64,000 nucleotides of DNA from Gemmatimonadales bacterium (GTDB lineage: Bacteria; Gemmatimonadota; Gemmatimonadetes; Palauibacterales; Palauibacteraceae): the NCBI GenBank assembly GCA_009840115.1, contig VXOJ01000059.1:1-64000 (forward strand), in the 5' to 3' direction. A model generated the notes under the pieces. The model searched no databases and was not told the DNA's origin. It was given only the letters and a program-made list of their open reading frames with translations. Position 1 is the stretch's first letter; every line of letters starts with the position of its first letter. The translations under genes were made by a program, and so were the position numbers. Shown in pieces: positions 1 to 64,000 of this stretch.

Positions 1-1
1 C

Positions 2-73
2 TTCACCACCGCCCTCCAACTCGGCTTCGGCGGCTCCCCCCGCCCCCGCAAGGAGACCCCGCCACTTCCATGA
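2..73 (+). CDS. possible C-terminal tail of an upstream gene (partial)
   Basis: An open frame enters from the left edge and stops at TGA 71-73 after 23 residues. The tail is rich in Gly, Pro and Arg and ends Thr-Pro-Pro-Leu-Pro. Codon third positions are mostly C or G, as in the genuine genes here. Too little is present to name a family. An ATG at 70-72 overlaps the stop as ATGA, the coupling used throughout this window, so a downstream gene could in principle start there. Confidence 0.3.
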   Translation, partial: FTTALQLGFGGSPRPRKETPPLP

Positions 74-177
74 ACTGGCTGGGTTGGCCTCGCGTTGAGC
101 ACCCCGTATCGTCAGATATCCGCATCGCGAAGGGTACGGCCCCCAGGCCGAGGGAACGGGAGGAAGGGAAGATCGAC

Positions 178-699
178 GTGACGGAAGATCAGTTTCAGCA
201 TCTCATAAGCATCACGAAGGACAACAGCAGCAAGCTCGACCGCATCGACGGTCACCTCCACCGCATCGACGGGAAGCTTGAGGAGCACGACGGGAGATTC
301 GACCGCATCGAGGGACGACTCCAGGAGCACGACGGGCACTTCGCGCGCATCGACGGGCACTTCGCGCGCATCGAGGGACGACTCCAGGAGCACGACGGGC
401 ACTTCGCGCGCATCGACGGACACTTCGCGCGCATCGACGGACACCTCGAGCGGATCGCTGGGCACGTTCACCGCATAGATGGGAAGCTCCAGGAGCACGA
501 CAAGCATTTCGAGCGCATCGACGAGAAGCTCCGGGAGCACGACGGGCACTTTGGACGGATCGACGGGCACCTCCACCGCATCGACGGGCACCTTCACGAG
601 CACGACGGGCTTTTCGAGCGGATCGCCGGGCACGTTCACCGCATCGAGGCGAAGCTTCAGGAGCCGCATCGCGGGGAAACCTTACGAGCCTCCCCCTAG
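178..699 (+). CDS. heptad-repeat coiled-coil protein, function unknown
   Basis: A 173-residue protein made almost entirely of seven-residue units of the type I-D-G-H-L/F-x-R and H-D-G-x-F-x-R. Leu, Ile or Phe recur at fixed heptad positions, so a long coiled coil is likely. No signal peptide or membrane segment is visible. The GTG at 178 was chosen because a purine-rich GGGAGGAAGGG stretch (158-168) lies upstream and the sequence becomes protein-like there. An ATG at 70 overlapping the preceding stop as ATGA is the alternative and adds 36 unconvincing residues. Such repeats occur in small cytoplasmic oligomerising proteins, but no specific role can be assigned. The DNA is a tandem array of 21-bp units. 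Confidence 0.6.
   Translation: MTEDQFQHLISITKDNSSKLDRIDGHLHRIDGKLEEHDGRFDRIEGRLQEHDGHFARIDGHFARIEGRLQEHDGHFARIDGHFARIDGHLERIAGHVHRIDGKLQEHDKHFERIDEKLREHDGHFGRIDGHLHRIDGHLHEHDGLFERIAGHVHRIEAKLQEPHRGETLRASP
310..435 (+). repeat. 63-bp tandem duplication inside the heptad-repeat gene
   Basis: Positions 310-372 and 373-435 are the same 63-bp unit (three heptads) with a single G/A difference, nested in a wider 21-bp periodicity from about 241 to 660. The near identity points to recent expansion by slippage or unequal recombination, in frame. Confidence 0.85.
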
Positions 700-852
700 T
701 CGCCGGCGTCCCCGCGGAAACGTCCCGTCAGCCGCTGGCCCGGCGACGCGGACATCGAATCGGACATGCTTGCCCGGGACGCCGTATCAGGTGAAGGCGG
801 CAGCCTGAAGCGCTGACCTCGGCGAGGCCGGGTGTCAGGCGGCCCCTGCGGC

Positions 853-3030
853 TCAGCGGCTCTCGTCCTCCGCCGCGACCGCCTCGGATCCCAGGTGCTT
901 CCGGAACCAGGTCAGGATCCGCTCCGACACGTCCATCACGAACTTGGGCTCGCGCGGCCCGTGCGGCGTGCGCGGGTACACGACCATCTCCGTCGGCACG
1001 CCGCGGCGGTCGAGGGCGCGGTAGAACTCCTGTCCCTGCGTGAACGGGACGCGCAGGTCCTCGGCCCCGTGAATCACCTGCGTCGGCGTGACCACGTTCG
1101 CGATGTGGTACATCGCCGAGTGCCGCTCGTAGCGCTCGTAGTCCTCCCAGAACTCGACGCCCATGTGGCCCACGAGGTAGTCCTGGATGTCGGTCGTCGT
1201 CGTCATCGAAACCAGGTTCGGGAGGCCGGCCCCCATGCTCGCCGCCACGAAGCGGTCCGTCTGGGTCACGGCCCACGAGGTCATGTAGCCGCCGTAGCTC
1301 CAGCCCATGAGGAGGAGGCGGTCCGGGTCCGCCACCCCCATGTCGATCACATGGTCGACCCCCGACATGAGGTCACGGAAGTCGCCGTAGCCCCAGTCCT
1401 GGAAGTTCGCGTAGCGGAAGTCCTTCCCGTAGCCGGTGGAGCCGCGGGGGTTCGGGCGCAGGATCGCGAAGCCCTCCTGGGCGAAGTACTGAAGCATGTA
1501 CGCGGCCGGGCTGCCGGTGAAGCTCTGGCTGAAGACGCCCGCCGGCCCTCCGTGCACGTTCAGGATGAGCGGCACGCGCTCGCCTTCCTCGTAGCCCACG
1601 GGGTAGGTGAGGAGCCCCTCGATCTCGAACCCTTCCGTGGAGGTCCAGGAGACGAGCTGCGTGCGCCCCATCTCCGGGCGCGGCACGCCGGCATGGAGAT
1701 CCGTCACCTGCTGTGGAGAGTACCCGTTCGTGGGCGACACGAAGACGTCCCACGGTTCTTCGGGGGTCTGCCACGTGAAGGCCATGCGGCTCGCGTCGCC
1801 GGTGAGCGCGACGGAGCCGATGACGCCGTCCCCGTACGAGATGAAGCGCATCTCGCCGCCGTCGGCCGGAACGGCCAGCACGTGCCGGCGCGTGCCGAGC
1901 GATTCGAGCAGGAGCAGTTCGGAGGAGTCCCCCGACCAGCCGAGCACGAACGCGCTCCGGTTCGGCGTGTCCAGTCGCCGCGCCTCTCCGCCCCCCGCCG
2001 GCATGACGTATACGTCGCCGAGTCCGATCGGCTCCGGCTGATCACCCGTCGACACGTAGGCGATCCAGGCGCCGTCCGGCGACCAGTGCGGGCTCCCTTC
2101 GATCCCCGCCCCGCCCACGAGGAGCGCGACCTCCCCGACCGCGGCGGAATCCGCGTCCGCGCCTTCGGCCGAGTCTCCGTCCTCGTCTCCCTCGGCTTCC
2201 CGCGCGGCCAGGATGTCGCCGATCCCGGCGGCGTCCGGGACGGTCGTCGTGGAGAGGTCTCCGCTCAGCCGCCCCGTGTTGATGCGGGGATCGACCTGGT
2301 GCGCGAACACGATCCGCGCCCCGTCCGGCGCCCAGCTGAAGCCGGTGATATGGAATTCGCCGGCCGTGAGCCGCACCGGCGTCGCCGGCTCGTCCGAATC
2401 CGGGTCGATGGCGGCCACGTACAGGTGCGAGAACTTGTAGTCCCGGTCCACGAGGATCACGTCCCGCTTCTCCTCCCGCGCCTTCTTCTCCTCCGCGGTC
2501 GGCGGATCCCGCATGAGGAAGGCGATCCGCGTCCCGTCGGGCGACCAGCGGTATCCCCCCACCGACCCTTCCGCCTTCGTGAGTTGCCGCGCCTCGCCGC
2601 CCCCCATCGGCAGCGCCCACACCTGGCTGCCCGCCTCGCCCTCGCCGTCGCGGCCCGAGGTGAAGCTCAGCCACGCGCCGTCGGGGGAGAACTGCGGCGA
2701 CCCGGCCGACGCCTCCCCGCGTGTCCACTGCGCGGCCCTCGTCCCGTCCGCGTCCGTCATCCAGATGTGACTCAGATACTCCGACTGCGGTCCTTCCATC
2801 AGCGGCTCGCGCACGACGAAGGCGATGCGGGAGCCGTCGGGAGAGATTGCGGTGCCGGAGACCGCGCGGTACTGCATGCTCAGCGCCGGGGTCCAGGCGT
2901 CGTCGGCCTGCGCGCGGGCTTCATGCGCCCCGAAGGAAGCGGTCAGGACCAGGACCGCGGTGAGCGCAAAGACCCGCCGCGGGGTGCGGAGGAGGAAGGG
3001 CTGAGACAGAATGTTCCTGGACCCGGACAT
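853..3030 (-). CDS. secreted S9 family prolyl-oligopeptidase-type serine peptidase
   Basis: A 725-residue peptidase with a signal peptide, a TolB/WD-like beta-propeller over roughly residues 45-440, and a C-terminal alpha/beta-hydrolase domain. The nucleophile is Ser578 in Gly-Trp-Ser-Tyr-Gly-Gly; the family Asp lies in the HGAEDLRVP segment and the His in TPHGP near the C-terminus. S9 enzymes of this type cleave short peptides as dipeptidyl or acylaminoacyl peptidases, here probably in the periplasm. The ATG at 3030 is preferred to an upstream ATG at 3075 because GAGAGG stands 7 nt before it and the signal peptide follows directly. It diverges from the DUF418 remnant. The exact peptide specificity is not readable. 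Confidence 0.9.
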   Translation of the reverse strand: MSGSRNILSQPFLLRTPRRVFALTAVLVLTASFGAHEARAQADDAWTPALSMQYRAVSGTAISPDGSRIAFVVREPLMEGPQSEYLSHIWMTDADGTRAAQWTRGEASAGSPQFSPDGAWLSFTSGRDGEGEAGSQVWALPMGGGEARQLTKAEGSVGGYRWSPDGTRIAFLMRDPPTAEEKKAREEKRDVILVDRDYKFSHLYVAAIDPDSDEPATPVRLTAGEFHITGFSWAPDGARIVFAHQVDPRINTGRLSGDLSTTTVPDAAGIGDILAAREAEGDEDGDSAEGADADSAAVGEVALLVGGAGIEGSPHWSPDGAWIAYVSTGDQPEPIGLGDVYVMPAGGGEARRLDTPNRSAFVLGWSGDSSELLLLESLGTRRHVLAVPADGGEMRFISYGDGVIGSVALTGDASRMAFTWQTPEEPWDVFVSPTNGYSPQQVTDLHAGVPRPEMGRTQLVSWTSTEGFEIEGLLTYPVGYEEGERVPLILNVHGGPAGVFSQSFTGSPAAYMLQYFAQEGFAILRPNPRGSTGYGKDFRYANFQDWGYGDFRDLMSGVDHVIDMGVADPDRLLLMGWSYGGYMTSWAVTQTDRFVAASMGAGLPNLVSMTTTTDIQDYLVGHMGVEFWEDYERYERHSAMYHIANVVTPTQVIHGAEDLRVPFTQGQEFYRALDRRGVPTEMVVYPRTPHGPREPKFVMDVSERILTWFRKHLGSEAVAAEDESR

Positions 3031-3110
3031 GTTCACACCTCTCGGTTCACTTGGCGTCGTAGCGTGCTCGCGCATCGCACCACGCGTCCAACATAGCGAA
3101 CAGGCAATAG

Positions 3111-3502
3111 ATGTCCGAGACGCCGCCAGCCGGCCACGCTCCCGCCCCCGTGTCGGGATCCGAGCGGATCCATGCGATCGATGCGCTCCGCGGCGTCGCG
3201 GTGCTGGGGATCCTCATCGTGAACATCTGGAGCTTCGCCTGGGTCTGGTACAACGTGGAGGCCGGTTTCGCGTGGGAGCAGTCGAAGCTCGGAGGGACCC
3301 TCTTCAACTACGTCGGCTCCATCGGTGTCTTTCTTGGCTACGTGGGGCTGGTGATGCTCGTGGCCCGGAGCGGGCGCTCCAGCTGGCGTGGTCGCCGTGG
3401 TGGCTCGCCCGGTTCCGCTTCGGACCCCTGGAGTGGCTCTGGCGTACCCTCTCCTACGGGCGGCGTCAACCGATGAGGGTCGCGTGGACGAAGGGACAAT
3501 GA
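3111..3502 (+). pseudogene. DUF418 membrane protein gene, decayed remnant
   Basis: The first frame (ATG 3111) opens with the typical DUF418 start: an Ile-Asp-Ala-Leu-Arg-Gly motif followed by the first membrane helix. Near residue 65 it jumps to a segment (GYVGLVMLVARSG) that belongs to the third quarter of intact DUF418 proteins. It then leaves frame. The conserved C-terminus (PWWLARFRFGPLEWLWR and the YGRRQPMR tail) continues in the +2 frame to the stop at 3500-3502. Intact family members are about 350-420 residues; only about 125 codons' worth remains. This implies at least two internal deletions, one of them shifting the frame. DUF418 proteins are poorly characterised multi-pass inner-membrane proteins. 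Confidence 0.8.
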
Positions 3503-3539
3503 GCGAGGCGATGGACGCGGCACCAGACAGGGAGATTCG

Positions 3540-5603
3540 ATGAAGATGACCGGCCCGGGGCTGCGCACATGCTCCGCAACCGCGCTGGCCGTGCTGGCGG
3601 CTCTGGCGCTGCCGCAGCTGACACACTGGTCCTCGTACGGCGGGCTGGCGGCGCAGGAAGATGAACGGGAAGCGCGGGAAGCGGCGGAAGCCGCGGAACT
3701 CGCGCGCCGCGATTCCCTGCGCAGGCTCTTCGATCCGGCGGGCGCCTTCGCACCCCTCGACCTCCCCGAGCCCGGCGAGTTTCGGGATGCCTCCGGCGCC
3801 CCCGGCGAGGCCTACTGGCAGCAGCGGGCCGACTACCACATTCGGGCGACGCTCGACGACGATCGCATCGAGGGCACGGAACGCATCACGTACACGAACA
3901 ACAGTCCCGATTCGCTCACGAGCCTCTGGGTCCAGCTCGACCAGAACCTCTTCCGCGAAACCAGCTACGGGGCGCTGAGAGCGGAGGAACTCGGCGGGGA
4001 CGTCCGCCACGGCGGCTTCTTCAAGGACGGCGGTTTCGTGATCTCGGGCGTGCGCGCCGACGTCGGGGGCGAGATGACGGTCCCCGAGTACCGGACCGAG
4101 GACACGATGATGGAGATCCTCCTCGGCGAACCCCTCCCTCCGGGCGGAAGCCAGATCGAGGTCGAGATCGACTTCGCGTTCGAGATCCCCGAGACGGGCG
4201 GCGACCGGATGGGGCAACTCGACATCCGGGGCGGGATCATCTATCAGCTCGCGCAGTGGTACCCCCGCGTCTTCACCTACGACGACGTGAACGGATGGAA
4301 CCAGTCGCCCTTCCTGGGGCAGGGCGAGTGGTACCTCGAGTACGGCGACTTCGATGTCGAGTTGACCGTCCCGCGCGATTTCATCGTCGTCGCCACCGGC
4401 GAACTCCTCAATCCGGAGGAGGTTCTCACGCCGATGCAGCGCGAGCGGCTCGCGGAGGCGCGCCTCTCGGAGGAGACGGTCCACATCATCGGGCCGGATG
4501 AAGCCGGAGAGGATCACACGCGGCCGCCCGGCGAGGCGCCGCTCACATGGCGGTTCCGCGCGGAGGACGTGCGCGACTTCGCGTGGGCCGCGTCCGACCG
4601 CTTCGTCTGGGACGCCGCCGGCTGGGAGGACATCCTCATCATGTCCGCCTACCCGCGGGAGAGCATGGGCGGGCCCGTGGGCAGCGGCTGGGAGCGCTCC
4701 ACGGAATACCTCCGTCACAGCGTCCGGCACTATTCGGAGAAGTGGTTCCGCTATCCGTATCCCGTCGCGATCAATGTGGCCGGACTCGCGCTCGGGATGG
4801 AATATCCCATGATCGTCTTCTGTTCCTGGCGGTCCCGCGGCGCCTTCCTCTTCTCGGTCACGGACCACGAGATCGGACATACGTGGTTCCCGATGATCGT
4901 GGGCTCCGACGAGCGGCGGTACGCGTGGATGGACGAGGGGTTCACCACCTTCATCAACTACTATTCCGGCATCGAATTCGCGGGCGGGGAGCCGATCCTG
5001 GGCGAACTCATGTCCCCCGCCCAGATCGCGACGGACACGCGGCTCCCGAGCTACGCCGTGTTCACGCCGGCCGACAGCATTCCGGAAGCGGACATCGGGG
5101 TTCTCGCCTACAACAAGCCGGCCGCGGTGCTCGTCCTCCTGCGAGAGGAGATCCTCGGGCCCGAGGTGTTCGACGAGGGCTTCCGCGAGTACATCCGGCG
5201 CTGGGCGTACAAGCACCCGCAGCCGGCCGATTTCATCCGCACGATGGAGGACGTGTCCGGGCGGGATCTCGACTGGTTCTTCAAGGGCTGGATCTACGAG
5301 GATGCGATGCTCGACCAGGCGATCGCTTCCGTCACCCGCGTGGGGGATACGACGCGGGTCGTGTTCGAGAATCGTGGAGGCATCCCGATGCCGCTCCAGG
5401 CGCGGATCCTCTACCAGGACGGGGAAGAGCAGCGATACGAGGTGCCGGTCGACGCGTGGCAGGGGGACGGCACCTATGTGCTGGAGGTACCCGGCGGGCC
5501 CGTGCGCAACGTCCAGATCGACCCGGACGGCGTGATGCCCGACGTGAACCGCGGGAACAACGTGTGGGGCCGGGGCATTCTCGGCCGCCGGCCTCCCCGG
5601 TAG
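3540..5603 (+). CDS. secreted M1 family zinc metallopeptidase (aminopeptidase-like)
   Basis: A 687-residue exported protein: an N-terminal signal peptide (about residues 1-39), a short charged linker, a beta-sandwich M1 N-domain and a gluzincin catalytic domain. The zinc site is H443-E-I-G-H447 with the third ligand Glu466 in DEGF, the exact HEXXH-X18-E spacing of clan MA(E). The usual GXMEN exopeptidase motif is replaced by GMEYP, common in bacterial M1-like proteins of this type. It probably trims peptides in the periplasm and so complements the neighbouring S9 peptidase. GGGAG lies 5 nt before ATG 3540; an ATG two codons later is an equal alternative. Confidence 0.9.
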   Translation: MKMTGPGLRTCSATALAVLAALALPQLTHWSSYGGLAAQEDEREAREAAEAAELARRDSLRRLFDPAGAFAPLDLPEPGEFRDASGAPGEAYWQQRADYHIRATLDDDRIEGTERITYTNNSPDSLTSLWVQLDQNLFRETSYGALRAEELGGDVRHGGFFKDGGFVISGVRADVGGEMTVPEYRTEDTMMEILLGEPLPPGGSQIEVEIDFAFEIPETGGDRMGQLDIRGGIIYQLAQWYPRVFTYDDVNGWNQSPFLGQGEWYLEYGDFDVELTVPRDFIVVATGELLNPEEVLTPMQRERLAEARLSEETVHIIGPDEAGEDHTRPPGEAPLTWRFRAEDVRDFAWAASDRFVWDAAGWEDILIMSAYPRESMGGPVGSGWERSTEYLRHSVRHYSEKWFRYPYPVAINVAGLALGMEYPMIVFCSWRSRGAFLFSVTDHEIGHTWFPMIVGSDERRYAWMDEGFTTFINYYSGIEFAGGEPILGELMSPAQIATDTRLPSYAVFTPADSIPEADIGVLAYNKPAAVLVLLREEILGPEVFDEGFREYIRRWAYKHPQPADFIRTMEDVSGRDLDWFFKGWIYEDAMLDQAIASVTRVGDTTRVVFENRGGIPMPLQARILYQDGEEQRYEVPVDAWQGDGTYVLEVPGGPVRNVQIDPDGVMPDVNRGNNVWGRGILGRRPPR

Positions 5604-5686
5604 CGCCGACTTCCCGTCCTCGCGAAACCACCGCGCCACGCCTTCCGTTCTGATGCCGGATGAACGCGCCTGCGCAGGGGTGAGAT

Positions 5687-5977
5687 ATGGAAGACATGAT
5701 CATCGCCATCGTCGCGATCTTCTTCACGATCGGCATCCCGGTCCTCGCGATGGCGACGCACTTCGCTCTGCGGCCGCTGGTGCGGGATCTGGCGGAAGCG
5801 CTCGGGCCCCGGAAGCAGGAACGCGAGACGATCGCAAGGCTGGCGGAGCGGGTCGAGCGGCTTGAAGGCGAGAGCCGGGAGCGGGGCGAGCTCCTGGACC
5901 AGCTTGCGGAGGCGGAGCTGTTCCGGCGGCAACTGGAAGAGCGCGCCGGCGGAGAAACCACACGGGATCTCACATGA
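5687..5977 (+). CDS. small membrane protein with C-terminal coiled coil (PspB-like layout)
   Basis: A 96-residue protein with one hydrophobic N-terminal segment (residues 4-28) followed by a highly charged helical tail rich in Glu, Arg and Leu, probably a cytoplasmic coiled coil. The layout recalls PspB, but I see no sequence signature that proves homology. A GGGGTGA ribosome site precedes ATG 5687. Its stop overlaps the start of the ABC ATPase by 4 bp (ATGA), so it is the first gene of the transporter operon and may be an accessory or regulatory subunit; that role is inference from position. Confidence 0.75.
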   Translation: MEDMIIAIVAIFFTIGIPVLAMATHFALRPLVRDLAEALGPRKQERETIARLAERVERLEGESRERGELLDQLAEAELFRRQLEERAGGETTRDLT

Positions 5978-6909
5978 CGATCATCGAAACCGAAGGGCTG
6001 TCCAAGCGGTACGCGGCGCTGCGGGGCGACGGGACGCTCGCCGTCGACGCGCTTTCCGTGCGCGTGGAAGCGGGGCAGGTGTACGGCTTCCTGGGGCCGA
6101 ACGGGAGCGGCAAGACGACGACGATCGGGATGCTCCTCGGCATCATCAACCCGACGGGCGGTTCCTTCCGGCTGTTCGGCGGGGAGACGCCCGCCGAGTT
6201 GCACGCCGCGCGCCAGCGGATCGGCGCCACGCTCGAATACCCCAACTTCTACCCCTACCTGAGTTGCCGGGACAACCTGCGGGTCGTGGCCCGCGTGAAG
6301 GGGAGCGACGAGGCGGACATCGCCGAGGTGCTCGACATCGTGGGCCTGACCTCGCGCCAAAAGACGAAGTTCAAGGCGTGCTCGCTGGGCATGAAGCAGC
6401 GGCTCGCGCTCGCGGCCACGATGATCGGCGACCCGGAACTCATCATCCTCGACGAGCCGGCCAACGGGCTCGATCCGGCGGGGCAGCGGGAGATCCGCGA
6501 CATCATCCGCGAACTCGCCCGCCGCGGGAAGACGATCTTCCTCTCGAGCCACATGCTGCACGAGGTCGAGCGCACCTGCACGCACGTCGCGATCATCGAG
6601 ACCGGCCGCCTCGTCCGCGAGGGGAGCGTGGAGGACCTCACCTCCGCGCGAACGGTGGCGGCCGTGGGCGCCGATGGGGACATCGAGACGCTTCGGGACG
6701 CGGTATCGGAGTTCGAGGGCGTCGGCCACACGCGGGTCGAGGATGGCCGCGTCCTGGTGCAGATCGGGGCCGCCGGCCTCTCCGAATTGAACCGCTTTCT
6801 CGCCGGGCGGGGGATCTACGCCTCGCACCTGTCGCTGGAACGGCAATCGCTGGAGGACGCCTTCATGGAGATCACGGGCACGCCCGAGGGGTTTGGAGAG
6901 ATCCAATGA
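5974..6909 (+). CDS. ABC transporter ATP-binding protein (ABC-2 export type)
   Basis: A 311-residue ATPase with Walker A GPNGSGKT at 41-48, the signature region SLGMKQR at 137-143 (a common variant of LSGGQ in this subfamily), Walker B LIILDE at 156-161, and a switch His in the SSHM segment. The 90-residue C-terminal extension is typical of CcmA/NatA-like exporters. It powers the membrane permease encoded next, with which it overlaps by 4 bp. The substrate cannot be inferred; relatives export antibiotics, sodium or lipids. Confidence 0.93.
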   Translation: MTIIETEGLSKRYAALRGDGTLAVDALSVRVEAGQVYGFLGPNGSGKTTTIGMLLGIINPTGGSFRLFGGETPAELHAARQRIGATLEYPNFYPYLSCRDNLRVVARVKGSDEADIAEVLDIVGLTSRQKTKFKACSLGMKQRLALAATMIGDPELIILDEPANGLDPAGQREIRDIIRELARRGKTIFLSSHMLHEVERTCTHVAIIETGRLVREGSVEDLTSARTVAAVGADGDIETLRDAVSEFEGVGHTRVEDGRVLVQIGAAGLSELNRFLAGRGIYASHLSLERQSLEDAFMEITGTPEGFGEIQ

Positions 6910-7739
6910 AGGGCGCGCGGGCGTTCGGCGTGCTGCTGCGCAACGAGTGGTTCAAGGCGAGGAAGCGGCTCGCCTTCTGGATCGCCCTCGGCTTCTACGC
7001 GTTCTTCACGCTCATGAACCACGCCCAGCCCTTCCTGGAGCGCAGCGAGGGCTTCCGGCTCCCCGACATCTGGACCGACGTGTTCGGGGACGAGTCCACC
7101 ATGGTGGTGATCTTCGCCGCGCTCACGCTCGTGCTGCTGTCGGCGACGGAGTTCGGCTGGCGAACCGCGCGGCAGAACGTGATCGACGGCCTCTCGAAAT
7201 CCCAGTGGTTCTGGGGCAAGTCGCTCCTGCTGCCCGTGGTGGGGCTCGTCTTCATCGGCGTCCACGTGTTGATCCCGACGGTGCTCGCGCTGATCCGGAC
7301 CGACTTCGGGGCCGCCGAGGGGTCGCTCGTCCCGCTGTCCGTATTCCAGGCGGCCGGGGGGCTCGGGCTGGCGTTCCTGAGCGTGGCCGCGCTCGCCTTC
7401 CTCCTGTCGCTCGTGATCCGCAGGACCGGAGCCGCGCTGGCGGTGTGGTTCCTGTGGATCGGCCCGATCGAGTCCGGGATGCTGCCCGCGCTCGTCCGCC
7501 GCTTCCTGCCGGACTACACCGGCTGGCTCGACTACCTGCCGTTTTCGAACACCTTCCCGCTCCTCGAATTCCGCAACTACGACGCGGCCGCCTACGAGCG
7601 TTACGCCGCCGCCGTCGAAGGCGCGGGCCGAACACCGCCACCCGCCGTCGACCCGGCGTGGCACTTGATCACCGCCGCCGCCTGGACGACGCTCCTCGTC
7701 GGCATCGCCTACATCTCGTTCCGCCGCCGCGACCTCTGA
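6906..7739 (+). CDS. ABC-2 type transporter permease
   Basis: A 277-residue integral membrane protein with about six hydrophobic helices. It opens with an amphipathic segment (LLRNEWFKARKR) that commonly begins ABC-2 permeases. The start ATG 6906 overlaps the ATPase stop as ATGA. A periplasmic-looking loop of about 40 residues rich in Ala and Pro precedes the last helix. It is the channel partner of the ATPase; the substrate is unknown. Confidence 0.88.
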   Translation: MKGARAFGVLLRNEWFKARKRLAFWIALGFYAFFTLMNHAQPFLERSEGFRLPDIWTDVFGDESTMVVIFAALTLVLLSATEFGWRTARQNVIDGLSKSQWFWGKSLLLPVVGLVFIGVHVLIPTVLALIRTDFGAAEGSLVPLSVFQAAGGLGLAFLSVAALAFLLSLVIRRTGAALAVWFLWIGPIESGMLPALVRRFLPDYTGWLDYLPFSNTFPLLEFRNYDAAAYERYAAAVEGAGRTPPPAVDPAWHLITAAAWTTLLVGIAYISFRRRDL

Positions 7740-7818
7740 CCCCGGGCCTTGCGCCCGCAACACCGCAGTTCCAGCGTGGCGTCTCCAGCTTGGTCCAGGG
7801 AGATGCTGACGGAGGGCC

Positions 7819-8859
7819 GTGTACAGCACCTGCATGTTCTGCAAAAGGCCGCTGGGGTCCAACGAGGTGGTCGAGACCTTTCCGGTGGGGCGTCGGCTCG
7901 CCTTCGACCCGGCCAGGGGCCGGCTGTGGGTGGTGTGCCGAAGGTGCCGGCGCTGGAACCTCACGCCGCTCGATGAGCGCTGGGAGGCCGTGGAAACGTG
8001 CGAACGCCTCTTCCGCGCCACGCCGCTCCGCGCCTCGACGGATCAGATCGGGCTCGCGCGCCATCGCGAAGGCCTGGAACTCGTCCGCATCGGGAAGCCG
8101 CCCCGCGGCGAGTTCGCCGCCTGGCGCTACGGCGATCTCTTTCGGAGGAGAATGCGGAAGTCTGTTGTCTTTGCGCCGCTCCCTACGGCGGCCGGCTTGG
8201 TTGCTGCCCAAGCCAGTCCGCCGGTGGCCGTGTCTCTCGGCGTCCTGGCGGTCTTCCTGGCCTGGTCGTATCGCGGCACAGCCGCAAAGACATCGATCGG
8301 CGGTCGCGAAGCCGGCGACGTTCCGATGGATCCGGGCTCGGTCGTGAAGTTCAGTCGGATGGACGTTGAGACGATCAAAATGTTCCCCGCCGACGGGACG
8401 CCGGGATTTGTCGTCGACATGATCAGGCGGGGCCGAAGCGCCCGTTTCGCCGGGGACGATGCCCGTCGCGTTGCTTCGGTGATCCTGCCGAAACTGAACC
8501 AGAGCGGCGGTACCCGTCGGGCGGTTCAGGCTGCCGTAGCCGAGATTGAAGCGAGGGGTCACCCGGAGCGCTACCTGGCCCATGCAGCGCAGGACAACCT
8601 GAGTCGCAACAAGCGAGACGTCTCCGGCTACGTACGGAACATGCCGAAGCGGACGCGGCTCGCGCTGGAGATGGCGCTCCACGAGGAACAGGAAAGGCGC
8701 GCGCTCGAGGGCGAGTTGTGGATGCTGGAGCAGGCGTGGCGCGAGGCGGAGGAGATCGCGGCGATCGCGGACCGGCTGCTGCTCCCGGCCGGCACCGATG
8801 AGTTCTTCGAGAAGTACGGAACCGATCCGGAATCCGGGCCGAGGTTGCATGATGGGTGA
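7819..8859 (+). CDS. zinc-ribbon-containing protein of unknown function
   Basis: A 346-residue protein starting with two CxxC pairs (Cys5/Cys8 and a CRRC pair near residue 40) that probably bind zinc, followed by an apparently soluble region, a hydrophobic hairpin at about residues 118-152, and a charged helical C-terminal half. Start GTG 7819 was chosen because the next Met (codon 6) would lose the first cysteine. A GGAGGG stretch lies only 2 nt upstream, an unusually short spacing. Its 3' end overlaps the RDD-SpoIIM gene by 11 bp, so the two are probably co-translated. I recognise no characterised homologue. Confidence 0.7.
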   Translation: MYSTCMFCKRPLGSNEVVETFPVGRRLAFDPARGRLWVVCRRCRRWNLTPLDERWEAVETCERLFRATPLRASTDQIGLARHREGLELVRIGKPPRGEFAAWRYGDLFRRRMRKSVVFAPLPTAAGLVAAQASPPVAVSLGVLAVFLAWSYRGTAAKTSIGGREAGDVPMDPGSVVKFSRMDVETIKMFPADGTPGFVVDMIRRGRSARFAGDDARRVASVILPKLNQSGGTRRAVQAAVAEIEARGHPERYLAHAAQDNLSRNKRDVSGYVRNMPKRTRLALEMALHEEQERRALEGELWMLEQAWREAEEIAAIADRLLLPAGTDEFFEKYGTDPESGPRLHDG

Positions 8860-10621
8860 CACGCGGGCGGGGCTCCACCGGCGGGTCGCGCTGGAGACGC
8901 CGGAGCACGTCAGGCTCGAGTATCAGCTCGCGGACCTGGGGTCGCGCGCGGCTGCGCTCGCCCTCGATCTGGCCATCATCGTGGCGGCCCTCCTGCTGGT
9001 GGCGCTCGTCTTCCGGTACGCGGGCGGGCTCGGACAGGCCGTGCTCTACATCGTCGGCTTCTTCGCGATGTGGGGGTATTTCCTCTTCTTCGAAGCGGTG
9101 TGGGACGGACGTACGCCGGGCAAACGCGCGCTGGGGCTGCGAGTGCTGCACGACGGCGGGGAGCCGCTCTCCTTCCAGGGGTCGGTGCTCCGGAACCTGA
9201 TCCGGATCGTGGATCTGCAGCCGGGCGTGACCGGGATGGCCGGGGCCGCGTCGATCCTGTTCAACCGCCGGGCGCAGCGCCTCGGAGACCTCGTCGCCGG
9301 CACGATCGTGGTTCGGGACACGGGAGGCGGTGAGATGTTCGGGGACGAGGCGCGGGCGGATGGCCGCCCGGGCCGCCCGCGACTCTCCGTCGAACAGTTC
9401 GCGCTGGTGTCGGGCTACGTCGGGCGCCGGGCCGGGCTGGAACCGGACGTCCGGCGCCGCGTGGCGGCCTCGGTGTGGGATGCGGTGCGACCGGCGGTGG
9501 GCCGGGACGGCCTGGACGGCCTGGACCCCCGGGCGGCTCCCGATACGCACCTCGTCCGGCTGCACGCGGACGAAGCCCCGCGGCACGCGGCGCGCCAGGG
9601 CGGGGCGAGCCTCCAGGCCGCGGCGATGGCGCGCGAGCGGCGCGAGGCCTGGACCGCCTACACGGACCTCGTGGAGAAGGGGCGCGCCGGAGGGCTGGAC
9701 CGGTTCAGCGAGGCGGAGGTGCGGGCGTTCGGACGCCTTTACCGCGGCGTGACGGCGGACCTGGCGCGCGCGCGAACCTATGGCGCCTCGCCGGGGCTGC
9801 TGGAGGCGGTGGAACGATGGGCGGGGGCCGGACACAACCTCCTGTACCGCGCGAAGGGAAGGGCGGCGGTCCCCCTCGGCCGCTGGATCGCACGCGAACT
9901 GCCGCGGGCGGTGCGGCGCCATCACCGGCCGATCCTCCTCGCGGCCCTGCTGCTCTTCGGTCCCATGCTGGCCTCGTACACGGCCGTCCGCGATCGTCCG
10001 GCGCGGGCGCGTGCCATCATGCCGGCGGGGATGCTGGCGCGAGCGGAGAACACCGCCCGCGGGGACATCAACGTTTCCTACATCGATGTCGACGGCGCCG
10101 AGCGGCCGGCCCTCTCCTCCGCCCTCATGACGAACAACGTGCGCGTGAGCTTCCTCGCGTTCGCGGGCGGACTGCTTGCCGGCGCCGGAACGGTGCTGAT
10201 CCTCGTCTTCAACGGTGTCCTGCTCGGAGCCGGGTTCGGTCTGTATGCGAACAACGAGGTGCTGGGGGTGATTCTCGCCTTCGTCTTCCCGCACGGCGTG
10301 ATGGAACTCACCGCCATCTGCCTGGCCGGCGGGGCGGGCCTGGGGCTCGGGTCGGCGCTTCTCGTGCCCGGACGGCGCACCCGTCGGGAGGCGCTGCGGG
10401 AGCGGGGCCGCGCCTTCCTCTCGCTCGTCGGCGGGTCGGTGCTCCTGCTCATCGTGGCGGGTCTGGTGGAGGGGTTCTATTCCCCGTCCGGACTTCCTGC
10501 CGTGGCGAAGTTCTCCTTCGGCGGCGCCACCGCGCTCCTGCTCGCGGCGTACTTCGGCTTCGCGGGCCGAGGTTCCAACGACACCCCGCGCGCGGAGGTC
10601 AGAGCAGCCCCCGCTCCTTGA
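8849..10621 (+). CDS. RDD domain - SpoIIM (DUF95) fusion membrane protein
   Basis: A 590-residue protein. Residues about 25-155 form an RDD domain with three membrane segments and the characteristic KRALGLRVL and GDLVAGT motifs. A soluble Arg-rich linker follows, and the C-terminal part (about 190-585) is a SpoIIM/DUF95-type multi-helix membrane domain with the typical NNVRVSFLAFAGG segment. The two are usually separate neighbouring genes beside MoxR and DUF58; here they are one chain. GAGG stands before ATG 8849; a second ATG follows immediately at 8852. It converges on the DUF58 gene with a 23-bp tail overlap. The role is probably in an envelope-associated complex with the MoxR/DUF58 system; the biochemical activity is unknown. 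Confidence 0.85.
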   Translation: MMGDTRAGLHRRVALETPEHVRLEYQLADLGSRAAALALDLAIIVAALLLVALVFRYAGGLGQAVLYIVGFFAMWGYFLFFEAVWDGRTPGKRALGLRVLHDGGEPLSFQGSVLRNLIRIVDLQPGVTGMAGAASILFNRRAQRLGDLVAGTIVVRDTGGGEMFGDEARADGRPGRPRLSVEQFALVSGYVGRRAGLEPDVRRRVAASVWDAVRPAVGRDGLDGLDPRAAPDTHLVRLHADEAPRHAARQGGASLQAAAMARERREAWTAYTDLVEKGRAGGLDRFSEAEVRAFGRLYRGVTADLARARTYGASPGLLEAVERWAGAGHNLLYRAKGRAAVPLGRWIARELPRAVRRHHRPILLAALLLFGPMLASYTAVRDRPARARAIMPAGMLARAENTARGDINVSYIDVDGAERPALSSALMTNNVRVSFLAFAGGLLAGAGTVLILVFNGVLLGAGFGLYANNEVLGVILAFVFPHGVMELTAICLAGGAGLGLGSALLVPGRRTRREALRERGRAFLSLVGGSVLLLIVAGLVEGFYSPSGLPAVAKFSFGGATALLLAAYFGFAGRGSNDTPRAEVRAAPAP

Positions 10622-11906
10622 TCTCGACGTACTTGTCCAGGGTGCGCACGAGCGCGTCGCCGGGCGGTGTGTCCACGACGAGGATTCCGGACTGGCGCAT
10701 GACCTGAAGCGTGGTGGCGCGCGACTGCACGAGTTCCTCGGCGGCGGCGCGATGGAAGACCGCGGCCTCATCCACCGCGGGACGCGTCGCGGCCGCCTCG
10801 AGCGCCGGGTTGCGGATCGCGACGGCCAGCGGAAGGTGGGCGCGCCCGATCCGGGCGAGCGAAGTCACGAGCGCCTTCGAGACGGCCTCGTCGATCACGT
10901 CGCAGAAGAGGATGACCAGCGACCGCTTGCGGAACGTCCGGCTCAGCGTGGCGAGCGCGAGTGGGTAGTTGGGCTCGACCGGCCGGGTCTCCACGCCCGC
11001 GAAGACCCGGGCCAGCGCGGCCGGATCGGACCGGCGGGGCGGCGACAGGTGCCGGATCTCGTCGTCGAACACGACGGTTCCGACGCGGTCTCCGAAACTT
11101 CGCGCCCGGTTGGCGAGCATCATGCCCGCCGCGAGGGCAAAGTCCACCCGCTCACGCTCCTCGATCCGCTCGCGCATGTGGCGGCCCGCGTCGATCGCGA
11201 GGACGACGTTCTGGCTGCGTTCCGCCTCGTAGTTGCGGACGACGAAACGCTGGCGCCTGGCCGACGCCTTCCAGTCGACGATGCGCGGGTCGTCCCCCTC
11301 GGCGTAGTCGCGCAGGCTCTCGAACTCGCGGCCGTCGCCCCACTGGCGGCTGCGGCGCGAACCGGCCGTGCGCAGGCCGCGCCGGAGCGCGTGGCCGCTG
11401 CGGTCGCGCAGCAGGCTCCGGATCCCGGGCTGCACCTGCAGCGTGTGCGCCGCGTCGACGGTGGAACGCCTCCAGGCGAGCCCCCACGGCGAGCGGGTCC
11501 GCAGGTGGATCGCGCCCATCGCCGGAAACCCGCGCGTGCGCGGCCGCACCCTGTAGCCGGTACGCACGACCGAAGCGGGGGGGATGTCCAGCCGCACGCC
11601 CGCCTCCCACGCTTCAATCCCGTCGCGTCCGGGGAGACGGCGCAGGGAGGGATCGAGGTCGTCCGTGAGACGGATGGAGAGCCGGTGCTTCGTCGGGTTG
11701 ACCAGCTCGATCGCGATCTCGGCGATCTCGCCGAGCGCCGCGATGCGCGGCGCCGTGCGGGAGGCCGATGGGGACCGCGTCCGCCGGCCGTCGATCCAGA
11801 CCAGGAGGAGGATGGCGATGTCCGCCGCGACGGCGCCTGCCGCCGAGAACAGGAAGACGAAGGAGGTCAGCCCCAGCAGCCACAGCGTCCGCCCGCTCGG
11901 AACCAC
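10599..11906 (-). CDS. DUF58 domain protein (vWA-like partner of MoxR)
   Basis: A 435-residue protein: one or two N-terminal membrane helices (about residues 8-38), a beta-rich middle domain, and a C-terminal DUF58 region recognised by RDYAEGDDPRIVDWKASAR followed by a von Willebrand A-like fold with an AIDAG metal-site-like segment (the canonical DxSxS is incomplete). DUF58 proteins act with MoxR ATPases in maturation or stress complexes. GTG 11906 is 11 nt past the MoxR stop, so it is the last gene of the minus-strand series. Confidence 0.88.
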   Translation of the reverse strand: MVPSGRTLWLLGLTSFVFLFSAAGAVAADIAILLLVWIDGRRTRSPSASRTAPRIAALGEIAEIAIELVNPTKHRLSIRLTDDLDPSLRRLPGRDGIEAWEAGVRLDIPPASVVRTGYRVRPRTRGFPAMGAIHLRTRSPWGLAWRRSTVDAAHTLQVQPGIRSLLRDRSGHALRRGLRTAGSRRSRQWGDGREFESLRDYAEGDDPRIVDWKASARRQRFVVRNYEAERSQNVVLAIDAGRHMRERIEERERVDFALAAGMMLANRARSFGDRVGTVVFDDEIRHLSPPRRSDPAALARVFAGVETRPVEPNYPLALATLSRTFRKRSLVILFCDVIDEAVSKALVTSLARIGRAHLPLAVAIRNPALEAAATRPAVDEAAVFHRAAAEELVQSRATTLQVMRQSGILVVDTPPGDALVRTLDKYVEIKERGLL

Positions 11907-11917
11907 GGCGATGCGGA

Positions 11918-12865
11918 CTATCGGGGCGCCTCCAGCGTTTCGAGGAGCGCCCGCAGTTCGTCGTCGGAAGAACGTCCTTCGACCTCCGCCTCCGCGGTCA
12001 GCACGACGCGATGCCGAAGCACCGGGAACGAGAGCGACTTCACGTCGTCCGGCGTGACGAAGTCGCGGCCCTGCAGAAACGCCTCCGCCCTCGCGGCCTG
12101 GAAGAGGGCCACGCCCGCGCGGGGACTCGCCCCGAGCGCGAACGCCTGGTCGTCCCGCGTCGCCCGCACGATCCCGGTCACGTAGCGCCGGACTCTCTCG
12201 TCCACATGGACGCCGTCCACCGCGCCGCGCGCCGCGAGCAGCGCCTCGCGCGTCAGCGGTTCGCCCATCGGATACGTCGCCTCGTCGTCCGCCCGGAACC
12301 CCGCCTCATGGCGGTCGAGGATCGCCCGCTCCGCCTCCTCCGGCGGATAGTCGATGACGACTTTCATCAGGAAGCGGTCGACCTGCGCTTCCGGGAGGGG
12401 ATAGGTCCCCTCGTACTCGACCGGGTTCTGGGTCGCGAAGACCGTGAACGGCGCGGGCAGGGCGCGCGTGGCGCCGTCGACGGTGACCTGGCGCTCCTCC
12501 ATTGCCTCCAGCAGCGCCGCCTGGGTCTTGGGCGGCGCGCGGTTGATCTCGTCGGCGAGCAGGAGGTCGGTGAACACGGGACCGGGCCGGTAGCGGAAAT
12601 TCCGCTGCGTCTCGTCCAGCACGCTCACGCCGACGAGATCCGTGGGCATGAGATCGGGGGTGAACTGGACACGGCCGAAGTCGAGCCCCAGCCCGCGGGC
12701 GAGGGCGCGGACGGAGAGCGTCTTGGCCGTCCCCGGCACGCCCTCGAGGAGCGCGTGGCCACGGGCGAGGAGCGTGATCATGAGCTGTCTGAGGACGGTC
12801 TCCTGGCCCAGGATCACCTTCTCGATGTCGCCCAGCAGACGCAGCGCCGCGTCGTGCGTCGTCAT
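11918..12865 (-). CDS. MoxR family AAA+ ATPase
   Basis: A 315-residue AAA+ ATPase with Walker A GVPGTAKT at 42-49, Walker B LLLADE at 101-106 followed by the MoxR-typical [16 protein letters not shown] stretch, and the ATQNP sensor-1 segment. MoxR ATPases are thought to chaperone assembly or metal insertion of vWA-domain partners, here DUF58. ATG 12865 overlaps the upstream DUF4350 stop as ATGA. Confidence 0.95.
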
Positions 12866-14079
12866 GACTCCGCCCTTCGTCCGAGGTGGTCGTCGATTCC
12901 GGCGGCGACCATCGTCAGGTCCACCGGATCGGCGCGCAAGCCGCGTCGGATCCGGGCCAGAGCGGGCTGCTCTCCCCGCCGGGCCTCCAGCTCGCGGATC
13001 AGACCCCGGGCCTCGGCGACGTCCCTCGGCGGAGGGCGCCGAGCGCCCCGGGCCAGCGGCGCCAGGAGGAGGAGGGCGGCCGTCCGCCGGGCCCGCGCCT
13101 TCTCGTACAGGTCGCCGAGCGCGGAGACGTGTTCGAGCGGAGACCTTCGTTCGCGGTCCGGCGGAGCGACGGCCGTCGTCGGAGCGCCGAAGCGCAGCCC
13201 CGCGCACGCGAGCGCGAGGAAGGCGGCCAGGAGGATCTGGAGCAGCGTGCGCCCCTGGGCCGAGCCCAGGACGAAACCCGCCCAGCGCCTCGCCGTGCTC
13301 TCGTAGCCGCGGATGCCCTGGTGGAACTCGGCGAAGAAGATCGTGTCGGCGGGCGTCGTGTGCGTGAGCACGGCCCGCATGACGACGAGCGCCAGCGGGT
13401 CGTCGGCGACGCGGCCGTTCGAGAGCGGCTCGGCGTCGCTGAGGACGATGACGTGACCGTCCCCGAAGGGCATGAGGCCGGCGCCCGTCCACCTCCGGCC
13501 GTCGTTGCTTCCGACGGTGAGCAGCGTTTGCACGGGAGGGACGGACCGCGTGTGCTCGCCGAGTTCGCGGGACGTCATCCGGCGGAGCGCGCGGCGCGGA
13601 GCCGTTGGCGCCGGCAGGCCGTCGGTCAGCGAGTGGGCCGCCCACTCCGGCCGTTCCAGATCGCCCGGCCGGGGCACGCGGAACGCGAGGCCCAGGGAGT
13701 CCATCAGCGGTGTGATCCTCAAGGCGCTGGAGATGGCCGGGAACAGTTGCGGTGCGTAGACAAGGGTGCCCCCGCGGCGCACTCGCTCCAGGAGGGCGCG
13801 GACCTCGACCGGGCTCGGTACGACGGCGGGCGAGAGCAGCACGAGCGCCCCCGGGACCGGATCGGCGTCGGCCAGCGGTGTGAGCCGGGGCGCGGTCGGG
13901 CGGCCGAACCGCTCGAGCCCGCGGGCGAACGCGGCCACGCCGTCCGGCGTCGTGCGAAAGGAACTCCGCCTCACGTCGAGCGCGGTGCGTCCCGCCGGCC
14001 GGGCGAGATACGCGGCGAGCCCCGCCACGAGCGCGATCGCGCCGACCCACGCGAAGGTTCTGAACCTGCCGCCGCTCAC
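12862..14079 (-). CDS. DUF4350 domain-containing membrane protein
   Basis: A 405-residue protein with an N-terminal membrane helix (about residues 11-27), a large extracytoplasmic domain of DUF4350 type (GATase-like fold with an [10 protein letters not shown] strand-turn and FAEFHQG motif), a second helix at about 270-290 and a cytoplasmic Arg-rich tail. The GTG at 14079 was chosen because it overlaps the DUF4129 stop by 4 bp (GTGA) and places the helix at the N-terminus. The frame stays open further upstream, but that sequence lies inside DUF4129 and is not protein-like. It is a standard member of MoxR-DUF58 neighbourhoods. Confidence 0.8.
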
Positions 14080-14768
14080 GATGAACCGGACTCCTCGTTC
14101 GGCGCGGATGTCGCGCAACCGGCGTCCCGTGCCAGGTCCTCCAGGGCGGCGTAGCCTGCGGAGGTGGGCGTGTCCTGACCGAAGGAAAGTCCCTGGAAAT
14201 GGCGGATGAAGTGGCGGCCGGCGGCGGTTTCCATCTCGAGGGCGTAGTCCCCGGGCGTCTTCGACGGGTGGAACGCGACCGTGCCCTTCCCGTCGAGCGT
14301 GAGGAGGAAGCCCCGGTACAGCCCGCTCGCCGCAGGCCGGAACTCCCCCGCGCCCGCGCGCGTTCGGGCGAGGCCCAGCCACTCGCGCGCCGAGGTGGGC
14401 ACGCCATCATCCTCCGGATCCTCGTCCCCCCTCTCCCGCGCGTCCTGCACCCACTTCGGCCCGTGACGCAGCGCTACCGTCCCCAGCGCGATGAGCGCGG
14501 CGAGGACGACGACGAGGGCCAGCACTTCCATGAGCCCGCCGCCCTCATCGAACAGGAAGCGGCGCAGCCAGTCCCACGCATCGGAGAGCGTGTTGGCGAT
14601 CCAATCGAAGATCCGCTGTCGGGGAGACAGGGGTGGGGAAACGAAGTCCGGCTGGGCGAGGATCTCGCGCAACGCGTCGGACATCTCGCCCGGCGAGGGG
14701 AGAGCCTCCGGGGCGGGCGGCGGCTCCTGCCCGCCCGGGAAAGCGGCGGGACCGGGAAGTCGGGTCAC
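14076..14768 (-). CDS. DUF4129 domain-containing membrane protein
   Basis: A 230-residue protein with a single central membrane helix (about residues 80-103) and a C-terminal DUF4129 domain ([20 protein letters not shown] and the YRGFLLTLD and TPGDYA segments). The domain often follows transglutaminase or MoxR/DUF58 genes. GTG 14768 overlaps the preceding gene's stop by 4 bp. Enzymatic activity is not evident; a structural role in an envelope complex is likely. Confidence 0.82.
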
Positions 14769-15664
14769 GGTCCGTCCGTCGCCATCGCGGCCGCGGCCGT
14801 TTCCAGATCGGCGGCCTCCAGGCGCACCCGGCGATCGTGGTAGAGGAGGAACATCGTCGCCACGAGGAAGGGCTTGGTGAACGATCCGATCAGCAGGTCC
14901 AGCGTGTTCTCGACCGCCTGAAGACCGGGGCTCAACGTGCCCGCCGTCGTGGGCGAAGTGAACATCTCGAACCCTCCGAAGAGCGCGAAGATGGCGAAGG
15001 AGGGACCATCGCGGATGATCGTGGCGACGAGCATGATCCCGAGGATCCGGAGCCAGGCCCCCTTGCCGAGTTTCAGCGAGCGGCGCACCGCCTCCGCGGC
15101 GGTCCGACCTTCCATGAGCACGGCCGGAAAGAGCGCGAAGGAAGTACGGAACCAGAGGGCGAGGACCACGAGCGTCGCCACGAGGATCACGAACCCGAAG
15201 ACCGAAAGCCCCACGACGAGGTCGCCCAGGATCGCGAACGTCGCGGCGCCCGCGATCATGACCGGGATCATCACGATCACGCCCGCGAGCGCCGCGATCA
15301 GCAGAGCGAGCAGGTGCCCTCCGGCCGCGCTAGGAAAGGGACGGAGCGCACCGCGGTACGCGCTTTCCAGCGAAGCCGCGCGCCCTTCGAGCCGGGCGGC
15401 CATGGCGACCGCGACCGCGAGCGTCCCCACCCACGAGAGCGCCGCCGCCGGCAGCAGGATCGCCATGGCGACGCCGAAGTCGCCGACCGCGGGCAGGCCC
15501 GAGGGATCGACGCCCGTGCCCGGTGTCCCCAGGGCGAGCAGCATGGCGTACCCGGGGAGGGCGCCCACGAGCGCGATGAGGAAGTAGAGTCCGAAGTCGC
15601 GCCGGTAGAACTGGATCGCGCCGTCCAGTATCTCGCCGAACCCCAGGGGTCGCTGTGGTATCAC
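14765..15664 (-). CDS. multi-pass membrane protein (GPDP membrane-domain-like)
   Basis: A 299-residue protein opening with a soluble PLGFGEILDGAIQFYRRDF segment and followed by about six hydrophobic helices. This opening is characteristic of the membrane-domain family annotated after glycerophosphodiester phosphodiesterase, although no phosphodiesterase domain is present. GTG 15664 starts 3 nt after the DinB stop. It is frequently found with DUF4129/DUF4350/MoxR genes, as here. Function unknown. Confidence 0.7.
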   Translation of the reverse strand: MIPQRPLGFGEILDGAIQFYRRDFGLYFLIALVGALPGYAMLLALGTPGTGVDPSGLPAVGDFGVAMAILLPAAALSWVGTLAVAVAMAARLEGRAASLESAYRGALRPFPSAAGGHLLALLIAALAGVIVMIPVMIAGAATFAILGDLVVGLSVFGFVILVATLVVLALWFRTSFALFPAVLMEGRTAAEAVRRSLKLGKGAWLRILGIMLVATIIRDGPSFAIFALFGGFEMFTSPTTAGTLSPGLQAVENTLDLLIGSFTKPFLVATMFLLYHDRRVRLEAADLETAAAAMATDGP

Positions 15665-15667
15665 GGG

Positions 15668-16165
15668 CTACTCCAGAATCCGGTCCTCGATGAGGTGGGT
15701 GGCCGTCTCCCATTCGTCCAGCGGCGCGGACCACTCGCGGTCCCGGATGCGGCGCAGGTAGGTGATCTGCGCCAGGTGGTACAGATAATGCTGGGCGATA
15801 TGGAGGACGGTGGCCCCCATCCGCAAGGTCCTTTCTCCGTCCGGAGACGTACGCTCCGCCAAGAGGTCCGCGTCGCTCTCGCAGGCGTTCACCTCGGCGA
15901 TGATCTGTTCCTGGATCGTGCGCATGCGCGCGGCGACCTCCTCCGCCGGCCCCGGGGCGTCTTCGTGGATCACGGGGGTGATGCCGAGTTGCTTAAGGAA
16001 CCAGACGTCCACGCGGTACATGTGGCGGCAGATCTTCCCGATCCCGCGCATCCCGTCCGCGGGCTGCCAGTCGAGATCCTCGCGGGAGATCCCGTCGAGC
16101 ACGGTGAACAGGGGTTTGCGCGCGGCCTCGAAGACCTCGATGGTGTGGGCGATCCGGGTCCTCAT
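15668..16165 (-). CDS. DinB-fold protein (possible metal-dependent thiol transferase)
   Basis: A 165-residue four-helix-bundle protein of the DinB/YfiT type. Three candidate metal-binding histidines are visible: CRHMYRVD (His48), HIAQHYLYH (about 122-130). The family includes bacillithiol and mycothiol S-transferases and many uncharacterised members. The stop of the upstream hydrolase is 2 nt before ATG 16165, so the gene belongs to the long minus-strand series. A second DinB-like gene lies at the right end of the window; the two differ clearly. Confidence 0.75.
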   Translation of the reverse strand: MRTRIAHTIEVFEAARKPLFTVLDGISREDLDWQPADGMRGIGKICRHMYRVDVWFLKQLGITPVIHEDAPGPAEEVAARMRTIQEQIIAEVNACESDADLLAERTSPDGERTLRMGATVLHIAQHYLYHLAQITYLRRIRDREWSAPLDEWETATHLIEDRILE

Positions 16166-16167
16166 CC

Positions 16168-17565
16168 TTACGGGTCTCCTTTCGGTTGCAGTGCCTCGGC
16201 GATGAACTCGACCGCGCGGGGGATGGCCCCGACCAGGGAGAGGAAGTCGTGCCCGCCACCCTCGTAGATGAACGCCTCGAAGTCGGGGGCCGTGCGGCCG
16301 AGCGCCGCCATCGTTCGCATCAGTGACTCCGCCTGGCTCACGGGCACGACGAAGTCCGCCGTGCCGTGATGCACCTGGACCGTGGGGAGGTCGTCCGCGA
16401 AGAGGACGGCCGAGCGACGCACGAGCGCGAGGCGCGCCTCGGAGGTGGACAGCGTGCCCCGGACGAGCGGCTGCACGACGGTGGAGTCGAGATGGACGAG
16501 GCCGGTCAGGTCCCAGGGGCCGTCGAGCGCGGTCTTCCACGCGACAACCCTGATCCAGTCATCGAAGAAGTCCGTCGGCCCGAAGAACGCGACGATCCGT
16601 TCGACCCGCGGGTCGCGCGCGCCCGCGAGCAGGGCGACGCCGGCCCCCCGGCTCCCGCCGACGATATGGATGGCGTCCGGCCGGGCCTCCGGCGTCGTCT
16701 CGAACGCGACGTTCGCGAGCGCGAGCGCGTCATCGACATCGTAGTCCCAGTGACCCGACGGACCCTCCGACACCCAGCTCCGGCCCGCGTGGCGGAGAGG
16801 CTCGCTGCGGAATGAGGGGATCACGTAGACGAAGCGAGGGCTCAGCTCTCCGAGGGCCAGCGTCACGATCCCGATGTCGTCGACCGATACGCCGCCGTCG
16901 CCCCCGTGCGTGTACATCAGCAGGGGGAGGGTCTCGGGCGCGGCGCCGTCCGGCACGATGATGGCGCCGAAGTGGCGGGCGCCCGCCACGACGTGCGAGA
17001 CGATCCGCAGCGTAGCGGTCGACTCGCCGATCTCGAACTCCTCGGTCAGTTCGACCGAGACCCCCGCCGCCGAGACGTCGCGCCGCGCCCAGTCGGCTCG
17101 CACGGCCTCCACTTCCGCCGCCGACACGGGCGCGAACAGCGCATCGAGTTCGGCATCGAGGTCGATCGCCTCGGCGCGCACGGTGGCGCCGGCCCGGCCG
17201 GCCGTAACCGCGAGGCGCTGGGGGCCGGGAGTGGCTCCGAGCGTCCACGTCGTCGTCGCCTCGCCGCCGGCGTCCGAGATGGTCGAAGCCGGATCCGTGC
17301 TTCCGTGGCCGGGCTCCGGCTGGAACGTGACGGTGCTGCCACCGGCCGGACGCCCGTCGGCGTCGAGAAGCCGTACGGCGATGGTCTCGGCCGGGGGGCG
17401 CGCGGGAACTCCGCGCTGATCCCCGCCCGCAAGGACGACGATGGATGCCGGACCCGTCTCGGTGGGCGAGGCAGTATCGGCGTCTCCGCAGCCGGCGGCG
17501 ATGGCCGGGACCAGGAGGGCCGCCCACCCGGGGCCTCGCGCGGCGGAACGTCGGCCCCGCGTCAT
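16168..17565 (-). CDS. lipoprotein alpha/beta-hydrolase with N-terminal Ig-like domain
   Basis: A 465-residue exported protein. A lipoprotein signal peptide ends at the lipobox IAAGC near residue 26, followed by a bacterial Ig-like (Big) domain at about 40-130 and a prolyl-oligopeptidase-like alpha/beta hydrolase. The nucleophile is the Ser in VGGSRGAG; an Asp lies in HHGTADFVVP and the His in GGGHDF. It probably hydrolyses peptides or esters at the outer face of a membrane. The ATG at 17565 overlaps the GH57 stop as ATGA. The substrate is unknown, and the position between glucan and envelope genes gives no firm clue. Confidence 0.8.
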   Translation of the reverse strand: MTRGRRSAARGPGWAALLVPAIAAGCGDADTASPTETGPASIVVLAGGDQRGVPARPPAETIAVRLLDADGRPAGGSTVTFQPEPGHGSTDPASTISDAGGEATTTWTLGATPGPQRLAVTAGRAGATVRAEAIDLDAELDALFAPVSAAEVEAVRADWARRDVSAAGVSVELTEEFEIGESTATLRIVSHVVAGARHFGAIIVPDGAAPETLPLLMYTHGGDGGVSVDDIGIVTLALGELSPRFVYVIPSFRSEPLRHAGRSWVSEGPSGHWDYDVDDALALANVAFETTPEARPDAIHIVGGSRGAGVALLAGARDPRVERIVAFFGPTDFFDDWIRVVAWKTALDGPWDLTGLVHLDSTVVQPLVRGTLSTSEARLALVRRSAVLFADDLPTVQVHHGTADFVVPVSQAESLMRTMAALGRTAPDFEAFIYEGGGHDFLSLVGAIPRAVEFIAEALQPKGDP

Positions 17566-19577
17566 TCGGGACCTCCGGGGGTACCGGAGCCGCCCTCGGG
17601 AGTCAGGCGGACGCAGGCACGTCCGACCGCCGCTGGCCACGCGAGTTCGACGAGCTCCCCCTGGTCGATTTCCTCGAAGCCCCGTTCGGACCGGGCCAGC
17701 GTGACGATCCGCGTGCGCGACTCCTGAGGCGCACAGGACTCGCTCGCAGTCACTACCGGCTCGACCCTCATCGGGTGCGCGAGCGGCAGCCGGGTGACGA
17801 CCCCGCTGCCTTCGGGGAGGTCGGCCGCGCTCCAGTCGAGCGTCGCTTCGATCCCGCCGTCGCCGCGAATCTCCAGCGTCTTCGCGAGGCGGGGGAGGCC
17901 CGGTTCGGACCGCAGGCGGAGACGGATCCGGCCGGACCCGGAGTCGGGCTCGACGTCCGGCAGGCCGGTGAGCCGAAACGGGTGCGGCCGCCAATCCGCG
18001 ACGAGGGTCCGTTCGCGAGCGTCCGCGCCGCCGGACGGTGCGAAAGCGACCTCCTGCAACAGTGCCAGAGGGGCGCCGTCCGGAGCGGGTGCGGCCGGGG
18101 CTTCGGATTCGCGGTCGTGGACCGAGGGGACGCCATCGTTCCGGGTTCGCGCCCCGCGGGTCATGCCTCCGTCGGCCTCGCGCGTCGCGCCGGACGCCGC
18201 CGGATCCCGGTGGTAGGCCTCGAGGCGGCGGGAAAGGACGTCGACGTAGTTCACGCCATCCCGGAAGACCGTGAGGATCTCGATCGCGCCGCCGCGTTGG
18301 GGGGTGATCACGCTGGAACTCCGGGCCGAGTGGATCCAGATCTCGTCATGGCCGTCCAAATCGAAGTCGAGAATCTCGAACGCGATGCCTTCTTCCTCGC
18401 GCAGCCGCCGCTCGGCAGTGGCGAGTTCGCGCCAGATCGCCCGGCGCAGGTGTGGAAGGTAGACGCCGCCGAACACCCCGTGCCAATAGGCGTCGTTGCA
18501 CTGCGCCCGCGCGATGGCGCGCCGCGCCTCCGGCGGGTCGCCGCGCTCCCGACAGAGGCGAGAGAGCGTCAGCGCCGTTTTGTGCATGCGGTTCGACTCC
18601 GGGTATCGGCGCAGGAAGCCCTTCCAGTGGCCGCCGCGGATCAGCGGGCCGGGCTCGGCGTCGCCGTGGGCCGCACCCGACGTCGTCGCCTTGAGCCGGG
18701 CGAGGCGCCGCGCGGCGGGGCGGGGGAGCGTCCACTCCTCCATCTCGCGGTACGCACCCATCGCCGGGTAGACGAGCCCGCGGCCGGGTCCGGAGGCTGC
18801 CTCGCGGGTCGCGACCAGCTCCAGTTCGCCCCGGCCGCGGGCCGCGTTCAGCGTCTCGAGGAACGCCTCCAGCCAGCCCCCGCCATACACCCATTCGCGG
18901 GTGTCCGGCCACCCGCCGAACTTCTCGCCGTCGTCGCCGAGGACGATCTGGCGCTGCCCGGCCCCCCGCCGCCGGGCGAGGAAGTCCGCGATCTCCCCCA
19001 CGGGCCGGAACGGGATCAGGTACCGGAGCCGCTCGTCGATCGGAAGGAGACGGAGCCGCTCCCCGCCGCTCTCCGTCGTGAAGGCGCCGTCCATCTCCTC
19101 GGGCTCGAGTCCGCAGGCGAGGAGGTGGCGGTCGTCGAGGAGGGTGTATTCGATGCCCGCGCGCGCCAGGTCGGCCGCGAGGTCGGGTTCCCAGACGCGC
19201 TCCGTGAGCCAGAGGCCGGTGGCGTCGACTCCGAACCGGCGGCGCAGATCCGCCCGCATCCACTCGACCTGTTCCACCCGGTCCGCCGTGGAGAGCGCCG
19301 CGAGGATCGGCTCGTAGCGTCCGGAGGCGAGGAACTCGATGTGGCCGTCCGCCGCCCGCACCCCGAGGTCATCGAGGAAGTCCGGGGCGTGGTCCTCCAG
19401 CCAGTCGAGGAGGGGACCGGAGAGGTGAAGCGAGATGGGGTAGGCGCCGTGCCGGTGGATCGCATCGAGGAGGGGCCGGTACACGCCGGTCAGGTGATCC
19501 TCGAATACATGATCGAAGTTCCCCACCGGCTGGTGGAGGTGAATCGCGAACGCGAAGCGGAGCGGGCTTCGGCTCAC
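17562..19577 (-). CDS. GH57 family glucanotransferase/amylase (4-alpha-glucanotransferase type)
   Basis: A 671-residue cytoplasmic enzyme with the N-terminal HLHQPVGNFD motif of GH57, the nucleophile Glu126 in TERVWEP, and the acid/base Asp in GDDGEKFGGW (Asp215/216). The length and the C-terminal beta-sandwich (DUF1925/DUF1926-like) match Thermococcus-type 4-alpha-glucanotransferases, which transfer maltooligosaccharide chains. An inserted low-complexity stretch around residues 470-510 separates the C-terminal domains. GTG 19577 overlaps the DUF3536 stop (GTGA). Together with glgA, glgB and glgP it points to glycogen remodelling. Confidence 0.85.
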   Translation of the reverse strand: MSRSPLRFAFAIHLHQPVGNFDHVFEDHLTGVYRPLLDAIHRHGAYPISLHLSGPLLDWLEDHAPDFLDDLGVRAADGHIEFLASGRYEPILAALSTADRVEQVEWMRADLRRRFGVDATGLWLTERVWEPDLAADLARAGIEYTLLDDRHLLACGLEPEEMDGAFTTESGGERLRLLPIDERLRYLIPFRPVGEIADFLARRRGAGQRQIVLGDDGEKFGGWPDTREWVYGGGWLEAFLETLNAARGRGELELVATREAASGPGRGLVYPAMGAYREMEEWTLPRPAARRLARLKATTSGAAHGDAEPGPLIRGGHWKGFLRRYPESNRMHKTALTLSRLCRERGDPPEARRAIARAQCNDAYWHGVFGGVYLPHLRRAIWRELATAERRLREEEGIAFEILDFDLDGHDEIWIHSARSSSVITPQRGGAIEILTVFRDGVNYVDVLSRRLEAYHRDPAASGATREADGGMTRGARTRNDGVPSVHDRESEAPAAPAPDGAPLALLQEVAFAPSGGADARERTLVADWRPHPFRLTGLPDVEPDSGSGRIRLRLRSEPGLPRLAKTLEIRGDGGIEATLDWSAADLPEGSGVVTRLPLAHPMRVEPVVTASESCAPQESRTRIVTLARSERGFEEIDQGELVELAWPAAVGRACVRLTPEGGSGTPGGPE

Positions 19578-20998
19578 GTGTCCGCCGGGACGGCGACGCC
19601 GGCGCCCGACCTGGACGCACGCTCGTACACGGCCGCGGCGTTCGCGAGGTCGGGGTCGTTGGCCGGGGCCTTCGCGAGGTCCCCGACGAAGCCGGCCTCC
19701 AGGGCCTCCGCGCGCTCCGGCGCGATCCGACGCAGGCGGTCAAGAGCGTGCGCGGCGTAGCCGAGCACCTGCCTCGCCTCGAGGCCCGCGACATCGTCGA
19801 AGAACCAGGCGCAGGAGGTGAACATCGCCGCCCGGTCGCGGGCGACCTCGAGCAGCGCCAGCGCTTCGTCCCGGCGTTCTCCGCCGCCGATCTCCCGGGC
19901 GGCTCGCGCGGCGAAGTCCTCCAGCCCCGACGGCGCGCCCAGAACCTCGCCGAGCGTCTCCACGGCCCCCTCCGGGTCCGGAAACCGGCCCGGCGCCAAC
20001 TCCACGTACGCCTCGTCGAGCCCGGCCGCGAGCGACTGAAGCGCCTCGCGCAGCGGCCCCCGCCAGCGCTGTTGCAAGTCAAGGTGAGGCGCCATCCGGC
20101 ATCCGCACTCCGAACGCCAGCGTTCCACCCCGTGCGCACAACTCCAGGAGGTGGGCTCCTCCAGGGTCACGGGCGGGACTTCACCGGCGGCGGCGAGCGC
20201 CGCGGCGAAGTTCCCGATGGCCACCTCTCCGCCCTCGCGGGCCCGGGAGATCACCCGCATGAGCGTGCGGTCGGCCCCCGTGTGATGGTGCCCGAACGTC
20301 TCGCCATCCGTCGCCAGCGCGACGAAGGGAACCTCGCGGCCCGCAGCCGTCCGGAGCGCCTCGAACCACGCGTCACGACCGTCGAGCAGCGCCCCGAACG
20401 CCACGCCGTGCGAGAGTTCGCCGTCGTAGATGAAGACCGCGATCTCGCGCCCCCCGGCGAGGCGGATCCGCCCCACGCCTCCGGCCGGCACGTCCCCGAC
20501 CTGGTGCGGAGCCAGGACCGTGAAGGCCACGCCGTGCGCCGCCAGGACGTCGAGGGTCTCCATGTCGACGGCCGTCTCGGGCAGCCACATGCCCTCGGCA
20601 CACCGCCCGAAGCGCCGCTCGAAGTCCCGCAGCCCCCAGCGCACCTCCGTCTCCTTCTCGCGGCGGGAGGCGAGCGGGAGGATGATGTGGTGGTAGGGCT
20701 GCGCGACCGCGTTGCCGTGCCCCAGCCGCGCGCGGCTCGCCCGGTCCCCGCGGACGAAGCCCTCGTGAACCTCCGGGCGTTCCCCCTCGAGCCAGCGCGC
20801 GAGCGTCGGGCCGAGGTCGAAGCTCAGCCAGTCGAACGCCCCCGCCCGCGCCAGCGGTTCGTAACATTCCGCAGCGATCCGTTCGTTCCAGTTCTCGAAC
20901 GGGGCCGCGCCCGGCTCCCGGCGGATCCGGTCCGTCCACGGGTCCTCGCGCGGTGGCTGGTAGAAGTGGCCGTGAAGGACAACCGTGGGGCGATCCAC
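19574..20998 (-). CDS. GH57-like protein with DUF3536 domain
   Basis: A 474-residue protein with an N-terminal polysaccharide-deacetylase/GH57-type barrel beginning LHGHFYQPPREDPW and containing the catalytic-type segments MWLPETAVD and ATDGETFGHHH. It is followed by a DUF3536 domain that carries a C-rich SWSCAHGVERWRSECGC motif, possibly metal-binding. GTG 20998 starts 14 nt after the glgA stop. It is often found beside glycogen genes; I infer an alpha-glucan-active enzyme, but its reaction is not established. Confidence 0.8.
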   Translation of the reverse strand: MDRPTVVLHGHFYQPPREDPWTDRIRREPGAAPFENWNERIAAECYEPLARAGAFDWLSFDLGPTLARWLEGERPEVHEGFVRGDRASRARLGHGNAVAQPYHHIILPLASRREKETEVRWGLRDFERRFGRCAEGMWLPETAVDMETLDVLAAHGVAFTVLAPHQVGDVPAGGVGRIRLAGGREIAVFIYDGELSHGVAFGALLDGRDAWFEALRTAAGREVPFVALATDGETFGHHHTGADRTLMRVISRAREGGEVAIGNFAAALAAAGEVPPVTLEEPTSWSCAHGVERWRSECGCRMAPHLDLQQRWRGPLREALQSLAAGLDEAYVELAPGRFPDPEGAVETLGEVLGAPSGLEDFAARAAREIGGGERRDEALALLEVARDRAAMFTSCAWFFDDVAGLEARQVLGYAAHALDRLRRIAPERAEALEAGFVGDLAKAPANDPDLANAAAVYERASRSGAGVAVPADT

Positions 20999-21012
20999 GG
21001 CCGAAGGCGGGT

Positions 21013-22533
21013 TCAGTCGCCCGGAGCGTGCGCGGCGAGCGCCCGCCGGTACACGTCCAGATAGCGGCCGGCGCTGCTCGCCCAGCCGAAATCACGGGTC
21101 ATCGCCTGCACCGCATGCTCGTTCCAGGCCTCGCGACTCCCCGCGTACAGCGCGGCGGCTCGCCCGAGCGCGATCTCCAGGTCTTCCGGTGTGTATCCGT
21201 CGAACAGGAAGCCCGTCACCTGGTCCTCGATCGTGTCGGCCAGCCCCCCGACGCGCCGTGCGACCGGGAGCACCCCGTAGAGCTGCGCCCGCATCTGCGT
21301 GAGGCCGCACGGTTCGTAGAGCGACGGCATCAGGAGGAGGTCGATTCCCGCCAGGAGCCGGTGCTCCTTGGCCTCGGCGAACTCGGTGTCCACGGCGATC
21401 CGGTCCGGGTGCCGCCCGGCCAACTCGCGCAGCGCCGTTTCGTACCGTTCCTCTCCCTGGCCGAGAAAGATGAACTGCCCTTCGGCCCGCTCCAGCGGTC
21501 CGCCGTCGATGAGGAGGTCGAGCCCCTTCTGCGCGACGAGCCGCGCGGTCATCCCGTACAGCGGTTCGCCCGGCGCCTCGGTCAGAGAGTACTCCCGTTG
21601 CAGCGCCCGCTTGCAGACGGCTTTCCCGGCCAGATCCGCGCTCGAGAACGTGGCGGCGATCTCCGGGTCCGTCTCGGGATTCCAGACCTCCAGGTCGACG
21701 CCGTTCAGGATTCCGAGAAAACGGTCGCCCATCTCGATGAACGAGCCGTGGAGCCCGAACCCGCCGTCGGCCGTGCGAAGCTCGTGCGCGTGCGTAGGAC
21801 TCACGGTCGTCGCGTAGTCCGCGAACACGAGGCCTCCCTTGAGCAGGTTCAGGTGGCCGTAGAACTCCATGAGCCGCCAGTGAAACAGCTCGCGCGGCAG
21901 CCCGACCTCCTCGAGCACTTCGGGCCCCTGAAGTCCCTGATAGCCCGCGTTGTGGATGGAGAGGACGGCCGCCATGCGGTCGTGCGCCTCGCGTCCCGCG
22001 AACCGCGTGCGCAGGAAGACGGGGGCGAGGGCCGCATGCCAGTCGTGCGCGTGGACGACGACGGGCACGTCGGCGAGTTCCGGCAGGATCCGGAGCGCCG
22101 CGAGGTTGTAGAGGGCAAAGCGCAGCGGGTTGTCCGCGTAGTCCGCCCCGCCTTCGCCGTAGATCCCGTCCCGGTCGAAGCACCCGGGGTGGTCGACGAA
22201 GAGCACGCGCGGGTTCCGGCGCGGGCCGGGGTGCTGGAGAATCCGGACCTCCTCCACGCGGCGCCCCACGCGCACGCGGAAGCTGTCCGCAATCGGTTCC
22301 AGGTCGGGGAAGGCCTCGCGCACCGACCGGTAGAGCGGCATGAAGACCGTGACGGGGGTGCCCTGGGCGGCCTGGAAGGTGGCGATACCGCGCACCGCCT
22401 CCGCGAGGCCACCGGTGCGGGCGTACGGCCAGTACTCGGCGACGAGATGCACGACGGCAAGTTCCTCCGGGGGCTTGACCCCGGTCTGCGGTCGCATCGG
22501 CGCTGGCTTGGCGATTGCGGGCATGCGGCTCAT
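21013..22533 (-). CDS. glgA: glycogen synthase (GT5, ADP/UDP-glucose dependent)
   Basis: A retaining GT-B glucosyltransferase of about 506 residues that elongates alpha-1,4-glucan chains. GT5 features: HDWHAAL (residues near 135), IHNAGYQG, and the C-terminal nucleotide-sugar site LMPSLYEPCGLTQMRAQLYG. The N-terminal KTGGL nucleotide-sugar loop is present as RTGGL, a Lys-to-Arg change. The start is uncertain: ATG 22533 is directly preceded by a 15-bp inverted repeat and has only a weak GAAG ribosome site; ATGs at 22524 and 22497 are alternatives. It leads the ten-gene minus-strand series and diverges from glgB. Confidence 0.9.
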   Translation of the reverse strand: MSRMPAIAKPAPMRPQTGVKPPEELAVVHLVAEYWPYARTGGLAEAVRGIATFQAAQGTPVTVFMPLYRSVREAFPDLEPIADSFRVRVGRRVEEVRILQHPGPRRNPRVLFVDHPGCFDRDGIYGEGGADYADNPLRFALYNLAALRILPELADVPVVVHAHDWHAALAPVFLRTRFAGREAHDRMAAVLSIHNAGYQGLQGPEVLEEVGLPRELFHWRLMEFYGHLNLLKGGLVFADYATTVSPTHAHELRTADGGFGLHGSFIEMGDRFLGILNGVDLEVWNPETDPEIAATFSSADLAGKAVCKRALQREYSLTEAPGEPLYGMTARLVAQKGLDLLIDGGPLERAEGQFIFLGQGEERYETALRELAGRHPDRIAVDTEFAEAKEHRLLAGIDLLLMPSLYEPCGLTQMRAQLYGVLPVARRVGGLADTIEDQVTGFLFDGYTPEDLEIALGRAAALYAGSREAWNEHAVQAMTRDFGWASSAGRYLDVYRRALAAHAPGD

Positions 22534-22548
22534 ACTTCGTCGCGAAGT
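22534..22548. promoter_or_regulatory. inverted repeat in the glgA-glgB divergent region
   Basis: ACTTCG-TCG-CGAAGT forms a perfect 6-bp inverted repeat with a 3-nt centre immediately before the assigned glgA start, within the 67-bp space between the divergent glgA and glgB starts. It could be an operator or a hairpin covering the glgA ribosome site. Nothing else proves function. Confidence 0.25.
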
Positions 22549-22600
22549 GGCGAATGTGTGGCTGCAAGGGACGGCGCCCGGTCCGGACGGAGGCGCCGCG

Positions 22601-24610
22601 ATGAGGTGGCAGATCGAACAGAAAAAAACTAGCGGCCCCCCCGGACCTCTCCAAACCCCGGCGCGCGATCCTTCGTTCCCCCTGAGGGCTTCCGACTTCG
22701 AGGCGTTCCACGCGGGACGGGAGTCCGCGCTCCACGATCTCCTCGGCGCGCACCCGTGCGAGCGCGGCGGGGAGGCGGGTACGCGGTTCGCCGTATGGGC
22801 CCCGCGCGCCCGGAGCGTCAGCGTCGTGGGCTCGTTCAACGCGTGGGACGGAACGGCGCATCCCATGTCGCCGGTGGGCGACGCCGGCGTGTGGGAACGC
22901 TTCCTCCCCGGCGTCGGGCCGGGAGATCTGTACAAGTTCCAGGTGGGCTCCGGGACGGACGGCGCCCCGGACGGGCCCTCCCTCGCGGTCGACAAGGCGG
23001 ACCCGCTCGGGCGCGCCGCCGAACTCCGGCCCGGCACCGCGTCGCGCGTGACATCGACCGCCCCGTACGAATGGACGGACGCGGCGTGGGTCGGGACGCG
23101 CCCGGAACGCGCGGCCCCCGATGCCCCCATCTCCATCTACGAGGTCCACCCCGGTTCCTGGCGTCGGCACGCGGACGGCTCGTGGCTGGGGTACCGCGCG
23201 CTCGCCCGGGAGCTGCTGCCCTACGCGGCCGACCTGGGCTTCACCCACATCGAACTCCTCCCGGTCATGGAACACCCGTACGACGGGAGCTGGGGCTACC
23301 AGACGGTCGGGTACTTCGCCCCCACCTCCCGCTACGGCCCTCCCGACGACTTCGCGCATTTCGTGGATGAGGCCCACCGCCTCGGGCTGGGCGTGGTGCT
23401 CGACTGGGTGCCGGGCCACTTCGGCCCCGACCTCCACGGCCTGAGGACGTTCGACGGCGCGCCCCTCTACGAGATGGGGGAGGAACCGCGGGCCGTGCAT
23501 CCCGACTGGGGCACGCTCGCCTTCGATTTCAGCCGGCCGGAGGTCGTCTCTTTCCTCCTCTCGAGCGCGCGCTACTGGATCGAGCGCTATCACGCGGACG
23601 GCCTGCGCGTCGATGCGGTGGCGTCGATGCTCCACCTCGACTACTCACGGGACGAGGGAGAGTGGGAGCCGAACGAACTCGGGGGACGGGAGAACCTCGG
23701 CGCGATCGCCTTCCTCAGGACGCTGTCGGAGATGGTCCACGACCGCTTTCCCGGCGTCCTCCTGTTCGCGGAGGAGAGCAGCGCGTGGCCCGGCGTGACG
23801 GCGCCGGTGGACGGGGGCGGGCTCGGGTTCGACTTCAAGTGGAACATGGGGTGGATGAACGACACGCTCCGGGTGCTGGCGGCCTCGCCGGAGCGGCGGC
23901 CGCGGCTGCACCGGCACCTGACGTTCTCGCTTCACTACGCGCATACGGAACGACATCTCCTTCCCCTGTCGCATGATGAAGTCGTTCACCTAAAGCGATC
24001 TCTCCTCCAGAAGATGCCGGGGACGGACGAGGAGAAGTTCGCCGGCCTCCGCCTCCTCCTCGGCTACATGTGGACGCACCCCGGGGCCAAACTCCTGTTC
24101 ATGGGAGGGGAGATCGGAGAGCGGCGGGAATGGAACGAGGACGGCGCGCTGGACTGGCGTCTGCCGGATCCGTCATCGAACCCCGCGCACCGGGCGCACC
24201 GCGGGCTCCGGCGCTGGGTGCGCGCGCTGAACCGTCTCTACGGGGGCGAACCCGCGCTGCACGCTCTGGACCACGCGCCGGAAGGCTTCGAGTGGCTGGA
24301 CGTGCACGACGCGCAGCGCAGCGTGCTGAGCTACGTGCGCTGGCGGCCGGAGTGGGAGGGGGGCGTCATCGTCGTGGCGAATTTCTCCGCCACCGCGTGG
24401 CCGGGGTATCGGGTCGCCCTTCCCGAAGCCGGGCCGTACCGCGTCCTGCTCGACAGCGGCGACCCGGAGTTCGGGGGGAACGGGCGTGCCACTCCTCCGG
24501 CCCGCGCGGAGGAGGTCTCCCACCACGGGCGTCCCGCCTCGCTCGCCGTCGATCTCCCGCCCCTGGCTTTCCTCGTACTCCAGCGCCCGGAAGCGACGGA
24601 GGACCGCTAG
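22601..24610 (+). CDS. glgB: 1,4-alpha-glucan branching enzyme (GH13)
   Basis: A 669-residue enzyme that introduces alpha-1,6 branches into glycogen. A CBM48 module (about 55-150) precedes the GH13 barrel. The catalytic nucleophile is Asp338 in DGLRVDAV, the acid/base Glu391 in the FAEESSAWPG segment, and the transition-state Asp lies in LSHDEVVH; a C-terminal beta domain ends the chain. It is shorter than the 728-residue E. coli protein because it has one N-terminal beta module instead of two. GGAGG lies 7 nt before ATG 22601. Divergent from glgA. Confidence 0.95.
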   Translation: MRWQIEQKKTSGPPGPLQTPARDPSFPLRASDFEAFHAGRESALHDLLGAHPCERGGEAGTRFAVWAPRARSVSVVGSFNAWDGTAHPMSPVGDAGVWERFLPGVGPGDLYKFQVGSGTDGAPDGPSLAVDKADPLGRAAELRPGTASRVTSTAPYEWTDAAWVGTRPERAAPDAPISIYEVHPGSWRRHADGSWLGYRALARELLPYAADLGFTHIELLPVMEHPYDGSWGYQTVGYFAPTSRYGPPDDFAHFVDEAHRLGLGVVLDWVPGHFGPDLHGLRTFDGAPLYEMGEEPRAVHPDWGTLAFDFSRPEVVSFLLSSARYWIERYHADGLRVDAVASMLHLDYSRDEGEWEPNELGGRENLGAIAFLRTLSEMVHDRFPGVLLFAEESSAWPGVTAPVDGGGLGFDFKWNMGWMNDTLRVLAASPERRPRLHRHLTFSLHYAHTERHLLPLSHDEVVHLKRSLLQKMPGTDEEKFAGLRLLLGYMWTHPGAKLLFMGGEIGERREWNEDGALDWRLPDPSSNPAHRAHRGLRRWVRALNRLYGGEPALHALDHAPEGFEWLDVHDAQRSVLSYVRWRPEWEGGVIVVANFSATAWPGYRVALPEAGPYRVLLDSGDPEFGGNGRATPPARAEEVSHHGRPASLAVDLPPLAFLVLQRPEATEDR

Positions 24611-24671
24611 CAGCCCGCGGCCAGGAGCAAGGTCGAGGCCGCCTTGCCGTCGGGCGTCAGGCTCGGCTATC

Positions 24672-26576
24672 GTGAGCTTCGACGCCGGACGCGCCGTCCA
24701 GGAGGAGAACGTCATCCCCCGCCTGCTGACCCCCGCCACCCGCATCTGCATCGCCCCTTGGCCGAGAAGTGCTCTCGCCATCCTCTTGTCGGCTGCCCTG
24801 TTGGCGGCGGCGTGCGGAACCGACGTCAAGGAAGCCTCGGAAGTCGTGCTCGCACGACACGTCCACACGGACCTCTACGATGCCTACCCGGGCATTCCGT
24901 CGCCCGCCGGCGATCGAGTCGTCTTCGCCGACTACGCCGCGGACAAGAGATCGCTGACGGTCTACGACGTGGTAACCGGGGTCGGCCGCGCGGTGACGAG
25001 CACGCCGGGGGGACGGACACGGGTGACCTGGTCGCCCGACGGTTCGCGCGTCGTTTACGTGGACCGCCAGTCCGACCGTCACGGAGTCTGGGCTCTGGAC
25101 CCGGCCACGGGGCGGGAGTCGCGCATCGTGGATCCCGGGGACGCCCGCATCGACTATCCGCGATTGCTGCCCGACGGGACCGTGACGGCGCTTCGATACG
25201 CGGGTGCCGATACCGCGTGGGTCGCGTATGCGCCGGGAGTCGACCGCGCGATGTCGGTCGTCGTCGACCGTGCCGGCGGATGGGTCGCGCCCGTGCGGTC
25301 GCCCGACGGGCGCGCCGTCGCATACCTTCGCGTCGCGGACGGACGCGCGGCCCTGGCCGTGACGGAGGTCGCGACCGGCGAGACGCGCACGCTTGCCGCC
25401 GACCTCCGGCTGGGGTGGGACCGCCGCGTGGAGTGGTCCCCCACTGGCGGAGCGCTCCTTCTGGCGGCAGCGGGCACCCAGGACTCGCTCTTTGTCGCGT
25501 GGCGCGTGCCGGTGGATGGAGGCCCGGCCGAACGGCTGGAGCGCAGCGGACGTGACGTGCTCGCGGTCACGCCGCTCGCCGACGGTCGCGTCGCGCTCAG
25601 CGTCTACCATACGCGCACTGCGGTGGGCCTCCTTCCGGTGACCGGAGGGGAACCCACGGATGTGACAACTGCAGGGTCCACCGCGGGTTCCACGAGCGCC
25701 TTCCTGCCTTCCTGGCACCCCGGCGGAGAGGCGCTGGGGTTCATCACTTTCTCCTGGCGGCGCGTCCGCATGCCCATCGACTTCGACCTGGGCATCCTCG
25801 ACCTCGACGCGGAGGGCGCCCCGACCGGCACAGTCCGAACACTGCTCTCGGAGGAGGGCGAAGACTACGGCGCCGCGTGGTCGCCCGACGACCGGTGGCT
25901 CGCCTTCCACTCGCACATGGAGCAGAGCGACGACATATGGCTTGTCCCGGCCGGCGGGAGCGAGCGACCCACACGACTCACGCACTTCGGACCGGGCGCG
26001 GACACCGGCGAGCCGGATTGGAGCCCGGACGGGCGGATGCTCGCCTTCAGCAGTCACGGCCCGCCGCTCGAGGGGAACCCGGGGTCCGTGTACGCGGTCG
26101 CCGTCGATCCCGCCACGGGGCGCGCGGCCGCCGACCCCGTTCGAGTCCCACTCGACGGGTTTCAGGGTTACGCCATGGGAGCTCGTTTCTCGCCGGACGG
26201 GGAGCGGCTGGCCTTCTACGGCCGCTCGTTTGAAGACGGACGCGTCACCGTCTACACGGTGCCGGCCGCGGGTGGACGCCCCACGGTCGTGATCTCCTTC
26301 GTCAATGGCGAACCGTACAGCGCGCCCGAGTGGAGCGCCGACGGCGCGTCGCTCTTCTACTCGCGCAACGACGGCGTCGGGCCCTTCCAGGTGTGGCGGG
26401 TGGGCATCTCCACCGGCGCGACGGAACAGGTAACGACCGGCGCGCTCGGCGCACTCCAGCCGAGCGTGAGCCCCGACGGACGCACGCTGGCGGTCACGAT
26501 GCGCGAGGCGGCCATCGAGGTCGTCGCGCTCGCCACCGGTAGCGCAGTCGCCGGAGCTGGGTCCGGCGGTTGGTGA
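24672..26576 (+). CDS. TolB-like beta-propeller lipoprotein
   Basis: A protein of about 630 residues with a lipoprotein signal peptide (lipobox LAAAC) and a long series of WD40/PD40-type repeats of the pattern WSPDGxxxxY/F (for example VTWSPDGSRVVY, PDWSPDGRMLAF). Such propellers are periplasmic scaffolds; no peptidase domain follows. The start is unclear: GTG 24672 is the only standard in-frame start that keeps the full signal peptide. A very good GGAGGAG site at 24701-24707 lies 6 nt before an in-frame ATC at 24714 and 3 nt before a GTC at 24711. It is flanked by a 17-bp near-identical direct repeat and converges on the ATP-grasp genes. Confidence 0.72.
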   Translation: MSFDAGRAVQEENVIPRLLTPATRICIAPWPRSALAILLSAALLAAACGTDVKEASEVVLARHVHTDLYDAYPGIPSPAGDRVVFADYAADKRSLTVYDVVTGVGRAVTSTPGGRTRVTWSPDGSRVVYVDRQSDRHGVWALDPATGRESRIVDPGDARIDYPRLLPDGTVTALRYAGADTAWVAYAPGVDRAMSVVVDRAGGWVAPVRSPDGRAVAYLRVADGRAALAVTEVATGETRTLAADLRLGWDRRVEWSPTGGALLLAAAGTQDSLFVAWRVPVDGGPAERLERSGRDVLAVTPLADGRVALSVYHTRTAVGLLPVTGGEPTDVTTAGSTAGSTSAFLPSWHPGGEALGFITFSWRRVRMPIDFDLGILDLDAEGAPTGTVRTLLSEEGEDYGAAWSPDDRWLAFHSHMEQSDDIWLVPAGGSERPTRLTHFGPGADTGEPDWSPDGRMLAFSSHGPPLEGNPGSVYAVAVDPATGRAAADPVRVPLDGFQGYAMGARFSPDGERLAFYGRSFEDGRVTVYTVPAAGGRPTVVISFVNGEPYSAPEWSADGASLFYSRNDGVGPFQVWRVGISTGATEQVTTGALGALQPSVSPDGRTLAVTMREAAIEVVALATGSAVAGAGSGGW

Positions 26577-26595
26577 AATACAGCGGCGAAATGCG

Positions 26596-26616
26596 CTAGC
26601 AGCCCGTGGCTGCTAG
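26596..26616. terminator. hairpin between convergent genes
   Basis: CTAGCAGC-CCGTG-GCTGCTAG is an 8-bp perfect stem with a 5-nt loop, lying after the TolB-like gene and overlapping the stop codon of the convergent ATP-grasp gene. There is no T-run, so it may be a bidirectional weak terminator or an mRNA 3'-end stabiliser. Confidence 0.5.
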
Positions 26617-27830
26617 GCCGCGTAGAGTTGCAGGCGGGTCGCGAACTCGCCGGCGATCTTCTCCAGCGCCTCGAGGTCCGGGTGGCGGAGGAAGATCATC
26701 CCGTCGGAGACGAGCGTGGCCTGCCAGTTCCGCCGGGGCGACCCGACCGGGAGCAGGTCCAGGCTGCACACCCGCTCGCCGTACTCCTGCAGCAGGGGGC
26801 CGAGTCCCTCGATGCGCTGGATCCGGCCCTGTCCGCGCGCCCGCTTGACGATCCAGCAGGCGTTGTACTTCCGTTCCACCGGCTGCGACCACGTCGCGTG
26901 CACGACGCCTTCGGCCCACCCGCGATAGGTGTCGATGTCGCTCGCGAAATTGATGAGATCGACCGTCCGCACGCCGGGCGGGCGAGCGGCGATTTCGCCG
27001 AACACGGCCTCCCCGTCCGCCGTCCGGTACCACTCCATGTGCGTGTAGCCCGTCTCGAATCCGAGCGCGGCGAGCACGGCGAACCCCATCTCCCGTCCGG
27101 GGGCGAGGTCCTCCGCCTCTACGTCGCGCAGCGCGTACGTGATGGGGCTGAGCCACTCGTGCGTCTTCGACTCGAGGGCACGCGGCCAGTAGCGGCAGAT
27201 GTTGTAGTGCGCGACGACGCCTCCGACCGTGACCGTGTCGAAGGTCATGTCCTCGCCCTCGATGAACTCCTCGACCGTCACCTGCGGGACGTGCCGGAGG
27301 GCGGGAAGGACCCGCTCCAGGTCCCGCGCCGAATCGACCCGGTGGGTGTCGGCCGAGCCGGCGCCGGCAACGGGCTTCACGATGAGCGGGAAGCCGACGC
27401 GTTCCGCGACCTCGCGGCACTCGGCGTTGCTCGTGGCCCTTCCGTGCCGGGGCGTCCGGATCCCGGCGCCGTCGAGCACGTCCTTCATCACTTCCTTGTC
27501 GCGGAAGGGGAGCGTCTGCTCGACCGTCGGCCCCGGCAGCTCCAGCATCTCCCGCAGCCGCGCCGCGAGGATCATGAAGGGTTCCCACAGACACTCCACC
27601 CGGTCGATCCGGGTTCTCGCCGCGAACGCGGCGACCTGCCGCATCACGTCCGCCTCATCGGCCAGCGATCTCACCTGCAGGTGGGTGGACACGCTCTCCC
27701 GGGCGATCTCGGGCAGCGCCGCCCCGGGCTGATCGCCCAGGCCGATGACGTTCGCGCCCACCTCCGCGAGCCCGCGCGTGAAATACGTCATCTCGGCCGG
27801 GTACCCCGGCGAAATCATCAATACGTTCAT
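26613..27830 (-). CDS. ATP-grasp carboxylate-amine ligase-like protein (paralogue 1)
   Basis: A 405-residue protein with an N-terminal Rossmann-like pre-ATP-grasp domain (MNVLMISPGYP), an ATP-grasp core starting at FRDKEVMKDVL, the ATP-lysine and glycine loop in PLIVKPVAGAGSADTH, the adenine hinge VEEFIEGE, and a metal/phosphate segment GEIAARPPG. ATP-grasp enzymes activate a carboxylate as acyl phosphate and join it to an amine or thiol. It is paralogous to the next two proteins. Only 19 nt separate it from the upstream ATP-grasp gene, so they form one minus-strand operon. Substrates are not known. Confidence 0.85.
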   Translation of the reverse strand: MNVLMISPGYPAEMTYFTRGLAEVGANVIGLGDQPGAALPEIARESVSTHLQVRSLADEADVMRQVAAFAARTRIDRVECLWEPFMILAARLREMLELPGPTVEQTLPFRDKEVMKDVLDGAGIRTPRHGRATSNAECREVAERVGFPLIVKPVAGAGSADTHRVDSARDLERVLPALRHVPQVTVEEFIEGEDMTFDTVTVGGVVAHYNICRYWPRALESKTHEWLSPITYALRDVEAEDLAPGREMGFAVLAALGFETGYTHMEWYRTADGEAVFGEIAARPPGVRTVDLINFASDIDTYRGWAEGVVHATWSQPVERKYNACWIVKRARGQGRIQRIEGLGPLLQEYGERVCSLDLLPVGSPRRNWQATLVSDGMIFLRHPDLEALEKIAGEFATRLQLYAA

Positions 27831-27849
27831 GGTTCGTTGAGCTGTTCCG

Positions 27850-29073
27850 TTACGTGGCGAGTTCCACCCGTACGCGGGTGATGATCCGCTCCAGCGCCTC
27901 CTCCACGACTTCGGTGCGCGGGTGGCGGACGATGATGTAGCCCTCTCCCTCGTAGGAGGGACTCTGCGGCTGTCCCGCCCGGGGGAGGCGCCACTCGACG
28001 CAGAGGGGCCCGAGGTCCCGCGCGATCTCCTCGATCCCGGCCACCCGCCGCACGGAGCCCCGGCCCTGTCCCCGGAGATAGGCCGCGCCGGCCGCATAGG
28101 GGCGGGGCGGCGGGTCGAACACGTCGAAGACCAGGAGGTGGGCCCAGGCACGGTAGAGGTCGAAGTCGTGCGCCTGCGAGATCAGCGTGACGAACTGGGC
28201 GCCCGGCGGCCGGGCTCCGACTTCGGAGACCGTCACCGAACCGTCGGGGCGCCGGAACCACTCCATGTGGCTGAGCCCCGTCTCCATCCCGAGCGCATCG
28301 AGCGCCGGTCCGGCGACGCGCCGGATCTCCTCGTACCGGGGCGAATCGACCTCCCGCGGAAGGAGGACGCACCACTGGATCCACGGCTCGCGCAGCACCT
28401 CGAGCGGCGAAGGCAGGTAGTGGTTGATCGAATGCCAGACGACGCGTCCGCCGATCGAGACCGCGTCGAAGGAGTGTTCCTCGCCGACGACGAACTCCTC
28501 GACGAGCGTCGGCCGTTCGGCGCTCGGCCGCGACATCGCGATCGCCGAGCGCAATTGCCCCGGCGTTTCGACGCGGAACGTGCCGCGGGCGCCGGAACCG
28601 GCCGGCGGCTTCACGATGAGCGGGAAGCCCGTCGCATCCGAGAAGGCCGTCGCCTCGCTCTCGTCCCGGACCAGCGCGTGCCGGGCGCAGGGCAGGCCGT
28701 GCGCCCGGAGCACGTCCTTCATGCGGGACTTGTCACGGAAGTTGTCCGCGGCGTCCGCGCCCATCCCCGGGATGCCGAGCGCATCACGCAGTTCCCCGAG
28801 CGGCACCTGAAGCTCCTCGAGCGCGCCCAGCAGACGGTCGATCCCCCCGAGTTCGGCGGAGAGGCTCCGCAGCCCGATGTGGATGCCCTCCGCCGACAGC
28901 GCGTCGTCGACCCGGACGTGCGCCGCGATGCTCCGCCGCAGCGAGGCCGGCGTTCGCTCGGGCGGTTCCTGCGTCACGACGCCGAGGCGCACGCCGGCGA
29001 GCCCCGCGGCGGCTTCCAGAAAGCGCAGCGTGGCAGGGAGATAGAACGGGGCGACGAAAGCGACGTTGGGCAT
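27850..29073 (-). CDS. ATP-grasp carboxylate-amine ligase-like protein (paralogue 2)
   Basis: A 407-residue ATP-grasp protein with the same architecture as its neighbours: an MPNVAFVAPFY N-terminal strand, FRDKSRMKDVL at the core entry, PLIVKPPAGSGARGTF as the lysine/glycine loop, VEEFVVGEEHSFD, and SEVGARPPG as the metal/phosphate motif. GGAAG stands 4 nt before ATG 29073. It is the first gene of the minus-strand pair and diverges from paralogue 3 across 124 bp. Likely an amide- or ester-forming ligase; substrate unknown. Confidence 0.85.
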   Translation of the reverse strand: MPNVAFVAPFYLPATLRFLEAAAGLAGVRLGVVTQEPPERTPASLRRSIAAHVRVDDALSAEGIHIGLRSLSAELGGIDRLLGALEELQVPLGELRDALGIPGMGADAADNFRDKSRMKDVLRAHGLPCARHALVRDESEATAFSDATGFPLIVKPPAGSGARGTFRVETPGQLRSAIAMSRPSAERPTLVEEFVVGEEHSFDAVSIGGRVVWHSINHYLPSPLEVLREPWIQWCVLLPREVDSPRYEEIRRVAGPALDALGMETGLSHMEWFRRPDGSVTVSEVGARPPGAQFVTLISQAHDFDLYRAWAHLLVFDVFDPPPRPYAAGAAYLRGQGRGSVRRVAGIEEIARDLGPLCVEWRLPRAGQPQSPSYEGEGYIIVRHPRTEVVEEALERIITRVRVELAT

Positions 29074-29144
29074 GGATCTTCCAGGTTGCCGCGGCGGGCC
29101 GGACGGCCGCCGCCGGACGGGCTGGCGTTTGAGCGCAGGGACTG

Positions 29145-29150
29145 TACTAT
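29145..29150 (+). promoter_or_regulatory. candidate -10 box for the plus-strand ATP-grasp operon
   Basis: TACTAT lies about 48 nt before the ATG of paralogue 3 in the 124-bp divergent region. No good -35 box is found at 16-18 bp; TTGAGC at 29129-29134 is too close. Weak call. The same region has a GC-rich hairpin-like stretch near 29082-29116. Confidence 0.25.
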
Positions 29151-29197
29151 GTCGGGCCCTCAAAGTGAAGTTTTTCCCCCGAGTTGTTGGCGAAGCA

Positions 29198-30421
29198 ATG
29201 CACGTCGTGTTCGTCGAACCCCTGTTTCCCGGAAACCAGAAGGACTTCGTGCGCGGTCTGCACGAAGTCGGCGCCGAGGTGTCCGCGGTGGGCGAAGCCC
29301 CGCTCGAGGCGCTCGGCTCCGACCTGCACGGGTGGCTCACCTGCTACGAGCAGGTCGGCTCCGTGTGCGACGAGGGCGCCCTCGCGCACGCCGTGCACGA
29401 GATCCATCGGCGGCGGCCCGTGGATCGCCTCGAGGCTACGGTCGAAGCGCACATCCTTCCGGTCGCCCGCGTGCGGGAAGCCGCCGGGCTCGCCGGGACG
29501 TCGGTGAGGACCGCGCACCTGTGCCGCGACAAGCCGGCGATGAAGGAGGCCCTTCGCGATGCGGGGATCGCGACCGCCCAGTCCATGGGTGGAGGCGACG
29601 CGGAGGAGATCGCCGGTTTCGGTCGGAGGGTCGGTTATCCGCTCATCGTGAAGCCTCGCGCCGGGGCCGGCGCATCGGGCACGTATCGCGTCGAAGATGA
29701 GGCGCAGCTCGCGGCCCTGCTCCCCCGCCTCGGCCTGGGGCAGGGCGCCGAAGTCGCCGTCGAGGAGTTCGTGGACGGCCACGAGGCCTTCTACGACACG
29801 CTGACGGTGGGCGGCACGGTGGTCCACGATTTCATGACCCACTACTACCCGAACGTGCTCGAGGCCATGCGAACGCGGGAGGTGTCTCCCCAGTTCATCG
29901 CCACGAACCGGATCGACACGGCCGGCGCCTACGCGGAGGTTCGGGAACTCGGACAGCGGGTCATCGACGCGCTCGAGATCGGGACTTCCGCCACCCACAT
30001 GGAATGGTTCTTCGGCGACAAGGGGCTCAAGTTCTCCGAAATCGGCTGCCGTCCGCCCGGCGTGCGGGCCTGGGACCTGTACGGGGCGGCAAACGAAATG
30101 GACGTCTACCGCGAATGGGCATCCTGCATCGTGCACGGCCGAAAGTTGCAGGACGCATCGCGCCGGTACTCCGCCGGGATCGTGACGCTGCGGCCCGACA
30201 ACGATGGACGGATCGCGGGGTATGAGGGTCTGGAGAAGGTGGAAGCCCGATTCGGGGAGTGGATCATCGATACGCACCTGCCGCCGCCCGGCACGCCCAC
30301 GCAGCCCGTGGAGGCCGGATACATGGCGAACGCCTGGCTCCGGCTGCGGCACCCGGACTACGACGAACTGCGCCACATGCTCGACGCCGTCGGACGGTGG
30401 GTGAAGGTGCGCGCCGCATGA
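29198..30421 (+). CDS. ATP-grasp carboxylate-amine ligase-like protein (paralogue 3)
   Basis: A 407-residue ATP-grasp protein matching the two divergent paralogues: MHVVFVEPLFPG start, CRDKPAMKEAL at the core entry, PLIVKPRAGAGASGTY loop, VEEFVDGHEAFYD hinge, THMEWFF, and SEIGCRPPG. The shared T/S-H-M-E-W-F/Y and E-I/V-A/G-A/C-R-P-P-G motifs mark the three as a subfamily. It leads the plus-strand series; its stop overlaps the next start (ATGA). The ribosome site before ATG 29198 is weak. Likely joins a carboxylate to an amine in an unknown pathway. Confidence 0.85.
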   Translation: MHVVFVEPLFPGNQKDFVRGLHEVGAEVSAVGEAPLEALGSDLHGWLTCYEQVGSVCDEGALAHAVHEIHRRRPVDRLEATVEAHILPVARVREAAGLAGTSVRTAHLCRDKPAMKEALRDAGIATAQSMGGGDAEEIAGFGRRVGYPLIVKPRAGAGASGTYRVEDEAQLAALLPRLGLGQGAEVAVEEFVDGHEAFYDTLTVGGTVVHDFMTHYYPNVLEAMRTREVSPQFIATNRIDTAGAYAEVRELGQRVIDALEIGTSATHMEWFFGDKGLKFSEIGCRPPGVRAWDLYGAANEMDVYREWASCIVHGRKLQDASRRYSAGIVTLRPDNDGRIAGYEGLEKVEARFGEWIIDTHLPPPGTPTQPVEAGYMANAWLRLRHPDYDELRHMLDAVGRWVKVRAA

Positions 30422-31413
30422 GGGGGTCCAGGAGGCGTCGGGCGACCGACGACGCCGGATCTCCGTCGCCGCTCGTTCTTCTGGGTCCGCGAGGGGGCGG
30501 ACTCGCGCTCCGCGACGTCGTAGGGGAGCTGGAGGCCGGAGGCGCGCTGTCGCCGGGCGCGCGGATCGCGGCCATCACCGCCGGTTGGCGGGACCGGGAG
30601 GCGAACGAAGGACTCATCGATCCCCGCCTCGCGGACCGTGTTGTGGATCTCGAACTTTACCGGCGCTCCGACCGGATCGCCGAGGCCGACGCGGAACTCG
30701 CGCGTGCGCACCGCGAGACCCGGGACCGGCTCAAGGCCCTGCGACGCGCCTACAACCTGCGCCTCCACGGTCTCATCGAGGCGCACCGGCGGCTGGGCGA
30801 ACTGCGGGGGGACGCGTCGGTGCTCCGGGCCGAGCGCGGCGAAGCGCTGGCCGCCATTCGGCGCCTCGATGCGCGGCACCTGGACCGCGTGGTCGAGATC
30901 CGGTCGGAATTCGAGCGCCGCACGACCCTCCCGGAGCGCGACGCGGTGCGATCGCAACGGCGCGAGGTCGCCGCGCGGCTCGAGGGCACGGAGGCGATCG
31001 TGCTGGAGGGCGGGCACGTCGGGAACCTGCTGAGCCGCCTGCGCCTGTTCGGGGGACGGAAGCTCCTGGACGGACGCCCCGTGATCGCCCGGTCGGCCGG
31101 CGCCATGGTGCTGACGGAGCGCGTCGTGCTCTTTCACGATCGGCCGCCGTGGGGCGAGGGTCATCCCGAGGTCTTCGACGCGGGGCTCGGGATCGCCGAA
31201 GGGCTCGTCGCCCTGCCGCACGCTTCCGCCCGCCTCGCACTGGACGATCGAACGCGGGGCGCGCGGCTTACGGCCCGCTTCTCCCCCGCCTCCTGCGTCC
31301 TCCTGGACCCGGGCCATCGAATCGATCGGGCCGGCGACGGCTGGAGCGGCAGCGAAGATCTCGAACGCCTCGACGCGGCGGGCCGACGCGTCCCCTTCTG
31401 TACGGCGGCGTAG
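30418..31413 (+). CDS. peptidase S51 / cyanophycinase-like (class I GATase-fold) protein
   Basis: A 331-residue protein. The N-terminal VLLGPRGGG strand-loop and the C-terminal half, with EGGHVGNLLSRLR and ARSAGAMVL (candidate nucleophile Ser226), resemble the nucleophile elbow of peptidase E and cyanophycinase (S51). A histidine in the following LPHAS segment could complete the site. A helical Arg/Glu-rich insert occupies about residues 75-180 and is unusual for the family. It overlaps the ATP-grasp gene by 4 bp. S51 enzymes cut aspartyl or cyanophycin-type dipeptides; this assignment is by motif only and may instead be a non-peptidase relative. Confidence 0.55.
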   Translation: MRGSRRRRATDDAGSPSPLVLLGPRGGGLALRDVVGELEAGGALSPGARIAAITAGWRDREANEGLIDPRLADRVVDLELYRRSDRIAEADAELARAHRETRDRLKALRRAYNLRLHGLIEAHRRLGELRGDASVLRAERGEALAAIRRLDARHLDRVVEIRSEFERRTTLPERDAVRSQRREVAARLEGTEAIVLEGGHVGNLLSRLRLFGGRKLLDGRPVIARSAGAMVLTERVVLFHDRPPWGEGHPEVFDAGLGIAEGLVALPHASARLALDDRTRGARLTARFSPASCVLLDPGHRIDRAGDGWSGSEDLERLDAAGRRVPFCTAA

Positions 31414-31420
31414 TCCGGCC

Positions 31421-32617
31421 ATGCGGTTCGATCCCCACGCCCGGGTCCAGCGACAAGACGAGTCCATGCCGCGTTCGCCCGCGATCGCGGCGCTCGAGGC
31501 GCGGCTCGCATCCGGTTCCGGCGGGGCGGATGCGGTGGGCGCGTTTCTCGACGCGAATGCGTTCCCGCTCGCCGAGCCTCCCCTCTACACCTTCGTGTAC
31601 CGGGGCCATGCCGACGCCGTGCGGCTCCGGCACTGGGTGCACGGACTCCAGACCTCGTCGCCCTTCCGCCGCCTGGACGGAACGGATCTCTGGTGCTACA
31701 CGCTCGAACTCCCCGACGAGTCCCGGGTGGAGTACAAGATCGAGGTGGTCGCCCGCGGCCGCGCGGAGTGGATCGAGGACCCGCTGAACCCCCAGCGCGC
31801 CCGCGATCCGTTCGGCGCGAACTCCGTCGTGCAGGCGCGGGGCTATGAGATCCCCGACTGGGCCCGCGAGGGCGAGGAGGTCCGGCGCGGCCAGATGGAC
31901 GAACTCGCGGTCGAGAGCGAGACGTTCGGGTCCGCGCGGCATGTGACCGTGTACCGTCCGGCGGAGTTCCGCGCCAACCGGCGCTACCCGCTGCTCATCG
32001 TGCACGACGGCGGGGACTACGTCGAATACGCCGGCCTGAGGCAGGTGCTCGACCAACTGATCGATCGCTTCGAGATCCCCCGGATGATCGTCGCGCTGCT
32101 GCACCCGGGCGACCGGATGTCGGAATACGCGGCGGATCCGGCGCACGCGCGGTTCGTCGCCGAGGAGTTGCTCCCGCGCCTCGAACGCGAATATCCACTC
32201 CTCCCGGACCCCGGGTCGCGCGGCCTCATGGGCGCGAGCCTCGGCGCGGTCGCCTCCTTCCACGCCGCGCTCGAATACCCCGGTCGCTTCGGCCGCATGC
32301 TGCTGCAGTCGGGCTCTTTCCTCTTCACGGACATCGGCGCCAACGAGAGCGGACCCGTGTTCGACCGCATCGTCGACATGATGAACGCGTACCGGGCGGC
32401 GCCGACCGCCATCGCCGAGAAGGCGTTCGTCTCGGTGGGCGTCTACGAACCGCTGGTCTCGGAGAATCGGGCCCTGATCCCGGTCCTCCGCCGCGGCGGC
32501 GCGGACGTGCGCTTCGTCGAGTCGCGCGACGGCCACAACTGGGAGAACTGGCGGGACCGCCTGCGCGAGGGGCTGTCGTGGCTCTTCCCGGGTCCGCTCT
32601 GGATGGTCTACGAATGA
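31421..32617 (+). CDS. enterochelin esterase-like alpha/beta hydrolase
   Basis: A 398-residue protein with an N-terminal CBM48/IroD-like beta domain (about 45-135) and an esterase-D-type hydrolase domain. The nucleophile is Ser273 in GASLGA; the His is in DGHNWENW near residue 370, typical of Fes/IroE-like esterases. Such enzymes hydrolyse or transfer acyl esters of small molecules. The start is ATG 31421 or ATG 31466 (15 codons shorter). The stop overlaps the fourth ATP-grasp gene by 4 bp, which links their functions. Confidence 0.85.
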   Translation: MRFDPHARVQRQDESMPRSPAIAALEARLASGSGGADAVGAFLDANAFPLAEPPLYTFVYRGHADAVRLRHWVHGLQTSSPFRRLDGTDLWCYTLELPDESRVEYKIEVVARGRAEWIEDPLNPQRARDPFGANSVVQARGYEIPDWAREGEEVRRGQMDELAVESETFGSARHVTVYRPAEFRANRRYPLLIVHDGGDYVEYAGLRQVLDQLIDRFEIPRMIVALLHPGDRMSEYAADPAHARFVAEELLPRLEREYPLLPDPGSRGLMGASLGAVASFHAALEYPGRFGRMLLQSGSFLFTDIGANESGPVFDRIVDMMNAYRAAPTAIAEKAFVSVGVYEPLVSENRALIPVLRRGGADVRFVESRDGHNWENWRDRLREGLSWLFPGPLWMVYE

Positions 32618-33891
32618 CGGCCGCGGCGGCGTCGGCGCGCGAGGTTACGCGCCGCATCGGCCTCTCGCTCGGGGCGGACCTCTGCTGGCCCGTCGCCTAC
32701 CGCGCGATCCTCGAGCGGCTGAACCCCCGGATCCCGTCCTCCGACGGCACGATCCGGTTCCATCTCGAGGACGTCACGATCGAACCCTTCGACCTGCAGC
32801 AGAAGAGGAAGTACGACGTCGTCATCGACCGCCTCACGCACTGGTATTTCCCGACGCGGGAGTGGATCAAGAAGTCCGTGATCATAGACGGGCTCTACGT
32901 GTTCAACAATCCGTGGAGCGTCCAGTCGATGGAGAAGCATTCCACCTACTGCGCGATGATGAGGCTGGGTCTCCCGGTTCCGCGGACGTGGCTCCTCCCG
33001 CCCAAGTCCTACGACCCGCAGGACGATCTGGCCGTCACCCTGAAACGGTACGCGCGGCTCTTCGATCTTCCCGCCGTGGCCGGCGACCTGGGCTATCCCG
33101 TGTTCATGAAGCCCTACGACGGCGGAGGCTGGCGCGGCGTGTCACGGATCGACGACGACGAGGCGCTGGGCGCCGCCTACGACGAGAGCGGCAAGTTCGT
33201 CATGCACCTCCAGCAGGGGGTGGAGCACGACCGTTTCGTCCGCTGCATCGGACTGGGCCCTCAGACGCGCGCCGTCCTCTACGACCCCGGCGCCCCCGCG
33301 CACGACCGCTACACCGTCGAACGCGACCACCTCGAGCCCGCCGACGCCGGCACGATCCGGGACACGACGCTCACGATCAACGCGTTCTTCGGGTGGGACT
33401 TCAACTCGTGCGAGGTGCTCCGCAGCGGCGGACGGTGGATGCCGATCGACTTCGCGAACCCCTGCCCGGATTCGCAGGTCACGTCGCTCCACTACCACTT
33501 CCCGTGGCTCATCAAGGCGAATCTGCGCTGGTCCCTCTTCTGCGCGGCGACCCGGCGCGGGATGCGCGTCAACCTCGACTGGCAGCCGTTCTTCGATGCC
33601 TGCCGTCCCGGGATGTCGGTGGGCGAGAGGGTTCGAGCCTGCGCCGGGATCGCGGAGGCCAGGTTCGAGACCGACCGGTTCGTGGAGTTCTGCGAAACGC
33701 ATCTCGCGGAACTCGACGAGGTGGCCGACGAGTTCTTCGGCAGCGAGGCGGCCCGCGACGCGGTGCGCGCGAAGGTGGCTTCGCTCTACCCCGATCACGA
33801 GATCGAGGAGTTCACCGCGCTCTTCTTCGACCGCATACAGGCGGCCCGCCGGGAGGAACCCCCCGGCGCCGTGCCGATTCTCGCCTCATGA
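32614..33891 (+). CDS. ATP-grasp protein of a second, divergent type (RimK/GshB-like)
   Basis: A 425-residue protein unlike the three paralogues. It has a Rossmann-like start, a KHSTYCAMMRLGLPVPRTW entry helix, the ATP-lysine and glycine loop GYPVFMKPYDGGGWRGV, and a C-terminal PIDFANPCPDS metal-site segment. The C-terminal 80 residues are helical and charged. ATG 32614 overlaps the esterase stop and its own stop overlaps the next esterase start (both ATGA), so the three are translationally coupled. It probably forms an amide or peptide bond; substrate unknown. Confidence 0.8.
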   Translation: MTAAAASAREVTRRIGLSLGADLCWPVAYRAILERLNPRIPSSDGTIRFHLEDVTIEPFDLQQKRKYDVVIDRLTHWYFPTREWIKKSVIIDGLYVFNNPWSVQSMEKHSTYCAMMRLGLPVPRTWLLPPKSYDPQDDLAVTLKRYARLFDLPAVAGDLGYPVFMKPYDGGGWRGVSRIDDDEALGAAYDESGKFVMHLQQGVEHDRFVRCIGLGPQTRAVLYDPGAPAHDRYTVERDHLEPADAGTIRDTTLTINAFFGWDFNSCEVLRSGGRWMPIDFANPCPDSQVTSLHYHFPWLIKANLRWSLFCAATRRGMRVNLDWQPFFDACRPGMSVGERVRACAGIAEARFETDRFVEFCETHLAELDEVADEFFGSEAARDAVRAKVASLYPDHEIEEFTALFFDRIQAARREEPPGAVPILAS

Positions 33892-34640
33892 AACTCAACG
33901 CAAGCTGGTGGTCGCATCGTCTCGGCCAGGAGGTCAATGTCGCGCGCTGGGGCGAGGTCGGCGTGCCCTTCCTCATGTTCCCCACTGCCGGAGGAGACGC
34001 GGAGGAGATCGAGCGCTTCCTCGTCATCGACACGGTGGCGGACTACCTGGCGGACGGCCGGATCAAGGTCTATTCGTGCGACAGCGTGGCGGGCCGCGTC
34101 ATGCTCGGACGGGAGGGGACTCCCGAACACCGCATGTCGGTCCTCGACCGGTTTCAGGAGTTCGTCTACCGCGAGTTCGTCCCCATGATCCGGGAGGACT
34201 GCAACGATCCCGGGATCGAGGTCATCGTGGCGGGCTCCTCGATCGGAGCGTTCAACGCGCTCGCCATGCTGTGCCGGTTCCCCGACGCCTTCTCGCACGC
34301 CGTGTGCATGAGCGGCACGTACGACCTCCAGCGCTTCCTGAAACACGACACCGGGGCCGAAGCGAGAGCGACGGGCGACTTCTACCGCGCCTCGCCCGTG
34401 CACCACCTGCCGCAGCTCGCGGGCGAGACCCTCGACCGGCTGCGTCAGCGCTTCGTCCTCCTCGCTTCCGGGCGCGGGAGGGCGGAGGACATCGACGAAT
34501 CCTGGCGCGCGGCCTCGCTCCTGGGGCGGAAGGGCGTGCCGAACCGGATGGACGACTGGGGCGAGGAGTGGCACCACGACTGGCCCACGTGGCGCCACAT
34601 GCTCCTCCGCTACCTCGACGAGCTGCTTCCGCCCGCGTAG
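33888..34640 (+). CDS. small esterase-family alpha/beta hydrolase
   Basis: A 250-residue esterase-D-like hydrolase with nucleophile Ser118 in GSSIGA, a characteristic FLMFPTAGGD oxyanion-region strand, and a C-terminal EEWHHDWPTWRHML helix that probably carries the catalytic His. No signal peptide, so cytoplasmic. It overlaps the ATP-grasp gene by 4 bp and ends the plus-strand series before the convergent glgP. It may act as an acyl or peptidyl transferase or thioesterase-like editing enzyme of the ligase pathway. Confidence 0.8.
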   Translation: MKLNASWWSHRLGQEVNVARWGEVGVPFLMFPTAGGDAEEIERFLVIDTVADYLADGRIKVYSCDSVAGRVMLGREGTPEHRMSVLDRFQEFVYREFVPMIREDCNDPGIEVIVAGSSIGAFNALAMLCRFPDAFSHAVCMSGTYDLQRFLKHDTGAEARATGDFYRASPVHHLPQLAGETLDRLRQRFVLLASGRGRAEDIDESWRAASLLGRKGVPNRMDDWGEEWHHDWPTWRHMLLRYLDELLPPA

Positions 34641-34656
34641 CACAGTCGCGTGCTGC
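34637..34656. terminator. hairpin between the esterase gene and convergent glgP
   Basis: GTAGCAC-AGTCGC-GTGCTGC forms a 7-bp stem with one G-T pair and a 6-nt loop, just at the esterase stop. No T-run follows. Probably a weak bidirectional terminator for the convergent pair. Confidence 0.4.
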
Positions 34657-34666
34657 CGGGGTCGCG

Positions 34667-36823
34667 TCAGGCATCCCCGCGCAGCGATGGGACGTAGAAG
34701 TCCCGCGCGTAGTCCCGCACCATGCGGCCCGCCGTGAATCGCGCGCCGGCCACCTCGATCGCTCGCCGCGCATGTGCGAGCCAGCCGGCCGGGGCGTCAT
34801 CCCCGGAGCCCGCTCCGATCCGGTCGTAGTAGAGGGGGATGACGTCCTCCTCCAGGAGCCGGAAGAGGTGCTCCGCGTCGTGTTCGTCCACCTCCTCCTC
34901 CGTCGCCGTGGCGGGGGCCGGCGGGATGATCCACCCGTTGTCCCCCTCGAACCCCTCCTCCCACCAGCCGTCCGCGGTCGCGAGCTGGGGGACGCCGTTG
35001 AGGGCGGCCTTCATCCCGCTCGTCCCGCTCGCCTCAAGCGGGACCCGGGGGAGGTTGAGCCACAGGTCGACGCCCTCGACGAGACCGTGCGCCGCATGAA
35101 GTCCGTAGTTCTCGAGGAAGGCGACCCTGCCCTCGAACTCCGGATCGCGCGTGTGCTCATAGACGCGCTGGAGGATGCGCTTGCCGTCGTCGTCCCGCGG
35201 GTGCGCCTTCCCGGCGAAGACCAGTTGCACGGGACGGGCGGTGTCCGAGAGAAGCTCCAGGAGGCGGTCGCGATCGCGGAAGATGAGGTCCGCGCGCTTG
35301 TAGGTCGCGAAGCGCCGCGCGAATCCGATCGTGAGCGGCCCGGGGCTCATGAGCGTGCCGGCTCCGGCCAGGTGAGCCGACTCCGGCCAGTGGCCGGGCC
35401 ACCTGCGCCTGGCCTCGTCCCGCATGAGATCGAGGAGCCGGAGTTTCAGCCGCTGTCGCACCCGCCACAGCGCCTCCGCGGGAACGTCGCGCACCCCGCG
35501 CCACTCAGCTTCGTCTCCCGGACCGTGTCGCCAGCCGTCCGGGAGCCATTCGTCCAGGAGGCCGGCGATGTCGTTGCTCATCCACGTGGCGAGGTGGACC
35601 CCGTTCGTCACGTGCCGGATCGGCACCTCTCCGGCCGCCCGGTCCTCCCAGAGGCCGCGCCAGATTTTACGGCTCACGCGCCCGTGTCGCGCGGAAACGC
35701 CGTTGACTCGCCGCGAGAGTCGGATCGCCGCCGCCGTCATGTGAAACCGGTCCTGCGCCTCGTCATCCGGATGGAGACCGAGTCCCAGCAGCTCCTCGCG
35801 GTGGGGGATCTCCTCCCAGAACGTCTCTCCGATCCATTCACGCATCTGTGCGTGGGAGAACACGTCATGGCCCGCGGAGACGGGCGTATGCGTCGTGAAC
35901 ACCGTCGAGGCGCGGACCCGGGACACCGCGTCCGCGAAGGACCCGCCACCCGTCATCAGCCGACGCACGCGCTCCACCATCATGAACGCCGCGTGTCCCT
36001 CGTTCGCGTGCCACGCTCCGGGCTCGATCCCGAGCGCGGCGAGCACGCGCACGCCGCCGACGCCGAGGATGGCTTCCTGCCGCAGCCGGTGATCCGCGCC
36101 GCCCGCGTAGAGTTGGTGGGAGAGGCCGCGGTCCACCGGGTCGTTCTCCTCGAGGTCCGTGTCGAGGAGGTACAGCGAGACGCGGCCGACGCGCAGCCTC
36201 CAGGCCCCGATATGGATGCGGCGGCCCCCGCCGCGGATCGAGGCGAGCCACGCGACGCCATCCGCGCCCCGCAGCCGCTCCAGCGGCGTCAGGTCGGGGT
36301 CGAGCGGGTCGTCCGCGTCTTCCTGCCAGCCGTCCGGCCCCAGCGTCTGGTCGAAGTAGCCGTGCGCGTACATCAGCCCGACGCCGACGAGGGGGACGCC
36401 CAGTTCCGACGCCGCCTTGAGGTGGTCGCCGGCGAGCACGCCGAGTCCCCCGGAGTAGATGGGGATGGATTCGTGCAACGCGAATTCCGCGCAGAAGTAC
36501 GCCACGGGGCCCTCGGCGAGCCCGGGGTATCTCCGGGCGAACCAGGTGGATGCCGCGTTCGCCCCGCCGCCGGACACCCGCTCCAGCGCATGGCACGCCG
36601 CGTCGTACCGGCGCAGGAAGCCGTCGTCAGCGGCCAGTTCCCGCCACCGCGTTTCCCCGACGGTTCGCAATAGCGCCACGGGGTTGTGGCGCGTACGGCG
36701 CCATAGCGGCGGATCGATAGCCCGGAAGAGGGCCGGGGCCTCCGGGTTCCACGTCCACGAGAGGTCGTTCGCGAGTTCCGGCAGCCGCCCGAAGCGGCCG
36801 GGGATCTTGTCGTCTGGACCCAC
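34667..36823 (-). CDS. glgP: alpha-glucan (glycogen) phosphorylase, short GT35 type
   Basis: A 718-residue PLP-dependent phosphorylase that releases glucose-1-phosphate from alpha-1,4-glucans. The N-terminal DUF3417-like segment (FGRLPELANDLSWTWNP) and the length mark the short bacterial/archaeal subfamily, which lacks the regulatory sites of the 800-residue type. The PLP-binding lysine is Lys605 in ASGTSGMKAALNG. GTG 36823 is preferred since AGGAG and AGAGGG precede it; a TTG at 36883 would add 20 unconvincing residues. Together with glgA, glgB and GH57 it completes a glycogen cycle. Confidence 0.92.
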   Translation of the reverse strand: MGPDDKIPGRFGRLPELANDLSWTWNPEAPALFRAIDPPLWRRTRHNPVALLRTVGETRWRELAADDGFLRRYDAACHALERVSGGGANAASTWFARRYPGLAEGPVAYFCAEFALHESIPIYSGGLGVLAGDHLKAASELGVPLVGVGLMYAHGYFDQTLGPDGWQEDADDPLDPDLTPLERLRGADGVAWLASIRGGGRRIHIGAWRLRVGRVSLYLLDTDLEENDPVDRGLSHQLYAGGADHRLRQEAILGVGGVRVLAALGIEPGAWHANEGHAAFMMVERVRRLMTGGGSFADAVSRVRASTVFTTHTPVSAGHDVFSHAQMREWIGETFWEEIPHREELLGLGLHPDDEAQDRFHMTAAAIRLSRRVNGVSARHGRVSRKIWRGLWEDRAAGEVPIRHVTNGVHLATWMSNDIAGLLDEWLPDGWRHGPGDEAEWRGVRDVPAEALWRVRQRLKLRLLDLMRDEARRRWPGHWPESAHLAGAGTLMSPGPLTIGFARRFATYKRADLIFRDRDRLLELLSDTARPVQLVFAGKAHPRDDDGKRILQRVYEHTRDPEFEGRVAFLENYGLHAAHGLVEGVDLWLNLPRVPLEASGTSGMKAALNGVPQLATADGWWEEGFEGDNGWIIPPAPATATEEEVDEHDAEHLFRLLEEDVIPLYYDRIGAGSGDDAPAGWLAHARRAIEVAGARFTAGRMVRDYARDFYVPSLRGDA

Positions 36824-37076
36824 GTCCCTCTTTGTCTCCTTGCTTCCGCGGGGGTTCTCGTCACGACCGGGGCTGGGGCGCAACGGGGCGCGGGAGCGCC
36901 CGGAGCGCGAACGAAGTTACCGCACCGTGACGCGCGCGACACACCCCGGCGCCGACTCGTCCCGCGACCCCGATCCGCCCCGTCTCGTTCCCCTACCCGT
37001 TGCAGCCTCAGCGGCGCGGGGCCAAACTCAGCCGGCCTCCAGTGTCGTGCTCACTCGCCGCTAACGGGGACAGCGC

Positions 37077-38774
37077 ATGGACTTCTCCACAATCGTAGAC
37101 TGGCTCGACCGCAACGTCGCGCAGTTCGGGATCGAGATCGGAGGAGAGCGCCTGACGCTTCAGGTCCTGCTCCTCCTCGGCATCGGGACCTACCTCACCC
37201 TCCGGCTCGGCCTGCCGCAGATCCGCAAGTTCGCGCACGGCGTCGCGGTGGCCACGGGCCGATACGACGATCCGAACGATCCGGGCGACGTGTCGCATTT
37301 CCAGGCGCTGACCACGGCGCTCAGCGCGACGGTGGGCATCGGGAACATTGCCGGCGCCGCGATCGCCATCCACCTCGGAGGTCCGGGAGCCCTCTTCTGG
37401 ATGTGGATGACCGCCTTCCTCGGCATGGCGACGAAGTACAGCGAGGTCACGCTGGCGCAGAAGTACCGCGAGGTCGACGAGTCGTCGGCGAAGTACAGCG
37501 GGACGGTGTCGGGCGGACCGATGTACTACATCGAGAAGGGGCTGGGCCCGCGCTGGAAGCCGGTGGCGGCGTTCTTCGCGGTCATGCTGGGGCTGACGGC
37601 GTTCATGACGGGGAACGCCAACCAGGCCAACACGGTCGCGGACGCGATGCTGGCCGAGTTCGGGATCGCCAAGTGGATCACCGGCCTCACGACCTCGACG
37701 ATCGTCGCGCTCGTGATCCTGGGCGGCATCAAGCGCATCGGCCGCGTGACCAGCATCCTGGCTCCGTTCATGGCGATCGTCTACGTGACCGCCGCCATGA
37801 TCATCATCATCCTGAACCTCGACCAGGTGCCGGGGACCTTCGCGCTCATCTTCAGCGAGGCCTTCAATCCGACCGCCGGCGTGGCGGGCACCGGCGTCGG
37901 CGCCTTCCTCGTGACGCTCATGTGGGGGGTGCGGCGAGGGCTGTTCTCGAACGAGGCGGGGCAGGGGTCCGCGCCGATCGCGCACGCGGCGGCGAAGACG
38001 GACGAACCGGTCTCCGAGGGCGTCGTCGCGCTGCTCGAGCCGTTCATCGACACGATCGTCATCGTCACGATGACCGCACTCGTCGTGATCATGACCGGCG
38101 CGTGGAACTCGCAGGTCCCGACCGCGATCCAGCTCGAAGGCGGGGACATCAGCTACGTCGTGCTCGACGAGGGCGGAAGCTCGGTGCCCACGGAGCCCAC
38201 GGGGACGATCCGCTACACGATCGGACGGCCGGGCGTGACGAGCGAGCCGCACCTCGCGTGGCACGAGGTCTCCGTGCCGCAGCTGTTCGAGGACGAGGCG
38301 CAGACGCAGCCGTTCAGCGGGGCCGTCGACCCGGCGCGGGCGGTCGCGATCGCCGACGACGGGCGGGAACTGGCCGTCCTCTACGGGCAGGCCTACGAGA
38401 CGGGCGCGCCGCTGACGCAGATGGGATTCCAGCGCGGCCTGTCGCCGCTCGGCGACTGGGGCCACTACATCGTGATCTTCTCCGTCTTCCTGTTCGCGAT
38501 CTCGACGGCGATCTCATGGAGCTACTACGGCGACCGCTGCGCGAACTACCTGTTCGGGCCGAACGCGATCATTCCGTACAAGCTCATCTTCGTCGCGATG
38601 CACTTCGTCGGGGCCGTGCTTCCGCTCGCCGTGGTGTGGTCGCTCGGCGACATCTTCCTGGCCATCGTCATCATCCCGAACCTGATCGCGCTGATCTTCC
38701 TCGCGCCCCAGATCAAGGAGATGACGGAGTCCTACTTCACCCGGAGCCCCTGGGAGAGGCACCGCAAGCACTAG
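37077..38774 (+). CDS. sodium:alanine/glycine symporter (AGCS family)
   Basis: A 565-residue multi-pass transporter with AGCS signatures: the GNIAGAAIAI helix segment, GPGALFWMWMTAFLGMATKY, the SGGPMYY motif, RRGLFSNEAGQGSAP, and SWSYYGDRC near the end. It imports small neutral amino acids with Na+. The protein is about 90 residues longer than usual because a hydrophilic stretch (about residues 345-450) is inserted between two late helices, presumably outside the membrane. The 253-bp gap from the divergent glgP shows no clear promoter. Its stop and that of the convergent SHOCT gene share the same CTAG. Confidence 0.93.
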   Translation: MDFSTIVDWLDRNVAQFGIEIGGERLTLQVLLLLGIGTYLTLRLGLPQIRKFAHGVAVATGRYDDPNDPGDVSHFQALTTALSATVGIGNIAGAAIAIHLGGPGALFWMWMTAFLGMATKYSEVTLAQKYREVDESSAKYSGTVSGGPMYYIEKGLGPRWKPVAAFFAVMLGLTAFMTGNANQANTVADAMLAEFGIAKWITGLTTSTIVALVILGGIKRIGRVTSILAPFMAIVYVTAAMIIIILNLDQVPGTFALIFSEAFNPTAGVAGTGVGAFLVTLMWGVRRGLFSNEAGQGSAPIAHAAAKTDEPVSEGVVALLEPFIDTIVIVTMTALVVIMTGAWNSQVPTAIQLEGGDISYVVLDEGGSSVPTEPTGTIRYTIGRPGVTSEPHLAWHEVSVPQLFEDEAQTQPFSGAVDPARAVAIADDGRELAVLYGQAYETGAPLTQMGFQRGLSPLGDWGHYIVIFSVFLFAISTAISWSYYGDRCANYLFGPNAIIPYKLIFVAMHFVGAVLPLAVVWSLGDIFLAIVIIPNLIALIFLAPQIKEMTESYFTRSPWERHRKH

Positions 38775-39262
38775 CGCTCCGCCGCCAGCCTCCCGGCCTC
38801 GCCGTCCGAGCGCGGCGGGGCCTTGCCGCCCAGGCCCTGAAGCGCGGCGCCTTCACCTCGGAGGCGCCGCACTCCCTCCACGTACTCGGAGAAGCTGATC
38901 CTGCCCGAGACGTAGCGGCGCTGGAGCCGGGAGAAGATCCGGCTCTCCGCCTTCGTCGCGGCTTCGGTCGGCGCCGCGACATCCGTCACCGGTGCTTCAA
39001 GGCGCGCGTGTCGCGCCGGGATGGCGCGTGGCCTCCGGGTCCGGACGATGCCCGTCAGGTCGTGGGCAAGGCTCTTCACATCGGCGGCGCATTGTCGCAG
39101 GAGACCGGGCCACGACTTCAACGCGGCGGCCACCGCGCGGCTTACCGCGCGACCCACGCCAAGGAGGAGGCGGTGGAAGTCACCCCGGTTCCAGTCGCCT
39201 GCGCGCACGCGCCTGCGGTAGATCACGGCCGCGATGCCTCCCAGGAAGACGATCTCGAACAT
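38771..39262 (-). CDS. SHOCT-like domain small membrane protein
   Basis: A 163-residue protein with a short N-terminal hydrophobic stretch (MFEIVFLGGIAAVIY) and a C-terminal SHOCT-like motif (FSRLQRRYVSGRISFSEYVEGVRRL). SHOCT domains are short oligomerising tails on many bacterial proteins. The gene lies 3 nt after the PadR stop, so both come from the PadR promoter; a membrane-stress or envelope role is possible but unproven. Confidence 0.65.
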   Translation of the reverse strand: MFEIVFLGGIAAVIYRRRVRAGDWNRGDFHRLLLGVGRAVSRAVAAALKSWPGLLRQCAADVKSLAHDLTGIVRTRRPRAIPARHARLEAPVTDVAAPTEAATKAESRIFSRLQRRYVSGRISFSEYVEGVRRLRGEGAALQGLGGKAPPRSDGEAGRLAAER

Positions 39263-39265
39263 CGC

Positions 39266-39844
39266 TCAACCCTCCCGTGAGGCCGCGGCCCCGGGTTCGG
39301 GCCACGCGCTCTCGATCTCGCGCGCCGCGCGGTCCAGGATCGACTTCACCCTTGCGAGCGTCTCGGGATCGCCCTGTCCGCCCGTCGCGCGCTCGAAGCT
39401 CACCTGGGCGAGGTGGATGAACGAGCGCGTCACGTCGCGCATCGCGGATCCCGCGAAGCGCTCGCCCATGTTGACGAAGCGGCCGAAGATGTCGCGGGTG
39501 CGGGAGCGGTGCTCCTCGAGGAAATCGCGCCCCGCGGACGTCAGCCGGTAGACGCGCTTCCCGTCTTCCTGCGTCGACGACACGTACCCCTGGTCCTCGA
39601 GCAACTGCAGGGTGGGGTAGACGGAGCCCGGACTCGGCGTGTAGAGGCCGCCGGACTCCTCCTCCAGCCGCCGCATCAGTTCATAGCCGTGCATGGGTTC
39701 GTCCGAGAGGAGGCGGAGGAGGACGAACTTCAGCTCCCCCTTCCGGACGACGCGCCGGTTGCCCCCGAGTCCCCCGCCGAAACGAAAAACGCCGGGGCCG
39801 CAGCAGTTTGCCCAGGCGCCGAATCCATCCTTGCTGGTGAACAT
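39266..39844 (-). CDS. PadR family transcriptional regulator
   Basis: A 192-residue regulator: a short Gly-rich N-terminus, a winged helix-turn-helix (KFVLLRLLSDEPMHGYELMRRL, PSPGSVYPTLQLLEDQGYV) typical of PadR, and a C-terminal helical dimerisation domain of the PadR-s2 size. PadR proteins mostly repress their own promoter in response to stress or small phenolic or drug ligands. The ribosome site GGGAGG sits right before two adjacent ATGs (39847, 39844). The two palindromes described for its promoter make self-regulation likely. Confidence 0.9.
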   Translation of the reverse strand: MFTSKDGFGAWANCCGPGVFRFGGGLGGNRRVVRKGELKFVLLRLLSDEPMHGYELMRRLEEESGGLYTPSPGSVYPTLQLLEDQGYVSSTQEDGKRVYRLTSAGRDFLEEHRSRTRDIFGRFVNMGERFAGSAMRDVTRSFIHLAQVSFERATGGQGDPETLARVKSILDRAAREIESAWPEPGAAASREG

Positions 39845-39868
39845 CATCCCTCCCGCTTCCGACCGGTC

Positions 39869-39910
39869 TCGATATATCGAAATAGTATCCGATATATCGG
39901 AATGGTGCAA
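39869..39910 (-). promoter_or_regulatory. padR promoter with two palindromic operators
   Basis: On the minus strand, TTGCAC (39905-39910) and TACTAT (39882-39887) are separated by exactly 17 bp. A 14-bp perfect palindrome TCCGATATATCGGA (39888-39901) lies between the boxes, and a 12-bp palindrome TCGATATATCGA (39869-39880) lies just after the -10 box. Their centres are 20 bp apart, about two DNA turns. The common core CGATATATCG is therefore a good candidate PadR operator that blocks RNA polymerase. Confidence 0.75.
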
Positions 39911-39946
39911 GGGAGGACCGCCGGAGACGGGAAGGCGAAGACGGCG

Positions 39947-40684
39947 TCAGCTTGCGGCGGAGGGGGGCTCCCACAGCTCGACCCGGGCTCCGAGCGGGTC
40001 GAGGACCCAGGCGAACTTCCCGTACTCGTAGGCTTCTCGATTCGGGTCGACCCAGACGCCCCGTGCCTTGAGCGACTCCACGAGTCCGTCGAGGTCCCTG
40101 ACCCGCAGGTTGAGCATGAAGGGATGGGGGCTGCTCTCGCCCCGCGAATCGAAGTAGGTCGTATCCGCCGGGAAGACCTCCCACACCGTGAGGGTGTCCG
40201 TCCCGTCCACCGAGCGGGCCGGGAACGTCACGTAACCGTCCGGGCCCGGCCGGATCCCGACTTTCTCGTACCACGCCTTGCTGGCGTTCGGGTCCGGGGA
40301 TCGGAAGAAGACGCCCCCGATGCCCTCGACGGCTCCGTGATCGGTCGCAGGCTCGGTGGACGGGGTCAACTCCGCGAACTCCGCCTTCCACCCATCGGGG
40401 TCCAGGATCCAGTCGCGTCCTTCGAGCGGGTCGGCCCTCGGGTCGCGGTCACGCACGAGGTAGCGGATGACGAACGGCTGCCCCCCGGGATCGAAGCGGG
40501 GCGCCGCCTCATCGAGAAAAACGAGTTCGCTGACGGCAACGGTCCCGGTGTCCGGGTGCGTCCACGCGAACCGGGCGCCGCCCTCTTCGGAGAAGCGGAC
40601 GTCGAGGTGACGCCGGTACCAGTCGCGGACCCGACGGGGCTCGGGGCAGGCGACGTAGAGCCCGCCGATGCCGACGACGTTCAT
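39947..40684 (-). CDS. VOC family protein, two glyoxalase-type domains
   Basis: A 245-residue protein formed of two tandem vicinal-oxygen-chelate (betaalphabetabetabeta) domains: GIGGLYVACPEPRRVRDWY opens the first and GIGGVFFRSPDPNASKAWY the second. Metal-ligand-type Glu residues end each half (for example RVELWEP). Family members are dioxygenases, isomerases or resistance proteins; the substrate is not predictable. ATG 40684 overlaps the SDR stop as ATGA. Last gene of the NSAR-type operon. Confidence 0.85.
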   Translation of the reverse strand: MNVVGIGGLYVACPEPRRVRDWYRRHLDVRFSEEGGARFAWTHPDTGTVAVSELVFLDEAAPRFDPGGQPFVIRYLVRDRDPRADPLEGRDWILDPDGWKAEFAELTPSTEPATDHGAVEGIGGVFFRSPDPNASKAWYEKVGIRPGPDGYVTFPARSVDGTDTLTVWEVFPADTTYFDSRGESSPHPFMLNLRVRDLDGLVESLKARGVWVDPNREAYEYGKFAWVLDPLGARVELWEPPSAAS

Positions 40685-41460
40685 CCCCCGTCGCGGTGGA
40701 AGTGGTGTACGCTGCCCTGGGATTTTCCGAACACGACGACGTCGGCCAGGTTGACGTGGGGCGGGGCGTTCACGACGTAGGACACGACGTCGGCGACATC
40801 CGTCCCGGTGAGCGGCTCCACCCCCTCGTACACGGCTCGCGCGCGGTCCTCGTCGCCCTTGAAGCGCACGAGCGAGAATTCCGTCTCGACGAGACCCGGA
40901 TGGACGCCCGACACGCGAACGCCGGTGCCGAGGACATCGAGATTCGTCCCTTCGGTGATCGCCTGCACGGCGTACTTCGTGGCGGCGTACACGCTCCCGC
41001 GCGGGTAGACCTGTCGGCCGGTGATGCTGCCGATGTTGACGACCTGCCCCGAATCGCGCTCGACCATGGCGGGGAGGAAGGCGCGCGTCACGTAGAGGAG
41101 CCCCTTCACGTTCGTGTCGATCATCCGGTCCCAGTCGGCGACATCGGCGTCGTGAACGAGCGCCATGCCCGAGGCGAGGCCGGCGTTGTTGACCAGGATG
41201 TCGGGGGCGGCGCGGGCGGCGATGAGCCGCTCCGCCTCCCCCCGGACCGCGTCATGGTCGCGGATGTCGACGACGCCGATGTCCACGGCGACCCCGCTCC
41301 GAGCCGCGATCTCTCCCGCGAGGCGGGTGAGCCGCTCCTCCCTGCGCGCCCACAGCACGAGGTTCGCGCCGTCGCCGGCCAGGCGGCGGGCGATGGCCTC
41401 GCCGATCCCCGAACTCGCTCCCGTCACGAGCGCAAGCTGCCCCGCGATGCGGGGAGTCAC
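40681..41460 (-). CDS. short-chain dehydrogenase/reductase (SDR)
   Basis: A 259-residue classical SDR: cofactor loop TGASSGIG at 13-20, NNAG at 91-94, and catalytic Ser145, Tyr158 and Lys162 (YAATK). The fold and residues indicate an NAD(P)-dependent alcohol/ketone oxidoreductase similar to YdfG-type serine/3-hydroxy acid dehydrogenases. The start is GTG 41460, overlapping the S9 peptidase stop (GTGA). The physiological substrate is unknown, although YdfG-like enzymes oxidise hydroxy amino acids, which would fit the neighbouring genes. Confidence 0.9.
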   Translation of the reverse strand: MTPRIAGQLALVTGASSGIGEAIARRLAGDGANLVLWARREERLTRLAGEIAARSGVAVDIGVVDIRDHDAVRGEAERLIAARAAPDILVNNAGLASGMALVHDADVADWDRMIDTNVKGLLYVTRAFLPAMVERDSGQVVNIGSITGRQVYPRGSVYAATKYAVQAITEGTNLDVLGTGVRVSGVHPGLVETEFSLVRFKGDEDRARAVYEGVEPLTGTDVADVVSYVVNAPPHVNLADVVVFGKSQGSVHHFHRDGG

Positions 41461-43583
41461 GGGTTCGCGCCTCCCGTGGCGGGGGCCTTTCGCAGGTGTG
41501 CGTCCATGAATTCGGCGGACCGCTCGAAGGCGGTGACCCAGTTTCGGTGCAGGAGGAAGCCGTGGACTTCGTCCGGGAAGATGAGCTGCTCGACCTCGAC
41601 GCCCCGCTTCCGGAGCGACTCGACGAGATCCACGGACTCCGAGAACGGCACGTTGCGGTCGTCGTCACCGTGGATCAGCAGGACCGGGGAACGCCAGCCG
41701 TCGATCCACGCCATCGGCGAGGACTCGAAGGCGAGTCGGGCGACGGCCTCTCGCGCGTCCGGCTGGTAGGACGGGACGAAGTTCCGGATGACCACGTTCC
41801 AGTCGTGTACCCCGTGGATGTCGACTCCCGCGGCGAAGAGATCCGAGTTCCGCGCGAGGCCGAGCGCAGTGAGGTAGCCGCCGTAGGAACCGCCCCACAG
41901 CCCGACCCGCGTGGCGTCCACGTCATCCCGTTCCGCGAGGTAGCGGGCCGCCGCGACGACGTCACGGTACTCGCTGGCGCCGCGCGCGCCGTAGTTCAGC
42001 GCCTCCCTGAACTCCAGCCCGTAGCCGGTACCGCTGCGATAGTTCACCGAGAGGACGACGTAGCCGCGGCTCGCCAGGTACTGGTTCAGGGCGTACGTGT
42101 TGTGGTAGTACCGCATGTAGTGCCAGCCCAGGAGCATCTGCCGCCGCGACCCGCCGTGGAAGAAGACCGCCGCCGGGTGGCGTCCGCCTTCCACCGACAC
42201 GGGCGGAAGGAAGAGCTGCCCGTGGATCAGCATCCCATCCTCGGACTCGAACGTCACCTGCTGCGGCTCCACGAGGCTTTCGAACGGGAAGACGTCGGGC
42301 ATGAACCCGTCGACGAGCGGACGCCGCTCCCCGCCCGCGTCCACCTCGGCGTGGGCCGGCGTTCGACCGTCGGCGGCGAGGTATGCGAGCACCCCGTCGG
42401 GAGTCACCGCCGGGTTCCACTCGATGCCGTCCCCCGACGTCAGCGCCTCGGGCTCACCCTCGGCGGCGACCCGCCAGATGTGTCGGCGGTCGATGTCGTC
42501 CGCGTTCGAGACGTAATAGACGGACTCCCGGTCGGGCGACGGGAGCACGGATTCGACCTCGAAGTCGCCCGGCGTCAGGTGCGTGGCGGGGCCTCCCGCG
42601 ACCGGAACCGAGTACAGCTGGTGCCAGCCTTCGCGTTCCCACGGGAAGACGAGCCGGTCCGACGCGAGCCAGATCAGCGAAGGCCCGGTCATGGCCTGGA
42701 ACGCGCTCCCGCGGCCGGGTGGAGCCCGCCACACGTCGCGCGCCTCCCCCGTGGCGGCATCCGCCACGCGAATCGACCACGGCAGGGCGCTGCGGAGCGG
42801 GGTGAAAGGCAACTGCGTCCCCTCGTTCGGGACGCGGATGAAGGCGACGGCCGTCCCGTCCGGCGACCACGTGGGGCTGCCGTCGCGGTCCAGGCTCGGA
42901 TCGAGATAGCGGACCGACCCCTCGTCCAGCGAGAAAACGCCGACGAACGCGTGATCTCCGCGGTTGCTGACGAAGGCGAGCCGGCCCCCGTCCGGGGACC
43001 ACGCCAGCGACCCCGCGCTCCCGCGGATGCGGAGCAGGGGACCGGGGGGCGCCGAGCCATCGAGTGTAAGCGTGAACATCTGTCCGCGGTTCAGAAAGGC
43101 GATCGTGCGCCCGTCCGGCGCGATGGCCGGGGCACTCCCTTCGGCGAGAGGCCGCGAAGTTCCGTCGAGACCGGCGACCCACACCATCTGTGTCGCCGGC
43201 TCGGGTTCGGAGCGCGGGTTCGGAATCTCGCCCGACCGGTTCGGTCCGCCTCCGCGCACGAAGAGGACCTGGCGCCCGTCGGGCGTGAACCGCAGCTGGG
43301 ACAGATCCTGGCCGTCGTCCTCCGTCCAGTTCGTGAGCTGGCGGCCCACGTACTCCGGGCCCTCCGCGATCCAGATGTTGCGGGCGCCCCGGTCGTATCG
43401 AATCCAGGCGAACGCGGCGCCGGTCGGGGCGGCGACGAGGTCCGTGGCGAAAGGCGCGGCGAGGATGTCCTCGACGGAATACGGGCTCTGAGCCGAGGCC
43501 GTGGATGGCGCGAGGGGAGCAAGCAGCCCCAGGATGCCGGCCGCCCACATCCGTCCGCGGGACGCCGCGACCGGCGGGCTCAC
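41457..43583 (-). CDS. secreted S9 family peptidase
   Basis: A 708-residue prolyl-oligopeptidase-type enzyme with a signal peptide, a TolB-like propeller (repeats such as LAWSPDGGRLAF) and a C-terminal hydrolase domain with Ser566 in GGSYGG, Asp in HGDDDRNVP and His in DEVHGF. Starts at GTG 43583, one base after the GNAT stop; an ATG at 43607 would overlap the GNAT gene and delay the signal peptide. It probably releases short peptides or blocked amino acids in the periplasm, consistent with amino-acid recycling by the upstream genes. Confidence 0.9.
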   Translation of the reverse strand: MSPPVAASRGRMWAAGILGLLAPLAPSTASAQSPYSVEDILAAPFATDLVAAPTGAAFAWIRYDRGARNIWIAEGPEYVGRQLTNWTEDDGQDLSQLRFTPDGRQVLFVRGGGPNRSGEIPNPRSEPEPATQMVWVAGLDGTSRPLAEGSAPAIAPDGRTIAFLNRGQMFTLTLDGSAPPGPLLRIRGSAGSLAWSPDGGRLAFVSNRGDHAFVGVFSLDEGSVRYLDPSLDRDGSPTWSPDGTAVAFIRVPNEGTQLPFTPLRSALPWSIRVADAATGEARDVWRAPPGRGSAFQAMTGPSLIWLASDRLVFPWEREGWHQLYSVPVAGGPATHLTPGDFEVESVLPSPDRESVYYVSNADDIDRRHIWRVAAEGEPEALTSGDGIEWNPAVTPDGVLAYLAADGRTPAHAEVDAGGERRPLVDGFMPDVFPFESLVEPQQVTFESEDGMLIHGQLFLPPVSVEGGRHPAAVFFHGGSRRQMLLGWHYMRYYHNTYALNQYLASRGYVVLSVNYRSGTGYGLEFREALNYGARGASEYRDVVAAARYLAERDDVDATRVGLWGGSYGGYLTALGLARNSDLFAAGVDIHGVHDWNVVIRNFVPSYQPDAREAVARLAFESSPMAWIDGWRSPVLLIHGDDDRNVPFSESVDLVESLRKRGVEVEQLIFPDEVHGFLLHRNWVTAFERSAEFMDAHLRKAPATGGANP

Positions 43584-43584
43584 G

Positions 43585-44400
43585 TCACCCGTTCCGGCGC
43601 AGGACATAGAAGCACCGGTTCGCCGAGGGATTTCTGACAAGGCTCTCCACCGCATATCCCCTCCTGAGGTAGGCCAGGAACGCGTCCCGCACCGTTTCGC
43701 GCCACCGTACGAGCGACCCGTCGGGTGGCAGCGATTCGACATCGGCCGGCACCTCGACGAAGACCTCGTCGCCCGCGGGCAGTCCGCCGCCCGCCACGCC
43801 GTGCCCTCCCGGCCGGGCCACGACGCGCGCCGGGTCCGGAAGCGGCACGTGGAGCCGCCGGGCCGAGCGCCGGGATCCCTCGTCGAGGGCCTGGCGGGTC
43901 TCCGGGCCGTCGAGATTCCAGCGCACGATGAACCGGTCGGTTTCTCCGCCGCCATGCAAGGGGCTCCCCGTATCGGCGCCGTACATGTTCGGTGCGTAGC
44001 GCAGCACCGTCGCGCCGAGCCGGTTCAGGTTCAAGTGCGCGTTGCGCGCGACCATCGGGTCGTACGTCCAGAAGATGGTGCGGATGCCGTCGGACCGGAC
44101 AGACTCCCGCTGAAACAGCTTCAGGTCGCGGCCCAGGCCCCGTCCGCGCGCGGACGGTTCGACGGCCAGCATGTGCGACCAGTGCGACGGCACACCCTCG
44201 AACCGCCCCAGCAGGGAATAGACGAAACCGATCATGCGGCCGTCCTCGAACGCCCCTCCCGCAAAGCCTCCGATCTTCCGCGAGACCTGGAGGACGGAGG
44301 CGGGGACGATGTCGGAGAACCCTTCCCCCCAGGTCATCTCCTGCAGCCGTACGCACGCACGCCACTCCTCGAGCGTCTCGAGCGCGCGAAACTCCGTCAC
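43585..44400 (-). CDS. GNAT family N-acyltransferase
   Basis: A 271-residue protein with an N-terminal GNAT fold including the acyl-CoA loop ARGRGLGRDLK (Q/R-x-x-G-x-G) and a variable C-terminal extension. GTG 44400 overlaps the stop of the enolase-superfamily gene by 4 bp. In Geobacillus kaustophilus a GNAT next to an N-succinylamino acid racemase succinylates D-amino acids; the same pairing here suggests an N-succinyl- or N-acyltransferase for amino acids. That is inference from context. Confidence 0.8.
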   Translation of the reverse strand: MTEFRALETLEEWRACVRLQEMTWGEGFSDIVPASVLQVSRKIGGFAGGAFEDGRMIGFVYSLLGRFEGVPSHWSHMLAVEPSARGRGLGRDLKLFQRESVRSDGIRTIFWTYDPMVARNAHLNLNRLGATVLRYAPNMYGADTGSPLHGGGETDRFIVRWNLDGPETRQALDEGSRRSARRLHVPLPDPARVVARPGGHGVAGGGLPAGDEVFVEVPADVESLPPDGSLVRWRETVRDAFLAYLRRGYAVESLVRNPSANRCFYVLRRNG

Positions 44401-45554
44401 GCCGGGACGCGGACGCCGCCGTGGGCGATCTTCTCGCTTCGCCGCGTGAGCGCTTCCACGCGCTCGATGTCCACTTCCACGCCGAGCCCCGGCCGGTCGT
44501 GCGGCACCGTCACGAAACCGTCCGCGCTCATCGTCCACTCGGGACCGACGATGTCGCGTTCCCAGTAGCGGGCGCTCGGCGAGAGGTCGCCGGGAAGACG
44601 GAAGTTCGGCATGGAAGCCAGCGCGACGTTGTAGGCCCGCCCGATCCCGCTCTCGAGCATCCCCCCGCACCACACGGGAACGCCGGCCCGCGCCGAGATG
44701 TCGTGGATCTCGCGGGAGTTCCGGAACCCGCCGACGCGCCCCGGCTTGATGTTCACGATCCGCCCGCTGCCGAGCGCGAGCATGTCCTCGCACGACGCCG
44801 GGTCCACGATCGACTCGTCGAGGCAGACGGGCGTGGCGAGCCGCTCCTGGAGCCGGGCGTGGCGCACGAGGTCGCCGGCCGCCAGCGGCTGCTCGATCAT
44901 GATCAGCCCGAACGCGTCGAGCTCCGCCAGGCGGTCCGCGTCGTCCAGCGTGTAGGCCGCGTTCGCGTCGACCGCCAGCGCCTGCTCGGGCCCGAGCGCG
45001 TCGCGCACCGCCCCGACGTACTCGATGTCCTTCTCCGGGCTGATCTTGAGCTTGACCTTGCCGTAGCCCTGGTCGACCGCCTGCCGCGCCTTCTCGACGA
45101 GCGCGGCGGGCGAAGGCTGGAGGCCGAGCGAGATGCCCGTCGCCACCCGGGCGCGCGTCCCTCCGACGAGTTCGGACAGGGAGACGCCCGCGACCTCGGC
45201 GCTCAGGCCCCAGATGCCCATCTCGATCGCGGCCTTGGCCATGGGATGACCCTGAACGCCCTCATCCAGGAGGGGCCTCACGGCCTCCGGGCCATGGAGT
45301 TCCCGGCCCAGCACCCGCGGCAGGAGCCAGCGCCGCAACGCCAGCCGCGCGGTGTCCACGGTCTCGGGAGAGTAGTTCGGCTGCTCCCCGCACACGCACT
45401 CCGACCAGGCCGTGGCGCCGCTTTCGTCGCGGAGTTCGAGGAGGAGGATTCGGCGGTTCTCGACCCATCCGGATGAGATGATGAACCGCTCCCGGAGCGG
45501 GAGTTCGATCTCCCGAAGCGTCACTTCGACCAGATGCAGTGGGGTTGTCGGCAA
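44397..45554 (-). CDS. menC: enolase-superfamily o-succinylbenzoate synthase / N-succinylamino acid racemase
   Basis: A 385-residue muconate-lactonizing-subgroup enzyme. Catalytic lysines are Lys168/Lys170 in KLK and Lys270; metal ligands are Asp196 (DAN), Glu221 (EQP) and Asp246 (LDES). The sequence resembles the NSAR/OSBS type 2 family, whose members dehydrate SHCHC in menaquinone synthesis and/or racemise N-acylamino acids. No other men gene is nearby, and a GNAT follows directly, which favours the racemase role. The symbol menC is used by homology only. The start is TTG 45554, with GGAG 9 nt upstream. Confidence 0.82.
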   Translation of the reverse strand: MPTTPLHLVEVTLREIELPLRERFIISSGWVENRRILLLELRDESGATAWSECVCGEQPNYSPETVDTARLALRRWLLPRVLGRELHGPEAVRPLLDEGVQGHPMAKAAIEMGIWGLSAEVAGVSLSELVGGTRARVATGISLGLQPSPAALVEKARQAVDQGYGKVKLKISPEKDIEYVGAVRDALGPEQALAVDANAAYTLDDADRLAELDAFGLIMIEQPLAAGDLVRHARLQERLATPVCLDESIVDPASCEDMLALGSGRIVNIKPGRVGGFRNSREIHDISARAGVPVWCGGMLESGIGRAYNVALASMPNFRLPGDLSPSARYWERDIVGPEWTMSADGFVTVPHDRPGLGVEVDIERVEALTRRSEKIAHGGVRVPA

Positions 45555-45657
45555 GGCGTTCGTCTCCGCGGGCGGGGGAGCGGGACGTTAGCCGTTTCGA
45601 CACCGGTCGCGCCAGAATCCGGGCCGGGCGCGACCGATCGGACCGGGAGGCAGCCGG

Positions 45658-48459
45658 TCAGATGGAGAGGTAGTGGCTCACCTTGACGATGAAGACGTTC
45701 TCCGCCGGCGCGAAGAACAACCCCTCCAGGTCACGATTGAGGTCGAAACTGCCGAACGGAACGTTCTCCCGGCGCGCGTGCTGCCACACGAGGAAGAGCT
45801 GCGAACCTGGGCGGTACTCCCAGCGGAAGACCGCGTTTCCGCGCAGGGAGCGGACGTTGAAGTCGCGGTCCCTGGTCAGGTAGTCCAGTTCGCCGTCGCC
45901 GTCGAAGTCGAAATGGCGCACGCCATCGCGCGTGCAGGTCGTCCCCCCGGTGCAGCCCGTGACGATGCCGTTGAAGCGGTAGACCCGCCCCTCCTCATGG
46001 TCGAGAAAGTCGAAGGTGCCGGCGGCTGCAAGCTGCCGATAGCCGACATAGTCGCCCGACGTCAGCAGCGGCTGCGCGTAGAGCTGAAGGCTGAGGTCGG
46101 GCGTGAACGACACGTTCAGACGGGTCTCCATCGAGAAACCCCTGCGGTGGAGATCCCCGAACAGGTACCGGGTGCCGAACGTCGGCTCGTAGCTCAGGGT
46201 GGTCGTCCGGGTCACGTATTGCGCGCCGTCCCGCCGGTCGTTGAAACTCGGGTTCACCGACACGCGCCAGTTCGGCAGCGGCCGGTAGGAGATGTTCAGA
46301 CCGGTGCTCATGTCGTGGCCGCGTCCCTGATCCGCCATCCGGTAGGAGAAGTTCGGCGACACGTGGAAGGACCGGCTCCGGTCCGTGTTCGCATCCACCC
46401 GGACGCCGAACTCCGCGGGTTCGGTCATCAGCGGACCCCCGCGCGTCTGCGTGTCGGACTGGGTCTGCGGGGAATACGAGAAATTGAGGTTGAAGCCCCA
46501 GTTGTTGAGGAACGTGAACCGTCCGCTGAACCACGCGCTGCCCGCATCGTGGGCGCGCGCCCAGTTCGAGCGATCCCTGAGGTTCCCCTCCAGCAGCGAA
46601 TGACGGAAGTTGTGGAAGGTGAAGAGGCTGATGTTGTAGTTCCGGAACAGGTTGCCGGGCCTGATGTTCCGGTAGCTGATGCGGCCGCCCACGTCCAGGC
46701 GCTCGCCGCTCGTCAGGAATCCGAAGTCGTTGATCTCGAAGCCGGGGGTCTGCTGGCCCGCCCAGGCGCCCCACGTCCAGTGTTCGCTTTCCCGCTCCAA
46801 CTGCACCCGCCAGTCGCTGCCGAACATGGACGTGGCCGTGGAGTCGATCGCGAGGTGGGGGGCGTCGGGACGCTGATAGTAGTGGTTCGGGTTCCGCTGA
46901 AGGCGGAGCATGGCGGCATTCGAACCGCGAACCAGACTGCTCGAGTAGAAGCCCCAGAGACGAAAATCCCGGCTGCGGCGTCCGCCCCACTGGTGCTCGA
47001 AATCGACGCCGAAGCTGAACGCCTCGGAGGGAAGAAAATCGAACGTGCCATCGGCGGGCAGTTCGCGCTTGAGCCCGGTGCCGATGAGGCCGATCTTGCT
47101 CGCGCCGCCGCGGAAGTCCTGCTGGAGGCGCAGCACGGCGTGCTCGGCCTGCGGTTCAGCCACGAACGGGATCAGGTGGTCGCCCTCCGCGAAGTACGCG
47201 TTGCCCATTTCCTGCCCGGTTACCGCGGCCAGCGCCCCGACGGAGAGCCCGCCGCTCGTGCGCCCGGTCAGCTTCGCCGCCCCCAGGATCGAGGTCTGGG
47301 TCGGCTCCTCGTGGAAGTCGGCATCGTAGGGTCCCGACCCCCGCGGTTCCCGCCCGATCCGCCGGCTGAAGAAGAGCGCCTTGCCGCCGCCGAAACGACC
47401 GCCGCGCGAGCCGGCGAAGGTGAAGATCTGCGCGTCGCGCACGAAGAACGGGCGCTTCTCCGGGAAGAAGGTCTCGAAGGCCGTGAGGTTGATGACCTCC
47501 GGGTCCACCTCGACCTGGCCGAAGTCGGGGTAGATGGTCGCGTCGAGGCTGAAGGCGGAGCCGATCCCCATGCTCATGTCGAGGCCGCCGCGCGGCTCCA
47601 TCTCGGTGCCGTCGAACAGCGGGTTGCCCGGCGTCGCGGGGGCGGTGTGGTACTGGGACACCACGAAGGGCCGGACCTCGAACCTGCGGCTCGACCGCGG
47701 GAGTTGCAGCCCGTCGATCGTGCCGAACTGGCTGACTCGCCCGCGAGCCGTGCGCGACTGCAGGGCGAAGTAGACCGTCTCGTTCGTCTCGAGACGCCGG
47801 CGCTCGAAGTTGATCCCCCAGGTCTGCATGCCGGGGCGGGCCTCGTAGCGGATCTGGGAGAGCGGGATCCGCATCTCCACCGTCCAGCCCCGGGCGTCGA
47901 TCTGCACGGCGGAGTCCCAGATCGCGTCCCAGTTCGTGTCTTCCTGGGTGTCGCCGAACAGATACCGGTCCGTCTCGGCTCCGGCGGCGCTGACCTCGAA
48001 CTCGTAGCCGGTCAGCCCGTCGCGGTTCGGATCGAGGGAAAGCTTGAAGGAATCGAAGGAACCGCGTTCATCCCGGCGCGTGAGGCGTGCGCGGATCGAG
48101 CCCGGGTCGCTCTCGTACATGCGGGCGGCGACGTAGATCGCCGCGTCGTCGAACACGACCCGAACCTCCGTCGGCTCGGACGGTTCCGCTCCCTCTACGG
48201 GGATCCCCTGGACGAAGTCCGTGATGACGGGGGCCGGCTGCCATGCCGGATCGTCGAGCCGGCCGTCGATCGAGAGCGCGCCCTCGCGGCGTACCGCGTC
48301 CACGGCCGCCGGCGCCACGCCGCCCCGGAAGACCGTCGCCTCGGGCCCTTCGGGCGGCGAGAGCCCCTCCTCCTGCCCGGAAAGCCCCCACCCCATCCCG
48401 CTTATCGCAAGAGCCGCGAGGAAGAACGCCGCGCGGCCCGCTCCATGTCTGTATTTCAT
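45658..48459 (-). CDS. DUF5916 outer-membrane protein with CBM9-like N-terminal domain
   Basis: A 933-residue exported protein: a signal peptide, a carbohydrate-binding-module-9-like domain (about 45-225, LSIDGRLDDPAWQ start), and a long DUF5916 region rich in aromatic amphipathic strands that ends in a beta-barrel-type C-terminus (KVSHYLSI). This is the usual layout of a large family in Gemmatimonadota and Bacteroidota. Its role is unknown; binding or passage of glycans or hydrophobic compounds at the outer membrane is a guess. ATG 48459 is preferred over 48486 because the signal peptide begins there. Confidence 0.82.
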   Translation of the reverse strand: MKYRHGAGRAAFFLAALAISGMGWGLSGQEEGLSPPEGPEATVFRGGVAPAAVDAVRREGALSIDGRLDDPAWQPAPVITDFVQGIPVEGAEPSEPTEVRVVFDDAAIYVAARMYESDPGSIRARLTRRDERGSFDSFKLSLDPNRDGLTGYEFEVSAAGAETDRYLFGDTQEDTNWDAIWDSAVQIDARGWTVEMRIPLSQIRYEARPGMQTWGINFERRRLETNETVYFALQSRTARGRVSQFGTIDGLQLPRSSRRFEVRPFVVSQYHTAPATPGNPLFDGTEMEPRGGLDMSMGIGSAFSLDATIYPDFGQVEVDPEVINLTAFETFFPEKRPFFVRDAQIFTFAGSRGGRFGGGKALFFSRRIGREPRGSGPYDADFHEEPTQTSILGAAKLTGRTSGGLSVGALAAVTGQEMGNAYFAEGDHLIPFVAEPQAEHAVLRLQQDFRGGASKIGLIGTGLKRELPADGTFDFLPSEAFSFGVDFEHQWGGRRSRDFRLWGFYSSSLVRGSNAAMLRLQRNPNHYYQRPDAPHLAIDSTATSMFGSDWRVQLERESEHWTWGAWAGQQTPGFEINDFGFLTSGERLDVGGRISYRNIRPGNLFRNYNISLFTFHNFRHSLLEGNLRDRSNWARAHDAGSAWFSGRFTFLNNWGFNLNFSYSPQTQSDTQTRGGPLMTEPAEFGVRVDANTDRSRSFHVSPNFSYRMADQGRGHDMSTGLNISYRPLPNWRVSVNPSFNDRRDGAQYVTRTTTLSYEPTFGTRYLFGDLHRRGFSMETRLNVSFTPDLSLQLYAQPLLTSGDYVGYRQLAAAGTFDFLDHEEGRVYRFNGIVTGCTGGTTCTRDGVRHFDFDGDGELDYLTRDRDFNVRSLRGNAVFRWEYRPGSQLFLVWQHARRENVPFGSFDLNRDLEGLFFAPAENVFIVKVSHYLSI

Positions 48460-48543
48460 ATCCGCCGAAACACATCCCGCCGTCACCTTGTTTAACGGTC
48501 CGCTGCAAAACCCCGCCCCGGACCGCTACGCGCGTGCGCAAAG

Positions 48544-48572
48544 TTTCCCATTCGGCGGGCGCGCGCTAGTTT
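48544..48572 (+). promoter_or_regulatory. candidate promoter for the metH leader
   Basis: TTTCCC (48544-48549) and TAGTTT (48567-48572) are 17 bp apart and would start transcription about 15 nt before the riboswitch. Both boxes match the consensus only moderately. Confidence 0.3.
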
Positions 48573-48593
48573 TGGCTCGCCGAAGCGTACCGG

Positions 48594-48643
48594 ACGTGGT
48601 GATTTGAGGCGGATTGCAGCCACGTAAAACAATCGCTAAAGAG
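48594..48643 (+). ncRNA. SAM-II riboswitch aptamer upstream of metH
   Basis: The leader contains the conserved SAM-II elements in order: stem CGTGG (48595-48599), TGATTT (48600-48605), TTGCA (48614-48618), the closing stem strand CCACG (48620-48624), an A-rich linker, and GCTAAA (48635-48640). The loop GATTG (48612-48616) pairs with CAATC (48630-48634) to form the H-type pseudoknot. SAM-II RNAs bind S-adenosylmethionine and turn down methionine genes; metH begins 57 nt downstream. Spacing and sequence agree with the family throughout. Confidence 0.93.
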
Positions 48644-48648
48644 CCACG

Positions 48649-48687
48649 CCCCGGGCGCGATTCTTTGGCGGCCGGGGTCTTTTTTTT
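48649..48687 (+). terminator. hairpin plus T-run, likely expression platform of the SAM-II riboswitch
   Basis: CCCCGG (48649-48654) pairs with CCGGGG (48672-48677) around a 17-nt loop, followed by eight T residues (48680-48687). This is an intrinsic-terminator-like element placed between the aptamer and metH. The GGGGGG ribosome site of metH follows directly, so translation control is also possible. Confidence 0.65.
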
Positions 48688-48699
48688 GGGGGAAACGTC

Positions 48700-51600
48700 G
48701 TGTCCGAAGCGCGAGGAAAACGCGTCGCACGGATTCGGGAGGCGCTCGAACGGCGCATCCTCCTGATGGATGGCGGCGCGGGAACGATGATCCAGCGGCT
48801 GGGCCTCGACGAGGCGGCCTATCGCGCGGGTCCGCTCGCGGATCATCCGCAACCGCTGTTCGGGAACCACGATGTGTTGTGCCTCACCCGCCCTGACGCC
48901 GTCGCGTCCCTCTACCGCGGCTACCTGGAGGCGGGGGCCGACTTCATCACGACGAACACCTTCAACGCCCAGGCCATCTCCCAGGCGGACTACGGCATCT
49001 CCGCCGAGGCCGGTAACGCTCATCTCATCCACGACATCAATGCCGCGGCGGCGCGGATCGCCCGGCGCGAAGCCGACGAGGCGACGCGGGCGGATCCCTC
49101 GCGGCCCCGCTTCGTGCTCGGGAGCATGGGTCCGACGAATCGGACCGCCTCCCTTTCGCCGGACGTCGAGAACCCCGCGTTTCGCGCGGTCACCTTCGAC
49201 GAACTCGCGCGCGCCTATCGACAGCAGGCGGAGGGACTCGTCGAGGGCGGTGCCGACGTGCTGCTCGTCGAGACCATCTTCGACACGCTCAACGCGAAGG
49301 CCGCGATCTTCGCCATCCTCGAACTCGAGGCGGACCTCGGCGAGCCGCTGCCGGTCGCCGTCTCCGGCACGATCACCGATCTCTCCGGGCGGACCCTGTC
49401 GGGCCAGACCGTGGAGGCGTTCTGGCTCTCGATCCGGCATGCGAACCCCCTCTTCGTCGGTCTCAACTGCGCGCTCGGAGCCGAGGAACTCGAGCCCTAC
49501 GTCGCGGAACTCTCCGCCGCGGCCGACGTCCCCGTGAGCTGCCACCCCAACGCGGGCCTCCCGAACGAGTTCGGCGGCTACGACGACACGCCCGCCCACA
49601 TGGCCGACCTGCTGGGGGACTTCGCGGACCGCGGGCTCCTCAACCTCGTCGGCGGCTGCTGCGGGACGGAGCCGGAACACATCCGGGCCATCGCGGAGCG
49701 CATGGAAGGCGTGCCCCCGCGACAAGTTCCCGTGATCGAGCCGCTGCCCCGGTTCTCGGGTCTCGAGCCGCTCGCGATCCGGCCGGACACGCTGTTCGTG
49801 AACATCGGCGAGCGCACGAACGTCACGGGTTCGGCCCGCTTCAGGCGGCTGATCCGGGACGACGACTTCGACGAGGCGGTCGAGGTCGCGCGCGACCAGG
49901 TCGTCAACGGGGCGCAGCTTCTCGACGTGAACATGGACGAGGGCCTCCTCGACTCCGAGGCCGCCATGATCCGTTTCCTGAACCTGATCGCGGCGGAACC
50001 CGACATCGCCCGTATCCCGACGGTCATCGACTCCTCGCGCTGGGAGGTCATCGAGGCGGGGCTGAAGTGTACCCAGGGAAGGGCGGTGGTGAACTCCATC
50101 TCGCTCAAGGAGGGGGAGGAAGCGTTCCTCGAACAGGCGGCCCTCATCCGCCGCTACGGGGCCGGCGTCATCGTCATGGCCTTCGACGAGCGGGGACAGG
50201 CGGACACGGTGGACCGCAAGCTGGAGATCTGCGCCCGCGCCTACCGCCTCCTGCTCGGCGCCGGCTTCCGGCCCGGTGAGATCATCTTCGATCCCAACGT
50301 CTTCGCCGTGGGGACGGGAATCGCGGAACACGACGCGTACGGGGTCGCCTTCATCGAGGCCGTCCGCCGGATCAAGCACGAGCTCCCCGGCGCGATGACG
50401 AGCGGCGGGATCAGCAACATCTCCTTCTCCTATCGGGGGAACGACGCCGTGCGGGAGGCGATGCACACGGCCTTCCTCTACCACGCGATCGCGGCCGGAC
50501 TCGACATGGGGATCGTGAACGCGGGGCGGCTTCCGCTCTACGACGACATCGACCCCGAACTGCTCGAAGCGGTGGAGGACGTCCTGCTCGCCCGGCGGTC
50601 CGACGCCACGGAGCGGCTGACGGATCTCGCGGGCCGGATCCGGGACGAGGGGATCGAAACCCGGGTGGACGACGCCTGGCGCGCGGAGGGCGTGGAAACC
50701 CGGCTCGAACACGCGCTCGTGGAGGGGATCGTCGAGCACATCGAGGAGGACGCCGAGGAAGCGCGCCTCCTGTACGGCAAGGCGCTCCAGGTCATCGAGG
50801 GGCCGCTCATGGCCGGGATGAACCGCGTCGGCGACCTGTTCGGGAGCGGGCGCATGTTCCTGCCTCAGGTCGTGAAGTCGGCGCGCGTGATGAAGCGGGC
50901 CGTCGCCTTCCTCGTCCCGCACCTCGAAGCGGAGAAGGAGGGAAAGGCGGCGGGGAAGGGAACGATCCTCCTCGCGACCGTGAAGGGGGACGTCCACGAC
51001 ATCGGGAAGAACATCGTCGGCGTCGTGCTGCAGTGTAACGGCTACGACACCGTGGACCTCGGCGTCATGGTCCCGCCGGACCGCATCCTTGCCGAGGCCC
51101 GGGCCCACGGCGCGGACGCGATCGGGCTCAGCGGCCTCATCACGCCGTCGCTGGACGAGATGGTGCGGGTGGCGAGCGAGATGGAACGGCAGGCGTTCGA
51201 GGTGCCTCTCCTCATCGGAGGCGCCACGACGTCGCGGAAGCACACGGCGGTCAAGATCGAGGAACGGTACTCGGGGGCGACCGTGCACGTGCTCGATGCC
51301 TCGCGCGCGGTCGGGGTCGTGGGGAAGCTCCTGGGCGACGACGGCGGGGCGGACTTCGTGGCGCGGACGCGCGCCGAGTACCGGCGCGTGCGCGAAGAGT
51401 ACCGGGGAGGGCGGCGGCCGCTCGCGACGCTCGAGCGGGCCCGCGCGAACCGGCTCCCGCTCGCCGGGGCTGCGACGGTGCCGCCGCCGCGTGAACCGGG
51501 CGTGCACGTGTACGATCCGTTCCCGCTGGAGGAACTGGTCGGCTACATCGACTGGACCCCCTTCTTCCAGACCTGGGAGATGAAGGGGCGCTTCCCGCGG

Positions 51601-52419
51601 TTGCTCGACCACCCGGAGCGGGGGGAAGCGGCCCGGTCGCTGTACGACGATGCCCGCCGGCTGCTCGACGAGATCGTCCGCGATGGATCCCTGACCGCGC
51701 GCGCGATCGCGGGGCTGTATCCGGCGAACGCGCGCGGGGACGACATCGTCCTCTTCGCGCCGGGGGACGGGCGTCGCGAGTTGCTGCGGGTGCCCCACCT
51801 CCGCCAGCAGATGGACCGCTCCTCGGGCGCGAACGTCAGTCTGGCCGACTTCGTCCTGCCCGAGACGGCCGGCGCCACGGACTGGAGCGGCGCCTTCGCC
51901 GTGACCGCCGGCATCGGCCTTGAAGCGCTCTGCGCCCGCTTCGAGGCGGCGGTGGACGACTACGGGAGCCTGCTCGCAAAATCGCTCGCCGACCGGCTGG
52001 CGGAGGCCCTGGCCGAGCGTCTGCACGAGATCGTGCGCACCGACCTCTGGGGCTACGCGCCGGACGAGACGCTCGACAACGAGGCGCGGATCGCCGAGCG
52101 CTACGTCGGGATCCGTCCCGCTCCGGGCTATCCGGCGTGTCCGGACCACTCGCAGAAGGCGCTCCTCTTCGATCTGCTCGGCGTGGAGCGCCGTCTCGGG
52201 ATCACCCTCACGGAGAACTACGCCATGCATCCCGCCGCGTCGGTGTCCGGCTGGTACTTCGCGCGGTCGGAAGCCCGCTACTTCGGTCTGGGACGGATCG
52301 GGCTCGACCAGGTGGAGGACTACGCCGCGCGCAGCGGGGTCTCCCTCGCCGAGGCGGAGCGCCGTCTCTCGCCCAACCTCGGGTACGACCGGGATCCGGC
52401 GCTGGAGGCGACGGCATGA
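48700..52419 (+). CDS. metH: cobalamin-dependent methionine synthase
   Basis: A full-length 1239-residue MetH that transfers a methyl group from 5-methyl-THF to homocysteine through B12. Domains in order: homocysteine-binding (about 1-330, zinc cysteines in GLNCALG and GGCCGT), pterin-binding (about 350-640), cobalamin cap and Rossmann domain (about 660-900, axial His766 in GDVHDIG), and the AdoMet reactivation domain ([26 protein letters not shown]). E. coli MetH has 1227 residues. The start is GTG 48700 with a GGGGGA site. Expression is probably controlled by the SAM-II riboswitch. Confidence 0.97.
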
Positions 52420-54257
52420 GCGATCGCCTGCGGGAGTGGATCGAGGGAGACGGGATCCACCTGATCGACGGCGCCATGGGGACGGTGCTGTACGAGAGCG
52501 GCGTGTTCGTGAACCAGTGCTACGACGAACTGAACCTCACGGAACCCGACCGGGTGCTGGGCGTCCACGCCGACTACGTGCGGGCGGGGGCGCAACTCAT
52601 CGAGACCAACACCTTCGGCGCGAACCCCGTCAAACTCGAGCCGTTCGGCCTCGAGCCGTCCGCGCACGAGATCAACGTGGCGGCGGCACGCCTCGCGCGG
52701 CAGGCGGCCGGGGGGCGCGCGGCGGTACTGGGGGCGATGGGGCCGCTCGGCATCCGCATCGAACCCTGGGGCCCCACGTCGGTGGATGAGGCGGCGGACC
52801 TGTTCGGGCGACAGGTCGCCGGGCTCGCGGAAGGCGGCGTCGACGGCTTCATGCTCGAGACGTTCTCCGATCTCGACGAACTGCTGCAGGCGGTACGGGC
52901 GGTGCGGGAGGTCGCGGGGGCGGCGCCGGTCTTCGCGCAGATGACGTTCGGAGACGCGGGCCACACGGAGTACGGGGCCACGATCGAGGCCGCGGCGGCG
53001 GCGCTCGAGCGGGCCGGGGCGGACGTCATCGGCCTCAACTGCTCGGTCGGCCCGTCCTCGATGCTGTTCGGCGTCGAGCGCATGGTGGCGGCCACGTCGC
53101 GGCCGGTGTCCGCCTTGCCCAACGCGGGGCTGCCACGCGACATCGGGGACCGGAAGATCTACCTCGCCAGCCCGGAGTACATGGCCCGCTACGCCCGGCG
53201 CATGGCGGCGGCGGGCGCCCGGTTCCTGGGGGGGTGCTGCGGCACGTCGCCCGACCACACTCGCCTCACGGCGACGCTGCTCGGGACCAACGGCCCCGGC
53301 CCGGCTCGCGTGTCCGTCGCCCGGCCGGGCGAGGCCGACGGCCGCGCGGCGACCGAGCCGCCTCCGCTCGCGGGCCGCTCGGCGCTCGGACGGCGTCTCG
53401 CCAGCGGCGAGTTCGTCGGGGCGGTGGAGTTGACGCCGCCGCACGGGTGGGATCCCGGGGAACTGCTGGCCGGAGCCGGCCGGCTCCGCGACGCCGGCGT
53501 GCACACCGTCCACATCGTCGATGGCCCCGCGCACCGGAGCCGCATTGCCGCCCTCCCCGCCGCGATCGTCATCGAACGCGAACTCGGCATGGAGACCGTC
53601 CCGCACTACAGCTGCCGCGACCGCAACATGCTCGGCATGCTGAGCGACCTCCTCGGCGCGGCCGCGGCCGGCCTGCGCAACGTCTTCCTCATCACCGGCG
53701 ACCCGCCGCGTGGCGGCCCCTACGACACGGGCGGCGTGTACGACATCGACAGCATCGGTCTCACGAACGTCGTCCGGCAGCTCAACCTCGGCCTCGACCC
53801 GGGGGGAAGCTCGATCGGCGCCCCGACCTCGTTCGTGAAGGGCGTCGCCGTGAATCCCGGCGCCGTCGACCCGGAGGAGGAGGTCCGGCGCTTCGCCTGG
53901 AAGGCCGAGGCGGGCGCGGACTTCGCCGTCACGCAGCCCATCTTCGATCGGGAGAAGTTCCTCGCCTTCGCCCGCGAGATCGAAGACTTCGGCGTTCCGC
54001 TCCTCGTGGGCCTGTGGCCCCCCTTGTCCCTGGAGAACGCGGAATTCCTGGCGCACGAGGTGCCCGGCGTCGACGTGCCGCTCGACGTGCTGGAACGCAT
54101 GGCGGGGGCACAGGCGCGAGGCGCCGAAGCGGCCGCGCGGGAGGGCGTCGCCGTGGCCCGCGAGGTGCTGGAAGCGGTGCGGCCTCACGTCGCGGGCGCC
54201 CTGATCAGCACCCCCGGAAACGACGTCGACCGCGCCGCCGCCGTGCTCGAGGGCTGA
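52416..54257 (+). CDS. bifunctional homocysteine S-methyltransferase / methylenetetrahydrofolate reductase
   Basis: A 613-residue fusion of YitJ type. The N-terminal half is a Hcy-binding barrel with zinc cysteines in GLNCSVG and [10 protein letters not shown]; the C-terminal half (about 330-610) is a MetF-like FAD-dependent reductase with [16 protein letters not shown] and [10 protein letters not shown] motifs. The reductase makes 5-methyl-THF, the substrate of MetH. ATG 52416 overlaps the metH stop as ATGA, so it shares the riboswitch. The methyl donor of the N-terminal domain is not certain. Confidence 0.93.
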
Positions 54258-54260
54258 ACG

Positions 54261-55652
54261 ATGACTCGCCCGCCCATCCGTCGCGTCGCGGCGGACGTCC
54301 GAAGGGGTCGCGGCGGGGCACGCCGCCAGGCGGACGCCGCGATCCGTCGTCACGAGGCCAGCGACCTGGGCGCCTACATCGCGTTCGACGCCGGGGCGCT
54401 GCGGCGGCAAGCGGACGCCATCGATGCCGCCGCCGGCCGCGGCGAGGATCCGGGTCCTCTCGCCGGCGTCACGGTCTCCGTCAAGGATCTCTACGCCCTG
54501 GACGGAACCCCGCTTTACGCCGGCACGAAGCGGGCGCTCCCCGCCTGGCCCGAGGGGTTCCTCGTAAGCTCGCTGCGCCGGCTCGGCGCCGTGTTCGCCG
54601 GCAAGACGCACACGGTCGAGTTCGCTTTCGGCGGCGTCGGGCTGAACCCCAACACGGGGACGCCCGTGAACCCGTGGGATCCGGTCGAGCACCGTGCTCC
54701 CGGCGGTTCGTCCGCGGGTGCCGGGGTGAGCCTGTGGGAAGGGTCGGCCCGGATCGCCCTCGGCACGGACACGGGGGGCTCGATCCGCATCCCCGCGTCG
54801 GCGACCGGGGTCGTCGGGCTCCGTCCCACCACGGGCCGCTGGCCGACCACCGGCGTCGTCCCCCTCAGCACGTCGCTGGACACGGTGGGGATGCTCGCCC
54901 ACACCGTGGAGGATCTGCGTTACGCCTTCCTCGCCCTCGACCCGCTCGCGGCAGCCGGCGGCGAGCCGGCCGACCCCGTCCCGGAGGGGGTTGTGGGGCT
55001 GAGGATCGGGGTCCCCGCTTCCCGTCTGTGGACGGACGCGGATTCCGGGATCGCCGCCGTGGTCAACGGTGCGCTGGAGGAGCTTCGCGTCGCTGGCGCG
55101 GACGTACTCGAACTCGATGCTCCCGAGTTGGACGACGCGGGGGAACGCTACCTCTCCGGCCCCATCGTCCAGCCCGAGTTCGTGGAGTTCCTGCAGCGCG
55201 AACTGCCCGACTGGATTCCACTTCTGGATCCGATCATCGGAACGCGGCTCGAAGCAGCGGGCGGCGTGCCCGCGCTCGAGTATATCGCCGCCCACCAGCA
55301 CCGCCGCGCGCTCTCGGCCGGCGTTCACGCCCGGCTGGCGGCGGAACGGATCGACCTCCTCGCAGCGCCCACGCTCCCCATCTCCCCTCCGCCGCTCCCC
55401 GCTCTCGGCCGGCTCGATGCCTACCGGAAGGCCAACCGCGCCATGCTCTCCGGCACGTGCCCGGCCAGCATGCTCGACATGTGCGCGATCTCGCTCCCCG
55501 CCGGGCTGGACGGAGAGGGCATGCCCGTCGGTCTGCAGTTGATGGGACCCTCCGGCGCGGACCTGAGGCTCCTCGCGCAGGCGGCCGCCGCGGAGGAAGT
55601 CCTCGGGACGAATCTGACGCGACTGGGAACGCCGCCCCGGGTCGCGGGATAG
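54261..55652 (+). CDS. amidase signature (AS) family amidase
   Basis: A 463-residue amidase with the Ser-cisSer-Lys triad visible as Lys75 (SVKD), Ser150 (GGSSAG) and Ser174 (GTDTGGSIR); the 24-residue spacing between the serines equals that of the family. It hydrolyses a carboxamide to acid and ammonia. It starts 3 nt after the MTHFR fusion, so it is the third gene of the methionine operon. GatA is unlikely because gatB/gatC are absent and the sequence is of the generic amidase type. The substrate is unknown. Confidence 0.88.
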   Translation: MTRPPIRRVAADVRRGRGGARRQADAAIRRHEASDLGAYIAFDAGALRRQADAIDAAAGRGEDPGPLAGVTVSVKDLYALDGTPLYAGTKRALPAWPEGFLVSSLRRLGAVFAGKTHTVEFAFGGVGLNPNTGTPVNPWDPVEHRAPGGSSAGAGVSLWEGSARIALGTDTGGSIRIPASATGVVGLRPTTGRWPTTGVVPLSTSLDTVGMLAHTVEDLRYAFLALDPLAAAGGEPADPVPEGVVGLRIGVPASRLWTDADSGIAAVVNGALEELRVAGADVLELDAPELDDAGERYLSGPIVQPEFVEFLQRELPDWIPLLDPIIGTRLEAAGGVPALEYIAAHQHRRALSAGVHARLAAERIDLLAAPTLPISPPPLPALGRLDAYRKANRAMLSGTCPASMLDMCAISLPAGLDGEGMPVGLQLMGPSGADLRLLAQAAAAEEVLGTNLTRLGTPPRVAG

Positions 55653-55677
55653 TCGATCCGGAGGCTACGGGGGCCGG

Positions 55678-56574
55678 CTAAGGGGCCGGGTCGGAGGCCC
55701 TGGGATAGGACCCCAGGATCTTGAAGGACGACGCGCGCTCCCTGATCCGGTCCAGAGCTTCCGCTACGAAGGGGTCGGTACGGTGCCCCTCGAAATCAAT
55801 GAGGAAGATGTACCGTCCGAGGCTGCTCTTCTCGGGGCGCGATTCGATCTTCAGCATGTTGATGCGCCGGTTCGCCAGCTCGCCGAGCGCCTGGTAGAGC
55901 GTGCCCGGACCGTCCGCCGCGAAGTCGAAACAGATCGAGGTCTTGTCCCTTCCCGTCGGCTCGTGATCCTCGCGCGCCAGCACGGCGAACCGGGTGCGGT
56001 TCCCCGGGACGTCCTCGATGTGAGATTCGCGCACGAAGGCGTGAAGCACCTCGGCCGCCCGCATGCTCGAGATGGCCGCCGCTCCCGGCCCTTCGATCCG
56101 CATGTCCTCCACGGCCCTCACCGTGCTCAGCGAGGCCATGGCTTCCGCATTCGGAAGTTTGCGCGCCAGATAGCCCCGGCACTGGGCGATCGCCTGCGGA
56201 TGGGAATAGACGATCCGTATTCCGTCGAAATCGACGCCGCCCTCCGTCAGCAGGCAGTGGTGGATCGGAAGGACGACTTCGCGCCGGATGCGGAGGTCCG
56301 TCTGGTGGACGAGGAGGTCGGTCGTCAGCGTGACGGGGCCCTCCGTGCTGTTCTCCAGCGGGACGAGCGCCTCGTCGATGTCCCCTTCATCCGCCGCCCG
56401 CACGACGCTCGCGATGTCCCCGAGCGGCACATGACGCGCCATCGGATCGTAACGCCGCGCCGCCTGCTCGCTGAACGTTCCGGGCGGCCCGAGATAGCCC
56501 ACCCTGGCCCGCCCCCTCCCCATTCCCCAGATCTCCGCGGCAACCTTCCGCGCACCACCACGCATCGCATTCAT
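55678..56574 (-). CDS. pheA: prephenate dehydratase
   Basis: A 298-residue monofunctional enzyme converting prephenate to phenylpyruvate in phenylalanine synthesis. The PDT domain opens with VGYLGPPGTFSEQAA and holds the catalytic TRF motif (NRTRFAVL); an ACT domain (TLYQALGELANRRINMLKIESRP) provides phenylalanine feedback control. No chorismate mutase domain is attached. Start options are ATG 56574, 56565 or 56523; the first is used, with a weak ribosome site. Convergent with the amidase and divergent from the BNR protein. Confidence 0.93.
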   Translation of the reverse strand: MNAMRGGARKVAAEIWGMGRGRARVGYLGPPGTFSEQAARRYDPMARHVPLGDIASVVRAADEGDIDEALVPLENSTEGPVTLTTDLLVHQTDLRIRREVVLPIHHCLLTEGGVDFDGIRIVYSHPQAIAQCRGYLARKLPNAEAMASLSTVRAVEDMRIEGPGAAAISSMRAAEVLHAFVRESHIEDVPGNRTRFAVLAREDHEPTGRDKTSICFDFAADGPGTLYQALGELANRRINMLKIESRPEKSSLGRYIFLIDFEGHRTDPFVAEALDRIRERASSFKILGSYPRASDPAP

Positions 56575-56821
56575 CCGGCAAGGTACACCGGTCGCAAGGC
56601 CGGCGTGACCCGTGCGCCCCTGGATCGTCAATGGAGGGAGGCGGGGGCGGGATCTCCTTCGACGAAGCTCCCCCGTCACCTTCGGCGACCCCGGACGGAC
56701 CGAAGCAACCCGCCAACGGCGCCGGCGGAGGCTGACGGGCCGCCTTCCGCTGCCCCCAAAGCGGCGTCTATCTTCGGCGGACGATCATCCGTCGTCGTCG
56801 ACTACGCCCCGGAGCCAAGCC

Positions 56822-59800
56822 ATGAACCGCATCCCGCGTCTCCTCTCTTCGTTGCTGACGCTTTCCCTCTTCATGCCATTCGCCGGTCCCGGCCATTCGG
56901 GCCCGCTGGAGGCGCAGGAAGTCGCGCCCGGAGCGGTGACGCTCGATTCCACGTTTCTGGCGGGCTACCGCTGGCGGAACCTGGGTCCCGACCGGGGCGG
57001 GCGCTCGATCGCCACGAGCGGTGTCGTGGGGCGTCCGCTGGAGGGCTACTTCGGCGCCACCGGCGGAGGACTGTGGAAGACGACGGACGGGGGCGAGAAC
57101 TGGTTCCCGGTCACCGACTTCAAGATCACGTCGGCCTCGGTCGGCGCGGTCGCCGTTTCCGAGACGGATCCGGACCTCGTCTTCATCGGCATGGGCGAAA
57201 CCTGCATCCGCGGCAACATCATGCCGGGGGACGGCGTGTACCGAAGCCGGGACGCGGGCGAGACGTGGGAGCACGTCGGCTTCTCCGAATCCGACGCCAT
57301 CGCCAATATCCGCATCCATCCCACGGATCCGAACATCGTCTATGTCGCTTCGTTCGGGAAATACAGCGTGCCGAGCGAGGAGCGCGGCCTCTTCCGGAGC
57401 ACGGATGGGGGCGATACGTGGGAGCGCATCCTCTTCCGCGATGAGCGCACGGGCGCGGTGGACATCGCCCTCGACCGCAACAATCCGGACGTGATCTACG
57501 TGGCGCTGTGGGAGGCCTTCCGCAAGGAATACACGATGTCCTCCGGCGGTCCCGGGAGCGGGATGTTCAAGAGCACCGACGGGGGCGACACGTGGACGGA
57601 GATCACCCGGAACCCCGGCATGCCGGAGTCGGGGGTCGTGGGGAAGATCGGGCTGGCCGTTTCGAGCGCGGATTCGGAGCGCGTGTACGCCCTGTTCGAG
57701 CACGCGGACGGGGGGCTGTTCCGTAGCGACGACGGCGGCGACACGTGGGAACTGATCAACGACGAGCGCCGCATCCGGCAGCGGGCCTTCTACTACACGC
57801 ACGTCTTTGCCGACCACTACGATCCCGATGTCGTGTACGTGCAGAACACCTCCTTCTTCCGCTCGACCGACGGCGGTGCGACGTACGAGGTCATCAACAA
57901 CGGGACGCACGGAGACTTCCACGATCTCTGGATCAGCCCGGAGGATCCCGCCCACCTCGTCGTGGCCAACGACGGCGGCGGCGCGGTCAGCTTCGACACG
58001 GGGCAGCACTGGACGGACCAGGAGTTCTCGACCGCCCAGTTCTACCACGGCGTGACCACGGCTCACGTGCCCTTCCACGTCTGCGGTTCGCAGCAGGATA
58101 ACAGCACGCTGTGCCTGCCCTCGGCCTGGAACGCGAGCCGGTTCGGCTTCGGCCAGGCGCCCGCGTTCGGCGGGGGCCAGCCCGCGAGCGTCACCGAGGG
58201 TTCGATGGAGGTCGCGTACCGCGCCGGGGGCGGAGAACCGGGCTACATCGCGCCGGACCCGAAGGATATCGACGTCTTCTTCTCCGGGACCAACAACGGG
58301 CGCTACCTCGACCGCTACAACCGCCGCCTCGGCACGTCGCGAGAGGTGAACCCCTATCCCTGGTTCTACTCGGGCGAGCCCGCGAGCGAGATGGTGGAGC
58401 GCTGGCAGTGGACGTTCCCCATCATCTTTTCCCCGATCGACCCCAACGTCCTCTACACCTCCTCGAACCGGCTCTGGAGGACGACGAACGGGGGTGATGA
58501 CTGGGAGGCGATCAGCGGCGACCTCACCCGCGCCGACCCGATGACGCTGGGCCATTCCGGCGGACCGATCACCGGGGACATGAACGGGCCGGAGGTCTAC
58601 GCGACGATCTTCTCGGTCGGGCCGGGCAAGGTGGACATCGACGTGATCTGGGCGGGGTCGGACGACGGCCTCGTGCACGTGACGCGCGACGGCGGCGCCA
58701 CATGGACGGACGTGACGCCGCCGGACATGCCGGACTTCGGGCGCGTGAGCCAGATCGACGCCTCGGCGTTCGGGGCAGGCCGGGCGTACATCTCGGTGCG
58801 GAAGCCGCTCCTCAACGACCGCTCGCCCTACATCTGGAAGACGGACGACTACGGGGCGACGTGGACGAAGATCGTGGACGGGATCCGGGAAGAGGCCTAC
58901 GTGCACGCGGTGCGCGAGGACCCGAACCGGGAGGGATTGCTGTACGCCGGGACGCAGCACGGCATGTACGTGTCGTACGACGACGGGGCGAACTGGCAGG
59001 AGTTGAACCCGGGGTTCCCGGACCTGCCGGTCTCGGACGTCATCGTGGAGCACAACGAACTGGCGATCGCGAGCCACGGCCGCGGGTTCTGGGTGCTCGA
59101 CAACCTGGCGCCGCTGCGGCAGGCGCGCCCCGGGCTGACGGAGGAGGCGGTCGCGCTGTTCGATCCGGCCACCGCGTACCGCTCCGCCAACGGGGCGACG
59201 CTCTCGTGGTGGTTCCGGGAGGCGCCGGAGGAGGCGCGGCTCGAGATTCTCGACGCGTCGGGCGCCGTGTTGCGCACCTACGATCCGGCGCCGCGCCCCG
59301 ATCCGGCCGCGGAAGGGGACTCGACGGCCGCGGAGGGCGAGGCGGCGCCGACCCCGGCCCGCGACCGCTGGGCCGGACCCGCGATGCCGGCCGAAGCGGG
59401 GGTGAACATGCTGCAGTGGGATCTTCGCACCGCGCCCGCCGCGACCTTCCCCGGCATGATCCTGTGGGGCGTGCGCACAATGTCGCCCGCCGTGCCGCCG
59501 GGGACGTACACCGTGCGGCTGACGGCGGACGGCGAGGTGCGGACGACGGAGATCGAGGTCGCCCGCCACCCCTGGATCGAGGGCGTGACGGACGAGGATC
59601 TGCAGGAGCAGTTCGAGTTCGGGATACGAATCCGGGCGCGGGTGAACGAGGCCAACTCGGCCGTGATCGCCATCCGGCGCGTGAATTCGCAACTCGACGA
59701 CCGGCTCGAAGCCTCGGATGACGCCGCGCTCGCGGAGGCCGCGGAGGCGCTCAGGACGGCGGCTTCGGAGGTTGAGGGGAACATCTACCAGGTGCGGAAC

Positions 59801-60064
59801 CGCAGCAACCAGGATCCGCTGAACTTCCCGATCCGCGTGAACAACCGGCTCGCGAACCTGCTCTCGATGTCGGAGCGTGGCGACGGCCGGCCCGGGAGCG
59901 GGATGTACGAGGTGTTCGAGATCATGGTGGCCGAACTCGAGGGCTACACGACCCGCCTCGACGAGGTCTGGCGCGTGGAACTGGCCGCCGTGAACCGCGA
60001 GCTGGAGCGTCTGGGACTCGCCCCGGTGGATCCGGCCGACGAATCGGTCGAACTCGTCTCCTGA
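56822..60064 (+). CDS. secreted BNR/sortilin-like beta-propeller protein ('glycosyl hydrolase')
   Basis: A 1080-residue exported protein with a signal peptide and many Asp-box (BNR) repeats of the form S-T/D-D-G-G-D-T-W, spread over about residues 75-760, forming one or two VPS10/sortilin-type propellers. The C-terminal 300 residues contain a beta-sandwich and a helical tail. Proteins of this kind are often labelled glycosyl hydrolases, but no catalytic site is proven; binding of peptides or glycans at the surface is equally likely. The 247-bp upstream region shared with pheA shows no convincing promoter. Confidence 0.8.
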   Translation: MNRIPRLLSSLLTLSLFMPFAGPGHSGPLEAQEVAPGAVTLDSTFLAGYRWRNLGPDRGGRSIATSGVVGRPLEGYFGATGGGLWKTTDGGENWFPVTDFKITSASVGAVAVSETDPDLVFIGMGETCIRGNIMPGDGVYRSRDAGETWEHVGFSESDAIANIRIHPTDPNIVYVASFGKYSVPSEERGLFRSTDGGDTWERILFRDERTGAVDIALDRNNPDVIYVALWEAFRKEYTMSSGGPGSGMFKSTDGGDTWTEITRNPGMPESGVVGKIGLAVSSADSERVYALFEHADGGLFRSDDGGDTWELINDERRIRQRAFYYTHVFADHYDPDVVYVQNTSFFRSTDGGATYEVINNGTHGDFHDLWISPEDPAHLVVANDGGGAVSFDTGQHWTDQEFSTAQFYHGVTTAHVPFHVCGSQQDNSTLCLPSAWNASRFGFGQAPAFGGGQPASVTEGSMEVAYRAGGGEPGYIAPDPKDIDVFFSGTNNGRYLDRYNRRLGTSREVNPYPWFYSGEPASEMVERWQWTFPIIFSPIDPNVLYTSSNRLWRTTNGGDDWEAISGDLTRADPMTLGHSGGPITGDMNGPEVYATIFSVGPGKVDIDVIWAGSDDGLVHVTRDGGATWTDVTPPDMPDFGRVSQIDASAFGAGRAYISVRKPLLNDRSPYIWKTDDYGATWTKIVDGIREEAYVHAVREDPNREGLLYAGTQHGMYVSYDDGANWQELNPGFPDLPVSDVIVEHNELAIASHGRGFWVLDNLAPLRQARPGLTEEAVALFDPATAYRSANGATLSWWFREAPEEARLEILDASGAVLRTYDPAPRPDPAAEGDSTAAEGEAAPTPARDRWAGPAMPAEAGVNMLQWDLRTAPAATFPGMILWGVRTMSPAVPPGTYTVRLTADGEVRTTEIEVARHPWIEGVTDEDLQEQFEFGIRIRARVNEANSAVIAIRRVNSQLDDRLEASDDAALAEAAEALRTAASEVEGNIYQVRNRSNQDPLNFPIRVNNRLANLLSMSERGDGRPGSGMYEVFEIMVAELEGYTTRLDEVWRVELAAVNRELERLGLAPVDPADESVELVS

Positions 60065-60071
60065 AACGACT

Positions 60072-60118
60072 GAAGGCCCGGGAAGGCGTTCCCGCGGGAA
60101 CGTGCCTCCCGGGCCTTC
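60072..60118. terminator. strong bidirectional hairpin between convergent genes
   Basis: GAAGGCCCGGG (60072-60082) pairs perfectly with CCCGGGCCTTC (60108-60118), and the interior contains a second, 16-bp perfect palindrome CGTTCCCGCGGGAACG (60087-60102). It lies between the BNR gene and the convergent aldo/keto reductase gene and should stop transcription from both sides, although no T-run is present. Confidence 0.75.
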
Positions 60119-60152
60119 GTTCAGGCTCCGGCCGTCGTCCGGAGCCGGTCGC

Positions 60153-61112
60153 TCAGCCGGCTTCCGGGAGCTGGCTCACGTACTCGATCATGCGCTGCTG
60201 CTGGTCCTCGTCGGGGAGTCGTCCCATCCCGCCGCCCAGGTTGTCCACCATGTGCTCCGCGCGGCTCGTGGCCGGCGTCACCACCGTAACGGCGGGGTGC
60301 GCGGCCGCGAACTTGATGAAGAACTGCGCCCACGAATGGGCGTCGAACTCGCTCGCCCACTCCGGCACCTCCCGGTCCCCGACGCGCGACCAGAGCCGGG
60401 TGCGTCCGAACGGCACATAGACGAGCACGCCGATCCGCCGCTCCGCCGCGAGGGGCAGGATCTCCTCGGCCGCGCTCACGTTGTCCACCGCGTAGTCGAT
60501 GCCGATGAAGTCGAGGGGATAGTCCTGCATGGACTGAATGAGCGCCGGGTACTGCCGCTTGCTCGTGGAGGTGATCCCGATGTAGCGGACGCGTCCGGCC
60601 GCCTTCAGCTCCTCGAGGATCCCCACCTGCACCGGCGGATCTCCGAGGTTATGGACCTGGATGCAGTCGATGACGGGCACGCCGAAATACTCGAACGAGC
60701 GCTCGATCTGGGCCCGTGCGGCGTCCGGATCCGCGGAGCCCCCGCCGCGCCCGGCCACGTTCACCTTCGTCGCCCAGAAGACGCGGTCGGAGATCCCGAG
60801 CCTCCGGCAGATGTCTCCCGCCGCCCTCTCGGACGCCCCGCGCCCGTAGCTGGGTGCGGTGTCGAACACCGAGCCGCCGCCGTCCACCAGCGCCTGCATG
60901 ACGCCTTCGATCTGCGCGTGGTCGTCGCTGAGCGCCACGCGCTGAAAGGTTGCCGAACTCCCGAGGCCGACGATCGGCAGTTCCTCCCCGGTGGAGGGGA
61001 TGGGCCGCGTGATCATCTCCTGGCTCGCGAACGCGCGCAGGATGCGGGGGTTGAGAGAGAGAGCCGCGCCCGCGGCGGCGGTGGAACGGAGCCAGTCGCG
61101 TCGAGTGAACAT
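60153..61112 (-). CDS. Tat-exported aldo/keto reductase
   Basis: A 319-residue (beta/alpha)8 aldo/keto reductase with the AKR tetrad Asp84, Tyr89, Lys116 and His154. It begins with a twin-arginine signal (TRRDWLRSTAAAGAAL), so it is probably folded in the cytoplasm and exported, as in a group of periplasmic AKRs. It reduces carbonyl substrates with NAD(P)H, whose supply in the periplasm is unexplained. GAGGAAG lies before ATG 61112. Confidence 0.9.
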   Translation of the reverse strand: MFTRRDWLRSTAAAGAALSLNPRILRAFASQEMITRPIPSTGEELPIVGLGSSATFQRVALSDDHAQIEGVMQALVDGGGSVFDTAPSYGRGASERAAGDICRRLGISDRVFWATKVNVAGRGGGSADPDAARAQIERSFEYFGVPVIDCIQVHNLGDPPVQVGILEELKAAGRVRYIGITSTSKRQYPALIQSMQDYPLDFIGIDYAVDNVSAAEEILPLAAERRIGVLVYVPFGRTRLWSRVGDREVPEWASEFDAHSWAQFFIKFAAAHPAVTVVTPATSRAEHMVDNLGGGMGRLPDEDQQQRMIEYVSQLPEAG

Positions 61113-61261
61113 CTCGGATCTTCCTCGTGCTGGGGTTGTGACCTAGGCATCAAGCGTGCCTGTATCGCGCCGATGGTCGGGTAACACCTCACCCGCCCCA
61201 ACCGCTGTGCGGCCTCGGGCGCGGGGTCGCATACCGGCTTGTGGGCGGGCTCGGAGATCAG

Positions 61262-61290
61262 TTGACCATGGTCATGACCATGGTTCTATT
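61262..61290 (+). promoter_or_regulatory. toxin-antitoxin promoter with 20-bp palindromic operator
   Basis: TTGACC (61262-61267) and TCTATT (61285-61290) are separated by 17 bp. The perfect 20-bp palindrome ACCATGGTCATGACCATGGT occupies 61265-61284, overlapping the -35 box and filling the spacer. The antitoxin gene starts 41 bp downstream. Such placement suits autorepression by the antitoxin or the complex. Confidence 0.75.
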
Positions 61291-61331
61291 GATGGCGCGT
61301 TGAGGGCATACGACACACTCGGAGTGGACGG

Positions 61332-61616
61332 ATGGCATCGGATTACGAACAGCCCGCGGGCGCCCCGCGGACCATCAAAGCGTCGGAGTTCAAGGCGAAA
61401 TGTCTCAAGCTCATGGATGAAGTCGCCGAGACGGGCGAGGAGATCGTCATCACGAAGAACGGCCGCCCCGTGTCGAAGCTCGTGCCCTGTGCGGAGAAAC
61501 CGGAGACGCTGTTCGGACGGTATCGTGATGTGATCCGGATCCATGGCGATATCGTGGGGCCCATGCCCAGAGAGTGGTGGGACGACGGAGACGACGCCGA
61601 CGAGGATCTGTTTTGA
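61332..61616 (+). CDS. Phd/YefM-type antitoxin
   Basis: A 94-residue antitoxin with the Phd/YefM fold at the N-terminus (IKASEFKAKCLKLMDEV, EEIVITKNGRPVSKLVP), which dimerises and binds operator DNA, and an acidic C-terminal tail (DDGDDADEDLF) suited to block the toxin. GGAG lies 7 nt before ATG 61332. It precedes and overlaps the PIN toxin gene by 4 bp. Confidence 0.92.
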   Translation: MASDYEQPAGAPRTIKASEFKAKCLKLMDEVAETGEEIVITKNGRPVSKLVPCAEKPETLFGRYRDVIRIHGDIVGPMPREWWDDGDDADEDLF

Positions 61617-62011
61617 TCCTGCTCGACACGCACGTCCTGCTATGGCACGGGCGCGGGGACCGCCGGCTCGGACGGCGCGCCCGGCGGATGATCGAGCGGG
61701 CGCTACCCCGGAGGCGCGTGGCGATCTCCGCCATATCCTTCTGGGAGATCGCGATGCGCGTCCACAGCGGGCGGTTTGACCTTCTCATGGAACCGGAGGC
61801 CCTGCGTCGCGATCTCCTCGCCCACGGACTCGTCGAAATCCCGGTCAGCGGACTGATTGGCGTGCGGGCGGGACGGCTCCCGGGCTTGCACGGCGACCCG
61901 GCCGACCGGCTCATCGTCGCCACGGCTCTGGAAGGGCATGAACTGCTCACGGCCGACCGGCGTATTCTCGACTGGTCCGGCAAGCTGAACCGGTTCGACG
62001 CCACCGAATAG
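61613..62011 (+). CDS. vapC: VapC-type PIN-domain ribonuclease toxin
   Basis: A 132-residue PIN-domain protein with the acidic metal-binding residues Asp5 (LLDTH), Glu45 (SFWEIAM), Asp98 (GDPADR) and Asp115 (TADRRIL). VapC toxins cleave tRNA or rRNA and are held inactive by the antitoxin. The start is TTG 61613, overlapping the antitoxin stop as TTGA; a standard ATG start would cut into the fold. Confidence 0.9.
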   Translation: MILLDTHVLLWHGRGDRRLGRRARRMIERALPRRRVAISAISFWEIAMRVHSGRFDLLMEPEALRRDLLAHGLVEIPVSGLIGVRAGRLPGLHGDPADRLIVATALEGHELLTADRRILDWSGKLNRFDATE

Positions 62012-62023
62012 TTCGGGCCGGGA

Positions 62024-62039
62024 CGTTCCCGCGGGAACG
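62024..62039. repeat. 16-bp palindrome, second copy
   Basis: CGTTCCCGCGGGAACG, identical to 60087-60102, sits in the 50-bp gap between vapC and the convergent MTHFR-like gene. It can form a 6-bp stem with a CGCG loop and may terminate or mark convergent transcripts. Confidence 0.6.
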
Positions 62040-62061
62040 GCACGTGCTCGCTGCGACTCAA

Positions 62062-62973
62062 TCAGCTCGTGCCGGCCTCCAGGGTCGCGACCTCGGTCAT
62101 GATGCGGTCGAACTGGGTGGCGGCGCGGTGCGGGGCGAGATTGCACAGATAGGCGTGCCCGCCCCCCAGACGCCGCAGGGCGACGATCGTCTCCGCGCAG
62201 TGCCGCTCCGGCGTGACTCCCGCTTCGAAGGCCGAAGCGACCGCATCCACGGGTACGGGGAAGAAGCGGGACAGCCGTTCGAGTACCGTCCGGCGGCCGT
62301 TCCGGTAGTAGAAGACGCCGAACGAGCCGGGAATCTCCAGGCCCGCACGCTCGGCGCCTTCCAGCCAGTGCTCCGCCCGCCCCAGGTCGTGATGGGACAC
62401 GACCTGCGTGAGGTAGTAGTCCGCCTCGAACTCGGGGTCCGTGGCGAAGTCGATCTGTTCGGCGATGGGACGGTGGAGATTGACCCAGCCTCCGAGGGAC
62501 AGGCTCCGTGTCCGCTCCCGGAACTTCCGCCGGAGCAGATATCCGTGGGGAACGCAGCGTTCGGCGCCTCGCACCTTGTCTCCGCCCGTGACCGTGACGC
62601 TCTCGACGCCGCGAGCTCGAGCGCGGTCGACATAGCGCAGGCAGTAGTCCAGCGGGTGGAGACAGGTCAGGAAGGGCACCACCCGCCAGGGTTCGACCTC
62701 GTTCGCGAGGTTGGCCGTCAGGTGCTGGAGGTTCTCCTCCTCCTCCTCGCCCACGGCGCTGTCCGTGAGCATGAGGAAGGCGTCGCGCGCCGCGAGGCCG
62801 CGAATGGCGTGCGAGAGGTCGATCCACATGTCCATCGCGCCGCCGCGCGTGAGTCCACTCCGCGGCGGCCGGAGTTCGACCGTCATCGTCGGCGTTTCCC
62901 CACGCAGCCGCTCCACGAACCGGCCGGAGCCCGGTTCCCGGGATGTGTGCTGGGGAGGTGTCGTGTCGCTCAC
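62062..62973 (-). CDS. methylenetetrahydrofolate reductase-like protein
   Basis: A 303-residue TIM-barrel protein of the MTHFR family: a TVELRPP strand carrying the family Glu, a VTVTGGDK segment, YYLTQVVSHHDLGR in place of the usual TQxxFD, and GLEIPGSFGVFYYRN. It would bind FAD and folate or a related pterin, but the altered TQ-F-D site makes a strict MetF function uncertain, and a canonical MetF domain exists in the methionine operon. The start GTG 62973 covers the whole barrel; ATG 62885 is an internal alternative. Confidence 0.65.
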   Translation of the reverse strand: MSDTTPPQHTSREPGSGRFVERLRGETPTMTVELRPPRSGLTRGGAMDMWIDLSHAIRGLAARDAFLMLTDSAVGEEEEENLQHLTANLANEVEPWRVVPFLTCLHPLDYCLRYVDRARARGVESVTVTGGDKVRGAERCVPHGYLLRRKFRERTRSLSLGGWVNLHRPIAEQIDFATDPEFEADYYLTQVVSHHDLGRAEHWLEGAERAGLEIPGSFGVFYYRNGRRTVLERLSRFFPVPVDAVASAFEAGVTPERHCAETIVALRRLGGGHAYLCNLAPHRAATQFDRIMTEVATLEAGTS

Positions 62974-63129
62974 GCCGGGAGATCTCGTCCGGTTCGTCGC
63001 CTGGCAGCGCGTGGCAAAGCCCCGCTTTCGGATCGAAGGAGGATGCGGTTCCGGAGTTCCGTTGCAAAGGCGACGGTCGACGGTTCCGTTCCGACGGGTC
63101 TCATGCACCGCGACCGGAGGAGAGTTCGC

Positions 63130-63696
63130 GTGACGGAGGAAACGACGAACGAAGCGATCATCGACGACGAGGCACTGGCGGAGGACATCCTCACGCTCCT
63201 CGCCCGCACGCCCGGCACCGTGCGAGTGCTGCTCGAGGATCTGCCGGCGGACCTGCTGCATGCGGACGAGGGCGAGGGGACGTTCAGCCCCTTCAGCGTG
63301 CTGGGACATCTCATCCAGGGCGAGATCGACGACTGGATGCCGCGGACGCGCTGGATTCTCGAACACGGCCGCGAACGGGCGTTCCCGCCGTTCGATCGGT
63401 TCGCGCACGTCGAGCGCACCCGCGACCGCTCGCTGAACGAGTTGCTCACCGAATTCGAGACGCTGCGCGATACCGGACTCGCGGCACTGCGGGAGGTCAT
63501 CGAGGAAGGGGCGGATCTCGACGCGGGGGGGCTTCACCCTGAGCTGGGCGAGGTCACGCTACGGCAACTCCTCGCCACCTGGGCCGTCCACGACCTGAAC
63601 CACATCGCCCAGATCACGCGCGTCGTCGCGCACCAGTTCGAAGGTGAGGTGGGTCCGTGGAAAGCCTATCTCCCGATACTCCACCACGACCGGTAG
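63130..63696 (+). CDS. DinB family protein
   Basis: A 188-residue DinB-like four-helix protein with candidate metal histidines in LGHLIQGE and WAVHDLNHIAQI (the HDLNH motif typical of the family). Start GTG 63130 was chosen for the GGAGGAG site 7 nt upstream; an ATG at 63103 lies in frame before it. Function probably metal-dependent transfer or hydrolysis; not known. The 156-bp divergent gap to the MTHFR-like gene shows no clear promoter. Confidence 0.82.
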   Translation: MTEETTNEAIIDDEALAEDILTLLARTPGTVRVLLEDLPADLLHADEGEGTFSPFSVLGHLIQGEIDDWMPRTRWILEHGRERAFPPFDRFAHVERTRDRSLNELLTEFETLRDTGLAALREVIEEGADLDAGGLHPELGEVTLRQLLATWAVHDLNHIAQITRVVAHQFEGEVGPWKAYLPILHHDR

Positions 63697-63718
63697 GCGT
63701 GTCTTCCTCGACGGAGAT

Positions 63719-64000
63719 CTATCGATCCTCCGACTGGAAGTAGTCCTCATCTATCCGCTTTATCTCAAGAGTCCTCTTCGTCCGGACTCCAACACCATGC
63801 TCGACGAGGAGTTTGGCCAGGTCCGAGCCGTTTATTAGCACGATTCGCGTCGGACTCAGTCTGACGAATTCTCGGGCAGCGGCCGTGAAATCGGACGTGG
63901 TAACGAAGACCCCCTTTGTCGCACCTGCCGCTGCGATCGCGCCGGCAAAGTTGCGGAGATCGGACGCTCCTACCGGCCTCTCGGCTGAGTATTTCTTGGC
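63719..64000 (-). CDS. Mrr-type restriction endonuclease, C-terminal part (cut by window edge)
   Basis: The last 93 residues of a minus-strand gene are open from the window edge to TAG (63721-63719). The residues AKKYSAE, VGASDLRNFAGAI, GATKGVFVTTSDFTAAAREF, RIVLINGSDLAKLLVEHGVGV and KRIDEDYF match the C-terminal half of the Mrr catalytic (PD-(D/E)xK) domain; the catalytic D and ExK lie upstream, outside the window. Mrr enzymes are type IV-like nucleases that cut modified DNA. It converges on the DinB gene with a 22-bp gap. Confidence 0.85.
   Translation of the reverse strand, partial: AKKYSAERPVGASDLRNFAGAIAAAGATKGVFVTTSDFTAAAREFVRLSPTRIVLINGSDLAKLLVEHGVGVRTKRTLEIKRIDEDYFQSEDR

What the first reader, a model, noticed from the sequence alone, without database searches (positions are those of the whole stretch)
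26613..34640. Seven-gene ATP-grasp / S51-like / esterase cluster with no recognised product
Four ATP-grasp ligases, one cyanophycinase/peptidase-E-like protein and two esterase-D-type hydrolases lie together, most joined by 4-bp overlaps. Seen directly: motifs and overlaps. Established: ATP-grasps form amide or ester bonds through acyl phosphates; S51 enzymes hydrolyse acidic or cyanophycin-type peptides. Inference: an uncharacterised pathway that assembles and trims a peptide-like metabolite, storage polymer or protein tag. I know no characterised pathway with this set.
Basis: partly seen in the sequence, partly recalled or inferred. Interest (0 to 1): 0.75.

Follow-up and report, generated by a model that had tools for sequence, protein, structure and literature searches.

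The report
Glycogen-linked seven-gene amino-acid ligase module
Seven neighbouring genes that look able to join and release amino-acid building blocks recur together in bacteria of several phyla, often beside the gene for glycogen synthase, which points to an unstudied pathway tied to how these bacteria handle their glycogen.

Summary
The finding does not mention that they sit inside a glycogen locus (two GH57 proteins, GlgA, GlgB, the seven genes, GlgP). Of 80 loci fetched from other genomes, 26 carry all seven (six named phyla) and 44 carry glycogen synthase GlgA, against about 0.3% expected per 20 kb. Around 37 strong E hits drawn independently, D is beside E in 37, but a glycogen gene is near in only 17. 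Of 20 chosen genomes with E, 19 have A/B/C-type genes; of 20 without, one. GlgA lies within 5.4 kb of one in 14 of 16 genomes with both. Catalytic residues are kept, except the expected histidine of D (22 of 37). Ten paper searches gave no description. I conclude: an unrecognised, widely inherited pathway that builds and trims an amino-acid-derived conjugate for glycogen metabolism. Its product, and whether it is bound to glycogen, are not shown.

The parts
26613..27830 (-). A: ATP-grasp ligase, L-amino-acid-ligase type (405 aa, P0001)
   Evidence: A/B/C profile hits RizA 4wd3 and BL00235 3vot; residues invariant
27850..29073 (-). B: ATP-grasp ligase, L-amino-acid-ligase type (407 aa, P0002)
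29198..30421 (+). C: ATP-grasp ligase, L-amino-acid-ligase type (407 aa, P0003)
30418..31413 (+). D: S51-fold protein (cyanophycinase/peptidase E-like) with a helical insertion at residues about 92-169 (331 aa, P0004)
31421..32617 (+). E: two-domain esterase, Fes-type N-terminal domain plus PF00756 domain (398 aa, P0005; a start at 31466 is also possible)
32614..33891 (+). F: divergent ATP-grasp, Ddl/RimK-like (425 aa, P0006)
33888..34640 (+). G: alpha/beta hydrolase, PF00756 type (250 aa, P0007)
21013..22632 (-). GlgA, glycogen synthase GT5 (start approximate); the only strong PF08323 match in this genome
22562..24610 (+). GlgB, branching enzyme with CBM48 (start approximate)
34667..36883 (-). 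GlgP, alpha-glucan phosphorylase (DUF3417 + PF00343)
19574..20998 (-). GH57 protein with DUF3536
17562..19577 (-). GH57 protein, alpha-amylase/4-alpha-glucanotransferase domains

Best explanation
The seven genes encode one pathway whose product acts directly in making, marking or breaking down glycogen. Shown: the seven families recur together across phyla, A/B/C genes lie beside GlgA far above chance, and the ligases and esterases keep their catalytic residues. Inferred: A, B and C (three old paralogues, so probably three different ligations) and F activate carboxylates as acyl phosphates and assemble an amino-acid-derived amide or ester conjugate. E, a Fes-like two-domain serine esterase, and G cut or transfer ester bonds of that conjugate. 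D binds or trims an acidic amide part of it. Within this account I think a product that ends up on the glucan, as an ester decoration or as a starter, the likeliest single form (about 0.25).
For: Recurrence: of 80 loci anchored on B, A 65, C 43, D 39, E 40, F 46, G 44, all seven 26. Around 37 strong E hits D is beside E in 37. A/B/C-type genes in 19 of 20 chosen genomes with E (three or more matches in 15) and in 1 of 20 without (drawn). A, B and C are three well-supported groups over the phyla. Distances of all 28 pairs among the seven and GlgA correlate over 25 loci, r 0.30-0.73. Glycogen: GlgA on 44 of 80 loci, any glycogen gene on 50 of 80 and on 22 of the 26 with all seven, against about 0.3% expected per 20 kb (arithmetic). 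GlgA and an A/B/C gene lie within 5.4 kb in 14 of 16 genomes with both. Glycogen clusters hold the set in this window and in an acidimicrobial genome (L194). In clustering of ORF families from 83 loci the eight most recurrent were the seven and GlgA (B was the anchor). Chemistry: best solved matches of A/B/C are L-amino acid ligases; residues; E matches Fes with Z 33.7, 348 aligned.
Against: No glycogen gene was found in the stretch read for 30 of 80 B-anchored loci, 9 of 25 planctomycete, 4 of 5 actinobacterial and 7 of 7 acidobacterial E-anchored loci. Actinobacteria G715 and G617 have E and others of the set with no strong GlgA hit; G317 and G607 have only weak ones; G327 (A, B, C, D, E seen) and G321 (A and B) have none; some are draft genomes. 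GlgA is common also in genomes without E, so the tie is one of position, not of presence. G901 has E but no A/B/C match. No substrate is known for any of the seven. E's N-terminal domain scores as Enterochelin_N (25.2 bits, under the 27.1 cut-off), not as CBM48, so glucan binding is unproven. D lacks the expected histidine in 15 of 37 rows, and the place of the usual Asn of the ATP-grasp metal site is Ala or Gly in 176 of 176 A/B/C rows.
Confidence: 0.5

Rival explanations
1. Free effector: the module makes a small soluble peptide or amino-acid amide that regulates GlgA or GlgC and couples nitrogen status to glycogen; E, G and D degrade it.
For: Pairing with GlgA in particular: on 23 of the 44 loci with GlgA it is the divergent neighbour of B, with under 300 bp between the matches; GlgC also recurs (12 of 80). 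Ligases plus hydrolases fit synthesis and turnover of a signal.
Against: Seven proteins are many for a signal; two esterases, one of them like Fes, suggest ester bonds in a larger molecule; sets far from glycogen genes exist.
Confidence: 0.25
2. Independent peptide or osmolyte-like metabolite: the pathway has its own product and sits near glycogen genes only because both are storage or stress functions inherited together.
For: No glycogen gene in the stretch read for 30 of 80, 9 of 25, 4 of 5 and 7 of 7 loci; F-like and G-like genes with GCS2 and CP-ATP-grasp in stretches without a glycogen match (L032, L035).
Against: GlgA is within 5.4 kb of an A/B/C gene in 14 of 16 genomes, also in some where the E locus is elsewhere, for example G788, G762 and G484.
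Confidence: 0.2
3. Ligation of amino acids onto a protein, for example GlgA itself or a storage-granule protein, as a tag.
For: RimK adds glutamates to ribosomal protein S6 (passage of PMC4431377), and F is weakly RimK-like; GlgA is the commonest neighbour.
Against: A/B/C resemble free-amino-acid ligases, not RimK; no other likely acceptor recurs as often as GlgA.
Confidence: 0.05

Closest known systems
L-amino acid ligases BacD, RizA, BL00235
   Same: A, B and C match them best by profile (4wd3 6.3e-36, 3vot 5.6e-27, BacD 9.1e-21) and have similar length.
   Different: Here three paralogues recur together in a cross-phylum set, often beside GlgA; the place of the usual metal-site Asn (recalled motif) holds Ala or Gly.
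Enterobactin esterase Fes and CBM48-CE1 feruloyl/acetyl-xylan esterases
   Same: E shares the two-domain arrangement (Fes 3mga Z 33.7, 348 aligned; 7b6b Z 27.7, 317 aligned) and invariant Ser, His and acidic residues.
   Different: 24% identity to 3mga; NCBIfam enterochelin esterase score 119.5 against a cut-off of 222; neighbours are ligase and glycogen genes.
Cyanophycinase and peptidase E (family S51)
   Same: Fold of D (7uqw Z 15.8, 1fy2 Z 15.1) and Ser in 36 of 37.
   Different: Helical insertion at residues about 92-169; Pfam score under cut-off; expected His in 22 of 37 (Asp in 11).
Bacterial glycogen operons (GlgA, GlgB, GlgC, GlgP, GH57)
   Same: The window and many relatives have these genes around the set.
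   Different: The seven ligase and hydrolase genes are not part of any glycogen operon that I know (recalled).
Amidoligase gene neighbourhoods predicted by Iyer and colleagues (2009; recalled, paper not held)
   Same: ATP-grasps with peptidases and hydrolases, predicted to make novel peptides (recalled).
   Different: I could not check whether this set, or a link to glycogen, is in that paper.

Membership tests
L-amino acid ligase (A, B, C) | ATP-grasp sequence with conserved Lys, Glu and Arg residues | tested here: met
   K155, E193, E271, E284, R288 (B numbering) kept in 176 of 176 rows
L-amino acid ligase (A, B, C) | Closest solved relatives by sequence are L-amino acid ligases | tested here: met
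   4wd3, 3vot and BacD rank first of 86
L-amino acid ligase (A, B, C) | Joins two free amino acids into a dipeptide | not testable with these tools
   needs an enzyme assay
ATP-grasp superfamily (A, B, C) | E-x-N metal-binding motif (recalled) | tested here: not met
   the third position is Gly or Ala in 176 of 176 rows; PurK and PurT also depart from it (recalled), so activity is not excluded
ATP-grasp superfamily (F) | Lys, Glu, Asp and Asn of the nucleotide-metal site | tested here: met
   K166, E267, D279, N282 in 30 of 30, and invariant with three distant rows added; weak Ddl/RimK hits
Peptidase family S51 (D) | Fold and Ser nucleophile | tested here: met
   VIA Z 15.8; Ser226 in 36 of 37
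Peptidase family S51 (D) | Catalytic His | tested here: not met
   H268 in 22 of 37, Asp in 11; that it is the triad position is my alignment reading; H240 is kept in 36 of 37
Peptidase family S51 (D) | Pfam PF03575 cut-off | tested here: not met
   19.4 against 23.9 bits
Fes enterochelin esterase (E) | Two-domain fold and catalytic Ser, His, acid | tested here: met
   Z 33.7; S273, E343, D370, H372 in 36 of 36
Fes enterochelin esterase (E) | NCBIfam equivalog cut-off | tested here: not met
   119.5 against 222 bits
CBM48 glucan-binding module (E N-terminus) | Pfam CBM_48 match | tested here: inconclusive
   not listed at E 0.1; CBM48-CE1 structures match the whole model
Graspetide RiPP | Precursor peptide gene between the cluster genes | tested here: not met
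   largest gap between the seven genes is 124 bp; a precursor elsewhere was not sought
Cyanophycin synthesis | Cyanophycin synthetase (ATP-grasp plus Mur-ligase domains) | tested here: not met
   the four ligases are 405-425 aa with no Mur-ligase match; the rest of the genome was not searched for one
Glycogen biosynthesis locus | GlgA with GlgB, GlgP or GH57 genes nearby | tested here: met
   for the window; 50 of 80 loci have a glycogen gene

The most novel reading that the evidence does not exclude
Glycogen in carriers of this set (Gemmatimonadota, Planctomycetota, Acidobacteriota, Myxococcota, Krumholzibacteriota and some Actinomycetota and Pseudomonadota) carries, or is started on, a non-ribosomal amino-acid conjugate: three L-amino-acid-ligase paralogues and a fourth ATP-grasp make it, and a Fes-like esterase and a second hydrolase release it. 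That would be a bacterial, template-free counterpart of protein-primed or chemically modified glycogen.
Probability: 0.25. Interest if true: 0.92.

Novelty: new variant of a known kind. Interest (0 to 1): 0.72.

Why it matters
Bacterial glycogen synthesis is usually told as GlgC-GlgA-GlgB with GlgP for breakdown (recalled). A ligase and esterase set that recurs beside GlgA in several phyla says that a step or a modification may be missing from that picture. It also names a pathway with seven conserved proteins and no known product, and gives a direct test: look for amino-acid material on or with the glycogen of its carriers.

Tried and rejected
Rejected: a RiPP or graspetide with its precursor inside the cluster (largest gap 124 bp). 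Rejected: cyanophycin metabolism (none of the seven is synthetase-like; D is under the S51 cut-off and its expected His is not conserved). Rejected: a genus-only arrangement. Rejected: chance neighbours. Gene fusions that would name partners: the script printed none for the window and the 80 loci. ORFs in the gaps and flanks of L074, L075, L081 and L096, which have all seven genes but no glycogen gene in the stretch read, gave no common extra gene (read by eye). A CBM48 match for E's N-terminal domain was hoped for; PF11806, below cut-off, came instead.

Papers: the ten searches were made; of their results I saw listings (titles, abstract starts, counts). Passages were seen of PMC4431377, PMC5934393, PMC8939145 and PMC6920838. 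None describes this set or a glycogen link. Listed papers that I did not open include PMC13190842 (a planctomycete genome paper with one mention of cyanophycinase) and PMC3974807. Subscription papers are mostly not held.

Many loci are cut by contig ends. Presence means a tblastn match of 60 bits or more. Five of the 25 planctomycete loci (L165, L166, L167, L169, L179) and two of the five actinobacterial ones (L194, L195) were already among the 80, and the three phylum searches were centred on genomes that came from the 80. Four weaker E hits (L188-L191) were counted apart: D 0 of 4, GlgA 0 of 4, GlgB 1 of 4. Alignments hold chosen near-full-length rows: D 36 of 37 listed loci, E 35 of 36, F 29 of 41, G 24 of 27, each plus the window protein (lists; rows in 43, 44, 52, 53); the distant F-like rows and one F row with a stop codon are among those left out, so residue counts lean to intact, closer genes. 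The 20 genomes with E were picked by me from the hits; ten of them had no A/B/C gene in the E stretch read; the 20 without E were picked from those listed without a match (no match at 1e-60 in Planctomycetota, at 1e-100 in the other two). For the 14 of 16 I took GlgA hits with E below 1e-20 as clear; with the weak hit of G607 it would be 14 of 17. Whether the A/B/C loci of those genomes are among the 80 was checked only for the E loci. I ran no control for shared host descent on the distance correlations.
Full report
1. What is there. The seven genes are at the stated coordinates: A and B on the minus strand, C to G on the plus strand, divergent over 124 bp; three of five same-strand junctions are 4-bp overlaps. 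A, B and C pass the Pfam ATP-grasp cut-off; E and G pass PF00756; F and D pass no curated cut-off. E also shows a sub-threshold Enterochelin_N match.

2. Surroundings. To the left lie two GH57 proteins (17562-19577 and 19574-20998), GlgA (21013 to about 22632) and GlgB (about 22562 to 24610); a PD40 beta-propeller gene (24486-26576, start uncertain) comes between GlgB and A; to the right lies GlgP (34667-36883). The GlgA is the only strong PF08323 match in the genome; one fragmentary match lies elsewhere. So the seven genes sit inside a glycogen locus, which the finding did not mention.

3. Close relatives. The F search hit 20 of 60 genomes, the own genome included; 13 of 16 same-genus genomes have a strong match, one (G013) a weak one and two none. 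Of eight same-genus stretches of 14-20 kb around strong hits, seven keep all seven genes in order with glgP and glgB beside or near them; in the eighth (L027) A was not found in the 14 kb read. A/B/C-type genes are in 56 of 298 genomes of the phylum at 1e-60, mostly two to a genome. One genome of another family (G054) has a variant: F-like, CP-ATP-grasp, GCS2, C26, G-like, B, A, another PF00756 esterase and a GH57 protein in a row, with GlgA about 7 kb beyond A.

4. Other phyla. Counts: A 65, B 80 (the anchor), C 43, D 39, E 40, F 46, G 44, GlgA 44, GlgC 12, GlgP 6, GlgB 4; any glycogen gene 50. All seven lie on 26 loci: by record title Gemmatimonadota 3 (one, L072, of the window's own genus), Planctomycetota 11, Acidobacteriota 2, Krumholzibacteriota 1, Gammaproteobacteria 4, Actinomycetota 2, and three titled only bacterium. 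Of those 26, 22 have a glycogen gene and 19 GlgA. On 23 of the 44 loci with GlgA it is the divergent neighbour of B with under 300 bp between the two matches. In clustering of ORFs from 83 loci (the 80, the window, L029, L034) the eight most recurrent families were the seven and GlgA; the next, GlgC, is in 10 loci (named through). Two Myxococcales genomes (G318, G319) hold the set in two places, F-G-B and A-C-D-E.

5. A check with another anchor. E was sought in evenly drawn genomes: 29 of 199 Planctomycetota at 1e-60 (25 of them below 1e-150), 5 of 198 Actinomycetota and 7 of 199 Acidobacteriota at 1e-100; each group includes the genome used as its centre. Around the 37 strong hits D is beside E in 37. 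GlgA is on 13 of 25 planctomycete, 1 of 5 actinobacterial and 0 of 7 acidobacterial loci; any glycogen gene on 16 of 25, 1 of 5 and 0 of 7; all seven on 10 of the 25, each with GlgA. L194, an acidimicrobial genome, holds C B A D E GlgC GlgA G F GlgB GH57 GlgP in this order. Seven of the 37 loci were already among the 80. Around four weaker E hits there is no D and no GlgA.

6. Co-occurrence. Of 20 genomes with E chosen from those hits, 19 have A/B/C-type genes at 1e-60 (not G901), 15 of them three or more; of 20 without E, one has them (G352, with GlgA about 2 kb away). Among the 20 with E, 16 have both an A/B/C hit and a clear GlgA (E below 1e-20), and in 14 the matches lie within 5.4 kb of each other; in the other two (G392, G512) they are on different contigs. 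This includes genomes whose E locus is elsewhere (for example G788, G762, G484), so it is the A/B/C part that follows GlgA. Background: 16 strong GlgA hits in 20 genomes of 111.6 Mb in sum, about 0.3% per 20 kb by my arithmetic. GlgA as such is common also in genomes without E. G715 and G617 carry E without a strong GlgA hit; G607 and G317 have weak ones; G327 and G321 have none.

7. Age and unity. In a tree of 94 rows, from loci with all of A, B and C, the three are separate groups with support 100/99 or better, each spanning phyla (the program warns that long branches meet, so the order among the three is uncertain). Protein distances of all 28 pairs among the seven and GlgA correlate over 25 loci (r 0.30 to 0.73; at most 2 of 500 permutations as high). 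Shared descent of the hosts would also give some correlation; I ran no control for that.

8. Residues and folds. A/B/C: K155, E193, E271, E284, R288 kept in 176 of 176 rows; the place of the usual metal-site Asn (recalled motif) is Gly or Ala in all. F: K166, E267, D279, N282 in 30 of 30. E: S273, E343, D370, H372 in 36 of 36. G: S118, H230, D231 in 25 of 25. D: Ser226 in 36 of 37, H268 in 22 of 37, H240 in 36 of 37 (rows chosen as told under Tried and rejected). Models of E and D have mean pLDDT 91. E matches Fes (3mga Z 33.7, rmsd 3.0, 348 aligned) ahead of CBM48-CE1 esterases (7b6b Z 27.7, rmsd 5.0, 317 aligned). D matches cyanophycinase (7uqw Z 15.8, rmsd 3.2, 205 aligned) and aspartyl dipeptidase (1fy2 Z 15.1, rmsd 3.3, 192 aligned), with a long helical insertion. 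Best solved relatives of A/B/C by sequence are L-amino acid ligases 4wd3 (RizA), 3vot (BL00235) and BacD (the name RizA).

9. Mechanism. From established knowledge of the families (recalled): ATP-grasps form acyl phosphates and then amides or esters; PF00756 enzymes cut or transfer esters. Three paralogous ligases kept apart over several phyla suggest three distinct ligations. In a Gemmatimonadota variant (L115, L117, L140, L146) C, D and E are not found in the stretch, and CP-ATP-grasp, GCS2, another PF00756 esterase and, in two of the four, C26 stand there: again ligases, a GATase-like hydrolase fold and an esterase, with GlgA or GH57 genes beside them. This parallel is my reading. The best account is a pathway that assembles and trims an amino-acid-derived conjugate for glycogen metabolism; decoration, priming and a free effector are all open.

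10. Known or new. Ten searches of the open-licence library and passages of four papers gave no description; the 2009 amidoligase survey (recalled) could not be opened. I rate it a new variant of a known kind, the amidoligase and hydrolase gene neighbourhood, whose tie to glycogen would be the new part.

Noticed in passing
window 24486-26576 (+): A PD40 beta-propeller (TolB-like) gene sits between glgB and A; no match to it was printed for any of the 15 stretches searched.
   Followed up: partly
L032 6776-12043; L035 6238-11299: A second recurrent set: F-like and G-like genes with GCS2 and circularly permuted ATP-grasp, with Peptidase C26 beside it in L035 (in L032 a C26 match lies about 5 kb off); no glycogen match in these 20-kb stretches.
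   Followed up: partly
L117, L140, L146, L115, L141, L034: Gemmatimonadota variant: GlgA and/or GH57 genes with B, A, another PF00756 esterase, G-like and F-like genes, followed in all but L141 (contig end) by CP-ATP-grasp and GCS2; order differs in L034.
   Followed up: partly
L090, L105, L107, L114, L139: Myxococcales carry F and B, and G, without A, C, D, E in the stretch; in the two genomes checked for both parts (G318, G319) A-C-D-E lie elsewhere (L152, L153).
   Followed up: partly
window 37077-38774 (+): A transporter-like membrane protein next to GlgP, looking like a sodium:alanine symporter (by eye; no family search run).
   Followed up: no
window 8798-14410: By eye, a MoxR-type ATPase and DUF58-like set next to an RDD-type membrane gene; not searched.
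   Followed up: no
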